A stretch of 64,000 nucleotides of DNA from the NCBI RefSeq assembly GCF_009192745.1, contig NZ_VTFV01000003.1, positions 186,001 to 250,000 on the forward strand. The letters are read 5' to 3'. The stretch is from Arthrobacter citreus (GTDB taxonomy: Bacteria > Actinomycetota > Actinomycetes > Actinomycetales > Micrococcaceae). The position numbers were made by a program, and so were the translations under genes. The notes under the pieces were generated by a model. That model saw only the letters and a list, made by a program, of their open reading frames with translations. It was not told the origin of the DNA and ran no database searches. Every line of letters starts with the position of its first letter. The stretch's first letter is position 1. Of this stretch, positions 1-64,000 are shown one piece after another.

Positions 1-231
1 GGTGACGTCGGGGCCGACGGCTGAAACCACGCCGGTGGCTTCGTGGCCGAGCAGGAACGGATAGTCATCGCTGATGCCGCCCTGCTTGTAGTGCAGGTCC
101 GTGTGGCAGACGCCGCAGGTGAGGATGTCCACCAGTGCTTCTCCGGGCCCGGGATCCGGAACCAGGATGGTCTCCAGGGAGACCGGCGCGTTCTTTTCCT
201 TGACTACTACAGCTTGGACCTTGTGAACCAT
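1..231 (-). CDS. mscR: S-(hydroxymethyl)mycothiol dehydrogenase, N-terminal 77 residues (cut by window edge)
   Basis: Zinc-dependent medium-chain alcohol dehydrogenase that oxidises the formaldehyde-mycothiol adduct in actinobacteria. Only the GroES-like start is present. The CGVCHTD motif at residues 39-45 supplies the catalytic zinc ligand Cys39, and the LGHEATG motif around 61-67 supplies His63 and Glu64. The start MVHKVQAVVVKEKNAPV is characteristic of this subfamily rather than of general alcohol dehydrogenases. The frame is open to the window edge. A mycoredoxin lies immediately upstream in the same orientation, so two mycothiol-linked functions sit together. The subfamily call rests on about one fifth of the protein. 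Confidence 0.88.
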   Translation of the reverse strand, partial: MVHKVQAVVVKEKNAPVSLETILVPDPGPGEALVDILTCGVCHTDLHYKQGGISDDYPFLLGHEATGVVSAVGPDVT

Positions 232-294
232 GGGGGAGGGCTGCCTCTCGGGAGATGTCTCAGGGGCACCCCGGCGTTCCGGGGCTACTGTTCC

Positions 295-323
295 ATCCTA
301 GGGACGCCGATGCCGGGAGTCAC
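295..323 (-). promoter_or_regulatory. Candidate promoter of the mycothiol dehydrogenase gene
   Basis: On the minus strand, GTGACT (-35) and TAGGAT (-10) are separated by exactly 17 bases. The predicted start of transcription lies about 55-60 bases before the ATG at 231. The element overlaps the hairpin that closes the mycoredoxin gene. The assignment is by eye only. Confidence 0.4.
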
Positions 324-342
324 TTTCGCGGCTCCCGGCATC
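309..342 (-). terminator. Hairpin downstream of mycoredoxin
   Basis: Perfect 11-bp inverted repeat (GATGCCGGGAG / CTCCCGGCATC) with a 12-base loop, 20 bases after the mycoredoxin stop. There is no U-tract, so it is either a weak intrinsic terminator or an RNA-stabilising hairpin. Confidence 0.5.
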
Positions 343-361
343 GAATAGGTGAAAGGTCAGG

Positions 362-634
362 TCAGAGGCCCAGGCGGGACTTCACCTCAGCGGCCGAGGG
401 ATTGGTGGCTGCCGAGCCGTCGGGGAAGACCACGGTCGGAACGGTCTGGTTGCCTCCGTTGAGGGCTTCCACCAGTTCCGCCGTGCCTTCGGTGTTCTCG
501 ATATTCACCTCGGTGTAGCCGATTCCCGCCGCATCCAGCTGGGACTTCAGCCGCCGGCAGTATCCGCACCAGCTGGTGGAGAACATGGTGATGGTTCCGG
601 CCTCGGGAGTGAACGCTTCGGCAGTGACGGACAT
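362..634 (-). CDS. mrx1: Mycoredoxin (glutaredoxin-like, CGYC active site)
   Basis: A 90-residue thioredoxin-fold protein that reduces mycothiol-protein mixed disulfides in the cytoplasm. The active site is SWCGYC, with Cys23 and Cys26, as in Mrx1-type mycoredoxins. The cis-Pro region reads NQTVPTVVF, followed by the FPDGS stretch usual in the family. I chose the ATG at 634 because an AGGAG ribosome site lies about 6 bases upstream and the protein then starts at the normal place. A longer frame reaching 679 adds 15 residues without family support. Its neighbour is the mycothiol-dependent formaldehyde dehydrogenase. Confidence 0.92.
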   Translation of the reverse strand: MSVTAEAFTPEAGTITMFSTSWCGYCRRLKSQLDAAGIGYTEVNIENTEGTAELVEALNGGNQTVPTVVFPDGSAATNPSAAEVKSRLGL

Positions 635-744
635 TGGAGCTCCTTGGTGGGTTGTGCGGGTGTTCTGCTGCCTCGTCAACGCCGCTGTGGCCGCTTTGAT
701 TCCCGGGTTGGGACGGCCGGGACCGTGCGGGGCAGACTGGAGGC

Positions 745-1527
745 ATGTGCGGACGATACGTGATGGCCCGGGCCATCGGTGACCTGGTGGCGGAAGCAGA
801 GGCCGAGGCCGATGCCAACCTTGAGCTGCGCCGGTCCTGGAACGTTGCGCCGACCTCGGACGTGCCGGTGGTGCTTGAACGCGTGCTCGACGGCGCCGCC
901 GTCCGGCAGGTTCACGTAGCCCGCTGGGGACTGGTCCCGGGCTGGGCCAAGGACAGCTCCGTGGGCGTGCGTGCCTTCAACGCCCGCAGCGAAACCCTGT
1001 TGGAGAAGCCCACCTTCCGTGACGCGGTCCTTTCCCGCCGGTGCGCTGTGCCCATGGAGGGATACTACGAGTGGCAGGCTGGTCCCGGCGGCACCCGCAA
1101 ACCCTATTTTGTCCGCCGGGCTGACGGCAGGCTGCACTGGTTCGCCGGATTGTACGAATGGTGGGCGGACCCGGCCCTGTCCGCCGGGGACCCGAACCGC
1201 TGGCTGCTGTCAGCATCCGTCATCACGCTGGCCTCACCGGAGCCGGAAAGCGCAGACCCGCTCCTGCGCAGGCTCGGCGAACTCCACGACAGGATGCCCC
1301 TGCCCCTGGCCGGGGAGGACCTGGACGCGTGGCTCGCGCCGGGGACGCTTAGCGCCACCAAGGCGCTCGAAGCGCTGGGATGCGCACTGGGCAACGCCTA
1401 CGCTGCCGCCGCCGGCTGGATCATCGAACCGGCCAACCCGGCGGTGGGAAACGTACGCCATGACGGTCCCTGGCTGCTGGACGCCGAAGCTGAACCCGGG
1501 AACGAAACCGAGGCCGTGCTGTTCTAG
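745..1527 (+). CDS. SOS response-associated peptidase (SRAP / YedK-HMCES family)
   Basis: A 260-residue SRAP-domain protein that protects abasic sites in single-stranded DNA by a covalent link through Cys2. All family key residues are visible: MCGRY with Cys2, FNARSE with Asn79, MEGYYEW with Glu105, and ELHDRMP with His181. Length is normal (YedK about 220). The N-terminal Met is removed to expose Cys2, which fixes the ATG at 745. CAGACT lies 6 bases before the ATG, a spacing that would fit a leaderless transcript, while GGAGG lies too close to act well as a ribosome site. No LexA box is seen here despite the family name. Confidence 0.95.
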   Translation: MCGRYVMARAIGDLVAEAEAEADANLELRRSWNVAPTSDVPVVLERVLDGAAVRQVHVARWGLVPGWAKDSSVGVRAFNARSETLLEKPTFRDAVLSRRCAVPMEGYYEWQAGPGGTRKPYFVRRADGRLHWFAGLYEWWADPALSAGDPNRWLLSASVITLASPEPESADPLLRRLGELHDRMPLPLAGEDLDAWLAPGTLSATKALEALGCALGNAYAAAAGWIIEPANPAVGNVRHDGPWLLDAEAEPGNETEAVLF

Positions 1528-1548
1528 GACTGCGGCGAACAGGCGCGG

Positions 1549-2022
1549 TCAGGAAACCGAACTGGTGGGAAGTGCCGCGCCGGGGTCTCCGGGGTCCAGG
1601 GCCGAGAGGCTCACGGTGCCGTCTTCGGCAACCCGCAGCCCGGGGTTGTGGCAGATCTCCCAGCGGAAACCGTCCGGATCCGTGAAATACCCCGAGTAGC
1701 CGCCCCAGCTCATCTGCATGCCCGGAGCAGCTATGGACCCGCCGGCCGCAGCGGCCTCATGCAGGATCGCATCCACGTCCTTCGGGGAGTCGACGTTGTG
1801 CGCCAGGGTGAACGGCGCCAGGCTGGCCGACCCGGTGGCTCCTGACTCCGCGGCCAGGTGGTCGCTGCGGAAGAAGGAGAGCAGGATTCCGTGTCCCACC
1901 TGGAAGAACACCACCTCGCCGGGAACATACTGCACGGGGTTCCAGCCCAGGCGGCCGTAAAAGGCATAGGACACTTCAACATCGCGCACGCCTAGGGTGA
2001 CGACGCTCAACTGGGGCAGCAT
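1549..2022 (-). CDS. VOC-family (glyoxalase/bleomycin-resistance fold) protein
   Basis: A 157-residue protein with two beta-alpha-beta-beta-beta modules. The start LSVVTLGVRDVEVSYAFY is the usual first VOC strand and helix. GGYSGYFTDPDGFRWEICHNP is the usual last module with the metal-ligand glutamate (WEI). Substrate is unknown; such proteins include small-molecule lyases, dioxygenases and resistance proteins. The ATG at 2022 follows a GGGAAG-like ribosome site; a TTG at 2052 would add 10 residues. It converges on the SRAP gene with only 21 bases between the stops. Confidence 0.85.
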   Translation of the reverse strand: MLPQLSVVTLGVRDVEVSYAFYGRLGWNPVQYVPGEVVFFQVGHGILLSFFRSDHLAAESGATGSASLAPFTLAHNVDSPKDVDAILHEAAAAGGSIAAPGMQMSWGGYSGYFTDPDGFRWEICHNPGLRVAEDGTVSLSALDPGDPGAALPTSSVS

Positions 2023-2225
2023 GTAGGAATCTTCCCACCGAAACCCCGGCAAACCCAGAACATGACCTGCCTGGATTTTCGCGCCGGACCGGACCGGTCT
2101 TTGGCAGCGGCCGTTGACTCGGCCTGTGCAGGGAGCCTCTTATTGAAAACGGCAGTGCACGTCCAGGGACGGAGTGAAGACCGGCAAACTCTTCCCCGCG
2201 CTATCGCGAGAATGCGACGAGGCCC

Positions 2226-4523
2226 ATGAGCACAGCGATCCCCCCGAATTCCGGGCATTCCCAGCCCGCCCGGCCCTCCTCCGCGGAAGGTGCGGCGGCT
2301 GTTCCTTCAGGCCGCGAAGGCCCGCCCCGCGAAGGCCCGCCCCGGGACGGCGGGCGCAGCGCAGGCCCACCTGCCTGGCTGCGGATCGTGATTCCCGTAC
2401 TGCTGATCGTCATCTGGTTCGGCCTGGGCGGGGTGGGCGGACCGTACTTCGGCAAGATCAGCGAAGTCCAGCAGAATGACCAGGCTTCCTACCTTCCCTC
2501 CAGCTCCGAGTCCACTAAGGTCAGCGAGCTTCAGCCGGAGTTTACCGACAGCGAGGCGATCCCCGCCGTCGTGCTTTACGTCAACGATTCCGGGCTGACC
2601 GATGCCGACCGCACCTTCATCCAGGACCGGGAGAAGGCCTTCGCGGACGCCCCGGGGGTCAGCGGCGGCGTGTCCCCGGCCCAGTTCTCGGAAGACGGAA
2701 AGGCTGCGGAAATCTTTGTGCCGGTGACGGATGACGACGCCGCGGCAGACAACGTGGAGAACCTCAGCACCGTGGCGAAGGACGGACTGCCGGACGGGCT
2801 CAGCGCGTATGTGACCGGACCGGCCGGACAGCTGGCGGATATTTCCCAGGCGTTCGGCGGCATTGACGGGGCCCTGCTGATCGTTGCCGTGATCGCCGTG
2901 CTGGTGATCCTGGTGATTGTCTACCGTTCGCCGCTGCTGCCCATCCTGGTGCTGCTCACCTCCATCCTGGCGCTCTCCGCCGCGATCCTTGCCGTGTACT
3001 GGCTGGCCAAAGCCGGTGCAGTAACGCTGAACGGGCAGGTACAGGGAATCCTGTTCATCCTCGGCATCGGCGCAGCCACGGACTACTCCCTGCTCTACGT
3101 CTCCCGGTACCGCGAAGCCCTGCGGGACCACGCGGACCGCTGGGGAGCAACCCGGGCTGCGCTGCGGGGCACGCTGGAACCCGTGACCGCCTCCGCCGGC
3201 ACCGTGGTGGCGGGGCTGCTGTGCCTGCTGCTCAGTGACCTGAACTCAAACAAGGCCCTCGCACCGGTGGCCTCCCTGGGGATTGTCTGTTCCTATCTGG
3301 CGGCCATGACGCTGCTGCCGTCCCTGCTCTTTGTCTGTGGCCGGGCCGCGTTCTGGCCGCGGCGCCCGGCGTTCGGCTCCCCGCACCCGGACCGGGACCA
3401 CCAGGCGCACGGTTTCTGGCCAGGCGTTGCCCGCACCGTGCGCAACCATTCCCGGCGCACCTGGCTGATCTGCGCCGTCGTACTGGCCGCCGCCGCGGTG
3501 GCAGTGGTGGACTTCCGCGCCTCAGGGGTGCCGCAGAGCGACTTTGTGCTGGGACAGACCGAAGCCAAGGAAGGGCAGGCGGCCCTGGGCGAGCATTTCC
3601 CCTCAGGATCCGGCAGCCCGGTGCTGATCGTGGCCCCTGAATCGGAACTGCAGTCCGTTGCGGACACGGTGCTTGGCACCAGCGGCATCTCCGACGTCAC
3701 CGTGGTGGCGCAGGGCACCCCGGCAGGTTCCCTGCCCGTCACCGACGCCGGAGTGCAGGTTCCCCCGATCCCCGGTTCCGAGAACGCGTCCCCCAAGACC
3801 GTGGACGGGCAGGTGCTGCTGCAGGCGACCCTGACGGAGAACGCCGACTCGACCGCAGCCGAGGACACGGTCCGCGAACTGCGGGAGAAACTGGCGGATA
3901 AGCCGGAGGTCCTGGTGGGCGGAACGACCGCCACGACAGTGGACACGAACGACGCCGCGGAGCACGACCGCAACCTGATCATCCCGGTAGTGCTGGTGGT
4001 GATCTTCTTCCTGTTGATGCTCCTGCTGCGGGCGGTGCTGGCACCTTTCCTGCTCATCCTTACCGTGATGCTGTCCTTCGGAGCGACACTGGGCATCTCC
4101 GCGCTGCTGTTCAACTACGTGCTGGACTTCCCGGGTGCTGATCCGGCAGTGCCGCTGTACGGGTTCATCTTCCTGGTTGCCCTTGGCGTGGACTACAACA
4201 TCTTCCTGATGACCCGTGTGCGGGAGGAGAGCCTTGTCCTGGGCACCCGGGACGGGATCGTCCGGGGACTGATGATCACCGGCGGGGTCATTACCTCCGC
4301 CGGAATCGTGCTCGCCGCTACCTTCGCGGCACTGGGCGTGATCCCCGTGCTGTTCCTGGCCCAGCTGGCTTTCATCGTCGCCTTCGGCGTGCTGCTGGAC
4401 ACCCTTGTGGTGCGCTCGCTGCTGGTCCCGGCGCTGTCCTATGACATTGGCCCGCGGATCTGGTGGCCCTCGAAACTGGGCCGGCCGGCCGAGCCGGAAA
4501 AGTCCGAAACGCCGTCCCGGTAA
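2226..4523 (+). CDS. MMPL-family (RND superfamily) membrane transporter
   Basis: A 765-residue inner-membrane protein with duplicated MMPL architecture. There is a Pro/Gly-rich cytoplasmic start with a repeated EGPPREGPPRDG stretch, a first membrane segment near residues 50-70, a large external loop, a block of membrane segments (about 215-385), a second external loop, and a final block (about 575-745). LGIGAATDYSLLYVSRYRE (first block) and ALGVDYNIFLMTRVREE (second block) hold the conserved Asp-Tyr pairs typical of proton-driven MMPL proteins. Substrate is unknown; relatives export lipids or drugs. The chorismate mutase gene starts 10 bases after it, so the two are probably co-transcribed. 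Confidence 0.93.
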   Translation: MSTAIPPNSGHSQPARPSSAEGAAAVPSGREGPPREGPPRDGGRSAGPPAWLRIVIPVLLIVIWFGLGGVGGPYFGKISEVQQNDQASYLPSSSESTKVSELQPEFTDSEAIPAVVLYVNDSGLTDADRTFIQDREKAFADAPGVSGGVSPAQFSEDGKAAEIFVPVTDDDAAADNVENLSTVAKDGLPDGLSAYVTGPAGQLADISQAFGGIDGALLIVAVIAVLVILVIVYRSPLLPILVLLTSILALSAAILAVYWLAKAGAVTLNGQVQGILFILGIGAATDYSLLYVSRYREALRDHADRWGATRAALRGTLEPVTASAGTVVAGLLCLLLSDLNSNKALAPVASLGIVCSYLAAMTLLPSLLFVCGRAAFWPRRPAFGSPHPDRDHQAHGFWPGVARTVRNHSRRTWLICAVVLAAAAVAVVDFRASGVPQSDFVLGQTEAKEGQAALGEHFPSGSGSPVLIVAPESELQSVADTVLGTSGISDVTVVAQGTPAGSLPVTDAGVQVPPIPGSENASPKTVDGQVLLQATLTENADSTAAEDTVRELREKLADKPEVLVGGTTATTVDTNDAAEHDRNLIIPVVLVVIFFLLMLLLRAVLAPFLLILTVMLSFGATLGISALLFNYVLDFPGADPAVPLYGFIFLVALGVDYNIFLMTRVREESLVLGTRDGIVRGLMITGGVITSAGIVLAATFAALGVIPVLFLAQLAFIVAFGVLLDTLVVRSLLVPALSYDIGPRIWWPSKLGRPAEPEKSETPSR

Positions 4524-4533
4524 ACTGGAAGCC

Positions 4534-4875
4534 ATGGGAGAAACAGTGGAAACAGACCCGACTACCGAACAGCTTGTGGCCGTACGCACGGCCATTGACG
4601 AGATAGACGAAGAAATTGTGGCGCTGATCTGGCGCCGCGAACGCCTGGTGCGCCTGGCCGGGGGACTGAAGGACGACGACGCCCAGGTCCGCGCGCGGGA
4701 CCGGGTAGAGGAAGTCATCAACCACGTGCGGGAAGCCGCGCAGGCGCAGGAACAGGACTCCACGGTGGTGGAAAAGACCTACCGCGCGATGATCGACGCG
4801 TTCATTGACTACGAGCTGCGCACCCGGCACGAGGATGAAGCGCAGGCACGCCTGGACGCGTTCAGCCGCAGCTAG
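4534..4875 (+). CDS. Chorismate mutase (AroQ/PchB-like helical family)
   Basis: A 113-residue all-helical protein. The segment VRTAIDEIDEEIVALIWRRE matches the first helix of AroQ enzymes, which carries the substrate-binding Arg. GGLKDDDAQVRARDRVEEV supplies the usual Lys and second Arg region. The enzyme converts chorismate to prephenate for Phe/Tyr synthesis. The overall helix pattern also resembles PchB-type isochorismate lyases, which cannot be excluded. The start at 4534 follows GGAAG-type sequence and avoids an unsupported 43-residue extension that overlaps the MMPL gene. Confidence 0.82.
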   Translation: MGETVETDPTTEQLVAVRTAIDEIDEEIVALIWRRERLVRLAGGLKDDDAQVRARDRVEEVINHVREAAQAQEQDSTVVEKTYRAMIDAFIDYELRTRHEDEAQARLDAFSRS

Positions 4876-4904
4876 CCGGGGCTGTTCCCGGCGCCCCCCG
4901 GCTA
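4873..4904. terminator. Hairpin between convergent chorismate mutase and CoA-transferase genes
   Basis: TAGCCGGGG pairs with CCCCGGCTA (9 bp), starting at the chorismate mutase stop codon and ending at the stop of the convergent gene. There is no U-tract on either strand. It is probably a bidirectional terminator. Confidence 0.45.
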
Positions 4905-6203
4905 CCACGCTGCGGGAGCTGATCCCAGGGGCGCGGCAGGCACGTCCCACCGCATTTCGGGAACCGGTCCTTCAGAGCGAAACGCCAGCGGAGGTGCCAG
5001 CCGCTCGCCCGGGCCCCACCAGGTCTGTTCCGCAGCCCGGGGCAGGGAGGGCGGCGCCGGATCGGGCGGTGACTCCCAGAGCGGAGGCACCGGCCCGCGG
5101 GCATCGGCGGCCCGTTGGAGTTCCACAGCCGTCCGGGCCAGGGAAAGCCTTGCGGCATATACCTCACCGTCCAGCCGGCGGGTCCACGCCCGCACGGCTG
5201 CCGCAGCGGCCAGGTATCCGGTGGCCTGGTCCAGTGCCTGGACAGGCAGCGGCAGCGGCGCATCCGCGGCGGACCAGGCCATGCCGGCGTCGGCAATGCC
5301 CGAGGCCGTCTGCACCAGGGAATCGAAGCCGCGGCGTCCGCGCCACGGCCCGGTCCAGCCCCAGGCATCCAGTGCCACGGTTACGACGCCGGGGCGCAGC
5401 TGCTGGAGGCGGTGTTCGTCCAGTCCCAGCCCGGTGAGGGCGCCGGGGCGGTAACCGTGCACCACCAGGTCGGCCGTGGAAATCAGCTCACGGACCTTCG
5501 CCGCCCCGTCAGGGGTGCCCAGGTCCAGCCGGGTGCAGCGCTTTCCCACTGTCATCTCCGCCTCCAGCGACGGCTCCTGCCAGCCGGGCGGATCAATGCG
5601 CAGAACCCGTGCTCCGAAGCCGGCCAGGAAGCGGGTGGCCACCGGCCCCGCGATGACACGGGTGAGGTCCAGGACCCGGACTCCGTGCAGCGGCCGGAGC
5701 GGAGTTCCGGAGGTTTCGGCGGGACGCCGCGCCGCGCGCCGGGTCCAGCCAATGAGGGGCTCGGCGCTGACAGCCTGTCCCTGCGGGTGCGCCAGCCACT
5801 GTTCCGCCGTCCGCAGCCGGGCAGCGCAGCCGCCGGCTGCCACCACCGCTTCTTCCAGTTCCCCGCCTTTCCAGGCCCTCACCGCCACGGACGCTGTCTC
5901 CGGGCCGGCATCTCCCGGAAGTCCCAGGACAGCGAGCGCCGCGCGCCGGTGGTGCGGGGCGTTGGTGTGCAGCCGGACCCAGCCGTCCGCACACCGGTAG
6001 TCACGCGAGAGCGGGTCCCAGGGCGGGGGAACCTCCCACCCGGCCGGGCGGAATGACGGGCCGAACCAGGCGCGGGCAAGATCCGAATCTACTTGAGCCT
6101 GCACCGGAACTCCGGAGAGCCGGGACGCAAGTTCCGCAACCGCGCTGCCCGCGGCCGCAACGGACGCAGCCGCGAAAGAGCGCACGGGGTAGCAAGACTC
6201 CAT
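4902..6203 (-). CDS. CoA-transferase family III (CaiB/BaiF) protein with apparently permuted halves
   Basis: A 433-residue protein. The sequence GVRVLDLTRVIAGPVATRFL, which begins ordinary family III CoA-transferases, appears only at residues 174-193. It is followed by the normal continuation up to WGWTGPWRGRRGFDSLVQ, where Asp294 matches the catalytic Asp. Residues 70-150 (ADGWVRLHTNAPHHRRAAL, then an AAGG/EQWLAHPQ stretch) look like the C-terminal half of an ordinary member. The order is therefore C-half then N-half. The family moves CoA between carboxylic acids; the substrate here is unknown. The ATG at 6203 is the only start giving the whole reading frame. Confidence 0.8.
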   Translation of the reverse strand: MESCYPVRSFAAASVAAAGSAVAELASRLSGVPVQAQVDSDLARAWFGPSFRPAGWEVPPPWDPLSRDYRCADGWVRLHTNAPHHRRAALAVLGLPGDAGPETASVAVRAWKGGELEEAVVAAGGCAARLRTAEQWLAHPQGQAVSAEPLIGWTRRAARRPAETSGTPLRPLHGVRVLDLTRVIAGPVATRFLAGFGARVLRIDPPGWQEPSLEAEMTVGKRCTRLDLGTPDGAAKVRELISTADLVVHGYRPGALTGLGLDEHRLQQLRPGVVTVALDAWGWTGPWRGRRGFDSLVQTASGIADAGMAWSAADAPLPLPVQALDQATGYLAAAAAVRAWTRRLDGEVYAARLSLARTAVELQRAADARGPVPPLWESPPDPAPPSLPRAAEQTWWGPGERLAPPLAFRSEGPVPEMRWDVPAAPLGSAPAAW

Positions 6204-6312
6204 GCGGCAGCTCCCCTCGGGTCCGGATTCCTGTTGCAGTAGGCTACGTCACGGACCGGAGCCCGGACAGGGCCAAGGCCGCAGAATAAACCAGGCATGA
6301 AAGGCACGATCG

Positions 6313-6903
6313 TTGAACACCCCCGGCACCGCAGGCAGCCCCAACTGGAAAGCGGTGGCCGCCGCGCTCGCAGATTCCCGCAGGCTGCAGGTGTATGGCC
6401 GGGTTATTGCCGCTGCCGGGCAGGGCGAACCGCTCTCCGCCCGGGAACTGGACCGTGCCGGAAGCAAATCCCTGGCCGCGCTCCTCAAGGCCGGCCTGGT
6501 CCGGGAAGGGGAGGACGGTCTGCACCCGGTTCCGGAGGTCTTTTCCCGCCTGCTCGCCGCAGACCGGGCACCCCGGGATGAGTCCCCGCTGCGGCACCTG
6601 GGTCCCGGGAGCTCCGGCAGCCTTCCATCCAAACGGGCCGACCGCCTTGAAGTCCTGCACTATCTGGCCGGTGAGGTCTTTTCCCGGCACGGGGTACTGG
6701 ACGCCGGTGCCGGGGATCCCGCCGCCAGTCCTGCCCGGTTGACGGAAGCCGAGGTCACCGTCCGGCTGGCTTCCTTCACCCAGGACCCGGCGATGTTCCG
6801 GCGGGCGATGGTGGATGAAGGAATCGTGCAGCGCAGCCCGGACGGTTCCAGCTACTGGCTCAGCAGGCCGCGCCCGGCCCCCGGCATGGAGTTTGCCGGC
6901 TGA
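6313..6903 (+). CDS. DUF2087 domain-containing protein
   Basis: A 196-residue protein with a TTG start at 6313, an AAAGG ribosome site about 9 bases upstream. The N-terminal 85 residues read like a winged-helix unit (ARELDRAGSKSLAALLKAGLVREGEDGLHPV). The C-terminal 80 residues carry the DUF2087 pattern (EVLHYLAGEVFS ... LTEAEVTVRLASFTQDPAMFRRAMVDEGIVQRS ... YW), a domain often found behind ArsR-like DNA-binding regions. Function is probably regulatory; no target is suggested by the neighbours. Confidence 0.82.
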   Translation: MNTPGTAGSPNWKAVAAALADSRRLQVYGRVIAAAGQGEPLSARELDRAGSKSLAALLKAGLVREGEDGLHPVPEVFSRLLAADRAPRDESPLRHLGPGSSGSLPSKRADRLEVLHYLAGEVFSRHGVLDAGAGDPAASPARLTEAEVTVRLASFTQDPAMFRRAMVDEGIVQRSPDGSSYWLSRPRPAPGMEFAG

Positions 6904-6926
6904 GGAGCAGTTTTCCCGTGCCGGCG

Positions 6927-7967
6927 CTACGACGTTCCCTCTTCGAGGATGGACACGATTGAGAAGAGCGTAAAGCAGACAGCTCCGAGTCCAACCAGTA
7001 CGTGCGCTCCGACAAAGAACGCCGGATCTGTGCCTGCGGCTTCAAAGAGGAAAGCGGCGAAGAACAAGCAGGTGAGAGCCGTTCCGATGGGCATGAGCGG
7101 GATGCGGTTGGCCAGGGCAAACGTGCGGCGCCAGACGAGCGCGAGCAGCAGCACTTTTGACAGGATGCTGAAGCAGATCAGCCCCAGGCCGAGCAGCACG
7201 CATCCCGGGGCCAGCCGGTAGGACTCGTCCGAGCTGAACAGTACGAAGATCCCGAGCAAGAGGTTGGCTGTGCCCGCGGCAGCGACGAGCCAGGCCCAGG
7301 CGAAACGCTCACCGTCGCTGAAGACGTTGCGTACCTGGCGCACAATGCTGGCCACCAGGGCGATGAGCGACGTGCAGATCGCTGAGAGGCCGAGCAGGAC
7401 GTGACCGGCTACGAACCCGGGAGCGTCTCCGCGCAGCAGCAGGCCGGTTGCGAGGGAGAAACCGGTGACCGCGGCCGCAGCCGGTACTGCGATCAGCACG
7501 GCGCCGGCAGCCCGGGAATGCGCACCTTCCGGAGGGCCGCCCAAAGGCTCGAGAAGCTGTGCCGACTGGATCAGCGTGAATTTCGTGGACGCGGCCGCCA
7601 CCGTGCTTACGCACGCTGCGACCAGGCCGACGCCGATGACCACGAAGCCTGCGGTGAGGTTCTGCGGGGTGTTGCCCCGATTGGCCAGGATGATGCCCCA
7701 GACGACGGCTGCGGCAGCAGCCACGTAGCCGGTGAGCGGCAGGGCGATACTCCAGCCGCGCCCGTAGCGGCCGATGAGCTGCCGGATGATGGTGGCCGCC
7801 GTAGTGAACAGCGCATAACAGATGGCGGTCAGTCCCACGTTGACGTGTCCGGCAACAAAATGACCGGCATCGCCGGGCCCGGCAAGGATGTACAGCCCGT
7901 AGGACAGGCAGAGCGCTCCCATCAGGAGGGGTATGGCGCGAAAGATGACGCTCATCGTCCAGTTCAT
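6927..7967 (-). CDS. YhiM-like inner-membrane protein (DUF2776)
   Basis: A 346-residue polytopic protein with about ten membrane segments arranged as repeats, each carrying a VAGHV/VGAHV-type turn (near residues 37, 107, 195 and 324). It aligns by eye along its whole length with E. coli YhiM (about 350 residues), including ALVWRRTFALANRIPLMP and LVGLGAVCFTLFSIVSILE near the end. YhiM has been linked to acid survival in E. coli, but its mechanism is unknown. The ATG at 7967 has GGAG 6 bases upstream. It stands alone between a DUF2087 gene and the efflux pair. Confidence 0.87.
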   Translation of the reverse strand: MNWTMSVIFRAIPLLMGALCLSYGLYILAGPGDAGHFVAGHVNVGLTAICYALFTTAATIIRQLIGRYGRGWSIALPLTGYVAAAAAVVWGIILANRGNTPQNLTAGFVVIGVGLVAACVSTVAAASTKFTLIQSAQLLEPLGGPPEGAHSRAAGAVLIAVPAAAAVTGFSLATGLLLRGDAPGFVAGHVLLGLSAICTSLIALVASIVRQVRNVFSDGERFAWAWLVAAAGTANLLLGIFVLFSSDESYRLAPGCVLLGLGLICFSILSKVLLLALVWRRTFALANRIPLMPIGTALTCLFFAAFLFEAAGTDPAFFVGAHVLVGLGAVCFTLFSIVSILEEGTS

Positions 7968-8165
7968 GGTGTGCTCCGGAAGGACTCAGGGATCCTGTGC
8001 GCCGGCGCTCTGGCCGGTCCGCGGTTTAGTGCAAGTCTGCGCCCGGCCCACCCGCGGAACAATGCCCACATGGCGGGGCGCAGATCCCGGCAACGGAACT
8101 TCACACCCGCCGCCGCGGCGCCTGCCCTTCCCGGTGCGGCCGCTCCCATCGGCCGCTGCGGACCG

Positions 8166-8194
8166 TTGACTTGGCCGGACGGCGGGCGTCGAAT
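8166..8194 (+). promoter_or_regulatory. Candidate promoter of the tandem DHA2 efflux genes
   Basis: TTGACT (-35) and TCGAAT (-10) are separated by 17 bases, about 55 bases before the TTG start at 8250. The -10 element is weak. Confidence 0.3.
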
Positions 8195-8249
8195 GGGTAG
8201 TGGGTTTTGGTTCCAGACCATCCATGGATGACTTCCCTAGGAGGCGTCA

Positions 8250-9929
8250 TTGGCCGCTCGATTCACTGCCCACGGAGCCGAAGCCATCCATCCGGTGGCC
8301 CGGACCGCCACAGACCTGGGGTCACCGGCGTCGACCTCCCAGACGGTACCCGCGCCCGCATCCCCGGCACCGCCTGAACCGCCGCCCGGGCACGGGCCGG
8401 GAGCCCCGGCACCGCATAGCCGCCGCCAGCTGGCGCTGGTCTTCAGCGGACTGATCATGGCAGTGCTGATCTCAGCGTTGGACCAGACAATCGTCTCCAC
8501 TGCACTGCCCACGATCGTGGGCGACCTGCGCGGACTCGAGCACCTGTCCTGGGTTATTACCGCCTACCTGCTGACGTCCACCATCGGGCTGCCTATTTAC
8601 GGCAAGCTCGGTGACCTGCTGGGACGCAAGAACATCTTCATCTTTGCGATTGCGGTCTTCCTGCTGGGATCAGCGCTATCGGGCCAGGCCCACAGTATGG
8701 GCGAGCTGATTGCCTACCGGGCGCTGCAGGGCGTTGGCGGCGGCGGGCTGATCATCGGCGCGCAGGCGATCATCGGGGACATCGTTTCGGCACGCGACCG
8801 CGGCAAGTACATGGGGCTGATCGGCGCAGCCTTCGGAGTTGCTTCCGTCAGCGGACCCCTGCTGGGCGGCTACCTGACTGAATACTGGTCCTGGCGCTGG
8901 GTGTTCTACATCAACCTGCCGCTCGGGGCGATTGCCCTGGCACTGATCATCACCTCCCTGCACCTGCCCAAGCGCAGCGCTGCCGGAATCAAACTGGACT
9001 ATCCCGGCGCCATCCTGCTTGCGTTTGCGAGCGCAGCACTGGTGGGCATCACCAGCTGGGGCGGAACCACGTATGCCTGGACGTCCCCGACCATCCTTGG
9101 GCTTGGTGCGGCAGCCCTGGTGGCCATCGCGGTGTTCATTCCCGTGGAGCTGCGGGCACCGGAACCAATCCTTCCGCTGCGGCTGTTCAGGATCCGCAAC
9201 TTTGTTGTCTGCTCACTGGTGGGGCTCGCCGTCGGGCTGGCGATGTTCGGCAGCATTTCCTACCTGCCGACTTTCCTGCAGATGGTCAACGGTGCCAGCG
9301 CCACCGACTCGGGGCTGATGATGCTGCCCATGACCGCAGGGCTGCTGCTCAGCTCCATCGGAACCGGACAGCTCATTTCCCGCACCGGCAGGTACAAGAT
9401 CTATCCGATCCTGGGGTCGCTGGTGATGATCCTGGGGCTGCTGCTGCTCTCGCGCATCTCCGCAGAAACTCCGTACTTGTTCACGGCGCTGGGCATGTTC
9501 GTACTCGGCCTGGGAATCGGGGCGCTGATGCAGAACGTCGTGCTGATCGTGCAGAACAGTGTTCCGCCCCAAAACATGGGCACAGGGGTCTCCTCGGCGA
9601 ACTACTTCCGGCAAATAGGCGGAACGCTTGGAATCGCCGTCTACGGCTCGGTGTTTATCTCCCGGCTCAACGACCAGGTGGCCAACGCCCCTGAAGCCGT
9701 GCGCGGGGTGACCAGCCAGGGGGTGAACTCCATTAGCCCGTCCCAGCTCAAGGCGCTGCCGGCTCCGGCACGAGACTTCATTGCCGACGCGTTTGGCACC
9801 GCGCTTCCCCCGATCTTCCTGCTCGGAATCCCAGCGCTGGGCGCCGCCTTCGTGCTGACGCTCTTTATTCGAGAGATACCGCTGGCGAAGACAGCCAACG
9901 TTCAGCTGGAAGGCGAGGCGCAGCGCTGA
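8250..9929 (+). CDS. DHA2-family MFS multidrug transporter, copy 1 (14 membrane segments)
   Basis: A 559-residue proton antiporter of the EmrB/QacA class. A roughly 70-residue Pro/Ala-rich tail precedes the first membrane segment. Motifs: ALDQTIVSTALPTIVGDL (motif D1), GKLGDLLGRKN (motif A), and ISYLPTFLQMVNGASATDSG in the second half. The TTG start at 8250 is preceded by a perfect AGGAGG at 8239-8244, 5 bases away. The TGA overlaps the ATG of copy 2 (TGATG), so the two are translationally coupled. Likely role is drug or metabolite export. The copies are very similar throughout and come from a tandem duplication. Confidence 0.93.
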   Translation: MAARFTAHGAEAIHPVARTATDLGSPASTSQTVPAPASPAPPEPPPGHGPGAPAPHSRRQLALVFSGLIMAVLISALDQTIVSTALPTIVGDLRGLEHLSWVITAYLLTSTIGLPIYGKLGDLLGRKNIFIFAIAVFLLGSALSGQAHSMGELIAYRALQGVGGGGLIIGAQAIIGDIVSARDRGKYMGLIGAAFGVASVSGPLLGGYLTEYWSWRWVFYINLPLGAIALALIITSLHLPKRSAAGIKLDYPGAILLAFASAALVGITSWGGTTYAWTSPTILGLGAAALVAIAVFIPVELRAPEPILPLRLFRIRNFVVCSLVGLAVGLAMFGSISYLPTFLQMVNGASATDSGLMMLPMTAGLLLSSIGTGQLISRTGRYKIYPILGSLVMILGLLLLSRISAETPYLFTALGMFVLGLGIGALMQNVVLIVQNSVPPQNMGTGVSSANYFRQIGGTLGIAVYGSVFISRLNDQVANAPEAVRGVTSQGVNSISPSQLKALPAPARDFIADAFGTALPPIFLLGIPALGAAFVLTLFIREIPLAKTANVQLEGEAQR

Positions 9930-11503
9930 TGGTCCCTGGTGCACATGCGGCAATCCCGGCAGTCCCGGACGCTGCAGCGAGCGCGCAGGACGACGGCGCG
10001 CGGCGCGGGCGGGTGCTGGTATTCACCGGGCTGGTCCTCTCCGTCCTGCTGGCGGCGCTGGACCAGACCATCGTCGCCACGGCCCTGCCCACCATCGTGG
10101 GAGACCTGAACGGGCTGGAACATCTGTCCTGGGTAGTGACCGCCTACATCCTGGCCGCGACCATCGGCCTGCCCATTTACGGCAAGCTTGGAGACCTCTT
10201 TGGCCGCAAGAACATCTTCATCTTCGCCATTGCAGTTTTCCTCCTCGGATCCGTCCTCTCCGGCCTGTCGCAGAGTATGGGCCAGCTGATTGCCTTCCGG
10301 GCAATCCAGGGCATCGGCGGCGGCGGCCTGATGATTGGAGCGCAGGCGATCATCGGTGACCTGGTCTCACCGCGCGAACGCGGACGCTACATGGGGCTGA
10401 TCGGAGCTTCCTTCGGCCTGGCGTCCGTCGGCGGGCCGCTGCTGGGCGGCTGGATCACTGACTCGTGGTCCTGGCGCTGGGTGTTCTACATCAACGTGCC
10501 CATCGGAGCTGCCGCGCTCGCCGTCGTCATTACCTCCCTGCACCTGCCCAAGGTGGCCACGTCCCGGCCGCGGCTGGACTATGCCGGTGCCGGGCTGCTT
10601 GCCGTTGCCTCAACGGCCCTGATCCTGGTGACCAGCTGGGGAGGAACCACCTATGACTGGGGAAGCCCGCAGATCCTCGGCCTGTCCGCGGCTGCCCTCC
10701 TGGCCGGAGCGGCGTTTGTCTGGGCGGAACGCCGCGCGAGTGAACCCATCCTGCCGCTGGGCCTGTTCCGGCTGCGGAATTTCCTGATCCCGGTGCTGGC
10801 GGGCATCGCCGTCGGAATAGCGATGTTCTCCACCATTTCCTACCTGCCCACGTTCCTGCAGATGGTCAACGGGGCCAGCGCCACCGAATCGGGTCTGATG
10901 ATGCTGCCGATGATGGCCGGCCTGCTGCTGACTTCCATTGGGACAGGGCAGCTGATCGCCCGCACCGGACGGTACAAGGTCTATCCCGTTGCCGGCTGCG
11001 CCATGGTCATTACCGGACTGGTACTGCTCTCCCGGATCTCCCAGGAGACCCCGTACTGGTTCACGGCAATCGGGATGGCGGTGCTGGGCCTGGGCATCGG
11101 CGCGCTGCTGCAGAACCTGGTGCTGATCGTGCAGAACAGCGTGCCGCCCAAGAACATGGGCACCGCCATCTCCGCCGCGAACTATTTCCGCCAGATCGGC
11201 GCTTCCTTCGGAATTGCTGCCTTCGGATCCATCTTCATCCAGCGCCTGACCGACCAGCTTGCCGAAGCCCCCGCCGGCACCGCGGGGACGCTGCCGGCGG
11301 AGGGCATCAATTCGCTCACGCCGGCGGTCCTGCAGGCCCTGCCCGGCCCGGTGCAGCAGGAAATCGGTGCGGCCTTTGGCACGGCACTGCCGCCAATCTT
11401 CCTGCTCAGCATCCCGCTGGTGGCAGCAGGGGGCGTGCTGTGCCTGTTCATCCGCGAGGTTCCGCTCTCGACGCAGTCCCGGGTGGAGGCGGCGGCTGAG
11501 TAA
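9929..11503 (+). CDS. DHA2-family MFS multidrug transporter, copy 2 (14 membrane segments)
   Basis: A 524-residue paralogue of the gene before it, with the same motifs (LDQTIVATALPTIVGDL, YGKLGDLFGRKN, YLPTFLQMVNGASATESG) and a shorter 30-residue N-terminal tail. It starts inside the stop codon of copy 1 (TGATG), which argues for coupled translation of equal amounts. The similarity is strongest in membrane segments and weakest at both ends and near residues 430-460. Adjacent coupled paralogues of this class might form a pair or differ in substrate; the sequence does not tell which. Confidence 0.93.
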   Translation: MVPGAHAAIPAVPDAAASAQDDGARRGRVLVFTGLVLSVLLAALDQTIVATALPTIVGDLNGLEHLSWVVTAYILAATIGLPIYGKLGDLFGRKNIFIFAIAVFLLGSVLSGLSQSMGQLIAFRAIQGIGGGGLMIGAQAIIGDLVSPRERGRYMGLIGASFGLASVGGPLLGGWITDSWSWRWVFYINVPIGAAALAVVITSLHLPKVATSRPRLDYAGAGLLAVASTALILVTSWGGTTYDWGSPQILGLSAAALLAGAAFVWAERRASEPILPLGLFRLRNFLIPVLAGIAVGIAMFSTISYLPTFLQMVNGASATESGLMMLPMMAGLLLTSIGTGQLIARTGRYKVYPVAGCAMVITGLVLLSRISQETPYWFTAIGMAVLGLGIGALLQNLVLIVQNSVPPKNMGTAISAANYFRQIGASFGIAAFGSIFIQRLTDQLAEAPAGTAGTLPAEGINSLTPAVLQALPGPVQQEIGAAFGTALPPIFLLSIPLVAAGGVLCLFIREVPLSTQSRVEAAAE

Positions 11504-11568
11504 ACCAAACTCCCACCGGCTTCCTAGGGGGCACCGTGCCGATTGTCAGAGAGCAGTCGTACACTGGA

Positions 11569-11590
11569 GATTCGAATATATGTTCGAATC
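11569..11590 (+). promoter_or_regulatory. LexA (SOS) box upstream of DUF6504-dnaE2
   Basis: Perfect 8-bp inverted repeat GATTCGAA / TTCGAATC around TATATG. The core TCGAATATATGTTCGA (11572-11587) matches the actinobacterial LexA pattern TCGAAC-N4-GTTCGA at 11 of 12 fixed positions. It sits 105 bases before the DUF6504 gene, with TACACT at 11560-11565 as a possible -10 element. DNA damage should relieve LexA repression of the operon. Confidence 0.85.
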
Positions 11591-11601
11591 AGGTTTTGCC
11601 T

Positions 11602-11649
11602 GAACCGATGTATGAAAAGGATGTATGAAAAGGATGCACGCATCGGTTC
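11602..11649 (+). repeat. Inverted repeat enclosing a 13-bp tandem repeat in the dnaE2 operon leader
   Basis: GAACCGATG (11602-11610) and CATCGGTTC (11641-11649) are perfect 9-bp arms. Two exact copies of GATGTATGAAAAG (11607-11619 and 11620-11632) follow one another inside. The transcript from the SOS promoter would carry this structure. No U-tract follows. Confidence 0.6.
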
Positions 11650-11694
11650 CGGGCACCGGCCGGATACCAATTTCAGGCACAGCGAGGGGCAGCC

Positions 11695-12006
11695 ATGGGA
11701 CTTTTCAGTGAAGCGGTAGAGGTGGTGTGCTCACCCGCAGGCATACCGCTGCGCCTTGTCTGGCAGGGAAGGACGTACAAGGTCGCAGCTAATCCCGTGC
11801 GCTGGTACGAACGGCGCAGCTGGTGGGACGAAGAACCCCGGGCAGAACGCGGACACGGCCCCGGGCTGGTGGATTCGGAGATCTGGCGGGTCCAGGCCCG
11901 CCTGAGCCCGCGATCGCCGCTGCGCACGCTGGACATTTCCCGGCAGGCTGCCTCAAACACCTGGCGGCTGATCCGGATTCATGATGCCCTCCGGGAAAGC
12001 GCTTAG
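11695..12006 (+). CDS. DUF6504 family protein (SOS mutagenesis neighbour)
   Basis: A 103-residue basic protein, rich in Trp and Arg, with the family pattern of a small beta-domain: PLRLVWQGRTYKVAANPVRWYERRSWWDE, then SEIWRVQARLSP. DUF6504 proteins are usually encoded next to Y-family polymerase (ImuB) and DnaE2 genes, and the domain may bind DNA or the polymerase. The ATG at 11695 follows GAGGGG. Its stop touches the first possible start of dnaE2, so the two are co-translated. An SOS box lies upstream. No imuA or imuB gene is present here. Confidence 0.8.
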   Translation: MGLFSEAVEVVCSPAGIPLRLVWQGRTYKVAANPVRWYERRSWWDEEPRAERGHGPGLVDSEIWRVQARLSPRSPLRTLDISRQAASNTWRLIRIHDALRESA

Positions 12007-12029
12007 TGCCGTGTCATGAGTACCGTGCC

Positions 12030-15000
12030 ATGAGTTTTACCCATCTCCACGCCGCCACGGCATTTTCCGCCCACTACGGCACCTCCTGGCCCGAAGAGCT
12101 GGCCCAGGCCGCCGCAGCGGACGGCGCCGATGCGCTCGCCTGCACCGACCGCGACGGCCTGTACGGCACGGTCAAGCACCTGCGTGCCTGCATGGACGCC
12201 GGCATAGACCCGATTATCGGCGTGGACCTGGCAATCCTGGACGGGGAAGGCAGAGACGCGGAAGTGACCGGACGCGCGGTCATCCTTGCCCATGGGCATA
12301 ACGGGGGAGCGGGCTATCACGCGCTCTGCCGGCTCATCTCAGATGCCCATGCGGGAACCTCGCCCTCCCGGGGACGTGCAGGGCGTCCGCCCGGCGTCAC
12401 CCTGGAGCAGCTTGCCGCCCGGGTGCCGGGCAGGGACGGGGAGCCGGTACTGAGTGTGCTGGTAGGCCCGCACACCGACGTCGGACGCGCCATGCGCAGC
12501 CGCAGCTACGCCGTCGCCCGTACCCTGTTCCGGCGCTGGCTGGGAGTTATGCCGCGTGCGGCGCTCGCCGTGGAGGTGGTCACGCACCTCAGCGCCCCGG
12601 GCACCAACCTGAGCCTGGCCCATGCCGTGCGGATGTACCGGCTGGCAGACGAAATGAACATTCCCGCCGTACTGACCAACGCGGTGCGCTACGTGGATGA
12701 AGACGGCGCCGCCACCGCGGACGTGCTCGACGCCGCCCGGGCCCTGACGTCCATGGCGCAGCTGCAGGACCTGCAGCCCAACGGGCAGGGCTGGCTGAAG
12801 CCGGGAAAGCAGATGGCCGCGCTTGCAGCAGAGATCAGCGGGGAAGCAGGCTACGGGAGGTCCGGGGCAGCAAAGCTGCTGGCCGGAACCGAGGCGCTCG
12901 CCGATGCCTGCCGGATCGACCCGGCCGCAGACATGGGGTGGAAGCAGCCCGTGGTCCCGGAAGCCGGGGTCATAGGGATCGACACGGAACCGGTGCTGGA
13001 ACTGCGCGGACGCTGCGAAGCCGGGATTGGCAGGCGCTTCGGGCACCTGGGCGGTGCAGCGGAAGCCGCCATGCGCAACCGGCTGGAACATGAGCTGGGG
13101 ATTATCGAGCGGCTGGGCTTCGCTGCCTACTTCCTCACCGTCGCAGAAGTTTCCACCATGATCCGGGACATGGGAGTGCGCGCGGCGGCACGCGGATCGG
13201 GTGCCTCCTCACTGGTGAACTATCTGCTGGGCATCAGCCACGTGAACCCGCTGGCGCACGACCTCATCTTTGAACGCTTCCTCTCCCGTGACCGCTCCAC
13301 GCTGCCGGACATCGACATTGACGTTGAAAGCGCTGAACGGCACAACGTGTACCACCGCATCTTTGAACGCTTCGGTGCTGAGCGGGTCACGCTGATGAGC
13401 ATGCAGAACGGTTACCGGGCACGGGGGGCGGTGCGCGACGCCGGCCTGGCCCTGGGATTGCCCGATGAGGAGGTCGGCGCCGTGGCCAAGGCGCTGTGGC
13501 GCTTCTCGGCGAGCCATTTCCGTGAGGCGCTCGCCGAGAAACCCGAACTGCGCGGCGTTGCCGAAGCCGTGCAGCAGAACCGTCAGCTGGACCTGCTGGT
13601 GGACCTCACCGAACGGCTGGACCGGCTGCCCCGGCATATTTCGATGCATCCGTGCGGGGTGATCCTGGGGGACACCTCGCTGCTGGACCGCACGCCCGTG
13701 CAGCCCAGTGGCCTGGGCCTGCCAATGTCCCAGTTCGACAAGCACGACATGGATCCCATGGGCATGCTCAAGCTGGACGTGCTGGGCGTGCGGATGCAGT
13801 CCGCCATGGCGTTCGCCCTGAATGAGGTGGTCCGGGTCCATTCCGGCGGAGACGACGTCGCCCGGGCAGGCGGACACGTCCAGGAATCCGAAGCGCGCCC
13901 GGAGTGGATAGCCGAAGACGGGCGGATCGACCTGGATGCCGTCCCGCTGGATGACGAACCCACCTTTGAGCTGATCCGCAGCACCCACACGCTGGGCTGC
14001 TTCCAGATCGAGTCACCGGGGCAGCGCGAGCTGGTGGGCAAGATGGCACCGCGGGACTTCAACGACCTGATCATCGATATTTCCCTCTTCCGGCCCGGGC
14101 CGATGAAATCGGACATGGTTCGGCCCTTCCTGGAACACCGCCACGGCTGGGCCCCGGCGGTGTACCCGCACGAATCGCTGCGCCCGGTGCTGGCCGAGAC
14201 CCACGGGGTGACGGTCTTCCACGAACAGGTGCTGCGGACCTTCGACGTGTTCACCGGCTGCGGGCTGGCAAAGGCCGATGAGCTGCGCCGGCTGCTGGGC
14301 AACCCTGCTGCCGAACAGGGAGTAGAGGACTTCTTCCGGCAGGCAGCGGAAAAGCGCGGCTACGACGCGCAGACCATCGACAACGTCTGGGGAACACTGA
14401 AAGCCTTCGGCAGCTTCGGTTTCTGCAAGGCCCACGGCGCCGCCTTCGCCGTACCCACCTACCAGTCAGCCTGGCTAAAGGCACACCATCCCGAAGCGTT
14501 CCTCGCCGGAATCTTCGAACATGATCCCGGCATGTACCCCCGCAGGCTGCTGGTGGCAGAAGCCCGCCGCATGGGCATCCCCATCCTGCCGCTGGACATC
14601 AACCGCAGCGGCGAGCAGTACCGGGTGGAATGGGTTCCGCCCGTAACGGCGGCTCCGGGCCGCAAGGCCAGTCCGGGGAGGTTCGGGATCCGGCTCAGCT
14701 TCGCCGGGATTTACGGTCTTTCCGCCGCGGAAGTCCGCCGCATCGCCGCCGGGCAGCCGTTCGACTCCCTGGCCGACCTGCGCGCCCGCGCCAGGCTCTC
14801 CCGGCCGTCGGTCCAGCGGCTGGCCCAGCTTGGTGCCTTCGATTCCCTTTCCCGCCAGAGCGGTTCGCTCGGCAGCCGGGCGGACCTGCTGCAGCACCTG
14901 GCCGAAACGTCCGGTAAACCCGGAACCCGCAAATACGATCCGATTCCCGGCCAGCTGGCGCTTCCGCTGGGCGATACCGAGCTGGCCAACCTCGTTCCGC

Positions 15001-15512
15001 AGCTGCCTGAGCCCACACTGCCGGAGCGGGTCCGCACCGAACTGGACCTGCTCGCCGTCGACGTCAGCGCACACCTGGTGGACAGCTACGAACCGCTGCT
15101 CGCTGCCCTGGGCGTGACCAAGGCCGAATCCCTGCTTGGGCTGCGCAACGGGTCCGAGGTCCTGGTTGCGGGCATCCGGGTGGCCACCCAGACCCCGCCG
15201 ATGCGCGGAGGCCGCCGGGTGGTCTTCATCAGCCTGGACGACGGGACCGGCTGTGTGGACTGCACTTTCTTCACCGAGGCGCAGGAGAAAACCGGTCCGC
15301 TGCTCTTCGGCACTGAGCTGATGCTGATCCGGGGACTGACCCGGCGCACCGGACCACGGGGCATGAGCCTGCAGGCGCTCCAGGCCTGGGACCTGGCAGA
15401 TACCGGTTCCCTTCCCCTGCCGCGGGCGGCGGGAAAAGGCGCGGGACACGGCCCCGGAAAGAGGGCGGGCCAGCCGCGCGGCCGGTTGGTCGGGCTTAGG
15501 AACAGCGGATAA
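12030..15512 (+). CDS. dnaE2: Error-prone DNA polymerase III alpha subunit DnaE2
   Basis: A 1160-residue C-family polymerase for damage-induced mutagenic synthesis. Domain order: PHP (1-220), palm/fingers (about 280-840), HhH region, OB fold (about 1030-1110). Catalytic acids: PDIDIDVE with Asp427 and Asp429, and LKLDVLG with Asp583. The PHP metal motif is degenerate: THLHAATAFS keeps the first His but has Ala where the second His of HxH should be. No beta-clamp motif was sought. ATG 12030 is preferred because homology begins there; GTG 12006, inside the DUF6504 stop, is an alternative with no better ribosome site. Expression should follow the upstream LexA box. Confidence 0.95.
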   Translation: MSFTHLHAATAFSAHYGTSWPEELAQAAAADGADALACTDRDGLYGTVKHLRACMDAGIDPIIGVDLAILDGEGRDAEVTGRAVILAHGHNGGAGYHALCRLISDAHAGTSPSRGRAGRPPGVTLEQLAARVPGRDGEPVLSVLVGPHTDVGRAMRSRSYAVARTLFRRWLGVMPRAALAVEVVTHLSAPGTNLSLAHAVRMYRLADEMNIPAVLTNAVRYVDEDGAATADVLDAARALTSMAQLQDLQPNGQGWLKPGKQMAALAAEISGEAGYGRSGAAKLLAGTEALADACRIDPAADMGWKQPVVPEAGVIGIDTEPVLELRGRCEAGIGRRFGHLGGAAEAAMRNRLEHELGIIERLGFAAYFLTVAEVSTMIRDMGVRAAARGSGASSLVNYLLGISHVNPLAHDLIFERFLSRDRSTLPDIDIDVESAERHNVYHRIFERFGAERVTLMSMQNGYRARGAVRDAGLALGLPDEEVGAVAKALWRFSASHFREALAEKPELRGVAEAVQQNRQLDLLVDLTERLDRLPRHISMHPCGVILGDTSLLDRTPVQPSGLGLPMSQFDKHDMDPMGMLKLDVLGVRMQSAMAFALNEVVRVHSGGDDVARAGGHVQESEARPEWIAEDGRIDLDAVPLDDEPTFELIRSTHTLGCFQIESPGQRELVGKMAPRDFNDLIIDISLFRPGPMKSDMVRPFLEHRHGWAPAVYPHESLRPVLAETHGVTVFHEQVLRTFDVFTGCGLAKADELRRLLGNPAAEQGVEDFFRQAAEKRGYDAQTIDNVWGTLKAFGSFGFCKAHGAAFAVPTYQSAWLKAHHPEAFLAGIFEHDPGMYPRRLLVAEARRMGIPILPLDINRSGEQYRVEWVPPVTAAPGRKASPGRFGIRLSFAGIYGLSAAEVRRIAAGQPFDSLADLRARARLSRPSVQRLAQLGAFDSLSRQSGSLGSRADLLQHLAETSGKPGTRKYDPIPGQLALPLGDTELANLVPQLPEPTLPERVRTELDLLAVDVSAHLVDSYEPLLAALGVTKAESLLGLRNGSEVLVAGIRVATQTPPMRGGRRVVFISLDDGTGCVDCTFFTEAQEKTGPLLFGTELMLIRGLTRRTGPRGMSLQALQAWDLADTGSLPLPRAAGKGAGHGPGKRAGQPRGRLVGLRNSG

Positions 15513-15536
15513 CATCGTAAGGGCGCGCCGTTAGCT

Positions 15537-15554
15537 GCACGGGCCAACCCGTGC
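15537..15554 (+). other. Hairpin in the dnaE2-thrS gap
   Basis: GCACGGG and CCCGTGC pair perfectly around a CCAA tetraloop, 36 bases before the thrS start. There is no U-tract, and it does not resemble a T-box. It may end dnaE2 transcription or protect the thrS message. Confidence 0.4.
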
Positions 15555-15589
15555 TCAAGCGCCAGTACAAACGAATCTAGGAGACAAAC

Positions 15590-17602
15590 GTGTCAGTGCC
15601 GGAACAGTTCACCCTCATCGTCGACGGCGAAGAGACCACGGTGGATACTGGCACCACCGGTGCTCAGCTCTTCTTTGAGCGGCGCGAAGTCGTTGTGATG
15701 CGCGTCGACGGAGTCCTGAAGGACCTCGACACCGCGCTGGCTCCGGGCCAGAGCATCGAAGCCGTGACCATCGACTCCGAAGACGGGCTGAACGTGCTGC
15801 GCCACTCCACGGCCCACGTGATGGCCCAGGCTGTCCAGCAGCTGCGCCCCGACGCCAAGCTGGGCATCGGCCCGTACATCAAGGACGGCTTCTACTTCGA
15901 CTTCGACGTGGCAGAGCCCTTCACCCCGGAAGACCTGAAGACCCTCGAGAAGATGATGCAGAAGATCGTCAACTCGAACCAGAAATTCGTGCGCCGCGTG
16001 GTCACCGAAGACGAAGCCCGCGAAGCCATGGCCAACGAGCCGTACAAACTTGAGCTCCTCGGCAAGAAGGACGGCGCCGAGGAAGCCGGCGAAGGCGCGA
16101 ACATCGAAGTGGGCGCCGGGGAAATCACCATCTACGACAACGTTGACCGCAAGTCCGGCGACGTCGTCTGGTGCGACCTGTGCCGCGGCCCGCACCTGCC
16201 GAACACCAAGCTGATTTCCAACGCCTTCGCGCTGACCCGCTCCGCTGCCGCCTACTGGCTGGGCAACCAGGCCAACCAGCAGCTGCAGCGCATCTACGGC
16301 ACCGCCTGGCCCACCAAGGACGACCTGAAGGCCTACCAGGAGCGCCTGGCCGAGGCCGAGCGCCGCGACCACCGCAAGCTGGGCACCGAACTGGACCTGT
16401 TCTCCTTCCCGGACGAGCTAGGCTCCGGCCTGCCGGTGTTCCATCCCAAGGGCGGCATCATCCGCAAGGCCATGGAGGACTACTCCCGCCAGCGCCACAC
16501 CGAGGCCGGCTACGAGTTCGTTTACACCCCGCACATCACCAAGGGCCACCTGTACGAGGTCTCCGGCCACCTTGACTGGTACCGCGACGGCATGTTCCCT
16601 CCCATGCACGTTGACGAAGTCACCGATCCGGAGACCGGCGAGGTCACCAAGCCCGGCCAGGACTACTACCTGAAGCCGATGAACTGCCCCATGCACAACC
16701 TGATCTTCCGCTCCCGCGGACGGTCCTACCGGGAACTGCCGCTGCGGCTGTTCGAATTCGGTTCGGTGTACCGCTACGAGAAGTCCGGCGTGATCCACGG
16801 CCTGACGCGAGTGCGCGGCATGACCCAGGACGACGCCCACATCTACTGCACCCGCGAGCAGATGAAGGACGAGCTGACCAACACCCTGAACTTCGTCCTG
16901 GACCTGCTCAAGGACTACGGGCTGGACGACTTCTACCTTGAACTCTCCACCAAGGACCCGGAAAAGTACGTCGGTTCCGATGAGGTCTGGGAAGAAGCCA
17001 CGCGCACCCTGGCCGAGGTTGCCGAAGCCTCCGGCCTGGACCTGGTTCCGGATCCCGGGGGTGCCGCGTTCTACGGTCCCAAGATCTCCGTGCAGGCCCG
17101 TGACGCCATTGGCCGCACCTGGCAGATGTCCACGATCCAGCTGGACTTCAACCTGCCCGAACGCTTTGAACTTGAATACCAGGCTGCGGACGGCACCCGC
17201 CAGCGTCCGGTCATGATCCACCGCGCACTGTTCGGCTCCGTGGAACGCTTTATGGCCGTACTTACCGAGCACTACGCCGGCGCGTTCCCGGCCTGGCTGG
17301 CTCCGGTCCAGGTAGTAGGCATCCCCGTTGCCGAAGCGTTCAACGATTACATGTACGACGTCGTGGACAAGCTCAAGGCCGCCGGCATCCGCGCCGAGGT
17401 CGACGCCGGAACCGACCGCTTCCCGAAGAAGATCCGCACCGCGTCCAAGGAGAAGGTCCCCTTCGTCCTGATCGCCGGCGGTGAGGACGCCGAAGCCGGC
17501 GCAGTCTCCTTCCGCTTCCGCGACGGCAGCCAGGACAACGGCGTGCCGGTGGAGGAAGCCGTGAAGCGGATCGTCGAAGCCGTCCGGAACCGGGACAAGT
17601 AG
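15590..17602 (+). CDS. thrS: Threonyl-tRNA synthetase
   Basis: A 670-residue class II synthetase, normal length. Order: TGS domain (about 1-65), second editing domain with [11 protein letters not shown] (HxxxH) near 70 and the [12 protein letters not shown] segment near 196, catalytic core (about 265-560) and anticodon domain (about 565-670). MNCPMH at 364-369 gives the zinc ligand Cys366. [13 protein letters not shown] is the usual class II motif 2 region. The GTG at 15590 has a TAGGAGA ribosome site. It heads the actinobacterial thrS-HIT-pgsA series. Confidence 0.98.
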
Positions 17603-17621
17603 CGGTACGGGGGGAGTCCAG

Positions 17622-18245
17622 ATGGAAAGCCGGGAACAGTATCCGCACGACGGCGATGTGACGGACAACTTCGAACTCGCCGGAGTGCCGGACGCCTTCC
17701 AGCGACTCTGGACTCCCCACCGCCTTGCCTACATCAAGGGCGGGCAGGACCAGGTCTCCTCCAAGGACAACTGCCCGTTCTGCACCGCGCCCTCCCACAC
17801 GGACGAGGAAGCGCTGATTGTCCACCGCGGCAGGCACGCCTTCGTGATCCTGAACCTGTTCCCGTACAACGCCGGACACCTGCTGGTGTGCCCGTACCGG
17901 CACGTACCGGACTACACCGACGTCGACGCGGAGGAGACGGCGGAAATCGCAGCCCTGACGCAGACCGCCATGCGCGTGCTGCGGAAGGTCTCAGCGCCTG
18001 CCGGTTTCAACCTGGGAATGAACCAGGGAACTGCTGGCGGCGCCGGCATTGCCGCGCACCTGCACCAGCACATTGTGCCGCGCTGGAGCGGTGACGGGAA
18101 CTTCCTGCCGATCATCGCCCATACCAAGGCCATCACGCAGACCCTGGGCGAAGTACGGCAAATGGTTGCCGATGCCTGGCCTGCCTCTGCTGACGAAACT
18201 TCTTCCGGCGGCCCGTCCGCTGCCGCCGGAACCGACGAGGCTTAG
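17622..18245 (+). CDS. HIT-family protein (AP4A phosphorylase-like)
   Basis: A 207-residue histidine-triad nucleotide hydrolase/transferase. CPFC near residue 48 is a zinc-binding pair. The triad HLHQHIVPRW places His146, His148 and His150. NLFPYNAGHLLVCPYRH is the usual substrate strand. Actinobacterial members encoded between thrS and pgsA resemble Rv2613c, an AP4A phosphorylase; that activity is an inference here. The gene begins 19 bases after thrS with a GGGGAG ribosome site. Confidence 0.92.
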   Translation: MESREQYPHDGDVTDNFELAGVPDAFQRLWTPHRLAYIKGGQDQVSSKDNCPFCTAPSHTDEEALIVHRGRHAFVILNLFPYNAGHLLVCPYRHVPDYTDVDAEETAEIAALTQTAMRVLRKVSAPAGFNLGMNQGTAGGAGIAAHLHQHIVPRWSGDGNFLPIIAHTKAITQTLGEVRQMVADAWPASADETSSGGPSAAAGTDEA

Positions 18246-18248
18246 AAC

Positions 18249-18911
18249 GTGCTGAACAAATATGCCCGCGGTTTCTTTACCGCACTGTTTACCCCCATTG
18301 CCTCCTGGCTGATCCGGCACCGGGTCTCACCGGATGCAGTCACCATCATCGGAACCCTCGGCGTTATGGTCGGGGGCCTGGTGTTCTATCCGCTGGGCCA
18401 GCTCTTCTGGGGCACGATCTTCATCGTGCTCTTTGTGTTCTCCGACGTCATTGACGGAATCATGGCCCGCCAGCAGGAGCGCAAAGGCAAGTGGGGCGCC
18501 TTCCTGGACTCCACGCTGGACCGGTTTGCCGACGGCGCGCTGTTTGCCGGAGTAAGCATCTGGTTCTTCACCGGAGGCGGCAACGACGCGATAGGCGTTG
18601 CCGCCATCATCTGCCTGGTCCTGGGCATGCTGGTCTCCTACATCCGGGCCAAGGCCGAGTCACTCGGGTTCGACGCCAACGTGGGGCTGGCCGAGCGGGC
18701 TGAGCGCCTGGTCTTCCTGCTGACCGCCACCGGCCTGGTTGGCCTCGGGATCCCGGAAGTAGTACTGCTGGTTGTCCTGGTGGCACTGTGCCTGGCCAGC
18801 TGCGTCACCATCGCCCAGCGCATGGGCACGGTTCGCCGGCAGTCCGCAGCCGGTGTCGCGGGTGAGGACCTGGAACCGGGCCTGGATAAAGACCTGGGTA
18901 AAGATACGTAG
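18249..18911 (+). CDS. pgsA: CDP-alcohol phosphatidyltransferase, probable phosphatidylinositol-phosphate synthase
   Basis: A 220-residue membrane enzyme with six predicted segments. The CDP-alcohol motif is complete: Asp66, Asp69, Gly70, Ala73-Arg74, Gly83, Asp87 and Asp91 in the stretch beginning DVIDGIMAR. Position after thrS and HIT is that of the mycobacterial inositol-phosphate-using enzyme, so the product is probably PIP, precursor of phosphatidylinositol. The GTG start at 18249 is 3 bases after the HIT stop. The acyltransferase and mannosyltransferase genes that often follow it are absent; pdxS comes next. Confidence 0.9.
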
Positions 18912-18981
18912 CGAAGGCGCTCTGAAAGCTGTACGCGGGCTTACTATTGGCTTTCCTGCCGTACTACCAGAGAGCCTTGTC

Positions 18982-19893
18982 ATGCCTACAGAAACACCGT
19001 CCCAGCCCTCCGCTTCAACCGGCGGCAGCCGTGTGAAGCGCGGCATGGCTGAGATGCTCAAGGGCGGCGTCATCATGGACGTCGTCACCGCCGAACAGGC
19101 ACGGATTGCCGAAGACGCCGGCGCCGTTGCCGTTATGGCCCTGGAACGGGTTCCGGCAGACATCCGCGCGCAGGGCGGTGTCTCCCGGATGAGTGATCCG
19201 GACATGATCGACAGCATCATCGACGCCGTCTCCATTCCCGTCATGGCCAAGGCCCGCATCGGACACTTCGTCGAGGCCCAGGTCCTGCAGTCCCTCGGCG
19301 TCGACTACATTGACGAGTCCGAGGTCCTGACCCCGGCCGACTACGCCAACCACATCGACAAGTGGAAGTTCACCGTTCCCTTCGTCTGCGGTGCCACTAA
19401 CCTGGGCGAAGCGCTCCGCCGGATCAATGAGGGCGCCGCCATGATCCGTTCAAAGGGGGAGGCGGGAACGGGTGATGTTTCCAACGCCACCATGCACATG
19501 CGCCAGATCCGCACTGAGATTGCCCGGCTTTCCTCGCTTCCCGAGGACGAGCTCTACGTCGCCGCGAAGGAACTGCAGGCACCGTACGAACTGGTCAAGG
19601 AAGTGGCCTCGGCCGGCAAGCTCCCCGTGGTCCTCTTCACCGCCGGCGGTATTGCCACCCCGGCCGATGCCGCGATGATGATGCAGCTCGGCGCCGACGG
19701 CGTGTTTGTTGGTTCCGGCATCTTCAAGTCAGGCAATCCCGCCCAGCGTGCAGCCGCGATCGTCAAGGCCACCACCTTCCACGATGATCCGGATGAGATC
19801 GCCAAGGCCTCCCGCGGCCTCGGCGAAGCCATGGTTGGCATCAACGTGGACGAGATCCCGCAGCCGCACCGCCTCGCCGAGCGCGGCTGGTAA
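18982..19893 (+). CDS. pdxS: Pyridoxal 5'-phosphate synthase, PdxS subunit
   Basis: A 303-residue TIM-barrel enzyme that makes PLP from ribose 5-phosphate, glyceraldehyde 3-phosphate and ammonia supplied by PdxT. Key residues: Lys90 in MAKARIGH (Schiff base) and Lys158 in [19 protein letters not shown] is the phosphate-binding end. ATG 18982 gives the family start (a Ser/Thr-rich tail, then [12 protein letters not shown]). The longer open frame from 18772 overlaps pgsA and is not used. Its partner gene pdxT lies 7.5 kb away rather than next to it. Confidence 0.97.
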
Positions 19894-19919
19894 GCGCCAA
19901 AGCGTTAGAGCGTTAGAGC

Positions 19920-19964
19920 AAAAGCGCACCGGCACCGGGTTTTCCTCGGTGCCGGTGCGCTTTT
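19920..19964. terminator. Strong bidirectional terminator between pdxS and the GNAT gene
   Basis: An 18-bp perfect stem (AAAAGCGCACCGGCACCG with its complement) around a 9-base loop. It has T-rich flank on the plus strand and the matching T-tract on the minus strand, so it can stop transcription from both convergent genes. A doubled AGCGTTAG precedes it. Confidence 0.92.
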
Positions 19965-19970
19965 GGTTTC

Positions 19971-20684
19971 CTAGCCCAGTGCCATTGAATACGTCCGACC
20001 GCGGCCCACCAGTGAGAATCCCCGCGCTGAGCAGAGGTCCTGGCCCGCAGCCGTTGCGTTCACTACCAGGTGTTCGGCACCGGCAGCCTCCGCCGCCGCA
20101 GCTCCTGCACTGAGCAGCGCGGTGCCGAAGCCGCGGCGCCGGCTGGACGTGCCCACGGCCAGGGAGAAGATCCCGGCCACCTTGGACAGGCCGGCGACGC
20201 CGGTGGGATAGAAGGCGTAGGCCCGTCCGGTCATGCGCGCGGAATCCCGGGCAGCAATGTGCCAGGCCTGCCGGGGCTGCGAGTGCCCCACCCTCAGTTC
20301 CTCGGCGTCGGCCCCGGAAACCTCCCGCGGCTGCACCTCAACCGAGGCGCCCTCTGCGGACCAGGCCTGGGGAGCACGCACGGGTGCGGTCATCCAGCAG
20401 GTCTGTGGCCCCCGGCGGAAACCGAACGTCTCCAGCGGTGCGTTGTCCACTGAACCGCCCAGCCAGGCGGTGACCGAGGAGGCTCCCAGCCGGGACCCTT
20501 CGGCCAGCCCGGGCCGGATTCCCGCCGGCGATATTTCCTCCGGGAACATGAGCATCAGCTGGCGGCGCGCCGGGAGCCAGACCCACCGGGACTCATGGGT
20601 GCCGAAGGAACGGCCGCCGGTCGCTGACGCGAGGGCCGAGAACCAGGTGTGCTGCAGGCGCTGGCAGGAGGCAATGGTGGGCAT
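19971..20684 (-). CDS. GNAT-family N-acetyltransferase
   Basis: A 237-residue protein whose C-terminal half is an acetyl-CoA-binding GNAT fold. LAVGTSSRRRGFGTALLSAG (about 178-197) is motif A with the R-x-x-G-x-G/A loop, and CSARGFSLVGRGRTYSMALG is the usual last strand. The N-terminal half is less typical. Substrate is unknown. It starts 5 bases after the M3 peptidase stop and is probably co-transcribed with it. Confidence 0.85.
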   Translation of the reverse strand: MPTIASCQRLQHTWFSALASATGGRSFGTHESRWVWLPARRQLMLMFPEEISPAGIRPGLAEGSRLGASSVTAWLGGSVDNAPLETFGFRRGPQTCWMTAPVRAPQAWSAEGASVEVQPREVSGADAEELRVGHSQPRQAWHIAARDSARMTGRAYAFYPTGVAGLSKVAGIFSLAVGTSSRRRGFGTALLSAGAAAAEAAGAEHLVVNATAAGQDLCSARGFSLVGRGRTYSMALG

Positions 20685-20689
20685 CGTTT

Positions 20690-22714
20690 TCAGGACAGGC
20701 CCCGGCGTTCCAGCAGGGGAGCGAGGTCCGCATCCCGCCCGCGCAGGTTGCGGAAGGACTGCAGCGGATCCTGGGAGTAGCCCTTCGAAAGCAGCTTGCT
20801 TCGGAACGCATCACCGTTGGCGCGGGCCAGGCCGCCGTTCTCGGTGAACCACTGCACCGTGTCCGCGTCGAGCACCTCGCTCCAGATGTAGGAGTAGTAG
20901 CCGGCGGAGTAGCCTCCGGGGAAGATGTGCTTGAAGTAGCCGGTGCGGTACCGCGGCGGAACCAGTGCCGGATCGATCCCCGCGTCCAGGAGTGCCTTGT
21001 GTTCAAAGGCCTCCGGATCCGAAACAGGGTCCTGTCCGGGGGGAAGCACGTGCCAGGCCCAGTCCAGCAGCGTGGCACCAAGGTATTCGGTGGTCCGGAA
21101 ACCTTCACCCCACAAGGATGCATCCCGGACCTTCTGCAGCAGGCCTGCGGGAAGCGGTTCTCCGGTCTGGTAGTGCCGGGCGAAGTTGGCGGCAACCTCA
21201 TCCGTGAGCATCCACATTTCGTTCACCTGGGACGGGTACTCCACGAAGTCGCGCGGAACCGCCGTTCCGGCAAACAGGGGGAACCCGACGTCGGAAAACA
21301 GGCCGTGGAGGGCATGGCCGAATTCGTGGAAAGCCGTAACCACCTCGTCAAAGGTCAGCAGGGCGGGTTCACCGTTTGCCGGCTTGGAGATGTTCAGGTT
21401 GTTGACCACTACCGGCTGGTGGCCCAGCAGCCGGGACTGGGACACCAGTTCGTTCATCCAGGCGCCGCCGCTCTTGGTGTCCCGGGTGAAGTAGTCGCCC
21501 AGGAACAGGCCCAGACCCGTGCCGTCCTCGTCCTTGACCTCCCAGACCCGGACGTCGGGGTGGTAGCCGGTGAGGTCCGGCCGCTCGGTGAAGGTGATGC
21601 CGTAGAGCCGGTTGGCGGCGTAGAAGACGCCGTCGTGCAGAACGCTTTCAAGCTCGAACCAGGGGCGCAGCGCCTCCAGGTCCACGGCGTAATCCTCACG
21701 CCGAACCTGCTCGGAGTAGTACGCCCAGTCCCAGGGCTGGAAGTCCTCAATCCCGTCACGCGCCGCAGCGGCCTGCAGCTTCTCGGCCTCGGCAGCTGCG
21801 TTCCGGACAGCGGGCGGAACAAGCCTGCCGAGCATTTCCTCCACGGCTGCGGTGGTGGGCGCCGTCTGGTCCTCTACAGCATAGGCAGCGTGGTTTTCGT
21901 ACCCGAGAAGGGCCGCCCGTTCAGCGCGCAGGGCCGCGATTTCCGCTGCAATGGACAGCGTGGAGTTCTCGTTGTCCCGGAACCCGCGGTGAACGGAGGC
22001 CTCAAAGAGCCGTCTCCGGACGTCCCTGTTCTTCAGCTTCGCCAGGGCCGGCTGCGGAGTGGGAAGGATCAGAGTCAGAAGGTAGTTCGCACTGGAACCG
22101 GCTGCCTTCGCGGCAGCGGCAGCCGCAGCGATGTCCTCCGGCGCCAGGCCTTGGAGTTCCGCTTCATCGTCCAGCTCCAGTGCTGAATCGTTCGTGTCCG
22201 CGAGCAGCCTTTGGGAGTAGGTGGTGCCCAGCTCGGACAACCGGCTGTTCAGCTCCCGCATCCGTGCCTTCCCGGCGTCGTCGAGGGCCGCCCCTGCACG
22301 CACGAACCGCCGCCGGTATTCCGCCAGGAGCCGGGCAGATTCATCGTCCAAGCCCTTCCCGGGCACGGCGTTCACACGCTCGAACAGCGCGGGGTCCTGG
22401 TAAATGCTGTCCTGGTGCGCCGACAGCAGGGGACTTACTTCCTGCTCAAGGGCCTGGACGTCCTCCGTCGCATGGGACATCACAGCGTTGGAGAACACGG
22501 ACACCGTCCGGGCCAGAACCTGGCCGGAACGCTCCAGGGCAGCAATCGTATTCTCGAAATCCGCAGGCTCCGGGGTGGAAGTGATGGCACGGATCTCCTC
22601 CTGCTGTTCCTCCATCCCGGACGTGAAAGCCGGGAGAAGATCGGCGGTGGTGATGGCCGCGAAATCCGGCAGGCCATACGGCAGGGTGCTTGGTGAAAGT
22701 AGGGCATTGCTCAT
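20690..22714 (-). CDS. M3-family zinc oligopeptidase (dipeptidyl carboxypeptidase/oligopeptidase A-like)
   Basis: A 674-residue metallopeptidase of normal length. The zinc motif HEFGH spans 463-467 in TAFHEFGHALHGLFS. The C-terminal region GYSAGYYSYIWSEVLDADT is characteristic of Dcp and PrlC enzymes and carries the substrate-binding Tyr residues. The enzyme degrades short peptides, probably in the cytoplasm, since no signal peptide is seen. I use ATG 22714; a GTG at 22732 would add six residues. A GNAT gene follows closely. Confidence 0.94.
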   Translation of the reverse strand: MSNALLSPSTLPYGLPDFAAITTADLLPAFTSGMEEQQEEIRAITSTPEPADFENTIAALERSGQVLARTVSVFSNAVMSHATEDVQALEQEVSPLLSAHQDSIYQDPALFERVNAVPGKGLDDESARLLAEYRRRFVRAGAALDDAGKARMRELNSRLSELGTTYSQRLLADTNDSALELDDEAELQGLAPEDIAAAAAAAKAAGSSANYLLTLILPTPQPALAKLKNRDVRRRLFEASVHRGFRDNENSTLSIAAEIAALRAERAALLGYENHAAYAVEDQTAPTTAAVEEMLGRLVPPAVRNAAAEAEKLQAAAARDGIEDFQPWDWAYYSEQVRREDYAVDLEALRPWFELESVLHDGVFYAANRLYGITFTERPDLTGYHPDVRVWEVKDEDGTGLGLFLGDYFTRDTKSGGAWMNELVSQSRLLGHQPVVVNNLNISKPANGEPALLTFDEVVTAFHEFGHALHGLFSDVGFPLFAGTAVPRDFVEYPSQVNEMWMLTDEVAANFARHYQTGEPLPAGLLQKVRDASLWGEGFRTTEYLGATLLDWAWHVLPPGQDPVSDPEAFEHKALLDAGIDPALVPPRYRTGYFKHIFPGGYSAGYYSYIWSEVLDADTVQWFTENGGLARANGDAFRSKLLSKGYSQDPLQSFRNLRGRDADLAPLLERRGLS

Positions 22715-22824
22715 GGAAATAAACACTTTCACAGCGTGGCCTGCTCAACCAGCCGACGGGCCGCGTATGCTCATCCTCGGCCGCATTGGGCCGTGCAGGG
22801 CACAAGGACAACACATTCGGGGGA

Positions 22825-24072
22825 ATGATGAACGGACACCGCCCACTTGCTTCCCATACCGGGAAGCTGCTGGCAGTGCTGGGGCTGGCATCAGTAGTGG
22901 CACTTGGCGCCTGCACGGCCGTACAGGAGGAAGGGCAGGCACCCGACGCACCGCCGTCGTCCTCTCCATCCGCGGAACCAACCCCCGAACCCTCCATGAC
23001 CCCGGGTGCCGGGCCCGAATGCCCCGGGCTTCGCTGCACCTCAGTGATGCTGGCGGGGGATCTGCTGGTGCATCCCCAGCTCTGGGACCAGGCCCGCGCA
23101 GACGCCGGGACCACCGGAAACCAGCCGCTGGACTTCGAACCGCTGCTGGAGGGAATGCGGCCCTACATCTCCGGATCGGACCTTGCCGTCTGCCACATGG
23201 AAACCCCGGTAGCCGAAGCCGGGGGTCCGTACGCCGGCTACCCGATGTTCAACGTGCCGCCGCAGATACTCACCGCTGCCGCGGCCGTCGGCTACCAGGG
23301 GTGCACCACGGCGAGCAACCACACCGTCGACGCCGGCACCGAGGGCCTGAACCGCACCCTCGCCGTGCTGGATTCACTGGGGCTGGAGCATACGGGTTCC
23401 TACACGACCGAGGCGGAGTCCGAAATTCCGCTCATTATGGATACATCGGGTGCCCGGATCGGCATCATCGAGGCGACGTACGGCCTGAACGGCCTCGAGG
23501 CCGACTATCCGTGGCAGGTGGACATGCTCGACGCCGCGGACATGATTGCCAGGGCGCAGGCTGCCCGCGGACAGGGTGCGGACATTGTGATCGGCGCTGT
23601 CCACGCCGGCGACGAGTATGCCTCGATGCCCAACTCCCAACAGATCGAAACCGCCCACGCCCTGGCGGACAGCGGCCAGTTCGACCTGATCTACGGGCAC
23701 CACACGCACTCCGTACTGCCGATCGAGAACTACAACGGCACCTGGATTGTCTACGGCCTGGGCAACGCGGTCACGGAGCTCTCACCCTGGTACGCGGTCA
23801 ACAACGAAGGCTTGATAGTCCGGGCCCAGTTTGTCCAGGAGAACGACGGCGCGAAGTGGCGGGTGAGCGATCTCGCCTGGGCGCCGTCGGTCATTGTGCG
23901 CGATCCCTACCGGTGGTGCTCTGTTGCCGCGGACCTGCCGCAGGGGGCGTGTGCGTCGCAGGCGCAGCAGGCGGAGGTGCGGCAGCGGACGATCCCCGTG
24001 GTGGAGTCCATGGGGGCGGGGCAGGACGGGGCGCATGAGTGGCTGGTGTCGGAGGACGTTGCCGTGCGTTGA
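22825..24072 (+). CDS. CapA-family lipoprotein (metallophosphatase-like fold)
   Basis: A 415-residue exported protein. It has a lipoprotein signal ending VVALGAC with the lipidated Cys near residue 30, then a Pro/Ser linker, then the PGA_cap domain. Landmarks are VMLAGDLLVHPQLWDQA, HMETPV, TTASNHTVDAGTEGL, GAVHAGDEY and IYGHHTHSVLPIE, which fit the metal-binding motifs of the calcineurin-like CapA fold. The family was named for poly-gamma-glutamate capsule synthesis, but no capB/capC are here, so its role is probably in the envelope and undefined. Starts at 22825 and 22828 are equally possible. Confidence 0.9.
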   Translation: MMNGHRPLASHTGKLLAVLGLASVVALGACTAVQEEGQAPDAPPSSSPSAEPTPEPSMTPGAGPECPGLRCTSVMLAGDLLVHPQLWDQARADAGTTGNQPLDFEPLLEGMRPYISGSDLAVCHMETPVAEAGGPYAGYPMFNVPPQILTAAAAVGYQGCTTASNHTVDAGTEGLNRTLAVLDSLGLEHTGSYTTEAESEIPLIMDTSGARIGIIEATYGLNGLEADYPWQVDMLDAADMIARAQAARGQGADIVIGAVHAGDEYASMPNSQQIETAHALADSGQFDLIYGHHTHSVLPIENYNGTWIVYGLGNAVTELSPWYAVNNEGLIVRAQFVQENDGAKWRVSDLAWAPSVIVRDPYRWCSVAADLPQGACASQAQQAEVRQRTIPVVESMGAGQDGAHEWLVSEDVAVR

Positions 24073-24236
24073 GTCTTGGGCCCGCTTGGCCTTCGCCGGG
24101 TTCGTAGCGCTTCGCCTCATTGCCCGCGCCCGTCAGGTCTTGTGCGAAGGGGGTGGACGCGGCGGCTGGCCGGACGGTAAAACGGCGAGCAAAGCCTAAG
24201 TCCGCCGGTGGTCCGGCATGCTGCAGGGAGTTCGTC

Positions 24237-24779
24237 ATGGCAAAGGTTCTGATTCATGCGACAGTAACGCTGGACGGGTACATGGCCGATCCGGACGGCG
24301 GAGTGGACTGGATGTTCGACGTTGACGCGACCGACGAGGACACCGTGCTGGTGAACCGGGTCGTCGGTGAGATTGGCGCCGTCGTCGGTGGGGCTAACCG
24401 GGCCCGGACCGTCGAGGACGGCGAGGAGCCTTACGGCGGCCTGCCGGGAGTGCCGGTCTACCTGATGACGCACTCCGTGGCGGAGCCCGTGGTGAAGGAC
24501 GGGGTGACCTACACGTTCGTCGTGGATGAGATTGGCAGTGCCCTGGAAATGGCGAAGGCTGACGCGGGGGAGAAGGCAGTCAGCCTGCTCGGCGGACGGA
24601 TCTCACGGCAGTGCCTGCAGCTCGGGGTGGTGGACGAGATCCAGCTGCACGTGGTGCCCATTCTGCTCGGAGCGGGGATCACCCTGTTCGGCGGGCTGAA
24701 CCAGCGGGTGAACCTGGAACTTATTGAGGACGCGGCGTACGGCAGCGGCGTGCATCTGCGGTACCGGGTGGTTCGTTAG
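24237..24779 (+). CDS. Dihydrofolate reductase-like (RibD C-terminal fold) protein
   Basis: A 180-residue NADPH-reductase fold. KVLIHATVTLDGYMADPDGGVDWMF is the typical first strand and loop, LLGGRISRQCLQLGVVDEIQLHVVPILLGAGITLF the typical C-terminal core. This large family of YwjB/YyaP-type proteins is related to RibD reductases; true substrates are unknown. ATG 24237 follows AGGGAG and gives the family start. The 39-residue upstream extension in the same frame has no family likeness. Confidence 0.9.
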   Translation: MAKVLIHATVTLDGYMADPDGGVDWMFDVDATDEDTVLVNRVVGEIGAVVGGANRARTVEDGEEPYGGLPGVPVYLMTHSVAEPVVKDGVTYTFVVDEIGSALEMAKADAGEKAVSLLGGRISRQCLQLGVVDEIQLHVVPILLGAGITLFGGLNQRVNLELIEDAAYGSGVHLRYRVVR

Positions 24780-25290
24780 CCGCCGGGTGCCGGTCTGTCT
24801 GGGCCCCGCCGGGCGGACCGGAACGGCGGCAACGAAACTCTTCGCTCGCAGAGCTCGCTTCGAGTATTAAAGCCGCCTAACCCGGCCCGTCCGGCGGTCT
24901 TGTAGCGTCACCTTCATCGGGACGTGTCCACGGTTCCCACGGGTCGTTGCGGATGGGGATGATGGGGCCACATCCGTCACACCGGTAACGTCGGCTGGGA
25001 ATCTCAGACCTGGGGGGAGGTCGGATGGGTCGCCAGGCACGGAAACCTTCGGGGAGATGCTGCACTTTCGAGGGGGTATCCCAGAACGCTCGGGGAGGTA
25101 ACGTCGCTTTGAGCGCCTCATAAGGACATCAGCTGAACGAGAGTTGACGGCGCAAGGCGCTAAAGGACCGGAACTCACCGAGGGTTGACGGCGCAGGGCG
25201 CTAAAGGACGGGGGCTCCCCGAAGGTTCCCGTCGGGCTCGAGCCCTGCCCGCGCTTCCGGCGTCGCCCAGGCGCGCAGCAGGCCCGGAAT
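24780..25290. other. 511-bp gap without a convincing gene
   Basis: It lies between the DHFR-like gene and the convergent gatD stop. It holds a two-copy tandem repeat (25138-25209). A 62-codon minus-strand frame (24877-25065) ends with a CDGC pair and a WEPW segment and has GC-rich third positions in its last third, but no ribosome site and no family that I recognise. Base composition is less regular than in neighbouring genes. This may be the remains of a lost gene. Confidence 0.5.
25138..25209 (+). repeat. Two-copy 41-bp tandem repeat
   Basis: The unit CGAGRGTTGACGGCGC, continued by ARGGCGCTAAAGGAC, occurs at 25138-25168 and 25179-25209. The copies differ at two positions over 31 bases and the period is 41. 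A weaker echo of the beginning (CGAAGGTT) follows at about 25220. Each unit holds an internal GGCGC/GCGCC-type self-complementarity. Confidence 0.75.
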
Positions 25291-26031
25291 CTACCGGGGA
25301 CGGTTCGCAGCGTGGGAACGGGCAAGCTCGGAAAGGCGGGCAAGCTCGGCAAGGTCCGCATCCGCAACAGGTACCGGCTCGTAGGAACCATAGCGCCGGG
25401 TGACGGCCTGCTCGATCAGGAAGTCCGCAATCGCAGGGTTTTTGGGAAGCAGCGAACCGTGCAGGTAGCTGGCTATCACGTTCTTGTACCGGGCGCCCTC
25501 GGTGTCGTCCTTGGAATTGTTGCCCTCGCCCTTGCGGACCCGTGCCAGCGGCTTCGCATCCGGACCCAGGAAGGTCTGGCCGCTGTGGTTCTCGTAGCCG
25601 TGGATCTCGCCGAATTCTTCGCTCACGGACAGCACGTTGCCGATCAGCCGGTCCGCGCCGCCGTGGGTTTCGATGTCCAGCACGCCGATGCCCGGGATAA
25701 GGACGCCGTCGTGCGTTTTGAAAAACCGGCCAAAGAGCTGGTAGAGGCCGCAGATCACCAGCATTGGCAGGCCGTCGTCCGCCATGGCCCGCAGAGAAGG
25801 CGCCAGGGCCTGCAGGTCCTGCTGGATCACCACCTGGCCGCTGTCCTGGCCGCCGCCGCCAACAATCAGGTCGGCATCGGCAGGGAACTCGTCGCCCGGG
25901 TTGTACTCGGTGACTACCGGGTTGTATCCCTGCCACTTCAGGCGCTGCTTCAGGACCAGGACGTTGCCCCAGTCACCGTAGATGTTCATGTCCCGCGGAT
26001 AGAGCTGAACAATGTGGATGTCGCGGCTCAT
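25291..26031 (-). CDS. gatD: Lipid II isoglutaminyl synthase, glutaminase subunit GatD
   Basis: A 246-residue class I glutamine amidotransferase of the CobB/CobQ type. It supplies ammonia to MurT for amidation of the D-Glu residue in lipid II. Nucleophile Cys94 lies in MLVICGLYQLF, partner His191 in SYLHGSLLPKNP. HIVQLYPRDMNIYGDWGN is the family start. Its ATG overlaps the MurT stop (ATGA), so the two subunits are co-translated. The amide matters for wall crosslinking and lysozyme resistance in Gram-positives. Confidence 0.95.
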   Translation of the reverse strand: MSRDIHIVQLYPRDMNIYGDWGNVLVLKQRLKWQGYNPVVTEYNPGDEFPADADLIVGGGGQDSGQVVIQQDLQALAPSLRAMADDGLPMLVICGLYQLFGRFFKTHDGVLIPGIGVLDIETHGGADRLIGNVLSVSEEFGEIHGYENHSGQTFLGPDAKPLARVRKGEGNNSKDDTEGARYKNVIASYLHGSLLPKNPAIADFLIEQAVTRRYGSYEPVPVADADLAELARLSELARSHAANRPR

Positions 26032-27296
26032 GAGACCACCTCAACCTTCGTGATCTTGGAGAGTTCGCGCCGCACGGCCAGCATGGCGGTATAGGTGCAG
26101 AAGATGCGCATGGGCTGTGTGCCGGCACCGGCGATGAACTTCGCCAAAGCATCGGGGATGTCCGGAATGACCTCGCGCACGGGAACATCGTCGTACCGCA
26201 GGCGCAGCGCCATGTCGTAGGCGCGGACCCCGGTAACCATGTCCACGCCTCCGGAAAGCGTTTCGAAGTCCACATCCCAGAGCCAGGACATGTCCCGGCC
26301 GTCAGCGTAGTTGTCGTTGATCGCGATCATGGTCGCGTAGCCGTGAGCAGCGAAGGACTTCAGGCCCAGGCGGAAGCCGGAGGGGTTCTTCACCAGCACC
26401 AGTTCCAGGGGTGCGCCGTTCACGGTGAGGGACTCGCCGCGGCCAAAGGCCGGCTCAACGTTGGACAGCGACTCGAACAGCGCGGTCCGGTCCGCCTTGG
26501 CGCCCAGGATCTGCCGGGCGAAAGTCAGCGCGGCTGCCGCGTTGAAGATGTTGTAGACACCGCGAAGCTTCAGCCCGGTGGTGGTGGGGGTGCCGTCAAC
26601 CAGGAAGTCGGCCTCGGTTTCGGCAACCCGGGTAAGCACGACGTCGGCGGGCTGGGCGGCTGCGATCGCTTCGGAGCGCGAGCCGCGCATCTCGTCGTCG
26701 TTCGGGAAGGTGCTGCGCAGCGAGGCATCAAGGCCGAAGTAGGCGACCTTCGGGCCGGCCAGGGAGTCAGCGATGGACGCCACCCGCGGATCCTCGCGGT
26801 TGAGGACCACGGTTTCAGTGGTCGCCTTCGCGATCTGTTCCAGCAGCCGGGTGGTCTTGTCGATTTCGCCGAAGCGGTCCAGCTGGTCGCGCAGCACGTT
26901 CAGCAGCAGGGCATAGCGCGGCTGGATGAGCTTCACGAAGTGCACGGCGTGGGCTTCGTCCAGCTCCAGGACGGCGATGTCCGCGTCCAGGCGGCCGCGC
27001 AGGTTCACTTCGCCAAGCAGAGCAGCGGCCACGCCGCGGGTGAAGTTGCTCCCGGTCCGGTTGGTGAAAACCTTCAGGCCCTGGCCCTCCAGCAGCTCTA
27101 CAACCATCTTGGTGGTGGTGGTCTTGCCGTTGGTACCGGAGACGACGGCGACGCCGAGGGGCAGGGTGGAGAGTGTGCGGCGGATGAAATTCGGGTCGAT
27201 TTTCTCCACCACGAGGCCGGGAAGGGCGGAGCCTCCGCCGCGCAGCCGGGAGGCGCCGCGGACCAGTTTGCCGACCAAAATGGAGAAAGAACTCAT
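26028..27296 (-). CDS. murT: Lipid II isoglutaminyl synthase, MurT ligase subunit
   Basis: A 422-residue Mur-ligase-like protein. The ATP loop SGTNGKTTTTK spans residues 53-63, and LNVLRDQLDRFGEIDKT is the family signature. The DUF1727 end (about 310-420) contains INDNYADGRDMSWLWDVDFE, the region of the catalytic Asp. The zinc-ribbon insert with paired CxxC motifs found in well-studied MurT proteins is not visible: between YFGLDASLRS and ADFLVDG there is no Cys. ATG 27296 is chosen; the frame is open far upstream but runs antisense through pdxT. Operon with gatD. Confidence 0.93.
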   Translation of the reverse strand: MSSFSILVGKLVRGASRLRGGGSALPGLVVEKIDPNFIRRTLSTLPLGVAVVSGTNGKTTTTKMVVELLEGQGLKVFTNRTGSNFTRGVAAALLGEVNLRGRLDADIAVLELDEAHAVHFVKLIQPRYALLLNVLRDQLDRFGEIDKTTRLLEQIAKATTETVVLNREDPRVASIADSLAGPKVAYFGLDASLRSTFPNDDEMRGSRSEAIAAAQPADVVLTRVAETEADFLVDGTPTTTGLKLRGVYNIFNAAAALTFARQILGAKADRTALFESLSNVEPAFGRGESLTVNGAPLELVLVKNPSGFRLGLKSFAAHGYATMIAINDNYADGRDMSWLWDVDFETLSGGVDMVTGVRAYDMALRLRYDDVPVREVIPDIPDALAKFIAGAGTQPMRIFCTYTAMLAVRRELSKITKVEVVS

Positions 27297-27362
27297 GGAT
27301 ACCGAATATATCCCACCGTCACGGACCGGGCCGGGAAGCTGCAAGCAACCTAGAATGATCCA

Positions 27363-28070
27363 ATGACCGAAATCACGCCGCGGGACGCCGCGGCACCCCT
27401 GGTGGGAGTGCTGGCACTTCAGGGCGGGGTCCGCGAACACGTACACGCGCTGGAAGCGGCGGGTGCACGCACAACGCTGGTCCGCCGCGCATCTGAACTC
27501 GATGCCCTGGACGGGCTGGTGCTGCCAGGCGGGGAATCCACCACGATCGACAAGCTGATGCGCCTCTACGGAATCGCCGAACCGCTGCGGGCAAAAATCG
27601 CTGCAGGCTTCCCGGTCTACGGCTCCTGCGCCGGCATGATCCTGCTGGCGGAACGAATCACCGACCCGGCACTGGATGCCGCGGGTGTTCCGCAGCAGAC
27701 CCTGGGCGGGCTGGACATAGTGGTGCGCCGCAACGCATTCGGCCGGCAGCGTGAGTCCTTTGAAATCAGTCTTCCGTTTGCCGGGGTTCAATCCCTGCCG
27801 AGCCAGGACCCGGCGAAGGAAGCCGAAAATGTGCACGCAGTTTTTATCCGGGCACCGTGGGTGGAGAAGGTAGGCTCCTCCGTGCAGGTTCTTGCGCAGG
27901 TCCCGGCCGGAGACGGCGGATCGGGTGCTGGAAATGGTGCAGAAGATTCAGTCGCTAGAATTGTCGCAGTGCGTTCGGGAAAACTGCTGGCCACCTCGTT
28001 CCATCCTGAAGTAACGGGGGAGCGCCGCATCCACGAACTATTTATCCAGATGATCAGAGGAGACGCGTAA
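27363..28070 (+). CDS. pdxT: Pyridoxal 5'-phosphate synthase, glutaminase subunit PdxT
   Basis: A 235-residue class I glutaminase that feeds ammonia to PdxS. Features are the [13 protein letters not shown] start, [11 protein letters not shown], Cys89 in [10 protein letters not shown], and His/Glu in [10 protein letters not shown]. An insert of about 20 residues ([17 protein letters not shown]) lies before the last strands, common in actinobacteria. It is divergent from murT, with 66 bases between the starts, and followed after 2 bases by yebC. Confidence 0.96.
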
Positions 28071-28072
28071 GC

Positions 28073-28828
28073 ATGTCGGGCCACTCGAAATGGGCAACTA
28101 CCAAGCACAAAAAGGCCGTTATTGATGCCAAGCGTGCCAAGTCCTTTGCCAAGCTGATCAAGAACATTGAAGTAGCAGCGCGTGCCGGCGGTGCGGACAT
28201 GGCTGGCAACCCCGGCCTTGAACTCGCTGTACAGAAGGCAAAAAAGACTTCTGTACCCATCGACAACATCAACCGCGCCATCAAGCGCGGCGCCGGCCTG
28301 ACCGGCGAAGTGGTTGACTACACCGAAATCATGTACGAGGCCCGCGGACCCCAGGGATCCGCCGTGCTGATCGAGTGCCTCACGGACAACAAGAACCGTG
28401 CCGCATCCGAAGTCCGCCTCGCCATCACCCGCAACGGGGGCTCCGTGGCGGACCCCGGGTCCGTTTCCTACATGTTCAACCGCAAGGGCGTTGTCTCCCT
28501 GCCCAAGAAGGACCTGACCGAAGACGACCTGCTGATGGTCGTGCTCGACGCCGGTGCTGACGAGGTCAAGGAGTCCGGCGACAACTTCGAGATCCACTGC
28601 GACCCCTCGGACCTGCGTGCCGTGGTGGCAGCCCTGGAAGAGGCCGGCATCGAGTACGAGACCGACGAAGTCGAGTTCATTTCCTCCATGCTGGTGGATC
28701 TGGAAGCCGACGCCGCCCGGAAGTTCATGAAGCTCGTGGACGCCCTGGAAGAACTGGACGACGTCCAGAACGTCTACTCCAACGCCGATATCTCCGCGGA
28801 CGTTTTCGCGCAGCTCGAAGAAGACTGA
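28073..28828 (+). CDS. yebC: YebC/PmpR-family regulator
   Basis: A 251-residue protein starting [23 protein letters not shown], the invariant family start. The two other domains carry [23 protein letters not shown] and [35 protein letters not shown]. Members act as DNA-binding regulators or help ribosomes through proline stretches; I cannot tell which here. Its ribosome site AGGAGA lies in the end of pdxT. Position directly before ruvC is conserved in actinobacteria. Confidence 0.97.
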
Positions 28829-28835
28829 GCACCGC

Positions 28836-29444
28836 GTGCCTCTCCGGGTTCTGGGTGTTGACCCGGGACTGACCCGCTGCGGACTGGGCGTAGTCGACGT
28901 CGAGGGCAACCGCCGCGCCACCATGGTGGCCGTGGGGGTTGCCGGCACGGAAGCCGGCACTGCCCTCGACGCCCGGCTGCTGGCCATTTCAGAGGCGATT
29001 GAGCTCTGGCTTGATACGCATACTCCGGATGTCCTTGCCGTGGAGCGGGTCTTCAGCCAGCTCAACGTCAGCACAGTCATGGGCACGGCCCAGGCTTCCG
29101 GCGTCGTTATTGCCGCCGCCGCCCGCCGGGGGATTCCGGTTGCGCTGCACACCCCCACGGAGGTCAAGGCCGCCGTTACCGGTTCAGGATCAGCCAACAA
29201 AGAAGCAGTGGGCCGGATGGTCACCAAGATCCTGCGGCTCACCGAAATGCCGCGCCCGGCCGACGCCGCCGATGCCCTCGCACTGGCCATCGCCCACGCC
29301 TGGCGACGCGGAGCGGTGGGACCCGGACAGGCAGCGACTCAGGGATCGGCGTCCTCCGGCGGTGGACCGGCGTCCTCCGGCCTCACTCCGGCACAGCGGC
29401 TGTGGGCCGAAGCGGAAGCCAAGGCGAAACGCGCACACCGCTAA
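28836..29444 (+). CDS. ruvC: Holliday junction resolvase RuvC
   Basis: A 202-residue endonuclease that cuts Holliday junctions together with Ruv[18 protein letters not shown] contains catalytic Asp7; [23 protein letters not shown] contains the second acid, and [18 protein letters not shown] the last acids. The GTG start lies 7 bases after yebC. A Ser/Gly-rich tail of about 25 residues follows the core. Confidence 0.97.
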
Positions 29445-29479
29445 AGTTCCGGCAATCCCGGGCCGGGACAGTAGGCTGT

Positions 29480-29495
29480 TCGTAGATATGTTCTA
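29480..29495 (+). promoter_or_regulatory. Degenerate candidate LexA box before ruvA
   Basis: TCGTAGATATGTTCTA agrees with TCGAAC-N4-GTTCGA at 9 of 12 fixed positions and shares the ATAT centre of the clear LexA box upstream of dnaE2. It lies in the 84-base ruvC-ruvA gap, 33 bases before the ruvA start, where an internal promoter is expected. Confidence 0.45.
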
Positions 29496-29528
29496 TTTCG
29501 TTCCCGGATCAAAGCACGGAGTTTCCCT

Positions 29529-30158
29529 ATGATCGCCTCCCTACGCGGCGTCGTAACCTACGTCGGCACCGCCTCCGCCGTCATTGACGTCAACGGCATC
29601 GGCATGGCCGTCCAGGCAACTCCGCAGACCCTCATGTCCCTGCGGACCGGCTCCGAAGCGCTGCTGCACACAGCCCTCATTGTCCGTGAGGATTCGATGA
29701 CCCTGTTCGGCTTCGCCGAGCCGGGGGAGCGTGAAGTTTTTGAGACGCTGCTGGGCGTCAGCGGCGTTGGTCCCCGGATAGCGCTGGCGGTCCTGGCCGT
29801 CCACACGCCCGAAGCAGTGCGGATTGCCGCGTCCACGGGTGATGACAAGGCCTTTAGCAAGGTTCCCGGAATCGGCCCCAAGGGCGCCCGGCGGATTGTC
29901 CTGGAACTGGCGGACAAACTGGTTCCGCTCGGTACCGAGGAAGCGCCGGCCGGCGTGCCCGCCTGGAATGACCAGGTCCTGTCCGCAATGACCGGCCTGG
30001 GCTGGTCCGAAAAGGACGCCGCGGCTGCGGTTGAAGCGACGGCCGCCGAACACCCCGAAGCGGCGGCTGCGGGCAACGTGGCTGAAATCCTCCGGCTGAC
30101 CCTGCGCCGCCTGGGCCAGGACGGCGCCCGCGCCCGGTCCCCGCAGCGGGCAGGCTAG
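29529..30158 (+). CDS. ruvA: Holliday junction DNA helicase subunit RuvA
   Basis: A 209-residue junction-binding protein. Domain I begins [23 protein letters not shown]; two helix-hairpin-helix motifs follow ([14 protein letters not shown] and [16 protein letters not shown]); domain III, which binds RuvB, is at the C-terminus (about 150-200). It forms the tetramer that guides RuvB on Holliday junctions. The ruvB start lies 1 base after its stop. Confidence 0.97.
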
Positions 30159-30159
30159 C

Positions 30160-31239
30160 GTGGCAGCCTCCGAAGCACTCACGGCCGCGGCTCCCGATCC
30201 GGACGACAAGGCCATTGAAGCGGCCCTGCGGCCGAAGAACCTCGATGATTTCGTTGGCCAGAAGCGGGTCCGCGAACAGCTGTCCCTCGTCCTTGAAGCT
30301 TCCCGCCTGCGCGGCCGCAGCGCAGACCACGTGCTGCTCTCCGGCCCTCCCGGCTTGGGCAAGACCACGCTGTCCATGATCATCGCCGCCGAAATGAACG
30401 CCCCGCTGCGCATCAGCTCCGGCCCGGCGATCCAGCACGCCGGAGACCTGGCAGCCATCCTCTCCTCCCTCACGGAGGGCGAAGTGCTCTTCCTGGACGA
30501 AATTCACCGGATGTCCCGGCCCGCCGAGGAAATGCTCTACATGGCCATGGAGGACTTCCGGGTGGACATTGTGGTGGGCAAGGGCGCCGGCGCCACGGCC
30601 ATTCCGCTGGACCTTCCGCCCTTCACCCTGGTGGGGGCGACTACCCGCGCCGGCCTGCTGCCGGGTCCGCTTCGCGACCGGTTCGGTTTCACCGGGCACC
30701 TTGAGTTCTACTCCACCGCTGAGCTCGAACTGGTGCTGCGCCGCTCCGCGATGCTGATGGATATGAAGGTCAATTCCGCCGGATTCGCCGAGGTTGCCGG
30801 CCGCTCCCGCGGGACCCCGCGTATCGCCAACCGCCTGCTGCGGCGGGTCCGGGACTGGGCGCTCGTCCACGGAATCGACCAGATCGATGCCCGCTCCGCA
30901 GGAGCCGCGCTGGATATGTACGAAGTGGACGAGCGTGGCCTGGACCGGTTGGACCGGGCCGTGCTGCACGCCCTGGTGACCAAGTTCGGCGGCGGGCCGG
31001 TGGGCCTGTCCACCCTGGCCATCGCCGTCGGCGAAGAGCCGGAGACCGTGGAGACTGTTGCCGAACCCTATCTGGTCCGTGAGGGGCTGCTGGGCCGTAC
31101 GCCCCGCGGCCGCATTGCCACCCGGGCAGCCTGGGAGCACCTGGGACTGCGCATGCCCGACGCCGCCGCACAGCTTATCCCGGAGGCACTGTTCACCGGT
31201 GAAGCGGCACCCGTGCCGGGGGAGCCTGAACAGGACTGA
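30160..31239 (+). CDS. ruvB: Holliday junction branch-migration ATPase RuvB
   Basis: A 359-residue AAA+ motor. Walker [10 protein letters not shown] (62-70), Walker B FLDEIHR (111-117), sensor region [19 protein letters not shown] with the arginine finger, and a winged-helix C-terminus ending in [13 protein letters not shown]. Length is normal. The GTG start at 30160 is almost fused to ruvA. It ends the ruvCAB operon. Confidence 0.98.
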
Positions 31240-31409
31240 AGCGGGCCCGGCCCCGGGATGCAATCGCGGGCAGATGATTGCACAATGAAAAGCGGGGGAA
31301 ACTTAAGCGCCCGGCGGCGCGTTTTCCCCTTAGACTGTTTTGACGTCCGCTACGCCGGTGCGCTGATTCCGGCATACCGATACACACCGCAACAGAAACG
31401 GAACCCTTC

Positions 31410-31889
31410 GTGTTCTTGAATGTCTTGGCCCAGACGACCACCGATACAGGCGCTCAGGGCGGTTTTACGTTCTCCAGCCTCCTGCTGCCGATCCTGCTTG
31501 GCCTGTTCATCTTTATGATGTTCCGCAAGCAGAAGAAGACCCAGAAGACCGTCCAGGAGCAGCGCACCCAGATGGTTCCGGGAACTGAGGTCATGACCCA
31601 GTTCGGTCTCTTCGGCACCATTGTTTCCGTGGACCAGGAAGAGAACAAGGCTGTCCTGGAACTCTCTCCGGGCAACACCGCCACCATCCACCTGCAGGCC
31701 CTGACCAAGGTTGTCACCGCCCAGCCCGAGGAAACCGAAACCGAGGACGCCGTTGTCCCGGATGACGCTTCTTCCCTCACCGGCGAAATTGAGCAGGACC
31801 GCCGGGACGCGGCTGCCGAGGCACCGCAGGATGAGACTCCGGACGAAACGCTTAAGCGCCTCGACCGCGAGAACAAGAAAGACAACTAG
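31410..31889 (+). CDS. yajC: Preprotein translocase accessory subunit YajC
   Basis: A 159-residue membrane protein with a single membrane segment near residues 21-38 (FSSLLLPILLGLFIFMMF), then the basic RKQKKTQKTVQEQRTQMVPGTEV stretch and a small beta-domain (FGLFGTIVSVD). An acidic tail follows from about residue 105. It partners SecDF and YidC at the Sec channel. The GTG start at 31410 leads into MFLNVLAQTT. The 170-base gap before it probably holds the promoter of yajC-secD-secF. Confidence 0.93.
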   Translation: MFLNVLAQTTTDTGAQGGFTFSSLLLPILLGLFIFMMFRKQKKTQKTVQEQRTQMVPGTEVMTQFGLFGTIVSVDQEENKAVLELSPGNTATIHLQALTKVVTAQPEETETEDAVVPDDASSLTGEIEQDRRDAAAEAPQDETPDETLKRLDRENKKDN

Positions 31890-31977
31890 ACTCTCCGAGG
31901 ACCTGCAGGCAGCACAGTTGATGCAGGTCCGCCGGATCCATCTGTCTCCGGCGATCACGCCCTAAAGGAAAACCCCT

Positions 31978-33807
31978 ATGCCTCGAACCGGCTCCGGCCC
32001 GGCAGCAAAAAAGACGCTCATTTGGCTGGGCGTCCTTTTTGCTGCCCTGGCCCTTTTGCTCGGCGGCGGCTCCATGTGGAGCAACGCCAGCTGGACTCCC
32101 AAGCTTGCCCTTGACCTCGAGGGCGGCACCCAGATGATCCTTGCCCCAAAGGTGCAGGGCGGTGACTCCCAGATCAGCCAGGAACAGCTGGACCAGGCTG
32201 TGGAGATCATCCGCCAGCGCGTGGACGGCAGCGGTGTCTCCGAAGCGGAGATCACCACGCAGTCCGGCCGGAACGTCGTTGTGTCGCTTCCGGGCACGCC
32301 TACCGCGGAGACCCGGGCACTGATCCAGGCCTCCGCAGCCATGGAGTTCCGCTCCGTCATCATGGGTGGGCCGGGACAGGCACCCGCCGCGGAGACGCCG
32401 ACGCCGGACGAGGCGCTGCCGCAGCCCACCGCGGAACCTGAAAACGGTTCGGACATGAACTGGGTTACTCCGGAGCTGTACAAGGAATTCGAATCCACGA
32501 ACTGCCTGGATCCTGCGGCGCTTGAGGCATCCATTGAACCGGCACCGGCAGATGAGCCGATGGTGGCCTGCGAGCCGGGAACTGCCGGCAAGTACATCCT
32601 GGGTCCAGTGGAAGTCCCCGGTTCAATGCTGGAAGATGCCAGCTTCGGCATGGCCCAGGGCGGCCAGGGCCAGTCCCTGAACGAATGGGCCGTGAACCTG
32701 GACTTCAACGGCGAGGGAACCGAGAAGTTCCGTGCCGTCTCAGAGCGGCTGCTCGGCTTCGGTGACGGATCCCCGCAGAACCAGTTCGCGATTGTGCTGG
32801 ACGGACAGGTCATTTCCGCTCCGTCCATGAACGTGCTGATCACTGACGGCAACGCACAAATCACCGGGCAGTTCACGCAGGAAACCGCCAAGGCGCTTTC
32901 TGAGCAGCTGAAGTACGGCGCCCTGCCGATCAGCTTCGACATCCAGAGCGAGCAGCAGGTCTCCGCCACCCTGGGTGCAGACCAGCTCCGCATGGGCCTG
33001 ATCGCCGGCGTGATCGGCTTGATCCTGGTGGCGGTGTACTCGCTCTTCCAGTACCGGGCACTTGGCTTCGTGACCATCACGTCGCTGATCGTCGCCGGTG
33101 TGCTGACCTATCTGGCCATCGCGATCCTCGGCTGGTCGCACAACTACCGGCTCTCACTGGCAGGTGTTGCGGGCCTGATCGTGGCCATCGGCCTCACCGC
33201 GGACTCCTTCATTGTCTACTTCGAACGAATACGCGATGAGCTGCGCGACGGCAGGGGACTGGTCTCCGCCGTCGACAACGGCTGGAAGCGTGCCAAGCGC
33301 ACGGTCCTGGCGTCGAAGGCAGTAAACCTGCTCGCCGCCGTCGTGCTTTACTTCGTTGCTGTTGGCAACGTCCGCGGCTTCGCCTTCACCCTGGGCCTGA
33401 CCGCTATCGCCGACCTCATCGTCGTCTTTATGTTCACCCACCCGGTGATGGTCCTGCTGGCCAAGACCAAGTTCTTCGGCAAGGGCCACAAATGGTCCGG
33501 CCTGGATGCCACCCGCCTGGGTGCCGTTCCCGTTTACCGCGGCGCCGGACGCCTGCGCGAACCGGCAGCGGTTACCGCTGACGACGACGCCGCCCAGTCG
33601 CCGGCGCAGGCCGGCAAGCCCGCAGGGGCTTCGAAAGCGAAGAACAAGGGCGCGGCCCGCGAAGCCGAGCGGCGCATGACGATCGCCGAGCGCCGGGCAG
33701 CCGCTGAACGCAGCGGCAAGGATAAACCCGCCAAGCCGGACGAGGCCGCGGATAAACAGGATTCAATGGCAGGCTCCGGCCGCGACGCGGAGAAGGAGGG
33801 CAACTGA
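31978..33807 (+). CDS. secD: Protein translocase subunit SecD
   Basis: A 609-residue RND-type motor that pulls secreted proteins out of the Sec channel using the proton gradient. It has one N-terminal membrane segment (about 11-30), the signature LDLEGGTQMIL, a large external domain, and five membrane segments from about 340. A 90-residue charged Ala/Lys/Glu tail follows. An acidic/Pro-rich insert around 135-175 (PTPDEALPQPTAEPE) is typical of actinobacteria. TGATG overlap couples it to secF. Confidence 0.96.
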   Translation: MPRTGSGPAAKKTLIWLGVLFAALALLLGGGSMWSNASWTPKLALDLEGGTQMILAPKVQGGDSQISQEQLDQAVEIIRQRVDGSGVSEAEITTQSGRNVVVSLPGTPTAETRALIQASAAMEFRSVIMGGPGQAPAAETPTPDEALPQPTAEPENGSDMNWVTPELYKEFESTNCLDPAALEASIEPAPADEPMVACEPGTAGKYILGPVEVPGSMLEDASFGMAQGGQGQSLNEWAVNLDFNGEGTEKFRAVSERLLGFGDGSPQNQFAIVLDGQVISAPSMNVLITDGNAQITGQFTQETAKALSEQLKYGALPISFDIQSEQQVSATLGADQLRMGLIAGVIGLILVAVYSLFQYRALGFVTITSLIVAGVLTYLAIAILGWSHNYRLSLAGVAGLIVAIGLTADSFIVYFERIRDELRDGRGLVSAVDNGWKRAKRTVLASKAVNLLAAVVLYFVAVGNVRGFAFTLGLTAIADLIVVFMFTHPVMVLLAKTKFFGKGHKWSGLDATRLGAVPVYRGAGRLREPAAVTADDDAAQSPAQAGKPAGASKAKNKGAAREAERRMTIAERRAAAERSGKDKPAKPDEAADKQDSMAGSGRDAEKEGN

Positions 33808-34829
33808 TGGGTAAGCTTCCCGCGTTCGCCAGGTTTGGCAATGAGCTTTACACCGGCCAGCGGTCCTACAACTTTGTGGGCCGCTACCGGCTCTGGTTCC
33901 TCATCGCAGCAGCTGCAATCCTGCTTTCCATCCTCATCCCGGTAGCCAAGGGCGGATTCAACCTCGGCATCGATTTCCGCGGCGGCTCCGAATTCACCGT
34001 TTCCGGGGTGGAGGACACGCAGGTTTCCGTTGGAGAAGAAGCCGTCAGCGAAGTTGTCTCCGGTTCCGACCCGCGCGTGACCAACATTTCCCCGGGCACC
34101 ATGCGGATCCAGACCGAAGAGCTCAGCGACGATCAGACCCTGGATGTGAAGACTGCCCTGGCTGAGGGATATGGAGTCAACGAGGACCAGGTGACTTCCA
34201 CCTTCATTGGTCCGACGTGGGGCAATGACGTCAGCCGGCAGGCCCTGATCGGCCTTGTGGTGTTCGTTGCCCTGGCTGCCGTCCTCATGGCGCTGTACTT
34301 CCGGACCTGGAAGATGTCCCTCGCAGCGGTGAGCGGCCTGCTTGCCGTCATGATCGTCACGGCCGGCCTGTACTCTCTCAGCGGTTTCGAGGTGACGCCG
34401 TCGGCGATCATCGGTTTCCTGACCGTCCTGAGCTATTCGCTCTATGACACGGTGGTGGTCTTCGACAAGATCCGGGAAAACACAGCGAACCTGGAGAAAC
34501 AGACCAAGCGAACTTTCGCCGAACAGGTGAACCTCGCCGTCAACCAGACGCTGGTCCGCTCGATCAACACCTCCGTGGTGGCCGTGCTGCCCGTCGCTTC
34601 GGTGCTGTTCATCGGCGCCTACCTGCTGGGTGCCGGCACCCTGAAGGACCTGTCGCTGGCCCTGTTCATCGGCATCATCCTTGGCACCCTTGGCACCCTG
34701 TTCGTCGCTGCCCCGCTTTACGCCTGGCTGCGCCGGCGTGAGCCGGAAATCGTCAAGCACACCAAGCGCGTCACCGAACGGCGTGAGCACGAGGCACCGG
34801 CGGCCCCGGCCGCCGCTGCCGCGACGTAA
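33807..34829 (+). CDS. secF: Protein translocase subunit SecF
   Basis: A 340-residue partner of SecD with six membrane segments. Signatures are FNLGIDFRGGSEFTVSG near the first segment and SYSLYDTVVVFDKIREN in the fourth, with RSINTSVVAVLPV in the fifth. The ATG lies inside the secD stop. The tail is Ala/Pro-rich. Confidence 0.97.
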   Translation: MGKLPAFARFGNELYTGQRSYNFVGRYRLWFLIAAAAILLSILIPVAKGGFNLGIDFRGGSEFTVSGVEDTQVSVGEEAVSEVVSGSDPRVTNISPGTMRIQTEELSDDQTLDVKTALAEGYGVNEDQVTSTFIGPTWGNDVSRQALIGLVVFVALAAVLMALYFRTWKMSLAAVSGLLAVMIVTAGLYSLSGFEVTPSAIIGFLTVLSYSLYDTVVVFDKIRENTANLEKQTKRTFAEQVNLAVNQTLVRSINTSVVAVLPVASVLFIGAYLLGAGTLKDLSLALFIGIILGTLGTLFVAAPLYAWLRRREPEIVKHTKRVTERREHEAPAAPAAAAAT

Positions 34830-34848
34830 CACCCAGACGGCTTTCCCG

Positions 34849-34893
34849 CCACCGGTTCCGTTACTCCCCCAGGGGGAAGAACGGAACCGGTGG
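34849..34893 (+). terminator. Long hairpin between secF and rel
   Basis: A 14-bp perfect stem (CCACCGGTTCCGTT and its complement) whose loop contains a second self-complementary stretch, CCCCCAGGGGG. It lies 20 bases after secF and 61 bases before rel. No U-tract follows, so it may be a weak terminator or an RNA element of the rel leader. Confidence 0.55.
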
Positions 34894-34953
34894 TGTAAGA
34901 GGGGCAGTGCGGGGGCATAGACTGGGCAGATATCTGGAAAGAAAGGGCAGCAG

Positions 34954-37380
34954 TTGGCCGAGAGCGCGACGCCTGCCGAAAGTGCAGGAAAAGACCGGGA
35001 AGAGAACTCTGTCCCGGAAACGGTGAACTCCCCGGACAAGGGTTCGGGCAGTAAGACACCTGCCGCAGTCCAGGTGAAGCCTGGCCCCGGGCAGGCAATC
35101 ACTCCTGCGCCCAAGCCCGCGGCCAAACCCGCTCCGGTACGCCGGCACGGCACACGTGCCCGGCTGGCCCGCCTGGCCGGCCGCGGAACGTCGTATTCGC
35201 CAATGCTCGAGCCCCTGCTGCGCACGGTCCGTGCCAATAACCCGCGCGAAGACCTGGAGCTGATCCAGCGCGCCTACCTGGTTGCCGAACGCTGCCATGA
35301 AGGCCAGAAGCGCAAGAGCGGTGATCCGTACATCACGCATCCGGTGGCAGTCGCAACCATCCTTGCCGAGCTCGGAATGACCGGGACCACCCTTGCGGCC
35401 GCCCTGCTGCATGACACGGTGGAAGACACCGCCTACTCCCTGGACGAGCTCCGCAGCGAATTTGGCCCCGAAGTGGCAATGCTGGTGGACGGCGTCACCA
35501 AGCTGGACAAGGTGACCTTCGGCGACGCGGCGCAGTCGGAAACCGTGCGCAAGATGGTCGTGGCCATGGCCAAGGACATCCGCGTGCTGGTCATCAAGCT
35601 GGCGGACCGTCTGCACAATGCCCGCACCTGGCGCTTCGTTTCTCCTGAATCCTCTGCACGGAAGGCCCGGGAAACGCTGGAAATCTTCGCCCCGCTGGCT
35701 CACCGGCTGGGCATGAACACCATCAAGTGGGAACTCGAGGACCTGTCCTTCGCGGCTCTGCACCCGAAGGTCTATGACGAGATTGTCCGCATGGTGGGGG
35801 ACCGGACCCCGGAGCGGGAAAAGTACCTTTCCACCGTCCGCAGCCAGATCGCCGAAGACCTGCACAGCGTCAAGATCAAGGCCACCATCACCGGCCGCCC
35901 CAAGCACTACTACTCGATCTACCAGAAGATGATCGTGCGGGGCAAAGACTTCGACGACATCCATGACCTCATGGGCGTGCGCGTCCTCGTTGATTCGGTC
36001 CGTGACTGCTATGCCACCCTCGGTGCACTGCACGCACGCTGGAACCCCCTGCCCGGGCGGTTCAAGGACTACATCGCCATGCCGAAGTTCAACATGTACC
36101 AGTCACTGCACACCACGGTGATCGGTCCCGGCGGCAAACCGGTGGAAATCCAGATCCGCACCCACGACATGCACCGACGCGCCGAGTACGGCGTGGCCGC
36201 GCACTGGAAGTACAAGGACAGCGCCAAGAACGGCTCGGCTGCTCCGGACAATTCAGATATGGGCTGGCTGCGGTCCCTGGTGGACTGGCAGCAGGAGACC
36301 TCGGACCCGGATGAGTTCCTGGATTCGCTGCGGTTCGAGATCAACGCCCGCGAAGTGTTCGTGTTCACGCCCAAGGGCGAGGTCATGGCGCTCCCGGCCG
36401 GTTCAACTCCGGTGGACTTTGCCTACGCCGTCCATACGGAAGTGGGCCACCGGACCATCGGTGCGCGCGTCAACGGCAAACTGGTTCCGCTCAACAGCGA
36501 ACTCCAGCACGGCGACTGGGTGGAGATCTTCACCTCCAAGGCCGAGGGTGCCGGACCAAGCCAGGACTGGCAGGGCTTCGTCAAGAGTCCCCGTGCGCGG
36601 AACAAGATCCGCCAGTGGTTCACCAAGGAACGCCGTGAAGAGGCGATTGAAAAGGGCAAGGACCTGCTCACCCGCGGCATGCGGAAGCAGAACCTGCCGC
36701 TGCAGCGCCTGATGACCCACGACGCGCTGATCGCCGTAGCCCAGGAACTCCACCACCAGGACATCTCCGCACTGTATGCCGCCGTCGGTGACGGCCATAC
36801 CTCCGCGCAGAACGTGATTGAGCACCTGGTCTCGCTGATGGGCGGACACCAGGGCGCCGAGGAGGACCTCGCCGAGACGCCCGTTTCCTCGGCCAACGCC
36901 AAGCGGCCCAAGTTCTCCGACTCCGGCGTCACCGTGCGCGGTGTAGGGGACGTCTGGGTGAAGCTGGCCCGCTGCTGTACTCCCGTGCCGCCGGACCCGA
37001 TCATTGGTTTCGTGACCCGCGGGTCAGGCGTTTCGGTGCACCGCACTGACTGCCGCAACGTCCAGGAGCTGCGCGACCAGCCGGACCGCATCGTCGCCGT
37101 TGACTGGGCACCCACCCAGTCCTCCGTGTTCCTGGTGGAAATCCAGGTAGAGGCGCTGGACCGCAAGTCCCTGCTCTCGGACGTCACCCGGGTCCTGTCG
37201 GAGAACCACGTAAACATCCTCTCCGCCAGCGTGAACACCTCCAGCGACCGCGTGGCGATGTCCAAGTTCGTGTTCGAGATGGGCGACCCCAAGTACCTCA
37301 GCCACATCCTCAGTGCTGTCCGCCGGATCGACGGCGTGTACGACGTCTACCGGACCACGGGGGACCAGCGCCGGGTCTAG
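34954..37380 (+). CDS. rel: Bifunctional (p)ppGpp synthetase/hydrolase Rel
   Basis: An 808-residue RelA/SpoT-type stringent response enzyme. A Pro/Lys-rich N-terminal tail is followed by the HD hydrolase domain (HDTVEDT with His153-Asp154, so hydrolysis should be active), the synthetase domain ([12 protein letters not shown] ... [20 protein letters not shown]), TGS (about 455-515), a helical and zinc-finger-like region with [12 protein letters not shown], and a C-terminal ACT domain. The TTG at 34954 is 7 bases after GAAAGG and fits the family start; no better start exists. In Micrococcaceae this gene follows secF. Confidence 0.97.
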
Positions 37381-37400
37381 CTCCCGGCTGACACCGGGAG
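37381..37400. terminator. Hairpin between rel and the convergent AbiEi-like gene
   Basis: CTCCCGG / CCGGGAG, 7 bp with a 6-base loop, directly after the rel stop and 10 bases from the opposing stop. It is short but well placed for a bidirectional terminator. Confidence 0.5.
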
Positions 37401-37409
37401 AGGGGCCGA

Positions 37410-38027
37410 TTAGCCGTCCAATGCCGCTGACACCTCTTCCACGGCCGCCAGGGCGCGCCGGGTTCCGGGGATCCGGTAGCCGCTGCGCAGCAGGGTCTTC
37501 AGGTACGACGGCGGGCAGTTCAGCTCCGGGACCCTGGCCATCGCCAGCAGGACAGGCACTGACTCCTGGGGCGGGAAGTGCAGTGCGACGTCGTAGGCGG
37601 TCCGCAGCGGCTGCGTCACCGCCACGGTGCCCAGCAGCATCCGGTCGGCGGGGCCAAGCGCCACCTCATGCAGCACCGCTCCGCTGAAGGGCGGCAGCGC
37701 GGTGCTCCTGCGCCGGGAGTCGGCGAGCAGCGAGAGCCTTGCCGGCGGTTCGGCGCAGCCGAATATCCAGGCTGCACTCATCCAGCCGAAGGCATAGCGC
37801 CCGCGTACCTGTTCCGGCAGGCTGTGCTGCGCCGCCAGCGCCCTGGCCAGCGACGACACCCGGACATCCCACCGCAGGAACGTGGAGCCGTACACCGGCT
37901 TCACCAGGCCGTCGCGGCACATTCCCTGCAGTTCGGGAAGCGAGAACACCTCACCGGCGTGAAAAACCGCACCGCCCGTGGACGTGACCTGGGGGATTTC
38001 ACCGGGGTCCGGGCAGGGTAGAGGCAT
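37410..38027 (-). CDS. AbiEi-like antitoxin-family protein (unconfirmed)
   Basis: A 205-residue protein. The N-terminal 50 residues look like the winged-helix start of AbiEi-type proteins (GEVFSLPELQGMCRDGLVKPVYGSTFL). The middle follows the same family plan: AFGWMSAAWIFG, a strand with LPPFSGAVLHEVALGPADRMLLG, VTQPLRTAYDVAL. No AbiEii toxin gene is adjacent. Many actinobacterial proteins of this build lack a toxin partner, so a true toxin-antitoxin role is doubtful. ATG 38027 is used. Confidence 0.6.
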   Translation of the reverse strand: MPLPCPDPGEIPQVTSTGGAVFHAGEVFSLPELQGMCRDGLVKPVYGSTFLRWDVRVSSLARALAAQHSLPEQVRGRYAFGWMSAAWIFGCAEPPARLSLLADSRRRSTALPPFSGAVLHEVALGPADRMLLGTVAVTQPLRTAYDVALHFPPQESVPVLLAMARVPELNCPPSYLKTLLRSGYRIPGTRRALAAVEEVSAALDG

Positions 38028-38061
38028 TCCCCCAGACTTCCTGCCCGCGAGTTAAAACGAA

Positions 38062-38101
38062 AGGCCCGGACGCCGCCTGTGGAAAAGCGGGATCCGGGCC
38101 T
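38062..38101 (-). terminator. Terminator of the DUF349 gene
   Basis: AGGCCCGGA pairs with TCCGGGCCT (9 bp). On the minus strand the stem is followed by TTTCGTTTT, an acceptable U-tract, 21 bases after the DUF349 stop. Confidence 0.75.
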
Positions 38102-38122
38102 GTCCGGTCTTGCGGGGCGTGG

Positions 38123-39607
38123 CTAGGAGAAGTCCTGGGCTGAACGGCGCAGGGTTTCCAGCCACTGCTCGCGGGCCTCAAGGGCTTCGCGGGCGTTGGC
38201 GATCTTCTTGGCGTTGCCGTCCTTCTCGGCTGCGGCGAGTTCCTCGCGCAGGGTGGCGATGGCGGCTTCGAGCTGCGTCAGCGCGCTGTTGGTGCGGGCC
38301 TTCGTCTCGGGGTTGCTGCGCTGCCAGTGCTCGTCTTCAGCGGCCTTGACGGCTTCTTCGACCTTGCGGATGCCGGCTTCCATACGGCCCATGTCTGCGC
38401 GGGGAACCTTGCCGGCTTCCTCCCAGCGGTCACGGATGGACTGCAGGGCCTTGCGGGCCGCGTTCAGGTCAGTGACGGGAAGGATTTCCTGCGCTTCCTT
38501 CAGCAGGGCTTCCTTGACCACCAGGTTGGCGGCGAACTCCTCGTCGATAACCTCATTGGCGGCCTGCCGGGCTGCGAAGAACTTGTCCTGGGCGGCACGG
38601 AAACGTGCCCACAGGGCGTCGTCGTCCTTCCGGCTGGCACGCTTGGAAGCCTTCCACTCATCCATCAGGCGGCGGTATTCAGCAGCGGTGTTGCCCCAGT
38701 CAGTAGAGCTGGAGAGGGCTTCTGCCCGGGCAATGAGCTCTTCCTTTGCGCGCTTGGCCTCGGCGTTCTCGTTGTCCAGCTGGGAGAAGTATGCACGGCG
38801 GTGCCGGTCAAAGACGGTGCGGGCCGAACGGAAGCGCTTCCACAGTGCGTCCTCGTTGCTGCGCCCCAGCCGGGGTCCGTTCTTCTGCGCGGCCTTCCAC
38901 GCTTCGAACAGCTCATTCATCCGGTTGCTGCTGGTCTTCCACTGGATGCTGGCCGGGTCCTTGGCAGCGATCTCTTCCGCTTCGGCAACGATCGCTTCGC
39001 GGGCGGCAAGCTCACGGGCACGGACGGCTTCGGCCTCGGCTCGTTCAGCGGCTTCGGCCGCCTTGATGCCGGCCTGCAGGTCCGCGATCCGGGCGTCCAG
39101 CGCCACGACGTCGCCCACCATCTTCCGTTCGGCAACCTGGGCAGCGAGGTGCTTGAGGGTCTTGTGCATGTCCGAGGCCGGTGCCTTTGCCGCCAGACGC
39201 TGTTCCAGCAGGATGACCTGACTGACGGCGTCGTCGTATTTGCGTACAAAGTAGCCCAGCGCCTCCTCGCGGGTGGCATCCGGGTACTGGCCAACGGGGA
39301 ACTCTTCGCCTTCGACGATCAGGAAGACGTGGCCGTCCTCCTCAACGCGGGCAAACCGTGCGGCTTCCTCCAGCGGTGTGGTGTGGGCTGCCGGGGCGGC
39401 GACTACGGGTGCCGGGGCTGCCGCTCCGGGACGGGCGCCAGCTGGAGCAGGGACCGGGTGCCGGGCAGCGAAAGCTGCCGGACTGGGAGCTGAGGGCCGC
39501 TGCGTTTCCGGAACGTTCCCGGTGGTTTCGTCGGATTTCTGACTGTCTGTCACCGCTAAAAGTCTTTCACTCGATGGATGGCCGCTGAGCGAATCCCGCA
39601 GAGCCAT
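38123..39607 (-). CDS. DUF349 domain-containing protein
   Basis: A 494-residue, largely helical, charged protein. A disordered Ala/Pro-rich start (to about 90) is followed by three or four DUF349 repeats of about 70 residues, each with a W-x-x-A/F pattern (for example ELFEAWKAAQKNGPRLGRSNEDALWKRFRSAR and LMDEWKASKRASRKDDDALWARFRAAQ). Function is unknown; relatives are thought to bind RNA or DNA. The ATG at 39607 overlaps the cyclophilin stop (TAATG). A GTG at 39553, beginning VTDSQKSDE, is an equally good start by family habit. Confidence 0.88.
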   Translation of the reverse strand: MALRDSLSGHPSSERLLAVTDSQKSDETTGNVPETQRPSAPSPAAFAARHPVPAPAGARPGAAAPAPVVAAPAAHTTPLEEAARFARVEEDGHVFLIVEGEEFPVGQYPDATREEALGYFVRKYDDAVSQVILLEQRLAAKAPASDMHKTLKHLAAQVAERKMVGDVVALDARIADLQAGIKAAEAAERAEAEAVRARELAAREAIVAEAEEIAAKDPASIQWKTSSNRMNELFEAWKAAQKNGPRLGRSNEDALWKRFRSARTVFDRHRRAYFSQLDNENAEAKRAKEELIARAEALSSSTDWGNTAAEYRRLMDEWKASKRASRKDDDALWARFRAAQDKFFAARQAANEVIDEEFAANLVVKEALLKEAQEILPVTDLNAARKALQSIRDRWEEAGKVPRADMGRMEAGIRKVEEAVKAAEDEHWQRSNPETKARTNSALTQLEAAIATLREELAAAEKDGNAKKIANAREALEAREQWLETLRRSAQDFS

Positions 39608-40371
39608 TACTTCAGGGTAAACGAATCTATCGTCACCGGGGTTGAAGGCCTGCCGTCCCGGGTGCCGTCTGCCACGCCGTCGGCGGCAATTGCCTCCAGA
39701 ACTTCAAGCCCTGACGTTACCTTACCCATTATCGTGTACCCGCCGGTCTCCTGCGTTATTACGGAGTCCTTGTAGGCGATGAAGAACTGCGTGCCGTGGG
39801 AATCGGCCGTGGCGCCGCGGGCTACGGCGATGGTGCCCGCGGGGTAGGAGCCGTCCGCCGGGGTGTTCTCCACCGGACCCCACTGGTAGGCCGGATCCCC
39901 GGCCCCGGTTCCATCCCGGGATCCGCACTGGAGAACGCCCATCGACTCGCCGGTGGTCAGCCGGTGGCAGTCCTTGCCGTCAAAGAAGGAGGAATCGGCC
40001 AGGGACTTGAACACCGCTGCAGCCTGCGGGGCAGCGCTGCCGTCCAGTTCCACCCCAATTTCCGCACCGTTGAGCACCAGTGTTCCGGTGAACGTTTTCC
40101 CGGCGGCCAGGGACGGATCAGGGATGGCGGAGGCGCTCTGCCCGGCCTGGGCTTCCAGCTTCAGCGCAGCCAGGTCATCGGCCGTGGGGTTGGAGGAGAA
40201 CCAGAAGACCTGCAGTGCCACCGCCAGCGCCAGGACCAGCGCTCCGGCAGCCCCGGCGAAGGCGTTGTCGCGCAGCCGGCGTTTGTGCAGGGCCCGGGTG
40301 AACGCCTCTTTGGCTTCCTTGCGGGCCAGCCGCTGGCGGGCGGCCCGGTTGCTTTGACTGCCGGTTCTCAC
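39607..40371 (-). CDS. Membrane-anchored cyclophilin-type peptidyl-prolyl isomerase
   Basis: A 254-residue protein: a basic N-terminus, one membrane anchor (about 39-58), a linker, then a cyclophilin domain (about 85-254) outside the cell. Landmarks are FFDGKDCHRLTTG, GTIAVARG and SHGTQFFIAYKDS, with GYTIMGKVTSGLEVL near the end; the active-site Arg falls in CHRLT. It helps fold exported proteins. GTG 40371 is chosen for its AGGAGG ribosome site 6 bases away; an upstream ATG would add 32 unlikely residues. Translationally linked to the DUF349 gene. Confidence 0.92.
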   Translation of the reverse strand: MRTGSQSNRAARQRLARKEAKEAFTRALHKRRLRDNAFAGAAGALVLALAVALQVFWFSSNPTADDLAALKLEAQAGQSASAIPDPSLAAGKTFTGTLVLNGAEIGVELDGSAAPQAAAVFKSLADSSFFDGKDCHRLTTGESMGVLQCGSRDGTGAGDPAYQWGPVENTPADGSYPAGTIAVARGATADSHGTQFFIAYKDSVITQETGGYTIMGKVTSGLEVLEAIAADGVADGTRDGRPSTPVTIDSFTLK

Positions 40372-40461
40372 TGCCGTCCTCCTCGGGGTAGGGAATGCGG
40401 ATCGGGCCCGGGACCCCCTCCGATGGCGGCCCGGAGCCCGGAAACAGCTAAAATGGGTGTC

Positions 40462-40491
40462 GCACACAGTTTAGGCACTTAACGTGTGTGC
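40462..40491. promoter_or_regulatory. Inverted repeat in the cyclophilin-hisS divergent gap
   Basis: GCACACA and TGTGTGC are perfect 7-bp arms with a 16-base centre, 77 bases before the hisS start. TAAAAT at 40449-40454 is a good -10 candidate just beside it. It may be an operator or a leader hairpin. Confidence 0.35.
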
Positions 40492-40567
40492 AATCCCAGT
40501 ATTAGGCCCGCCGCGCGCTGCACTGCGCCGTGCAGCAGGCCGCCTGATCCCAAAGGAGTCTGCCCGC

Positions 40568-41911
40568 ATGGCACGCAAGGCCTCACTGTCCGGTTTCCCC
40601 GAATGGCTGCCGCAGGAACGCCTCGTTGAACTCCATGTGCTGGACGTGCTGCGCCGCACCTTTGAACTGCACGGCTTCGCGAATATTGAGACCCGCGCCG
40701 TGGAGACTGTGGGCCAGCTGCTCCGCAAGGGCGAAATCGACAAGGAAGTCTACGCACTGAGCCGGCTGCAGGCCGAGGAGGGCGAAGGGCCGGCCAAGCA
40801 GGATCCCAACCAGCTGGCCCTGCACTTCGACCTCACCGTCCCGTTCGCCCGCTACGTGGTGGAAAATGCCGGGCACCTTGCCTTCCCCTTCCGCCGCTAC
40901 CAAATCCAGAAGGTCTGGCGCGGGGAACGCCCGCAGGAAGGCCGCGCCCGCGAGTTCACGCAGGCGGACATCGACGTGGTGGGCGACGGCGACCTGCCGT
41001 TCCGGTACGACGTCGAGCTGGCGCTGGTTATTGCCGAGGCCCTCGGCGCGCTGCCCATCCCGGACTTCCGGATCCGGGTCAACAACCGCAAGCTGGCGGA
41101 GGGCTTCTACCGCGGCATTGGGCTTGAAGACACGGCCGGGGTGCTGCGCAGCATCGACAAGCTTGAAAAGGTCGGCGCTGACCGGGTTGCCGAACTGCTC
41201 CAGGAAGAGCTCGGTGCCACGCCGGAGCAGGCGTCGCTGGCGCTGAAGCTCGCTTCGATCCGGACCGAGGACGAGTCCTTCGTGGACCAGGTCCGCGCCC
41301 TGGGTGTCACCAACGAACTGCTGGACACCGGCCTGGACGAACTCCGGCAGGTCATCGCCGAAGCAGCCCGCCGGGCACCGGGCAAGGTCATTGCGGACCT
41401 TTCGATCGCCCGCGGCTTGGATTACTACACCGGCACGGTCTACGAAACCGTGCTGGTGGGCCACGAACAGCTCGGTTCCATCTGCTCCGGCGGCCGCTAC
41501 GACTCCCTGGCGACCAAGGGCAACCGGTCCTTCCCCGGCGTCGGTCTCTCCATTGGCGTGACCCGCCTGGTGATGCGGATCCTCAGCCAGGAGTTCGCCG
41601 AAGCCAGCCGCTCGGTTCCCACCGCCGTCCTGGTTACCCTTGCCGACGATGACTCCTGGTCCGCCGCGCAGGACGTCGCCGCCGCCCTGCGCGGGCGCGG
41701 CATCGCCGTCGAGGTGGCTGCCAAGGCAGAGAAGTTCGGCAAGCAGATCAAGTATGCCGACCGCCGCGGCATCCCGTTTGTCTGGTTCACCGCCGAAGAC
41801 GGCACCCATGAGGTGAAGGACATCCGTTCCGGAGATCAGGTGCAGGCTGATCCCGCCGTGTGGACCCCGCCCGCGGAGGACCTTCTTCCGCAGGTCAGCG
41901 CACGCGGCTGA
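40568..41911 (+). CDS. hisS: Histidyl-tRNA synthetase
   Basis: A 447-residue class II enzyme. LHFDLTVPFARYV and FRRYQIQKVWRGERPQEGRAREFTQADID cover motifs 1 and 2; ARGLDYYTGTVYE is the HisA histidine motif; GGRYDSLA and GVGLSIGVTRL cover HisB and motif 3. The C-terminal anticodon domain starts near 350. ATG 40568 follows AAAGGAG; the upstream 28 residues of the open frame are not conserved. Confidence 0.98.
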   Translation: MARKASLSGFPEWLPQERLVELHVLDVLRRTFELHGFANIETRAVETVGQLLRKGEIDKEVYALSRLQAEEGEGPAKQDPNQLALHFDLTVPFARYVVENAGHLAFPFRRYQIQKVWRGERPQEGRAREFTQADIDVVGDGDLPFRYDVELALVIAEALGALPIPDFRIRVNNRKLAEGFYRGIGLEDTAGVLRSIDKLEKVGADRVAELLQEELGATPEQASLALKLASIRTEDESFVDQVRALGVTNELLDTGLDELRQVIAEAARRAPGKVIADLSIARGLDYYTGTVYETVLVGHEQLGSICSGGRYDSLATKGNRSFPGVGLSIGVTRLVMRILSQEFAEASRSVPTAVLVTLADDDSWSAAQDVAAALRGRGIAVEVAAKAEKFGKQIKYADRRGIPFVWFTAEDGTHEVKDIRSGDQVQADPAVWTPPAEDLLPQVSARG

Positions 41912-41962
41912 ATGTTGCACGGCTGAAACACGCCGTTCCCCGTTTGGGGCATGCTGCTGGCC

Positions 41963-41977
41963 TATAGTGGCTGCATG
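41963..41977 (+). promoter_or_regulatory. Possible leaderless promoter of the F420-dependent oxidoreductase gene
   Basis: TATAGT lies at 41963-41968, 6 bases before the ATG at 41975, and no ribosome site is visible. This is the spacing of leaderless actinobacterial transcripts. No convincing -35 element was found. Confidence 0.4.
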
Positions 41978-42979
41978 AAAACCCCGTTGCGGATTGGCTA
42001 TGCGGCCATGCTTGAGCAGTTCCACCCCAGTGAAGCGGTCGCGCTGTCTGCGTATGCGGAGGAACGTGGCTTCTCCGGCGTCATGGCGGCGGACCACTTC
42101 CAGCCGTGGGTTCCGGCGCAGGGCCAGTCGGCCTTCGTCTGGAACGTGCTCTCGGCGCTGGGGGAACGGACCAAGGGTGACATCGGTCCGGGCGTGACCG
42201 CCCCGACCTTCCGCTGGCACCCTGCCATGGTGGCGCAGGCCTCCGCGACGCTGGCTGCCATGTACCCGGGCCGGCACTGGCTGGGTCTGGGCTCCGGCGA
42301 GGCATTGAACGAGCACGTCACGGCCCAGTACTGGCCGGAAGCCCCGGAGCGGATCAACCGCATGTTCGAGGCCATCGAGATCATTTCCAAGCTCTTTGCC
42401 GCGTCCCTGGCCGGCAAGGATGTCCGCCACAGCGGCACGTTCTACAAGATGGAATCCACCCGGCTGTGGACCATGCCGGAGGTTGCTCCGGAAATCCTCG
42501 TTGCCACGGCCGGCCCCGTAACCGCCAAGCGCGCCGGCAGGCACGCCGACGGGCTCATCACCGTGGGCGCGCCGCTGGAGAAAATCGAAGGACTGTTCGC
42601 CCGGTTCGACGCCGGTGCCCGCGAGGCAGGCAAGGACCCGGACACGATGCCCAAGGTCCTGCAGCTGCATATGAGCTGGGCGCCGACCTACGAGGAAGCC
42701 CTGGCCAACGCCATGACTGAATGGCCCAACGGCGGGATGAAGTTCCCCAAGGCGGATATCCGCTCGCCCTTCGAACTGGAGCAGATGGCACGGCTGGTCC
42801 GGCCCGAGGATTTCGAGGGCAGGCTGCTGATCTCCGAGGACCCGGACGTGCACCGCGCCTACATCCAGAAATTCCTCGACCTCGGATTCGACCGCGTGTA
42901 TCTCCACAATGTGGGGCGCAACCAGCGCGAGTGGATCGACGTATTTGGCACCTCGGTGCTGCCGGAGCTGCACCGATGA
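41975..42979 (+). CDS. LLM-class F420-dependent oxidoreductase, glucose-6-phosphate dehydrogenase-like family
   Basis: A 334-residue luciferase-like TIM barrel. It resembles mycobacterial FGD1 throughout: DHFQPW with His41 and Trp45 matching FGD1 His40 and Trp44, and GSGEALNE with Glu109 in the same place as the catalytic Glu. The FGD1 loop with phosphate-binding Lys198 reads differently here (VGAPLEK), so the substrate may not be glucose 6-phosphate. It probably reduces or oxidises F420. Its stop overlaps the cofE start (ATGA), tying it to F420 metabolism. Confidence 0.88.
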
Positions 42980-43908
42980 CACTGGACCACCTCGTGCCCG
43001 AATCCTCCGCCGGAACCACCGCGCCAACCAGCCGGCTGGTCATCACGCCCCTACAGGGAATCGGTGAAGTCCGTTCCGGGGACGACCTGGCTGACCTCAT
43101 TGGACGGGCCTGCGGAAAGTACCTGCGCAGCGGAGACATCCTGGCAGTGACCTCCAAAGTGGTCTCCAAGGCGGAGGGCCGCACCATGCCTGCCTCTGCC
43201 CGTGACGCGGCGGTTGAGCAGGAGACGGTGCGCGTTGTTGCCAGCCGCGAACATCCCGGCGGCACCACCAGGATTGTTGAAAACCGCCTCGGCATCGTTG
43301 CGGCCGCGGCCGGAGTGGACTCCTCCAACACCGAGGACGGGACGGTGCTTCTGCTCCCGGAGGACCCGGATGCCTCAGCGCGTGCGATCTGCCGCCGGCT
43401 GAAGCAGGACTTTGGGGTGGACATCGGCGTCGTCATCACCGACACGCTGGGACGCCCTTGGCGGCAGGGACAGACCGACGCAGCGATCGGCGCGGCAGGG
43501 CTCACCGTCCTGCTGGACCTGCGCGGTACGCCGGACGCCTCCGGCCGGCCCATGGCCGCCACCGTTGCCGCGGTGGCCGATGAGATCGCTGCGGCGGCCG
43601 ACCTGGTCAAGGGCAAGACCGCCGGGATCCCGGTGGCACTGGTCCGCGGCCTGGACACACTGGTCACGGTGGGGGGCATGGACAAGGACCCGGGGGCGAA
43701 GGCACTGCTCCGTCCCGCGGCGGAGGACATGTTCCGGCGCGGCAGCGCGGAAGCATTCGAGGACGGGCGCCGGTCGGGCACCAAGACGGGTTACAACGCA
43801 GGGTACGACGACGGCCACGCGGCAGGTTACGAGGACGGTTACGCCGCCGGTTATGCGGCTGCCGCGGCCGAAGCGCGCCGCCGTGCACGCAGCATGGGCA
43901 GCCGCTGA
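42976..43908 (+). CDS. cofE: Coenzyme F420-0:L-glutamate ligase with a Gly-Tyr repeat tail
   Basis: A 310-residue enzyme that adds glutamate to F420-0. Family landmarks: [45 protein letters not shown], and [24 protein letters not shown]. The core ends near residue 250. It lacks the FbiB-type C-terminal nitroreductase domain. Instead a tail from about 265 contains spaced Gly-Tyr units ([22 protein letters not shown]) and ends in Arg-rich helix. It overlaps the F420-dependent oxidoreductase gene by 4 bases and converges with the F420-0 ABC cassette. Confidence 0.93.
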
Positions 43909-43935
43909 TTCCAGGGGATGCCGACGCTGGGGACC

Positions 43936-44745
43936 CTACCGGCCCAGCGCAATGAGCGGGCGGCCCGTCAGCGGATGCTGCAGCAGCTCGGCCCTGACAC
44001 CGTACACGCGGCGGATCAGTTCCGGCGTCAGCACGGACCCCACCGGGCCGGCGGCAACTACCGTGCCGCCGCTGAGCACGATCAGGTGTGAACACGCTGC
44101 CGCCGCATGGTTGATGTCGTGCAGCGCCGCGGCCACGGCCGTCCCGCCGGCGGCCAGGTTCTCCAGCAGTTCCAAAGTTTCAAGCTGGGCCGAGGCATCC
44201 AGATGGTTGGTGGGCTCATCCAGGAGCAGCACAGCCGGTTCCTGCGCCAGCGCCCGTGCCAGCTGCACCCGCTGTTGTTCGCCGCCGGACAGAGTTGAGT
44301 AGGTTCGCTCCGCGTGGCTAAGCACCCCTGCGGCTGCCAGGGACCGCTCCACCACGTCCAGGTCATGACGGCTTTCTCCGGCCAGCAGGCTGCGGTGCGG
44401 CGTGCGTCCCAGGGCCGTGACCTCGCGGACTGATTGGGACGTCTCGGCCGGCAGGGACTGTTCCACTAGCGCGATGCTCCGCGCCCGCTCCCGGGCGCGG
44501 GTCCTGGAAAGCGGCCGGTCCCGCAGCCTTACCGTTCCGTCGTCCGGGTCCAGGACGCCGGCCAGCAGATGAAGCAGTGTCGATTTCCCTGCACCGTTGG
44601 GACCAAGCAAGCCCGTAAAGGTGCCGGGCTCAAGGGTGCAGTCCACGCCGTCCACCAGCACCCGCCCGCTGCGGACTATCCGAACCCGCTCCGCTGACAG
44701 ACTGGGGCGGGCGTCCACAGCGGCACCCGGGACGCGGGCGCTCAT
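43936..44745 (-). CDS. ABC transporter ATP-binding protein, proposed F420-0 importer
   Basis: A 269-residue FecE/BtuD-type ATPase. Walker [10 protein letters not shown] (48-56), signature LSGGEQQRV (152-160), Walker [12 protein letters not shown] (173-183), and a switch His in ALHDINHAA. It overlaps the permease gene (ATGA). By sequence alone it would be called a siderophore or cobalamin importer subunit. The neighbourhood of cofE and F420-dependent genes matches the three-gene cassette proposed to import F420-0 in actinobacteria. Confidence 0.85.
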
Positions 44746-45800
44746 GCTCCGCTCCTGCGGCGGAGCAGCAGCAGGATGAAGAAGGGAGCCCCAATCAGGG
44801 CCGTCACGATTCCCACCGGAATCTCCCGGGGATCGAATACTGTCCGTGCCGCAGTGTCCGTCAGGACGAGGAACAGGGCTCCGGCCAGGGCGGACAGCGG
44901 CAGGAGTGAGCGGTGGGAAGCCCCCGCCAGCATCCGCACCGCATGTGGCAGGACCAGGCCTACGAACCCGATGGATCCGCTCACGGAGACCATGGCCCCG
45001 GTCAGGAGGGCGGTCGCCCCCAGCAGCGTCCAGCGGACAGCGGGCACCGGCACGCCAAGCGCGGAGGCGGCGGTGTCACCGAAGGAGAACGCGTCCAGGA
45101 GCCGCCCGCAGAACATCAGGGGAATACCGGCGACGGCGAGTACGGGAAGGGCGATCGCGGTGCTTGACCACGTAGCCCCGGCCAGGGACCCCATCAGCCA
45201 GCCGAGCACCTCACGGTAGGAATCTCCCTGGGCGGTCCAGAACACCACGAACGACGCCGCTGCTGCAGCCAGGGAGGACACCGCCAGTCCGGCAAGGACG
45301 GTACGCGTGGGCGTGATGGAGCCCAGCGCCCCAGCGAGTGCCAGTGTGGTTCCCATCGCCAGCATGGCTCCGGCGAACGCCGCAACGGGAAGCACGACGG
45401 CGGAGCCCAGCAGCAGCACGGTGACTGCCCCCAAGCTGGCACCGGAGCTCAGCCCCAGCAGGTACGGGTCTGCCAGCGGATTACGGGTGAGCGCCTGGAT
45501 CACCGCCCCGCTGAGAGCCAGGCCTGCGCCAACCGCCGCGGCCGTCAGGACCCGGGGGAGCCTCAGGTCCCGCACGATCGCCTCCTGCAGGGGTGTCAGC
45601 GACCCGCTGCCCGGCGCCGTCAGCGCCAGCCACGCCTCCCTTACCCCCAGACCGGCAGGTCCCACGGTCAGAGCCCAGAGCCCGGCGGCCAGCAGCCCCA
45701 GGCCAAGGACAGCACCGACAAACCAGGCGCGGCGGGAGCGCGGCTGCCGGGCGGGCCGTTCAACGGCGGGTGCGCCGGGACGGGCGATGGTGTCAGCCAA
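44742..45800 (-). CDS. FecCD-family ABC permease, proposed F420-0 importer
   Basis: A 352-residue permease with about ten membrane segments after a basic 25-residue start. Typical FecCD stretches: [48 protein letters not shown] and [16 protein letters not shown] near the coupling helix. The TTG at 45800 overlaps the end of the substrate-binding protein gene by 8 bases and gives the usual family start; no ATG or GTG suits better. Second gene of the three-gene cassette. Confidence 0.87.
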
Positions 45801-46815
45801 GGGCAGCCAGCTGCTCGGTGAGGGAACGTACGGTTTCCACGTTGCGTACCCCGGCTTCAGAGGCAGCAAATGGAACCACCAGGTAGCGGCCTTCCTGAAC
45901 TGCCCTGAGCTGGGAGATCACGGGGTGGGACTCCAGCACGGACTTCTTTTTCTCCACACTGCCCCAGGCCGAGTCGACCAGCACAATGACGTCCGGGTCC
46001 GCCTGGGCTACGGCTTCCCAGGAATACGGGCTCCAGCCCGCATCGATGCCGGCAGCGATGTTCTCCAGGCCCGCGGATTCCATCAGCAGCGCAGGTGCTC
46101 CGCTGCCGGCACCCACGAAAGGGGTGTCGGATCCGGAGCTGTACCAGAGTGCGCTGTAGCCCTTGCCATTCGGAGTGAGCGCCGCGAGCTCGGCCCGCTG
46201 TGCCTCAACCAGTTCCGATGCCGCTCCGGGTGCCCCGAACAGGTCTCCGGCTTCCTCGATAGAGGCGAAGACGTCGTCGAACGTCAGCGGGCTGGGCCGG
46301 TGTCCGTCCTCCATGCAGGCAGCGGGTGATACGTAGCTCGCTACGCCCAGTTCCCCGAGCTGGGCGCGTTCTCCGGCGCCGTCGGCGGAGAAGTTCGATT
46401 CCCAGCCGGCGAAAACCAGGTCCGGCGCGAGGCCCAGGACAGCCTCTTGGGAGGGCACCTTTTCGGCCAGGACCGGGGGAACCGGTGATCCTGCCCAGGC
46501 CTCGGGTACCGGGCCGTCGGCGAATGCGGTGCCCACGATCTTCCCCCCGAGGCCCAGGGCCAGGAGCAGCTCGGTAGAGGTGGACTTGATGGTCACCACG
46601 CGCTCCGGGGGAGCATCCAGGGAGACCGGTGTTCCGCAGTTATCCAGTTCCAGGGGGAACCCGGGTTCGAGGGTCCCTGACGCCTCTGTCTGAGGACGCT
46701 GGGCCTGCGCCGCATCCGGGGACGGGCCGGCGCAGCCGGTAAGCGCCAGTACGGTGAGTGCGGCCAACGCGGCAGGGCGCAGGAAACCGGGTGGGACATC
46801 AGACGGGGGAATCAT
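45793..46815 (-). CDS. ABC substrate-binding lipoprotein, proposed F420-0 binding
   Basis: A 340-residue BtuF/FhuD-like protein. The signal sequence ends LALTGC with lipidated Cys near 28. The domain starts PPERVVTIKSTSTELLLALGLGGKIVG, and the second lobe includes ALWYSSGSDTPFVGAGSGAPALLMESAGLENIA. The predicted ligand is F420-0, from cassette membership and cofE beside it; binding of another chelate-like compound cannot be excluded. A 339-base structured leader precedes it. Confidence 0.85.
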   Translation of the reverse strand: MIPPSDVPPGFLRPAALAALTVLALTGCAGPSPDAAQAQRPQTEASGTLEPGFPLELDNCGTPVSLDAPPERVVTIKSTSTELLLALGLGGKIVGTAFADGPVPEAWAGSPVPPVLAEKVPSQEAVLGLAPDLVFAGWESNFSADGAGERAQLGELGVASYVSPAACMEDGHRPSPLTFDDVFASIEEAGDLFGAPGAASELVEAQRAELAALTPNGKGYSALWYSSGSDTPFVGAGSGAPALLMESAGLENIAAGIDAGWSPYSWEAVAQADPDVIVLVDSAWGSVEKKKSVLESHPVISQLRAVQEGRYLVVPFAASEAGVRNVETVRSLTEQLAALG

Positions 46816-47154
46816 AAAACCTCGCAGGTGGAAGTGATCCGGGCGGTGGTTCCGCTGGGCTGCCGTGCCCGCGGAAGAGGTGCGGCTGGGCCCAAATCAA
46901 GGCCTGCTGTTCCCCGGCCAATCGGGCCGGTGATCGGTTGCCGCCTGCCGGGATGAAAGCGTACCGGCGGCGATTTCTACACTCTTGCAGAACTCGCCCG
47001 CGTAGCCAAGGATGGCGGGCACGGAGAACCGGGCTGCACCGCAGCTTTAATGCCTCCGAAACGCAGGAGAAATGTTTAGCCCAAAAGATGATGAAAAGCC
47101 CATGCGGCCTTTTTGCGAAACGGGCGGCTAAGCCGCCGGATTGTGGAGGATGTT
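46816..47154. promoter_or_regulatory. Divergent regulatory gap with several hairpins
   Basis: It separates the F420-0 cassette (minus) from the pyrimidine/hydantoin operon (plus). On the minus strand the leader could fold GCCCGC/GCGGGC, CCGCC/GGCGG and CCGGCC-CGATT-GGCCGG stems. It does not match cobalamin, TPP or ykoK riboswitch patterns that I know. Just before the nitrilase start lies a GGCGGCT/AGCCGCC palindrome (47124-47138). No open frame in the gap looks coding. Confidence 0.5.
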
Positions 47155-48003
47155 TTGACGATCGTTCGAACCGCACTGACGCAGACCACCTGGACCGGCG
47201 ATGAGGAGTCCATGGTTGCCAAGCATGAGGACTTTGTCCGCCGGGCAGCAGCGGAAGGCGCGCAGGTTATCTGTTTCCAGGAACTCTTCCACGGGCCGTA
47301 TTTCGGAATTGTCCAGGACAGCAAGTACTACGAATATGCCCAGGCCGTGCCGGGACCGCTGACGGAGCGGTTCTCCAAACTGGCAGCCGAGCACAACATG
47401 GTGATTATCCTTCCCGTCTACGAGGAAGAGCAGCCCGGCGTCTACTACAACACGGCTGCAGTAATCGACGCGGACGGAACGTACCTGGGTAAATACCGGA
47501 AGAACCATATTCCGCATGTGGAGAAGTTCTGGGAAAAGTTCTATTTCCGTCCGGGAAACCTTGGCTGGCCCGTTTTCGATACCGCGGTTGGAAAAGTCGG
47601 CGTCACCATCTGCTACGACCGGCATTTCCCAGAGGGCTGGCGGGTCCTGGGACTGAACGGCGCCCAGCTGGTCTTCAACCCCAACGCTTCCAAGCCCGGC
47701 CTTTCCAACCGGCTGTGGGAACTCGAGCAGCCGACTGCCGCTGCCGCCAACGGCTACTTCGTGGTGGTTCCCAACCGTGTGGGGGAAGAAACCAATGAAT
47801 TCGGCGAGGAGGCAGTGGACTTCTACGGCACCTCCTACATCGCCGACCCGCAGGGCAACTACGTCGGTGAGGTGGGCGCCCGGGACGGGGAGGAACTGAT
47901 GATCCGCGACCTCGATATGGAGCTGGTACGCACCGCAAGGAACAACTGGCAGTTCTACCGGGACCGCCGTCCGGATGCCTACGACCCCATCACCGCACCG
48001 TAA
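47155..48003 (+). CDS. Nitrilase-superfamily amidohydrolase, probable beta-ureidopropionase
   Basis: A 282-residue carbon-nitrogen hydrolase with the full catalytic set: Glu43 in CFQELFHG, Lys116 in KYRKNHIPH and Cys153 in ICYDRHFPEGW. HFPEGWRVLGLNGAQLVFNPNAS and similar stretches are those of N-carbamoyl-beta-alanine amidohydrolases. The expected reaction is N-carbamoyl-beta-amino acid to beta-amino acid, CO2 and ammonia, the last step of reductive pyrimidine breakdown. The TTG start at 47155 has GGAGGA 4 bases upstream; the frame upstream of it crosses the palindrome. First gene of a seven-gene operon. Confidence 0.9.
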   Translation: MTIVRTALTQTTWTGDEESMVAKHEDFVRRAAAEGAQVICFQELFHGPYFGIVQDSKYYEYAQAVPGPLTERFSKLAAEHNMVIILPVYEEEQPGVYYNTAAVIDADGTYLGKYRKNHIPHVEKFWEKFYFRPGNLGWPVFDTAVGKVGVTICYDRHFPEGWRVLGLNGAQLVFNPNASKPGLSNRLWELEQPTAAAANGYFVVVPNRVGEETNEFGEEAVDFYGTSYIADPQGNYVGEVGARDGEELMIRDLDMELVRTARNNWQFYRDRRPDAYDPITAP

Positions 48004-48039
48004 GCCCGGACAGCACAGAGGAAGGCAAGGAAACGCTTT

Positions 48040-49461
48040 ATGGCAACAACACTGATCTCCGGTGGCACCGTCGTCACCGCCACCGGCCGCAGCGCAGCGG
48101 ATGTCCTGGTGGACGGAGAGAAAATCGCCGCGGTCCTGGCACCCGGATCCACCCTGCTGGGACACGACCTTGCAGGTTCGGTGGACACTGTCCTGGACGC
48201 CACCGGCAAGTACGTGATTCCCGGCGGAATCGACGCGCACACCCATATGCAGATGCCCTTCGGCGGCACCGAAGCCTCCGACACCTTCGAAACCGGAACC
48301 CGTGCAGCAGCCTGGGGCGGAACCACCACCATTGTGGACTTCGCCATCCAGCGCTACGGCGAACGGGTCATGGACGGGCTTGCCGCCTGGCATGAGAAGG
48401 CCGCGGGGGAATGTGCCATCGACTACGGATTCCACCAGATCATCGGCGACGTCAATGACGACTCGCTGAAGGCGATGGAAACCCTCCCGGACGAAGGGGT
48501 CTCCAGCTACAAGCTCTTTATGGCCTACCCCGGGGTCTTCTACAGCGACGACGCGCAGATCTACAAGGCCATGCGGGTCGGAGCCGAGACCGGTCTGATG
48601 ACCATGATGCACGCCGAAAACGGTCCGGCGATCGACGCGATGGTCACCGAACTGCTCGCCCAGGGCAAAACCGACCCCTACTACCACGGCGTCGCACGCG
48701 CCTGGCAGATGGAAGAGGAAGCCACCCACCGGGCCATCATGCTCGCCAACCTCACCGGGGCGCCGCTCTACGTCGTCCATGTGTCAGCCAAGCCGGCCGT
48801 GGAACAGCTCGCGGCGGCACGGGACAACGGACAGAACGTCTTCGGCGAAACCTGCCCGCAGTACCTCTACCTCTCGCTCGAGGACCAGCTCGGTGCCGAA
48901 GGATTCGAGGGCGCCAAATGGGTCTGCTCCACACCGCTGCGGTCCAGGCACGAACACCACCAGGACCACATGTGGCAGTCGCTGCGCACCAACGACATCC
49001 AGATGGTCGCCACGGACCACTGCCCGTTCTGCATGAAGGGACAGAAGGACATGGGGGTGGGTGATTTCTCGAAGATTCCCAACGGCATCGGCTCGGTGGA
49101 ACACCGCATGGACCTGATGTACCAGGGCGTCGTGGACGGAAAAATCAGCCTGGAGCGCTGGGTGGAGATCACCAGCACGACGCCGGCGCGCATGTTTGGC
49201 ATGTATGGCACCAAGGGCGTGATCGCCCCGGGAGCAGACGCCGACGTCGTTATTTACGACCCGAACGGGCACACCTCGATCGGGCTGGAGAAGACCCACC
49301 ACATGAACATGGACTACTCGGCGTGGGAGGGCTACGAGATCGAAGGGCACGTGGACACGGTGATGTCCCGCGGCCGTGTGGTCGTCAACAACAACGAGTA
49401 CCTGGGCAGCAAGGGCCACGGGCAGTATGTCCGCCGCGCAACCAGCCAGTACCTGGTCTAG
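48040..49461 (+). CDS. hydA: Dihydropyrimidinase / D-hydantoinase
   Basis: A 473-residue cyclic amidohydrolase. Metal site: HTH at His67 and His69 in GGIDAHTHMQMPFGG, carbamylated Lys158 in SSYKLFMAYPG, His191 in MMHAENG, His in YVVHVSAK and Asp in ATDHCPF. It opens dihydrouracil, dihydrothymine or hydantoins to N-carbamoyl acids, feeding the nitrilase encoded upstream. The ATG at 48040 is 36 bases after the nitrilase stop. Confidence 0.95.
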   Translation: MATTLISGGTVVTATGRSAADVLVDGEKIAAVLAPGSTLLGHDLAGSVDTVLDATGKYVIPGGIDAHTHMQMPFGGTEASDTFETGTRAAAWGGTTTIVDFAIQRYGERVMDGLAAWHEKAAGECAIDYGFHQIIGDVNDDSLKAMETLPDEGVSSYKLFMAYPGVFYSDDAQIYKAMRVGAETGLMTMMHAENGPAIDAMVTELLAQGKTDPYYHGVARAWQMEEEATHRAIMLANLTGAPLYVVHVSAKPAVEQLAAARDNGQNVFGETCPQYLYLSLEDQLGAEGFEGAKWVCSTPLRSRHEHHQDHMWQSLRTNDIQMVATDHCPFCMKGQKDMGVGDFSKIPNGIGSVEHRMDLMYQGVVDGKISLERWVEITSTTPARMFGMYGTKGVIAPGADADVVIYDPNGHTSIGLEKTHHMNMDYSAWEGYEIEGHVDTVMSRGRVVVNNNEYLGSKGHGQYVRRATSQYLV

Positions 49462-49469
49462 GGGGAAAC

Positions 49470-50486
49470 ATGGAATTCGGTGCGGTACTGCAGTGCAATC
49501 CTCCCGCCCAGCGGACGGTGGCGCTTGCCAAGAAAGCGGAGGAACACGGGTTTGACTACGTGTGGACCTTCGATTCACACCTGCTCTGGCAGGAGCCATA
49601 CGTGATCTACAGCCAGATCCTGGCCGAAACCCGGTCCATCAAGGTGGGGCCGATGGTCACCAACCCCGCCACCCGGGACTGGACCGTGACGGCGTCGACC
49701 TACGCCACGCTGAACCAGATGTACGGCAACCGGACCGTCTGCGGGATCGGCAGGGGAGACTCCGCGGTGCGGGTCACCAACGGGGCTCCCACCACGCTGA
49801 AGACGCTTCGCCAGGCAATCCATGTGATCCGGGAACTGGCCAACTCCCGGCCGGTTGAATACAACGGCGCCACCCTGCAGTTCCCGTGGAGCAAGGGCTC
49901 GGAACTGGAGGTCTGGGTGGCGGCCTACGGTCCGCTGGCACTGAAGCTCACCGGGGAGGTGGGGGATGGGTTCATCCTCCAGCTGGCGGACGTGGACATT
50001 GCCGAGTGGATGATTCGTACTGTCCGGCAGGCCGCGGCCGACGCCGGCCGGGACCCGGACAGCATCGAATTCTGCGTCGCAGCGCCGATGTACATCGGCA
50101 CCAACCGGGAACACATGCGCAACCAGTGCCGCTGGTTCGGCGGCATGGTGGGCAACCACGTGGCGGATATCGTGTCCAAATACGGGTCCGATTCCTCCGT
50201 GCCGCAGGCGCTGACCGACTACATTGCAGGGCGCCAGGGCTACGACTACAACGAGCACGGCCGTGCCGGGAACACCCATGCCGACTTTGTGCCGGATGAA
50301 ATCGTGGACCGGTTCTGCATCCTGGGCACCGCCGAAGAGCACATGGAAAAGCTCGAAAAGCTCAAAGCCCTCGGCGTCACGCAGTTTGCCGGTTACCTCC
50401 AGCACGACAACAAGGAGGAAACCCTGCGCGTCTACGGGGAGACGGTGATCCCTGCCCTGCGGGACCAGGTGGCTGCGAAGGCATGA
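49470..50486 (+). CDS. LLM-class flavin/F420-dependent oxidoreductase of the pyrimidine/hydantoin operon
   Basis: A 338-residue luciferase-like barrel starting MEFGAVLQCNPPAQRTVALAK, unlike the FGD-like protein 7 kb away. VWTFDSHLLWQEPYVIYSQILAETRSIKVGPMVTNPATRDWTVTAS and GIGRGDSAVR are the substrate and cofactor strands. Close relatives are regularly encoded beside hydantoinases. Cofactor (F420 or FMN) and substrate are unknown. In this operon it sits where a dihydropyrimidine dehydrogenase would be needed. It starts 8 bases after hydA, and its stop overlaps the next gene (ATGA). Confidence 0.85.
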   Translation: MEFGAVLQCNPPAQRTVALAKKAEEHGFDYVWTFDSHLLWQEPYVIYSQILAETRSIKVGPMVTNPATRDWTVTASTYATLNQMYGNRTVCGIGRGDSAVRVTNGAPTTLKTLRQAIHVIRELANSRPVEYNGATLQFPWSKGSELEVWVAAYGPLALKLTGEVGDGFILQLADVDIAEWMIRTVRQAAADAGRDPDSIEFCVAAPMYIGTNREHMRNQCRWFGGMVGNHVADIVSKYGSDSSVPQALTDYIAGRQGYDYNEHGRAGNTHADFVPDEIVDRFCILGTAEEHMEKLEKLKALGVTQFAGYLQHDNKEETLRVYGETVIPALRDQVAAKA

Positions 50487-51373
50487 AAACGGAAGTACGA
50501 CGGCGGTGGCGCCCCTCCGCGATCGCGTGGGGGATTGGCGGGGTGCTGCTGCCGGTCCTTCTCTGGGAGGGGTACAAAGCTGTTGGCCCGGCGTCCGGGG
50601 TTAGCGTCGGCGGCATGCCGCTGCTGCCCCGGACCACGGACCTGGCCATGCCCCATTCCTGGACCATGCTTGAGCGGCTCCTGGCACCTGAATCCTCGGC
50701 CTCGGGCGCCGGACCCATGTGGGTGGCCGTGCTGCAGGCGGCCGGTTTTACCCTCGGCATCGCCGGTGCCGGCTGGCTGCTGGGCGTTGTGGTGGGGCTC
50801 GGGCTTGCCATGCTGATGCAGCGCTTCCGCAGCGCCAACTCGGCGATGCTGCCCTGGATCATCCTGAGCCAGACCGTGCCGCTGATCGCGATCGCTCCGC
50901 TGGTCCGCCGGTGGGGGTCACAGCTCGAGTTTGGCCCGTTCACGTGGGAGAACTGGATGTCCGTGGCCGTCATCTCCGCTTACCTGGCGTTCTTTCCGGT
51001 GGCCATTGGTGCGCTGCGCGGCTTCAACGCCCCGGAGAAGGCACACGAGGACCTCATGCGCACCTATGCCCTTGGCTGGTGGCAGACCTTCCTGCGGCTC
51101 AGGCTCCCGGCGAGCGTGCCGTACCTGCTCCCTGCACTGCGGCTCGCGGCCGCCAACGCGGTGATCGGGGCAGTGGTGGCGGAGGTTTCAATCGGGCTCC
51201 GCGGCGGTATTGGCCGCATGATCGTCGAATTCGCCGCCGCCGCGGGAGGTGACCCGGGCAAGCCCTGGGCGCCAATCTTCGGCGCCGTGGTGCTGGGCCT
51301 GGCCGCGGTGGGATTCGTTGCTTTGATCGGCGCACTGCTGCGCCGCTACCGCAGAGGAGAGCAGGCAGCATGA
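50483..51373 (+). CDS. ABC transporter permease, pyrimidine/hydantoin operon (first)
   Basis: A 296-residue SsuC/ThiX-type permease with six membrane segments. The EAA loop lies in APEKAHEDLMRTYALGWWQTFLRLRLPASVPYLLPAL. Overlaps of 4 bases on both sides (ATGA) show one translated unit with the oxidoreductase and ATPase genes. With a second permease two genes on, the importer is probably a heterodimer in the membrane. Confidence 0.9.
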   Translation: MKTEVRRRWRPSAIAWGIGGVLLPVLLWEGYKAVGPASGVSVGGMPLLPRTTDLAMPHSWTMLERLLAPESSASGAGPMWVAVLQAAGFTLGIAGAGWLLGVVVGLGLAMLMQRFRSANSAMLPWIILSQTVPLIAIAPLVRRWGSQLEFGPFTWENWMSVAVISAYLAFFPVAIGALRGFNAPEKAHEDLMRTYALGWWQTFLRLRLPASVPYLLPALRLAAANAVIGAVVAEVSIGLRGGIGRMIVEFAAAAGGDPGKPWAPIFGAVVLGLAAVGFVALIGALLRRYRRGEQAA

Positions 51374-52230
51374 ACAGCACTACGGATTCAATGGGCGGGA
51401 CGGCGACGGCGGACGGGGGAGCGGTTCCGGTCCCCGCGGTTCACGCGGTCTCTGTTGGCCGCATCTTTGGCGCCGGACGCAGCCCGGTGCAGGCACTGCG
51501 GGACGTCAGCCTGAGCGTAGCTGCCGGTGAGTTTGTCTCCCTGATCGGTCCCTCCGGCTGTGGCAAAAGCACCCTGATGAGGCTGATCGCGGATCTGGAT
51601 GCACCCAGTTCCGGAACGCTGAGCGTGTTCGGCAAGAGTGCGCGGCAGGCCCGGCTGGACCAGGATTACGGCATCGCTTTCCAGCAGGCAGGGCTGCTGC
51701 CCTGGCGGACCGTGCGCGGCAACATTGAGCTGCCTCTGCAGACCCACGGCGCCGCCCCGGCAGCCCGCCGGGCGCGCTCGGATGAACTGCTGGAGATGGT
51801 AGGCCTCTCCGACTTCGGCGAGCACTACCCGGACCAGCTCTCCGGCGGTATGCAGCAGAGGGTGGCCATCGCACGGTCGCTGGCTGAGTCACCCAAGCTG
51901 CTGCTGATGGATGAGCCTTTCGGAGCCCTGGATGAGATGACGCGGGAAAAGATGCAGAACGAACTGGTCCGCATCTGCGCGGAGACGGGCTGCGCCGTCG
52001 TTTTTGTCACCCATTCAATTCCGGAGGCCGTGTTCCTCTCTGACCGGGTGGTGGTGATGTCTCCACGGCCGGGTGAAATCCGGGAGATCGTGGACATCAC
52101 GCTGGGCTCAGCCGGCGCCCGCGGTGCGGGACTTCGCGAGGAGGCTTCTTTTTACGAGGCGATCCGGACAGTGCGTGAGGCGCTGCACGGGGCCGAACCT
52201 GCTGCGGTCCGGGGAGCGGAAACCCGATGA
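51370..52230 (+). CDS. ABC transporter ATP-binding protein, pyrimidine/hydantoin operon
   Basis: A 286-residue SsuB/TauB-type ATPase. Walker A GPSGCGKST (60-68), Q-loop FQQAGLLPWRTV, signature LSGGMQQRV (157-165), Walker B LLLMDEPFGALDE (177-189), switch His in VTHSIPEAVFLSDRV. Four-base overlaps link it to the permease genes on either side. It powers import of the substrate bound by the lipoprotein at the end of the operon. Confidence 0.93.
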   Translation: MNSTTDSMGGTATADGGAVPVPAVHAVSVGRIFGAGRSPVQALRDVSLSVAAGEFVSLIGPSGCGKSTLMRLIADLDAPSSGTLSVFGKSARQARLDQDYGIAFQQAGLLPWRTVRGNIELPLQTHGAAPAARRARSDELLEMVGLSDFGEHYPDQLSGGMQQRVAIARSLAESPKLLLMDEPFGALDEMTREKMQNELVRICAETGCAVVFVTHSIPEAVFLSDRVVVMSPRPGEIREIVDITLGSAGARGAGLREEASFYEAIRTVREALHGAEPAAVRGAETR

Positions 52231-53078
52231 GCGGGATCGTCCAGGACCCGCCGGCCGCACCGGCAGCGGGTGCGCCGGCGGAAACTCGTGGAACAGCCGG
52301 CATCGATCCCGGCCGTCTGTCCGGGCTTGGCAGCCACCTCGCTGCGCCGCTGCTGCTGGGGGCAGCGGCACTCCTGCTGTGGCAGGGCGCGGTTTGGGTG
52401 CTGCAGATTGAGCCGTTCATCGTCCCGGGGCCGCTGGCAATCGCCGAAGCCTTCGCCGGCAACCTGGCGAACGTGCTGGGTGCCGCCGTCGTCACCGGGG
52501 TGAACGCCGCCGTCGGGCTGGTGACTGGAGCGCTGCTGGGAGTTGCTGCCGCTGTGGCGGCCGCAGCCGTCCCTGCCCTGGACCGGCTGGCGGCACCGCT
52601 GGTGGTGGCGCTCTCCGTCATTCCGATCGTGGCGCTGGCTCCGGTGCTCTACACAATGTTCGGTGCCGATCAGCAGGCCACCCGGCAGATCGTGGCGGGA
52701 ATCGCCGTCTTCATTCCCGTCTACGTCAACTCGCTGCGCGGATTCCGGCAGGTGAAGCCGGTGCACCGGGACCTGATGCGCTCGTACGCCGCTGGCAAGT
52801 GGCAGATCACCCGCAGCGTCACCCTGCCCAGCGCAGTGCCGTACATGTTCACCGGCCTGCGGATTGCGTCCTCACTGGCCGTCGTCTCGGCGCTGATTGC
52901 CGAGTACTTCGGCGGGCCGGTAGGCGGCCTCGGCAAGTCGGTGACGTCCGCGGCTTCGAGCAGCAACTACACGCTGGCCTGGGCCTACGTGCTTGGTGCC
53001 GTGCTGCTGGGGCTGCTGTTCTACGCGGTCACCGCCGCGCTGGAGAAGTACTTTTCCCGGCATTCCGGCGGGTCCTGA
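52227..53078 (+). CDS. ABC transporter permease, pyrimidine/hydantoin operon (second)
   Basis: A 283-residue permease with about six membrane segments and an Ala/Pro-rich cytoplasmic start. The EAA loop is in VKPVHRDLMRSYAAGKWQITRSVTLPSAVPYMFTGLRIA. It resembles the first permease but is clearly distinct. ATGA overlap with the ATPase gene; 73 bases to the substrate-binding protein. Confidence 0.9.
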   Translation: MSGIVQDPPAAPAAGAPAETRGTAGIDPGRLSGLGSHLAAPLLLGAAALLLWQGAVWVLQIEPFIVPGPLAIAEAFAGNLANVLGAAVVTGVNAAVGLVTGALLGVAAAVAAAAVPALDRLAAPLVVALSVIPIVALAPVLYTMFGADQQATRQIVAGIAVFIPVYVNSLRGFRQVKPVHRDLMRSYAAGKWQITRSVTLPSAVPYMFTGLRIASSLAVVSALIAEYFGGPVGGLGKSVTSAASSSNYTLAWAYVLGAVLLGLLFYAVTAALEKYFSRHSGGS

Positions 53079-53151
53079 GTCCGGCGCCGCTCCATAGATG
53101 TTCCACCCGCACCACTCCGTCCGCACTAATCGCCCGTATGAGGGGAAGCAC

Positions 53152-54294
53152 ATGAACACACGAAGGAAACCGCTCACAATCCTGGCCTCCGGACTGGCCG
53201 TCACCGCCCTGGCGCTGGCAGGCTGCGGCGGGGAATCCGGGGACGGCCCGGCCGCCGCCGATGAACTTACCCCGGTGAAGCTGCAGCTGCAGTGGTTCGC
53301 GCAGGCCCAGTTCGCCGGCTACTACGCGGCACTGGACCAGGGCTTCTTCGAGGAGGAGGGCCTCGACGTCGAAATCCTGGAAGGCGGTGCCGATATTGTG
53401 CCGCAGGATGTCCTGGCCTCCGGCGACGCTGACTACGCCATCTCCTGGGTTCCCAAGGTCCTCGGCTCGATCGAGCAGGGCGCTGCCATCACCAACGTGG
53501 CGCAGATCTTCGAACGAAGCGCCACCCTGCAGGTCGCCATGGCGGACTCGGGCATTGACGGTCCCGAAGACCTCGCCGGCAAGAAGGTTGGCTCCTGGGG
53601 CTACGGCAATGAGTGGGAGCTGTTTGCCGGTATGCAGCAGGCCGGCGTGGAGATCGATGACATTGAACTGATCCAGCAGGCCTTCGACATGAACGGCTTC
53701 CTCGCCGGGGACATCGACGCCGCGCAGGCCATGACCTACAACGAATACGCGCAGGTCCTGGAGACGGAGAACCCGAACACGGGCGAGCTCTACCAGCCGG
53801 AGGACCTCACCGTCATCGACTGGAACGAAGAGGGCACCGCGATGCTTCAGGACGCCATTTGGGCGGACACACAGCGGCTCGAGGATGACGAGGAGTACCA
53901 GGAAACCACGGTTGCCTTCATCAAGGCCGCCATCAAAGGCTGGGCGTATGCGAAGGACAACCCTGAGGAAGCGGCGGAGATCGTGACCGGGGCCGGGTCC
54001 ACGCTGGGCACGAGCCACCAGCTGTGGATGACCAATGAAACGTCCAAGCTGATCTGGCCGTCCACGAACGGCGTTGGCCTGATCGATGAGGCTGCGTGGG
54101 AACAGACGGTTGAGATCGCGCTGGGCACCAAGAACGAAACTGGTGCAACGATCATCAGTGAGGAGCCGCCGGCCACGGCCTGGACCAACGAGTACGTGGA
54201 GAAGGCATTGGCGGAGCTGGAGGAAGAAGGCGTAGACACCAAGGGTGCGGACTTTGCGCCCATTGAGGTTGAGCTTCAGCCCGGAGGGAACTGA
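53152..54294 (+). CDS. NMT1/THI5-like ABC substrate-binding lipoprotein
   Basis: A 380-residue exported protein. The signal ends ALALAGC with lipidated Cys near residue 24. The domain begins VKLQLQWFAQAQFAGYYAALDQGFFEEEGLDVEI, the standard NMT1/THI5 start of pyrimidine-precursor, riboflavin or hydantoin binding proteins. FDMNGFLAGDIDAAQAMTYNEYAQVL is the hinge and ligand region. Its place at the end of a dihydropyrimidinase operon points to a pyrimidine, hydantoin or ureido ligand. ATG 53152 follows AGGGGAAG; the earlier in-frame start adds 18 His-rich residues and is rejected. Confidence 0.93.
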   Translation: MNTRRKPLTILASGLAVTALALAGCGGESGDGPAAADELTPVKLQLQWFAQAQFAGYYAALDQGFFEEEGLDVEILEGGADIVPQDVLASGDADYAISWVPKVLGSIEQGAAITNVAQIFERSATLQVAMADSGIDGPEDLAGKKVGSWGYGNEWELFAGMQQAGVEIDDIELIQQAFDMNGFLAGDIDAAQAMTYNEYAQVLETENPNTGELYQPEDLTVIDWNEEGTAMLQDAIWADTQRLEDDEEYQETTVAFIKAAIKGWAYAKDNPEEAAEIVTGAGSTLGTSHQLWMTNETSKLIWPSTNGVGLIDEAAWEQTVEIALGTKNETGATIISEEPPATAWTNEYVEKALAELEEEGVDTKGADFAPIEVELQPGGN

Positions 54295-54315
54295 CCCGGT
54301 TTGAACCCGTGCCGG

Positions 54316-54400
54316 CCTGGCCGGCGCATCGCTGGTTCGGCTTCTTGTCCGCCCGCCGGGCGGCCGGGGCTGATGGTGGTGTGCCGGCCAGGCGTCTTTT
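54316..54400 (+). terminator. Terminator of the pyrimidine/hydantoin operon
   Basis: CCTGGCCGGCGCA (54316-54328) can pair with TGTGCCGGCCAGG (54380-54392), 13 bp with one G-U pair, followed by CGTCTTTT. The long loop carries its own CCGCCC/GGGCGG hairpin, giving a branched structure. It starts 21 bases after the operon's last stop. Confidence 0.7.
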
Positions 54401-54617
54401 CGTTGGAGTCCAGCCGGGGTAGTTGCCGGTCAAAAAGCTGTAGCGTTTGGGCTACCCTCACCGCGAATCAATGCGGGCGGGGTATATGCGACTCGGGAGT
54501 CCTGGGAGCGATCGGGGTGGCGCAGTCGGATTCTTCGAGGGAGTGCCGCTGCGGTTAGGGACCGGCTTACGGGCATGAGTCATGGGGCGCTGCGGCTCGC
54601 CGAGTACGCTTTAGTCC
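54401..54617. other. Rest of the gap before the GNAT gene
   Basis: With the terminator this makes a 323-base gap. It holds a GTAGC/GCTAC mini-hairpin and a decayed copy of palindromic repeat A. No frame looks coding. From here on base composition and gene density change, marking the start of the accessory stretch. Confidence 0.45.
54544..54575 (+). repeat. Palindromic repeat A, degenerate copy 1
   Basis: TGCCG ... CGGGCA arms around TTAGGGACCGGCTTA, which follows the repeat A centre AAGGATCGGCTT with several changes. It lies in the gap before the GNAT gene. Confidence 0.4.
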
Positions 54618-55073
54618 ATGCAGATTCGTGAAGCCACCCTGGATGACCTGGAACATGTGGCTGCGGTTTGTGATGCCGGCGGTCGACCACGCTGGACCAG
54701 CGCAATGATCGTCCCCAGAGACCAACGAGTCGTGTTGGTGGCTGTCATGCAGGGCGCAGTTGTCGGGGTGGCCAAGACCCATCACTACCCGGGTCCCGAA
54801 GACAACGCGCCAGCAGGCCACTATCTCGGTGGAGTGGAAGTCGCTCCGGAGTTCCGTCGGCGAGGAATTGGTTCTGAACTCACCCGGGTGAGATTGGAAT
54901 TGATCTGGGCATGGGCCTCAGCCGCTTACTACTTCACGAACGAACACAACACGGCGTCCATCCGGATGCACGAGACGCACGCGTTCCGGCCCGTCGCCCG
55001 ACTCCGGGAGATCCGAGGAGTAACCGCGGACGACGGCCGGTCTGAGCTTATTCTGTTCGAGGCGTCCCGATAA
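54618..55073 (+). CDS. GNAT-family N-acetyltransferase
   Basis: A 151-residue single-domain acetyltransferase. MQIREATLDDLEHVAAVCD is the usual first strand and helix. LGGVEVAPEFRRRGIGSELTRVRLELIWAWA is the acetyl-CoA site with R-R-x-G-x-G. YYFTNEHNTASIRMHETHAFRPVARLREI is the last part, the common N-x-x-S-I-R-x-Y/H pattern. Substrate is unknown. It stands alone. Confidence 0.93.
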   Translation: MQIREATLDDLEHVAAVCDAGGRPRWTSAMIVPRDQRVVLVAVMQGAVVGVAKTHHYPGPEDNAPAGHYLGGVEVAPEFRRRGIGSELTRVRLELIWAWASAAYYFTNEHNTASIRMHETHAFRPVARLREIRGVTADDGRSELILFEASR

Positions 55074-55138
55074 ACGATCCCCTGTGGGCTATTGATGTTA
55101 ACCCCGTGGTTTGTAGTTTGCATGTCGCTACGGACCTG

Positions 55139-55369
55139 CTACGGACGAACTCGGAAACCCAAAACTGATCGATTGCGGCCGCTTGCTTCGCTATCCCATG
55201 GACCACGGGTGGACAGTGCTACGAGAGCAAGTCCGAGCAGTACAAACCAGATGTACCCCCACGAGGCCGCCGTCGCGATTCGGAGAATTCCAGCCATAGC
55301 AACGAAACTGCCGGTGGAGAAGAGGAAGCGTGTCATTTTCCAGCTGAACATTCCGTGTTTGGCTCGCAT
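55139..55369 (-). CDS. Small membrane protein, hypothetical
   Basis: A 76-residue frame with two hydrophobic segments (about 13-33 and 36-53: FLFSTGSFVAMAGILRIATA, WGYIWFVLLGLALVAL) and a basic tail. This hydropathy is hard to get by chance from a shadow frame, but no family is recognised and no ribosome site stands out. Starts at residues 7 or 12 are also possible. The opposite-strand frame at the same place looks non-coding. Confidence 0.5.
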   Translation of the reverse strand: MRAKHGMFSWKMTRFLFSTGSFVAMAGILRIATAASWGYIWFVLLGLALVALSTRGPWDSEASGRNRSVLGFRVRP

Positions 55370-55460
55370 CCGTCAACAGTACGTGAGCGGATTTTTCAAC
55401 GCAGTCCACCCTCGTGGCCCGCGCCTAATTGCAGACTGCCTCGGGTTAGGGTGACTCACT

Positions 55461-55497
55461 CTCCCGTTCAGCATTCCGCTTGCGGATCACTGAACGG
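55461..55497 (+). repeat. Palindromic repeat A, divergent copy 2
   Basis: CCCGTTCAG ... CTGAACGG arms enclose CATTCCGCTTGCGGATCA. It keeps the CCCGTTCA beginning and the GCTTGCGG end of the family but has a different centre. Confidence 0.45.
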
Positions 55498-55526
55498 AAG
55501 TCGCCTCGGCGTGCTGCCCATGCCGA

Positions 55527-55559
55527 GCGTCGCGGTGAAGGATCCCTAAATGGAACGTC
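55527..55559 (+). repeat. Palindromic repeat B, copy 1
   Basis: It begins GCGTCGCGGTGAAGGATCCC, and its right arm is decayed (TGGAACGTC). It follows a CTGCCCATGCC flank that also occurs near repeat A copy 5. Confidence 0.55.
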
Positions 55560-55707
55560 TCTCCATGCGTTGGCTGCGATCGTCGCATTCAACTCGGCAT
55601 TGCGCGCGAATAGTCCCTCTTGAGGTTCCCGTGCAAAGAGAGCCGCCCTACGTCTTCGAAAAATCTCTGAAGAGAATTCCTGATGCCCACAGAGCTAAGA
55701 TTTCAGG

Positions 55708-56328
55708 ATGAACAAGGGGAGCACAGGTCTGGAAGAGTCAGGCTCGGCCACTCGCGCGTGCGCTTTCATCCCGTCAACGCATCGTGGCCTACCGATGCTG
55801 CGCCTATTCCTTCCTTTTCGAGACCCCTCTCTCGATGAGAGCGAAAACATTGTGCGATGGTCCCGATACGTCTCCCTAGAAGATCATTCTGCTTCGCTGG
55901 ATTGGTTTGAAGCGACCGCGGAGATAGCCGAGGACGAACCGTCCATTCGCGGACTCGTCTCCTGCATGGGCGAGCTGGATGAGGAAACTGCGACCGCCCT
56001 TCGGGATGCGATTGGCACTGTCAAGCTGCAATGCCTCCGGTGGATGGGCTACGCGGAAGCACCACGGACCAATTCGCCAAGGCGAGTATTCGGGGAGGAA
56101 TACTTCGAGGCACACCTCAGTCCTGACGATGTGACGGCCGGACGAAGGGTCCCGGAGTTCGCGTGGGATGCCGACCAGCGTTTTGCATGGGGTGGCAGGC
56201 TGTACCCGGACTCTTTGATTGTGGCCGCCGAGCCATCCATCTTTCGGCAACTGATGAATGACTCCCGCGTCGACACTGTGTCGGTGAGGGCAGATCGAGA
56301 TTTGCTGCCCTGGAGCGCCGGCGACTGA
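55708..56328 (+). CDS. Hypothetical protein
   Basis: A 206-residue soluble acidic protein that I do not recognise. The first 30 residues are low-information; a later start at the ATG encoding MLRLFLPF (residue 30) is possible. The sequence from LRLFLPFRDPSLDESENIVRWSRYV to the end has normal coding character, with a conserved-looking FAWDADQRFAWGGRLYPD. It stands alone between repeat copies, and its GC is lower than that of core genes. Confidence 0.65.
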   Translation: MNKGSTGLEESGSATRACAFIPSTHRGLPMLRLFLPFRDPSLDESENIVRWSRYVSLEDHSASLDWFEATAEIAEDEPSIRGLVSCMGELDEETATALRDAIGTVKLQCLRWMGYAEAPRTNSPRRVFGEEYFEAHLSPDDVTAGRRVPEFAWDADQRFAWGGRLYPDSLIVAAEPSIFRQLMNDSRVDTVSVRADRDLLPWSAGD

Positions 56329-56361
56329 CCTCTCGGCCGCTACCGGGTCTAATGGACACGG

Positions 56362-56393
56362 ATGTCCCAGTGGAGGATCCTTCACCGCGATGC
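56362..56393 (-). repeat. Palindromic repeat B, copy 2 (inverted)
   Basis: Read on the minus strand it starts GCATCGCGGTGAAGGATCC and ends CACTGGGACAT, giving an imperfect stem around the AAGGATCC centre. It lies between the hypothetical gene and the broken gene. Confidence 0.55.
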
Positions 56394-56421
56394 CAACCGG
56401 TGTCAGTGACATGATGAAGTG

Positions 56422-57021
56422 GTGACGTTCCTTCCCTGCAGTGACCAGACGCCCGCGGATTGGATCGCGACTAGCGACGTCAATTGGTGGAGCGTGGTCA
56501 CGCTGGGCCCTCCAGGGTTCGGCACCTAGGCACGACTGCGGTTCATCCCAGATCCGGCCTATGAAGGCCAGACTGAAAACGAAGTTGCCGGCATGTACAA
56601 CGTCCCGTCAGATACTGACCAACTTCGTCTCGCGGTCAAGACGTTACTCCAGCACGCCAGTCCGATCGTCGATGGGTATGTGCTTCTGTGGGACGGATGG
56701 GGTGAGGATGCGTTTCCGGAAGCCGTGCTGCGTACGCCCCGCGTGGTGCTCCCGAACCGTGAGTACTACCTGTGCAAGGTCTCGCTGGCAGGTTTTGTCT
56801 CAGGGATCGTTGAAAACGCCTGGCATGCGGAAACGAATCACCCCATGCCCCTTCCGTCCTTTATATGGCCCTCGGACCAGACCTGGTGCATCACCAAAGA
56901 TGTCGATCCCCATTGGGCCGGCATCGGCGGTGATCAGGATCTAATGGAGCAACTACTGGCCGAACATAGTCTCGACGTTGTTCCCCTCGAGACGAACGAG
57001 ATTCTGCCCTTTTACTCGTAG
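56422..57021 (+). pseudogene. Hypothetical protein gene interrupted by one amber codon
   Basis: The GTG frame at 56422 encodes MTFLPCSDQTPADWIATSDV and on through GPPGFGT, then TAG at 56527-56529. It continues in the same frame as ARLRFIPDPAYEGQTENEV and on for 163 more codons to the stop at 57019-57021. Sense codons on both sides read as one protein of about 199 residues, and similar actinobacterial proteins have Tyr at the broken place. TAC or TAT to TAG would explain it. A 142-residue product from the internal ATG at 56593 is possible. WCITKDVDPHWAGIG is the best-conserved-looking part. Function is unknown. Confidence 0.75.
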
Positions 57022-57079
57022 TGGAAAGAACCGATCCGCCGGTGACCGGGTAGTCCAGGAGGGCTGAAGCGGGGCCCGA

Positions 57080-57111
57080 GCGTCGCATTGAAGGATCCCT
57101 CACTGCAACGC
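57080..57111 (+). repeat. Palindromic repeat B, copy 3
   Basis: GCGTCGCATTGA pairs imperfectly with TCACTGCAACGC around AGGATCCC. It is followed by an inverted copy of the CTGCCCATGCC flank (GGCATGGGCAG). Confidence 0.6.
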
Positions 57112-57241
57112 CTGGCATGGGCAGCGCGGCGAGGGACGTTCAATCTGGGGCCTCTTGCCGGAAACCGTACCGCTTCGAGAATTAGAGCGAGGAACATCGT
57201 TTCAAATGGTCCCTTCAAAACCGGGGGGGATAGGGTGAGCC

Positions 57242-57487
57242 ATGACTTCTGTGCGGCGTCGTCCGTCCCCCTTGATCGCAGTGATAGGCGGGGTGACAGC
57301 CCTGGCGCTTTTTCTCATTCCAGGATGGCTGCCGGCAGAGTTCCGATCGCGTTGGGAATGGGTCATCGCTATCAGTCAGTGCATTGCCGCAATAGCAGCG
57401 GTGGTCTATGTCGCATGGTTCGTTCTACGGCAGCGAGACGACTATTGGCGCGAACGTGGAAAGGGCCCCAAACATCCCGATCTGTGA
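57242..57487 (+). CDS. Small two-segment membrane protein
   Basis: An 81-residue protein. Basic start MTSVRRRPSP, first segment LIAVIGGVTALALFLIPGWL (11-30), second segment WVIAISQCIAAIAAVVYVAWFVL (about 39-61), then a charged tail RQRDDYWRERGKGPKHPDL. Plain coding character, N-terminus probably inside. No family is recognised. The ATG follows GGTGAGCC-type sequence. Confidence 0.7.
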   Translation: MTSVRRRPSPLIAVIGGVTALALFLIPGWLPAEFRSRWEWVIAISQCIAAIAAVVYVAWFVLRQRDDYWRERGKGPKHPDL

Positions 57488-57507
57488 GTGATAGCTCTGT
57501 GACGGAG

Positions 57508-57536
57508 AGTCCCGTTCACGGATGCCTATCGGTCAC
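57508..57536 (+). repeat. Palindromic repeat A, degenerate copy 3
   Basis: AGTCCCGTTCACGGATGCC followed by TATCGGTCAC. The left arm and GGAT centre match the family; the right arm is changed. It lies between two small membrane protein genes. Confidence 0.45.
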
Positions 57537-57599
57537 GTGACTATCCCGGGCTCGGTCAGGACCAGTAATGGATGTTAGCGTCCTCGAGGAGGACACAGG

Positions 57600-57854
57600 A
57601 TGGCACAGAATAAAACCGTTAGCGGCAAGTCACTCCTTTATTTCCTCGGCTTCTCGATCGTTATCGGAATCGTTGTGGGTTTAACTCAGGGCTGGCAATA
57701 CGCTTTACTCGGCCTGGGCGCTGGGTTGGGCCCAATAGTTGGTGTCTACCTCGGCAATAAGAAGGCAGCAGAGGTGGATGCGTACCGCGCCGAGTGGCTG
57801 GGGAAGCGAAAGGCACGCCGCGAGGGACGTTCGACCGAAAACTCCACCGAGTAG
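57600..57854 (+). CDS. Small two-segment membrane protein
   Basis: An 84-residue protein with a strong AGGAGG ribosome site 7 bases before the ATG. Two hydrophobic stretches (LLYFLGFSIVIGIVVGL at 12-28, YALLGLGAGLGPIVGVYLG at 34-52) are followed by a highly charged tail (KKAAEVDAYRAEWLGKRKARREGRSTENSTE). No family is recognised. The codons for the tail overlap a GAGGGACGTTC stretch shared with the nearby repeats, so the gene end may have been modified by one. Confidence 0.75.
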   Translation: MAQNKTVSGKSLLYFLGFSIVIGIVVGLTQGWQYALLGLGAGLGPIVGVYLGNKKAAEVDAYRAEWLGKRKARREGRSTENSTE

Positions 57855-57857
57855 GTG

Positions 57858-57887
57858 TGTCCCGTTCAGGGATCGGCTTATGAGACA
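57858..57887 (+). repeat. Palindromic repeat A, copy 4
   Basis: TGTCCCG ... TGAGACA arms (two changes) around TTCAGGGATCGGCTTA. It starts 4 bases after the stop of the small membrane protein gene and may serve as its terminator. Confidence 0.7.
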
Positions 57888-57966
57888 AAGCAGTCGCCGC
57901 AAGGCGCTTTCAAATAATCCGTTGGCCGCTGCGACGCACATTCCTTGCTAGGGGGATGGCGCCAGA

Positions 57967-57990
57967 GCGTCGCGGTAGGGGACCGGACGC
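57967..57990 (+). repeat. Palindromic repeat B, degenerate copy
   Basis: GCGTCGCGGT then AGGGGACCGGACGC. The left arm matches repeat B; the centre is GGGGACC rather than GGATCC. It lies 29 bases before the kinase-like gene. Confidence 0.4.
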
Positions 57991-58018
57991 GGCTAGCACT
58001 GGGCCTTAGGGTGTAGTG

Positions 58019-59038
58019 ATGACGGTCCGTATAGACGAAGCCCAAACCATCTCCTCTATTCTCGATGGACTGGATGACGCGGGCGTTCGGACGCTTGTCA
58101 ATGATGCTGATGAACTGGGCATCGGCATTGGGGGTACAACTAAAACAGCGCGCATTGGTGAATCCACTGTCTTCGTGAAACAGCTCCCACTGACAAGCAT
58201 CGAAGAAACGGATCCAACCGCCACTACGAGTCGCCTCCAGATTTCTTTCGTTTCCCACTACGGGATAGGAAGCCCTACCCATGCGGTTGGGCGGGAGTTG
58301 GCAGCACATCAGGCGACGTCCGAGTGGGTTCAAGCGGGACTGGTGGATTTCTTTCCGCTCCTGCTCGGCTGGCGAGTCATTGATTCGAAGTGCGCGGCAG
58401 ACCTAAGCGAGTTTGACGGCGATTCTGCTCCTCGCCAGTGGGGACCATATTGGCCTCAGGTCCAGAGCAAGCTGGCCGCGATGAAGAATGCGTCCAGAAG
58501 CCTGGTGTTGTTCCTTGAGTACGTGCCGGAGACTCTGGGCGCCTGGCTGCGCAGGAGCTTGGCCGAGGGCACTGGCGGGACCGTCTTTCCTGAAGTTGTC
58601 GACCAGCTTCTGAAAGCCACGGCATGGATGAATAGCCAGGGCTTCCAGCACTTTGACGTGCACCCGGGAAATATCCTCATCCGGGAGGGCAGGCTGCTCT
58701 TCACAGATTTCGGTCTGGCGCTTCACCGCGACTTCGACCTCACGGCGGAAGAAGAAGCATCCATGCCCACGCATAACGGCTTCGACCGTGATTCTGCCCT
58801 GATGCACCTATTCCATTGGACGTTATTTGAACTCGGCTACACTTCCGGTACGGCGCGTCTGGAGTTTTTGCGTGCTGTCGCCGCTGACCCCACCACGTCG
58901 GCACTGGTCCCGGTTCGAGCCGCACTCGGCAGAGGTGCTGACCTCATTACGCAGTATGCGAGGATCGCTGTCTGTATGACCGAGATGTTCGGTGCCCTCA
59001 TGCAAAATGCTCTGGCAATGGGATACCGACAGCCGTAG
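58019..59038 (+). CDS. Protein kinase-like / phosphotransferase-fold protein
   Basis: A 339-residue protein with a complete kinase signature. Gly-rich LGIGIGG (33-39), VFVKQL with Lys54, GREL with Glu93 in helix C, catalytic QHFDVHPGNIL (His211, Asp213, Asn218) and FTDFGLA with Asp230. HxD-x4-N plus DFG fits both Ser/Thr-like kinases and aminoglycoside phosphotransferase-like enzymes. The target is unknown. Helices after 240 are divergent. I prefer ATG 58019 (AGGG 7 bases upstream) to GTG 58016. It has no operon partner. Confidence 0.78.
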   Translation: MTVRIDEAQTISSILDGLDDAGVRTLVNDADELGIGIGGTTKTARIGESTVFVKQLPLTSIEETDPTATTSRLQISFVSHYGIGSPTHAVGRELAAHQATSEWVQAGLVDFFPLLLGWRVIDSKCAADLSEFDGDSAPRQWGPYWPQVQSKLAAMKNASRSLVLFLEYVPETLGAWLRRSLAEGTGGTVFPEVVDQLLKATAWMNSQGFQHFDVHPGNILIREGRLLFTDFGLALHRDFDLTAEEEASMPTHNGFDRDSALMHLFHWTLFELGYTSGTARLEFLRAVAADPTTSALVPVRAALGRGADLITQYARIAVCMTEMFGALMQNALAMGYRQP

Positions 59039-59062
59039 GGCTTTGGCCCGAGAAGGCTAACC

Positions 59063-59092
59063 TGTCCCGCTCAAGGATCGGCTTGCGGGACA
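59063..59092 (+). repeat. Palindromic repeat A, copy 5 (best match)
   Basis: TGTCCCG and CGGGACA arms, extended by one outer C-G pair and an inner C-G pair to 9 bp, around TCAAGGATCGGCTT. A further GCGCGCTGCGTCGCAGC palindrome and the CTGCCCATGCC flank follow within 70 bases. It begins 24 bases after the kinase-like gene. Confidence 0.8.
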
Positions 59093-59284
59093 GCGCGCTG
59101 CGTCGCAGCGAGGGCCACCAAGGGAACGTCTCCCGCGCACTGCCCATGCCGCCCGTTCCAATGGGGGATTGCAAAACGGGGCGCGGCCAATTGGGTCGGC
59201 CGTCCGTTGCCCTGCGATGCCTGGGAAGCGATGCCTGGGAAGACCCACTCCCGGCTGTAGTCAATTCAGCACCGTCCAGAAAAG

Positions 59285-59322
59285 AAGAGTCCTTGATTAA
59301 TGTTTCTTTATCAAGGACTCTT
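59285..59322. promoter_or_regulatory. Long operator-like palindrome before the ArsR-family gene
   Basis: Perfect 13-bp arms AAGAGTCCTTGAT and ATCAAGGACTCTT with a 12-base AT-rich centre, ending 5 bases before the regulator's ATG. TTGATT and AT-rich sequence inside suit a promoter. Position and symmetry suggest autoregulation by the ArsR-type protein; as RNA it would be a strong hairpin at the start site. Confidence 0.7.
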
Positions 59323-59327
59323 TAGGT

Positions 59328-59981
59328 ATGACACGATCGGCGCAGCCCTCATCCGGCGATGCATCTAAGGGGGTCACCTACCGTGGCCCAGCGCAAGAGC
59401 AGGTAATCAGCGATCCTGTTCGCATTCGCGCTCTTGCCCATCCTGTGCGACTGGAGCTGTTGGATTTTCTTGACTCTGCGGAAAAGGCAACGGCAACCGA
59501 GTGCGCGGCGGCGATCGGTGAGTCCGTGGCCAGTTGCTCGTACCATCTGCGGATGCTTGCGAAGCACGGCTACATTGAACAGGTCGATCAGCCGGGACGT
59601 GAAAAGCCGTGGAAAGTCGTCTCGCACCGACGGTCGTCGGTTATTGATCGCGATGCCCCGGGATCTGTGCATGCTGTCTCTGCCATGGCCAGCATCTTCG
59701 TGCACCGGCAACTGGACCGTATCCAGTCATGGCTCCAGCGCGCTTCGCAGCTGCCGGTGGACGATGTCGACGTGTCTAGTGTCACCAGTGCTGCTTTTTA
59801 TGCCACACATGAAGAGATCCGGCAGTTTCGGGCGGATCTCTGGGAGCTAGCCCGACGCTTCGACGATCGGCGGCAACATCCGGAACTGAGGCCCGATGAC
59901 GCGGTGCCGGTGCAGCTCTTCTCGGTGTTGAATATCGATCCGGACCGCCCCGCGCATCGAGATAACGCCGAGGACATGTGA
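59328..59981 (+). CDS. ArsR-like winged-helix transcriptional regulator
   Basis: A 217-residue protein. The winged-helix domain (about 25-105) reads VRIRALAHPVRLELLDFLDSAEKATATECAAAIGESVASCSYHLRMLAKHGYIEQ. The C-terminal 110 residues are a helical, probably effector-binding or dimer region. No metal-binding CxC motif of classical ArsR is seen, so it is likely a drug- or stress-sensing type. Its stop overlaps the start of the MFS gene, so it probably controls that exporter through the palindrome in front of it. Confidence 0.9.
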   Translation: MTRSAQPSSGDASKGVTYRGPAQEQVISDPVRIRALAHPVRLELLDFLDSAEKATATECAAAIGESVASCSYHLRMLAKHGYIEQVDQPGREKPWKVVSHRRSSVIDRDAPGSVHAVSAMASIFVHRQLDRIQSWLQRASQLPVDDVDVSSVTSAAFYATHEEIRQFRADLWELARRFDDRRQHPELRPDDAVPVQLFSVLNIDPDRPAHRDNAEDM

Positions 59982-61264
59982 GCATGGCTGCGGACAAGTC
60001 ATCTGCAAAGCAACCGGGACCCGCGGCTGTTCCGACGACCCTGGACGGTGACACGGTGTCACCGACTGGTGGCACCGGCACAAACCGCGATGCTCTTTCA
60101 GTTCCAGCGTTCCGCCGCCTCACCCTTGCGTGGGTATTCAGCAACTTCGGGGACTCAGCGCTCTTCCTGACGGCCGCGATCTGGGTGAAGCAACTCACCG
60201 GAAGCGACACGGCGGCGGGGCTGGTGTTTGTAGCTCTCGGCCTTCCAGCTCTCTTAGCCCCTCTCACCGGCCGACTCGCAGACCGGTTCAGGCGAAAGCC
60301 CCTGCTGGTCATCAATAATCTCGGCGCTGCCGCTGTGGTCCTGGTCCTGTTGGGTGCTCAATCTGCTGACCATCTGTGGCTGATATACCTCATCGTCTTC
60401 GTATACGCGACGTCCAACTACGTGACTTCTGCGGCGCAATCCGGCTTCCTGCGTGACATGCTGGCAGACCGTCTTCTCGCTCCAGCAAACGGGATATTGA
60501 GCAGCGTTGATCAGGGGCTGCGCATCATCTCACCCCTGATCGGAGCTGGTTTGCTTGGTCTCTGGGGAATGGGCGCAGTGGTGCTGGCAACAAGTATCTG
60601 TTTTACCCTGGCAGCCTTGGTGCTCATCACGATCAAAGTCTCCGAAACAGAGTTGGACAGGAGCAGCGAGAGTTTTTGGCACAGCACAACGGCCGGCTTG
60701 CGTTTCCTCACTCACCACCAAGTACTGGCACCCGCAATGCTAACGCTCAGCATTGCCGTGGGCGCTACCGGGATCTTCAACGTCACTATCTTTGCGGCCA
60801 TCGAACGAGGCCTCGGCCTGCCGCCCGAGTTCCTTAGCGTACTGGTCAGCGTACAAGGCGCGATGGCTATCGTTGGCGGTCTCACTGCCAGTCTCCTCAT
60901 CCGCAAACTCGGCACCCGTGCCGTCATCATCTTCGGCGTATTCACTCTGGGCATCGCCGTGCTCGCATCCGCTGTACCCTCAGTGCCCGTGGTCATGGCG
61001 GGCTCGGTCCTCACCGGGCTGAGCGTCACCTGGACCGTCGTCGCGTTCGTCACCCTGCGCCAAACCGAGAGCCCGGCAAGCCTGCAAGGGAGAACCTCAG
61101 CTGCCACCAGCATGCTCATCAATGTGCCTCAGGTTGCTGCGAACATGATCGCGGCGGCACTCATCACCACAATCGATTACCGGGCGCTCATCATCGCAAC
61201 AAGCACGATCTGTCTACTAGGGACGCTACCTCTCCTGCGAAGCACAATGCAGCGAAAAAAGTAG
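59978..61264 (+). CDS. MFS efflux transporter (DHA3 / MefA-EntS type)
   Basis: A 428-residue transporter with 12 membrane segments after a polar 40-residue start. FRRLTLAWVFSNFGDSALFLTAAIWVKQLTGS is the typical first segment of MFS_3-like exporters, and LAPLTGRLADRFRRKPLLVINN is motif A. The GTG 59978 lies in the regulator's stop (GTGA); ATG 59984 is the alternative. Likely export of an antibiotic or other toxic compound, induced through the ArsR-like protein. Confidence 0.92.
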   Translation: MSMAADKSSAKQPGPAAVPTTLDGDTVSPTGGTGTNRDALSVPAFRRLTLAWVFSNFGDSALFLTAAIWVKQLTGSDTAAGLVFVALGLPALLAPLTGRLADRFRRKPLLVINNLGAAAVVLVLLGAQSADHLWLIYLIVFVYATSNYVTSAAQSGFLRDMLADRLLAPANGILSSVDQGLRIISPLIGAGLLGLWGMGAVVLATSICFTLAALVLITIKVSETELDRSSESFWHSTTAGLRFLTHHQVLAPAMLTLSIAVGATGIFNVTIFAAIERGLGLPPEFLSVLVSVQGAMAIVGGLTASLLIRKLGTRAVIIFGVFTLGIAVLASAVPSVPVVMAGSVLTGLSVTWTVVAFVTLRQTESPASLQGRTSAATSMLINVPQVAANMIAAALITTIDYRALIIATSTICLLGTLPLLRSTMQRKK

Positions 61265-61270
61265 GAAACT

Positions 61271-61300
61271 TGTCGCGGTGAAGGATCCCCCACCGCGACA
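61271..61300 (+). terminator. Repeat B copy 4 acting as a hairpin after the MFS gene
   Basis: TGTCGCGGTG and CACCGCGACA form a perfect 10-bp stem around AAGGATCCCC, 6 bases after the MFS stop. It is the most symmetrical copy of repeat B. No U-tract follows, but its place fits a terminator. Confidence 0.7.
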
Positions 61301-61388
61301 TCGGTTGAGGGGCCGAAGGTCCCCCTCCACGGAGGAGGCATTGATTGCCTACATCTATCACTCCTCGGATTCTGATTCTGATCGAACA

Positions 61389-61420
61389 ATGGACCCGGGA
61401 TGCAGTCACCCCGGGTCCAT
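61389..61420 (-). terminator. Terminator of the sigma/CU044_5270 operon
   Basis: ATGGACCCGGG / CCCGGGTCCAT, a perfect 11-bp stem with a 10-base loop, 37 bases after the stop of the minus-strand gene; TTGTTCG follows on that strand. Confidence 0.7.
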
Positions 61421-61457
61421 GAGCGGCACGTAGGACCGTGCGCTCAGACTGGTGCGG

Positions 61458-62567
61458 TTAGGGCGCCGAGTCCACCACGGAAGTCCTGACCGAGGTCCAG
61501 CTCGAGACGGTCCCGGCGGGAGAGCCTAGAGAGTCGTCCAGCAGCACGTCCTGTTCCCCGATCACCAGCCCCGAAACGGGATCAATGATGATATCGGCCC
61601 GCGATGTTCCTTCCAAAGAGGGGATACCGATGGCGATTCCCGTTCTGCCGTCTACCGTTGCCTGTAGGTCTCCCACAGTGACGCCGGGAATCATGGCAGC
61701 AGCTTTGTACATCGCGGCTCGCAGATCGGCAGGGACAGCCCCGGTGCGCAGACCGTCAGCGATGGTGACGAAGGCTGCTATTTCCGGGGATTTGTTGGCG
61801 CCCTTGGTCCGCTCATAGATGAGGTCCAGCAGAGCGCTGGGATCCCGGGGCAGGGTTCCGGCTTCGTTCAGGGTTGTGCCGATGATGACTATCGGTGCTT
61901 GCCCATAGAAGGCTCCGCCCAGGCCACGCTGAATTCCGACCGTCGGGTTCGGCTGGCCGTCCTTCCCAATCTGCGACAACTTGGCGATTTCAGCGGCTGC
62001 CGCCTTGGCTGCGTCGGACGAGGACTCCAGCGGTATCCGCTCTCCGCGGTTCCAGACCCATTCCCCGTTCTTATCTGCCGGTATGTAGAGCTGGTCGCTG
62101 GCGGTTGCCTGCCAGGAAAGGTCGCTGCCGTCAGGCATTTGCATACCACCCCATGTCAGCTCAGTTGTGTCGATCTTCAGGTATTGGCCGGGACCTACCA
62201 CGGGGTCGGAGGTCCGGATGGTTGCTTCCGCAGCGTTGCTCAAGATCTCGGCGGCTTCAGCGGTAGCGCCGGGACCTCCTGGGCGCACCACGTCGGCCAC
62301 CACAACCCCGCCCACCAGCAAAGCCGCAGCCACAGAGGCCAGCAGGACACGACGCCGAAGACGCGGCGGGGCACCCCGGCCATATTCAGGAAGCGGAGGA
62401 AGAGCATGCAGGCGGGAAACCGAGGCGCTCCGTACCGTGTGCGGAGAATCCATGACGGCTAGCGACCTCGCGCGGCTGCGAGCAAGGTCGTTTTCGCTGA
62501 CGGAACGTGCGGGATCAACGGAGGAGAGCATGCTTTCAAGGTCTCCCGGCAGATTGGTATTGCTCAT
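61458..62567 (-). CDS. CU044_5270-family membrane protein, probable anti-sigma partner
   Basis: A 369-residue protein. A cytoplasmic N-terminus of about 70 residues (LESMLSSVDPARSVSENDLARSRARSLAVMD) is followed by a basic RLRRRVLL and a single membrane segment (about 74-92). The large external domain begins AEAAEILSNAAEATIRTSDPVVGPGQYLKI, the family hallmark. Members are usually encoded directly after an ECF sigma gene, as here with an ATGA overlap, and are thought to restrain it. Confidence 0.88.
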   Translation of the reverse strand: MSNTNLPGDLESMLSSVDPARSVSENDLARSRARSLAVMDSPHTVRSASVSRLHALPPLPEYGRGAPPRLRRRVLLASVAAALLVGGVVVADVVRPGGPGATAEAAEILSNAAEATIRTSDPVVGPGQYLKIDTTELTWGGMQMPDGSDLSWQATASDQLYIPADKNGEWVWNRGERIPLESSSDAAKAAAAEIAKLSQIGKDGQPNPTVGIQRGLGGAFYGQAPIVIIGTTLNEAGTLPRDPSALLDLIYERTKGANKSPEIAAFVTIADGLRTGAVPADLRAAMYKAAAMIPGVTVGDLQATVDGRTGIAIGIPSLEGTSRADIIIDPVSGLVIGEQDVLLDDSLGSPAGTVSSWTSVRTSVVDSAP

Positions 62568-63091
62568 TGTTTCGCTCCTTCTGAAAGTGATTCCGTTTCG
62601 AGCAGGCGGCCGAGTGCCTTACGGGCCCGGTGCAGGCGCATCCTGACGGCGGTGGCACTGGTGTCGAGCAGGTCCGAGACTTCGCTGGAGGTAAAGCCGT
62701 CCCAATAGGTCAGTAGGAGGACTTCTCGTTCATCCGGGCCGAGCCGGGCGAGTGCCTCATGGAGACGGGAGTCTTCTTCGTTCCGCTCGTGGTCCCGTTC
62801 GAGCTGAAGGGCGCCCAGAAGACTCGCGGACCGGGATGCTGACCGGTCGTGGTTGCGGAGGACGTTTTTCGCGATCCCGAAGAGCACCATGACGGAAAGT
62901 GATTCGTCCGTCCCCGTCTTTTCCCAGGTGATCCGGAAGACTTCGGCGCACAGGTCTTCAGCGGTCGCGGCATTATCTGTCCGACGGCGGAAATAGCGGT
63001 AAATGCGGTCGTGACAGGCAGCGTGGGCAGCCAGGAAACGTTTCTCCCTGTCCATGTCCCGCTGTTCCTTCCGGAGGGTTTGTAGGCTCAT
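62564..63091 (-). CDS. ECF-type RNA polymerase sigma factor
   Basis: A 175-residue sigma-70 family protein with region 2 (DRIYRYFRRRTDNAATAEDLCAEVFRITWE) and region 4 (LGPDEREVLLLTYWDGFTSSEVSDLLDTSATAVRMRLHRARKAL), no region 3. It directs RNA polymerase to a small stress regulon. Its operon partner is the CU044_5270 protein. ATG 63091 is used; Met13 (MDREKRF) is an alternative start with an AAGGAA site. Confidence 0.93.
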   Translation of the reverse strand: MSLQTLRKEQRDMDREKRFLAAHAACHDRIYRYFRRRTDNAATAEDLCAEVFRITWEKTGTDESLSVMVLFGIAKNVLRNHDRSASRSASLLGALQLERDHERNEEDSRLHEALARLGPDEREVLLLTYWDGFTSSEVSDLLDTSATAVRMRLHRARKALGRLLETESLSEGAKQ

Positions 63092-63195
63092 GCCCTGTTA
63101 ATGTCCGGCAGCCACCAAAGTGTAACCAGACGATCAAACCATTCCGTAGTGCTCTTCTTCTTGGCACGCGTCAGTTGAGATGACTCAGATAGTTC

Positions 63196-63225
63196 AGTCC
63201 CGTAAGCCAATCCTTGAGCGGGACT
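63196..63225 (-). repeat. Palindromic repeat A, copy 6 (inverted)
   Basis: AGTCCCG and CGGGACT arms, perfect over 7 bp. Read on the minus strand the centre is CTCAAGGATTGGCTTA, one change from copy 5. It lies in the divergent gap between the sigma factor and the small membrane protein. Confidence 0.75.
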
Positions 63226-63253
63226 CGGCCTGCTGCCGTACTAGGGTGGCCGT

Positions 63254-63454
63254 ATGCCAAAGAATACGTGGTTAGCAGCCATTGCCCTTCTCCTCATCAA
63301 CGCTACAAGCGGTCTCGCTTTCTTCTTCCTTTCGCTGCCTGAGCGGTCGGAATGGGGGAGCCTGACAACCGGAATCATCTGCGGCATCGTGACGACGCTT
63401 CTCATCATCAATTACAGGAGAACCTACCCATCCCGAGCGAACACGCCGGTGTGA
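63254..63454 (+). CDS. Small two-segment membrane protein
   Basis: A 66-residue protein. MPKNTWLAAIALLLINATSGLAFFFLSL forms the first segment (7-28) and LTTGIICGIVTTLLIINY the second (about 37-54), ending in a short basic/polar tail. The build resembles the other small membrane proteins in this accessory stretch, but the sequences are not alike. No family is recognised. Confidence 0.65.
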   Translation: MPKNTWLAAIALLLINATSGLAFFFLSLPERSEWGSLTTGIICGIVTTLLIINYRRTYPSRANTPV

Positions 63455-63482
63455 CTCTCTCGTGTGGCGCTGGGCCGGAAGC

Positions 63483-63511
63483 TGACCATAAGGGTCTCCC
63501 TTCAGCGGGAC
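63483..63511 (-). repeat. Palindromic repeat A, degenerate inverted copy 8
   Basis: TGACCATAAGGGTCTCCC followed by TTCAGCGGGAC. The ends and the TAAG/TCC/AGCGGGAC positions follow the inverted family pattern; the left arm is changed. Confidence 0.5.
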
Positions 63512-63559
63512 GGCAGACGTCATGTCTCACCACGGCGGCGCTATTGGAGGATGCCGGCA

Positions 63560-63589
63560 TGTCTCACAAGCCGATCCTTTTACGGGACA
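63560..63589 (-). repeat. Palindromic repeat A, copy 7 (inverted)
   Basis: TGTCTCA ... CGGGACA arms (two changes). On the minus strand the centre reads TAAAAGGATCGGCTTG. Confidence 0.7.
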
Positions 63590-63732
63590 GTGCGTGTGTA
63601 GCCCCTTAGCCGGGTGTCCCATTGAAGGAGCGACACACGGAACATGAAAGGCAGCAACGATCCCGTACATAACCAAGCGTTCTGCGCTGCGGTTCACAGC
63701 TTCGGACCCAATGCGCTCGACCGGGTATAAAC

Positions 63733-63771
63733 AGTGGGGTGCTGACTGGGATTCTCAGCCAGCACCCCACT
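63733..63771 (-). terminator. Terminator of the EamA gene
   Basis: AGTGGGGTGCTG / CAGCACCCCACT, a perfect 12-bp stem with a 15-base loop, 3 bases after the EamA stop; GTTTATA follows on the minus strand. Confidence 0.8.
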
Positions 63772-63774
63772 CTA

Positions 63775-64000
63775 CTAAGGCTGGACATCTCCCGGCGGTG
63801 CCGTGGCAGTCCGGCCGCTTCGCCAGATGATGGCCGCACCCGACGCGATGACCAAGCCGATACCGGCTGCCGCCGAAACTGACAGTTTCTGATTCAGCGC
63901 CAGAGCGCCGACTACGGCGGCTGCCGCTGGATCAACGGCAAACAACGTCCCAACTACACGCGGAGACGTGAGCTTTGTCGCCAGGAAGTCCAATGTGTAA
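63775..64000 (-). CDS. EamA/RhtA-type transporter, C-terminal part (cut by window edge)
   Basis: The frame is open to the window end. About 75 residues are visible: YTLDFLATKLTSPRVVGTLFAVDPAAAAVVGALALNQKLSVSAAAGIGLVIASGAAII, the last two membrane segments of an EamA (drug/metabolite transporter) domain with the family's D/EPAxAAxxGxLxLxExL pattern, then a short Pro-rich tail. The family exports amino acids and related metabolites. Confidence 0.85.
   Translation of the reverse strand, partial: YTLDFLATKLTSPRVVGTLFAVDPAAAAVVGALALNQKLSVSAAAGIGLVIASGAAIIWRSGRTATAPPGDVQP

Follow-up and report, generated by a model that had tools for sequence, protein, structure and literature searches.

Proposed F420H2-dependent dihydropyrimidine dehydrogenase of the LLM class in a dihydropyrimidinase operon of Arthrobacter citreus

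In the current study, analysis of a seven-gene operon of Arthrobacter citreus leads us to propose that its LLM-class oxidoreductase is an F420H2-dependent dihydropyrimidine dehydrogenase, non-homologous to the classical enzyme (DPD), which has displaced DPD in the Pyd operon and is fed by imported F420-0; from comparative genomics we would give this reading a probability of roughly three in four. The enzyme belongs to TIGR03842, a hypothetical family of NCBIfam for which the role of pyrimidine reductase is proposed here. The observation behind this proposal is confirmed, as 76 of the 80 named loci have the genes for a nitrilase, HydA and the LLM protein in colinear arrangement, a gene order beyond chance. 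An F420-dependent dihydropyrimidine dehydrogenase was undescribed among the matches listed by full-text literature searches, the coverage of which leaves out most subscription journals and preprints. Two texts, PMC9045290 and PMC8097209, contain both the terms 'F420' and 'dihydropyrimidine dehydrogenase'.

The window, that is, the whole stretch of 64,000 nucleotides analysed (contig NZ_VTFV01000003.1), contains the following features, with coordinates counted from its first letter:

41951..42979, + strand: LLM2, an FGD-like LLM oxidoreductase and candidate F420-reducing enzyme (TIGR03557, 269 bits, cut-off 210)
42976..43908, + strand: CofE, F420-0:L-glutamate ligase, with a Gly/Tyr-rich C-terminal tail (TIGR01916, 231 bits, cut-off 181)
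43936..44745, - strand: putative F420-0 importer ATPase (best match TIGR03873, 337 bits, below the cut-off of 372)
44742..45869, - strand: putative F420-0 importer permease (TIGR03869, 455 bits, cut-off 437)
45793..46815, - strand: putative F420-0 importer binding lipoprotein (TIGR03868, 435 bits, cut-off 392)
46816..47154, no strand: divergent control region of 339 bases between the F420-0 binding-protein gene and the nitrilase gene
47155..48003, + strand: carbon-nitrogen hydrolase (nitrilase), probable beta-ureidopropionase (PF00795, 228 bits)
48040..49461, + strand: HydA, dihydropyrimidinase (TIGR02033, 550 bits, cut-off 393)
49470..50486, + strand: TIGR03842 LLM oxidoreductase, proposed F420H2-dependent dihydropyrimidine dehydrogenase (597 bits, cut-off 295.45)
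50483..51373, + strand: ABC permease (PF00528), with an ATGA overlap with the LLM gene
51370..52230, + strand: ABC ATPase of the nitrate/sulfonate type (PF00005)
52227..53078, + strand: ABC permease (PF00528)
53098..54294, + strand: NMT1/THI5-type binding lipoprotein, probable pyrimidine binder (PF09084, 132 bits)

The seven genes from 47155 to 54294 all lie on the + strand, in one direction as the preliminary description had it, the last four junctions being ATGA overlaps or a short gap (intergenic distances along the operon of 36, 8, -4, -4, -4 and 19 bases), and the operon diverges from the F420-0 cassette across a 339-base gap, in which a consensus scan found no sigma-70-like promoter. The nitrilase gene has a TTG start preceded by GGAGGA, and its product reaches no NCBIfam cut-off (TIGR03381, 254 bits against 410), with 2vhh as its best match among solved structures (193 bits), followed by N-carbamoylputrescine amidohydrolase (184 bits) and beta-ureidopropionase (176 bits). 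The solved relatives of HydA comprise both D-hydantoinases and dihydropyrimidinases. For the NMT1-type binding protein, 53152 is a likelier start than 53098, and the closest solved structure is 3ix1, an N-formyl-aminomethylpyrimidine-binding protein (71 bits). Apart from the LLM family, no redox-enzyme family is represented in the seven genes, and the window's operon contains neither an aminotransferase nor an MmsA gene.

Concerning the LLM protein itself, PF00296 is its single domain and no Fe-S domain match was obtained. Its nearest named family is Mer (150 bits, below the Mer cut-off of 348.7), and F420-dependent Mer proteins are likewise its best solved relatives (131 bits). Among 52 sequences, the residues invariant in all 52 include W32, D35, S36, W40, N65, R69, R95 and Y153, and also Q171, W222, N229, R255, Y258, D259, Y260 and H263. 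The LLM superfamily contains many FMN monooxygenases, RutA included, which is an LLM enzyme that opens uracil and whose products need no HydA. An FMN enzyme, such as a RutA-like monooxygenase beside which the F420 genes lie by coincidence, would be in keeping with this background and with a sample of 53 loci from across the phylum (see below), none of which has an F420 import or synthesis gene near the LLM gene; yet we regard such an enzyme as improbable, given that RutA (TIGR03612, cut-off 498 bits) is absent among the best 25 of 27 families for the LLM protein (the 25th scoring 24.6 bits), that the nearest family and structures are those of an F420 enzyme, that a HydA would be superfluous to RutA products, that the LLM gene ends F420 biosynthesis operons in another phylum and that 50 of 53 LLM-positive genomes also possess cofE.

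The preliminary description had found no PreT/PreA-like genes in the window and had proposed a search of the genome for preTA or DPD; this search extends the absence to the whole genome, as PreA gave no match at E 1e-60, and the one protein with a PF01180 (DHO_dh) domain, located outside the window, is the quinone-type PyrD (TIGR01036, 398 bits, cut-off 200). Since the sole DHO_dh-domain protein of the host is PyrD, no PreA/DPD is present in the genome. It might be argued that the LLM protein performs an accessory step, for example the reduction of a side product, while an as yet unrecognised enzyme, encoded elsewhere, reduces uracil; present genomic evidence, including three LLM-positive genomes without a detected hydA, is compatible with such a role, but we hold it to be very improbable, as no DHO_dh candidate is left in the host and the operon encodes no other redox-enzyme family.

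The preferred reading, in which the LLM protein would be the F420H2-dependent dehydrogenase, calls for a supply of the cofactor. The host genome (G000) has no match to cofH at E 1e-40 or to cofD at E 1e-30, which indicates dependence on F420 made by others. The F420-0 cassette would serve such scavenging, although the NCBIfam labels 'F420-dependent' and 'F420-0 importer' are themselves hypothetical names. Within the cassette, the ATG at 42976 is the likely start of cofE, overlapping the stop of the LLM2 gene, while the start codon of the importer permease, which has a 77-base overlap with the next gene, is uncertain. The cofactor of LLM2 is ambiguous, this protein scoring below the cut-offs of TIGR03885 'flavin_revert' (303 against 399 bits) and TIGR03554 FGD (204 against 420 bits). 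NpdG was rejected as the F420 reductase of the host, where no match exceeds the cut-off (64 against 149.8 bits), and with LLM2 ambiguous the host's source of F420H2 is thus a candidate only. The idea that LLM2 is a simple replacement for FGD was likewise rejected, both being present in three named loci (L021, L042 and L048); relatives of LLM2 above 350 bits occur in 14 of the 80 named loci, and relatives at about 400 bits in four of the 53 phylum-sample loci. The host genome also encodes one F420-type protein of PF04075, so F420 may serve beyond the pyrimidine step, which weakens the notion of a cofactor dedicated solely to this pathway.

Co-occurrence was assessed in 246 Actinomycetota genomes and, within the host's family, in 90. 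A clustering of open reading frames employed a codon-position GC filter against antisense frames. In the family, an F420-0 importer above the cut-off is found in six of the 90 genomes, all of them among the seven that carry the LLM gene and each with the importer within 3 kb of it, while the seventh has cofH and cofD approximately 5 and 7.5 kb from its LLM gene; all seven therefore possess either the importer or both synthesis genes. That the importer tracks the LLM gene in this manner, in a host lacking cofH and cofD, favours the earlier suggestion that the enzyme would be supplied with scavenged F420. Across the phylum, the TIGR03842 LLM gene is present in 53 of the 246 genomes, and hydA accompanies it in 50 of these 53 (all except G149, G216 and G234) compared to 25 of 193 LLM-negative genomes (Fisher 1.5e-29), while cofE is found in 50 of 53 (all except G119, G160 and G173) compared to 89 of 193 (Fisher 1.7e-11), the genomes being related and the counts of both comparisons consequently not independent. 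PreA occurs in two of the 246 genomes, neither of which has the LLM gene.

Two sets of loci were inspected, namely the 80 named loci and 53 LLM loci from the phylum-wide sample. The named loci contain hydA in 80 cases at 200 bits (78 at 300 bits), a nitrilase gene in 76, a class III aminotransferase gene in 60 and MmsA in 23; the hydA match of L027 and that of L062 start at the very beginning of the locus. A hydA-LLM fusion, hinted at by long open frames, was rejected, as the two genes are in different reading frames where both lie close. Genes for F420 import or synthesis are found close to the LLM gene in 60 of the 80 named loci. Of the 34 named loci where the two genes flanking the divergent control region were seen to diverge, 20 have a gap between hits below 1 kb. 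In contrast, the stretches fetched for the 53 phylum-sample loci contain, without exception, no match to an importer, cofC, cofD, cofE or cofGH gene. A general physical linkage of F420 genes to the LLM gene was consequently not found, and for the larger part of the phylum co-occurrence is the only link. The count suggested in the preliminary description gives hydA in every named locus at 200 bits, and F420 genes in most of the named set but not in the phylum sample; for the cofactor, which it had given as F420 or FMN, the linkage in the named loci would favour F420. Among the phylum-sample loci, hydA is missing in 15 of 53 and neither transporter type is close by in 13, some of these loci being at contig ends. 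NCS1 carriers, searched with three queries, are found in one of the 80 named loci (also one with a single query) and in 25 of the 53 phylum loci.

F420 is further favoured by G310, in which a genuine F420 glucose-6-phosphate dehydrogenase (FGD) gene adjoins the LLM gene, between it and the transporter gene, and by Alphaproteobacteria, in which the LLM gene is the last of a cofGHDCE-npdG operon. On Leisingera plasmids this operon, including the LLM gene, is divergent from genes for pntAB, an omega-aminotransferase (AptA, 750 bits, cut-off 500), a carbamoylase (TIGR01879, 401 bits, cut-off 204), hydA and an NCS1 symporter, and a regulator of the RutR family is encoded beside the LLM gene; on a Paracoccus alcaliphilus plasmid, no hydA is annotated across the 161-225 kb covered. 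On two Deinococcus plasmids, the slot otherwise held by the LLM gene is taken by preA, with hydA and a homologous ABC importer as neighbours, and in D. actinosclerus preA follows a gene annotated as dihydropyrimidine dehydrogenase, in the position of PreT. Together with the missing PreA of the host, this exchange supports the earlier suggestion that the LLM protein is a cofactor-dependent pyrimidine or hydantoin reductase in place of DPD.

As to its substrate, the LLM protein could instead use F420 to reduce a different heterocycle, be it a hydantoin, a thiamine-type pyrimidine or a pyrimidine that is modified or methylated, and HydA and the amidase would process the product of that reaction. 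TIGR02033 spans D-hydantoinases and dihydropyrimidinases, the closest solved relative of the binding protein binds a breakdown product of the thiamine pyrimidine rather than uracil, and the carrier of L014 obtains similar scores with the models for NCS1 and for allantoin permease, in both cases below the cut-off. NCS1 carriers also transport hydantoin and allantoin. We nevertheless deem such a substrate unlikely, as in Deinococcus an annotated PreA occupies the slot next to the same type of transporter, a RutR-family regulator adjoins the LLM gene in Leisingera, and the AptA and MmsA genes suit beta-alanine and beta-aminoisobutyrate. Of the two substrates named in the preliminary description, it is accordingly the pyrimidine that the NCS1 carriers, RutR-family regulator, omega-aminotransferase and MmsA linked to the LLM gene elsewhere would support.

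With pyrimidines as substrates, the NMT1-type importer would take up uracil or thymine, and the LLM enzyme would reduce the C5=C6 bond with a hydride taken from F420H2, yielding dihydrouracil or dihydrothymine. HydA, by its family, would open the dihydropyrimidine ring, and the nitrilase-type amidase, assigned by family and with its substrate deduced, would release beta-alanine or beta-aminoisobutyrate, CO2 and ammonia. The divergent importer would take up F420-0, which CofE would furnish with its glutamate tail, and the resulting F420 would be reduced by LLM2 or by some other enzyme. A broader conclusion, on which we find the balance about even, is that F420 is a vitamin for this lineage, imported as F420-0 through the ABC system beside the catabolic operon, and that Actinomycetota as a rule rely on the LLM protein as their dihydropyrimidine dehydrogenase; the importer would then be kept beside the operon on account of the F420H2 enzyme with which pyrimidine breakdown starts. 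If the proposal is true, a function is obtained for a hypothetical family present in 53/246 sampled Actinomycetota genomes, pyrimidine reduction is explained in a phylum nearly devoid of PreA (2/246), and F420 gains a catabolic role in pyrimidine use. Growth of the host on uracil nitrogen should then depend on outside F420, as cofD and cofH matches are absent, and an F420 uracil reductase may also bear on the breakdown of 5-fluorouracil by environmental bacteria.

The closest known system is that of PreTA/DPD/PydA, which shares the proposed reaction and the place in the operon, PreA adjoining hydA and the homologous ABC importer in the two Deinococcus plasmids; DPD, however, is an FMN/Fe-S enzyme of the DHO_dh fold, whereas the LLM protein has a single PF00296 domain and probably another cofactor. 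The RutA pathway also opens the uracil route with an LLM-class enzyme, as proposed here, but is oxidative, FMN-dependent and without HydA, and RutA lies outside the best-scoring families noted above. Mer is nearest in family and structures, yet the LLM protein scores well under its cut-off and the gene context is different. PydAc of Clostridium chromiireducens is a ferredoxin-dependent PydA homologue (PMC7332683); in that variant only the electron donor of the first step differs, and PydAc, unlike the LLM protein, is homologous to PydA. A study on uric acid clusters of Chloroflexota proposes, from gene context, that a putative F420 'yanthine reductase' of the luciferase family (PMC12507026) replaces YgfK or a reductase of the DHO_dh type (PF01180 UacX) in ring reduction, much as the LLM protein would replace DPD; likened here by description, it belongs to a purine pathway in another phylum and is also putative. 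Lastly, a putative F420/FMN oxidoreductase of mureidomycin biosynthesis (NpsU / SSGG-03002) reduces uracil at C5-C6, as established by gene disruption and NMR, in vitro assays having failed (PMC10714638). By this description, that enzyme is a precedent for the reaction proposed for the LLM protein, since in vivo it reduces uracil at the C5=C6 bond, but it does so in the biosynthesis of an antibiotic.

The preliminary description proposed a pyrimidine or hydantoin operon in which an LLM-class oxidoreductase stands in for dihydropyrimidine dehydrogenase (DPD), perhaps fed by scavenged F420. The features concerned are the following.

47155..54294, divergent from the importer genes: seven-gene operon
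49470..50486, within the operon: LLM-class oxidoreductase (LLM)
43936..46815, minus strand: putative F420-0 importer (ATPase, permease, binding lipoprotein)
42976..43908, preceding the importer: F420-0:L-glutamate ligase (CofE)
41951..42979, preceding the importer: second LLM-class protein, FGD-like (LLM2)

All seven operon genes were found, running in the same direction with intergenic distances, in order, of 36, 8, −4, −4, −4 and 19 bases, and the F420-0 binding-protein gene diverges from them across a gap of 339 bases, which confirms the arrangement as first described. HydA scores 550 bits on the dihydropyrimidinase model TIGR02033 (cut-off 393), and the LLM likewise exceeds the cut-off of 295 with 597 bits on TIGR03842, an NCBIfam entry with the status of hypothetical equivalog. 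The amidase is a carbon-nitrogen hydrolase by family match, its closest solved relatives being 2vhh (193 bits), which we take to be Drosophila beta-alanine synthase, and, near behind, N-carbamoylputrescine amidohydrolase (184 bits), and the top solved relative of the NMT1-type binding protein is a binder of an aminomethylpyrimidine. The LLM protein is 97–99% identical in the nearest named loci, those of Arthrobacter luteolus, A. koreensis, A. gandavensis and Arthrobacter sp. Edens01. Just past the operon (window 54000–64000), the GC content is 0.59–0.61 versus 0.64–0.70 before it; this stretch, which encodes a GNAT acetyltransferase, a weak kinase-like match, an ArsR-type regulator and an MFS carrier, is possibly an acquired island.

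The preliminary claim that PreT- and PreA-like genes are missing from the window can, for PreA, be extended to the genome (13 contigs totalling 3.55 Mb; 100% complete), as its only PF01180 (DHO_dh) protein is the quinone-dependent PyrD (TIGR01036, 398 bits, cut-off 200) and a search for PreA returned no match. Among 246 sampled Actinomycetota genomes, PreA occurs in two and TIGR03842 in 53, with no overlap; in one genome of this phylum (G208) hydA adjoins PreA and there is no LLM. Dihydropyrimidinase (75 genomes) is present in 50 of 53 LLM-positive versus 25 of 193 LLM-negative genomes (Fisher 1.5e-29) and CofE (139 genomes) in 50 of 53 versus 89 of 193 (Fisher 1.7e-11), p-values that overstate independence since the sampled genomes are related to each other. 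Four of the six LLM-positive genomes without a match to hydA (G149, G216, G234) or cofE (G119, G160, G173) are less than 90% complete. Dihydropyrimidinase without either TIGR03842 or PreA was observed in 24 of the 246.

Regarding the source of the cofactor, neither cofH nor cofD was matched in the host genome, which does carry CofE, and NpdG gave no match there over its cut-off. Among 90 genomes of the host family, TIGR03842 was found in seven and the F420-0 binding protein over its cut-off in six (with sub-threshold matches in two more); all six are LLM-positive, with the importer at most 3 kb from the LLM (Fisher 1.1e-8), and one of them (G329) carries cofH and cofD too. The seventh LLM-positive genome (G310) has cofH approximately 5 kb and cofD approximately 7.5 kb from the LLM, although its cofH match (286 bits) is under the model cut-off of 374. 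The pairing of importer and operon noted in the window is thus a pattern of the host family, with F420 either imported or made wherever the LLM occurs. LLM2 is above the cut-off of the FGD subfamily model, yet scores higher on a flavin model whose cut-off it does not reach. Elsewhere in the host (contig 10, 114525–116692), a further protein that may use F420, of the PF04075 F420H2 type, is encoded close to another LLM gene, and CofE was observed to have a repetitive Gly/Tyr-rich tail of approximately 50 residues with a weak FliH-model match.

Gene neighbourhoods were compared in two sets. The named loci are the 80 best among 512 relatives. All of them hold hydA, and 76 also encode the amidase, with amidase, hydA and LLM colinear in 76. 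A class III aminotransferase was matched in 60 of the 80, the binding protein of the ABC system in 55, and the importer for F420-0 in 36. Genes for F420 import or synthesis, FGD-like proteins excluded, occur in 60 of the 80, or in 53 of 63 when loci with incomplete flanks are set aside. Among the 34 named loci in which amidase gene and importer were found to diverge, 20 have a gap below 1 kb between the two. The second set comprised 53 loci, taken from 52 other genomes in the phylum sample; contig ends truncate some of these loci. Of the 53, 38 have hydA near the LLM, 48 encode an amidase or M20 carbamoylase there, and 40 encode a carrier of either the NMT1-type ABC or the NCS1 class. PreA and PreT are absent from all of them. 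Within the fetched stretches, importer, cofC, cofD, cofE and cofGH matches occur in 0 of 53, which tells against a general physical linkage of F420 genes to the LLM, while the genome-wide co-occurrence with hydA and cofE stands despite this count. One locus (L125, genome G045) is a true exception rather than a contig-end artefact, as the hydA of that genome is on the same contig but at a distance of approximately 50 kb. An LLM2-like gene was observed in four of the 53 (L090, L095, L116 and L129; family f18, approximately 400 bits), far from Arthrobacter, and may be a conserved partner of the LLM. A nucleobase carrier immediately precedes the LLM in L095 (PF02133, 398 bits) and precedes the amidase in A. 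wenxiniae (L014), where a PucR regulator lies farther upstream. In L051 and L074, binding-protein matches directly follow the LLM and those to the ABC permease and ATPase are incomplete or absent, which may reflect decay of the transporter genes. A MAG labelled Acidobacteria (L036) has an operon resembling Microbacteriaceae loci, with an LLM 83% identical to that of the window, and is probably mislabelled or misbinned.

In a midpoint-rooted tree of 52 LLM sequences, an alphaproteobacterial pair is separated from the actinobacterial group with full support, and the window LLM clusters with that of G310; all 52 share an invariant set of residues that includes W32, D35, S36, W40, N65, R69, R95, Y153, Q171, W222, N229, R255, Y258, D259, Y260 and H263. 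In G310, the gene of a true F420 glucose-6-phosphate dehydrogenase (FGD; TIGR03554, 610 bits, cut-off 420) separates the LLM gene from the ABC genes (L155, 7760–8848), F420 synthesis genes adjoin, and a flavin monooxygenase-like gene was observed among the latter (12666–18284). Leisingera and Paracoccus plasmids carry the order cofG-cofH-cofD-cofC-cofE-npdG-LLM, with the LLM last, and the LLM proteins of P. alcaliphilus (503 bits) and L. caerulea (506 bits) pass TIGR03842. On the P. alcaliphilus plasmid (L145, L148) the complete operon is followed by an ABC importer, and no annotated hydA was found within the stretch examined. In Leisingera, a divergent operon encodes PntA, PntB, an omega-aminotransferase (AptA, 750 bits, cut-off 500), a hydantoinase/carbamoylase amidase (TIGR01879, 401 bits, cut-off 204), HydA and an NCS1 symporter (PF02133, 366 bits). 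The LLM gene is flanked by that of a RutR-family regulator, which in L. aquaemixtae scores 198 bits, under the equivalog cut-off of 368. The Leisingera island can be interpreted as covering the supply of NADPH, the synthesis of F420 and its reduction by NADPH, followed by reduction and opening of the ring, decarbamoylation and transamination.

Other lineages place PreA where the LLM would stand. A Deinococcus actinosclerus plasmid encodes a product annotated as dihydropyrimidine dehydrogenase (in the PreT position), PreA, a small protein and HydA, followed by an ABC ATPase, two permeases, an NMT1-type binding protein, a Zn-hydrolase, a PucR regulator, an aminotransferase and MmsA; in D. psychrotolerans, preA and hydA accompany an importer of the same type, followed by genes for a Zn-hydrolase and a cytidine deaminase, and Roseinatronobacter has preA, a TetR regulator gene, a Zn-hydrolase gene, hydA and the importer. 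The Sinorhizobium meliloti locus encodes a regulator annotated as RutR and a Zn-hydrolase along with HydA and the importer; an enzyme for the first step was not found within the stretch examined. The binding proteins of these loci are 31–36% identical to that of the window and, together with the Deinococcus and Roseinatronobacter gene orders, they indicate that importer and hydA accompany PreA in some lineages and TIGR03842 in others.

In the proposed scheme, the NMT1-type importer would take up uracil or thymine, the LLM would transfer a hydride from F420H2 to C5=C6, HydA would open the ring and the amidase would free beta-alanine or beta-aminoisobutyrate, with F420-0 presumably imported and then elongated by CofE. 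The classical reaction is driven by NADPH and, since F420H2 is at least as reducing, F420H2-driven pyrimidine reduction is chemically feasible. Judged on gene families, the absence of PreA, cofD and cofH, linkage and co-occurrence, the reading of the LLM as an F420-dependent pyrimidine reductase is well supported by genome evidence.

The Pyd pathway is known with NADPH, NADH and ferredoxin variants (PMC7332683), and two parallels have been described: a luciferase-family F420 protein has been proposed in place of a reductase for uric acid in Chloroflexota (PMC12507026), and in mureidomycin a putative F420/FMN oxidoreductase reduces uracil C5-C6 in vivo, although in vitro assays failed (PMC10714638). 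The terms 'uracil', 'hydantoin', 'uptake' and 'auxotroph' are absent from the text available of a 2021 F420 review (PMC8498797), and no F420-dependent dihydropyrimidine dehydrogenase is described among the full-text matches listed, which cover the literature partially. The LLM, by its sequence family, falls outside the DPD family and probably performs the task of DPD with a different cofactor, which would make this system a variant of a known pathway.
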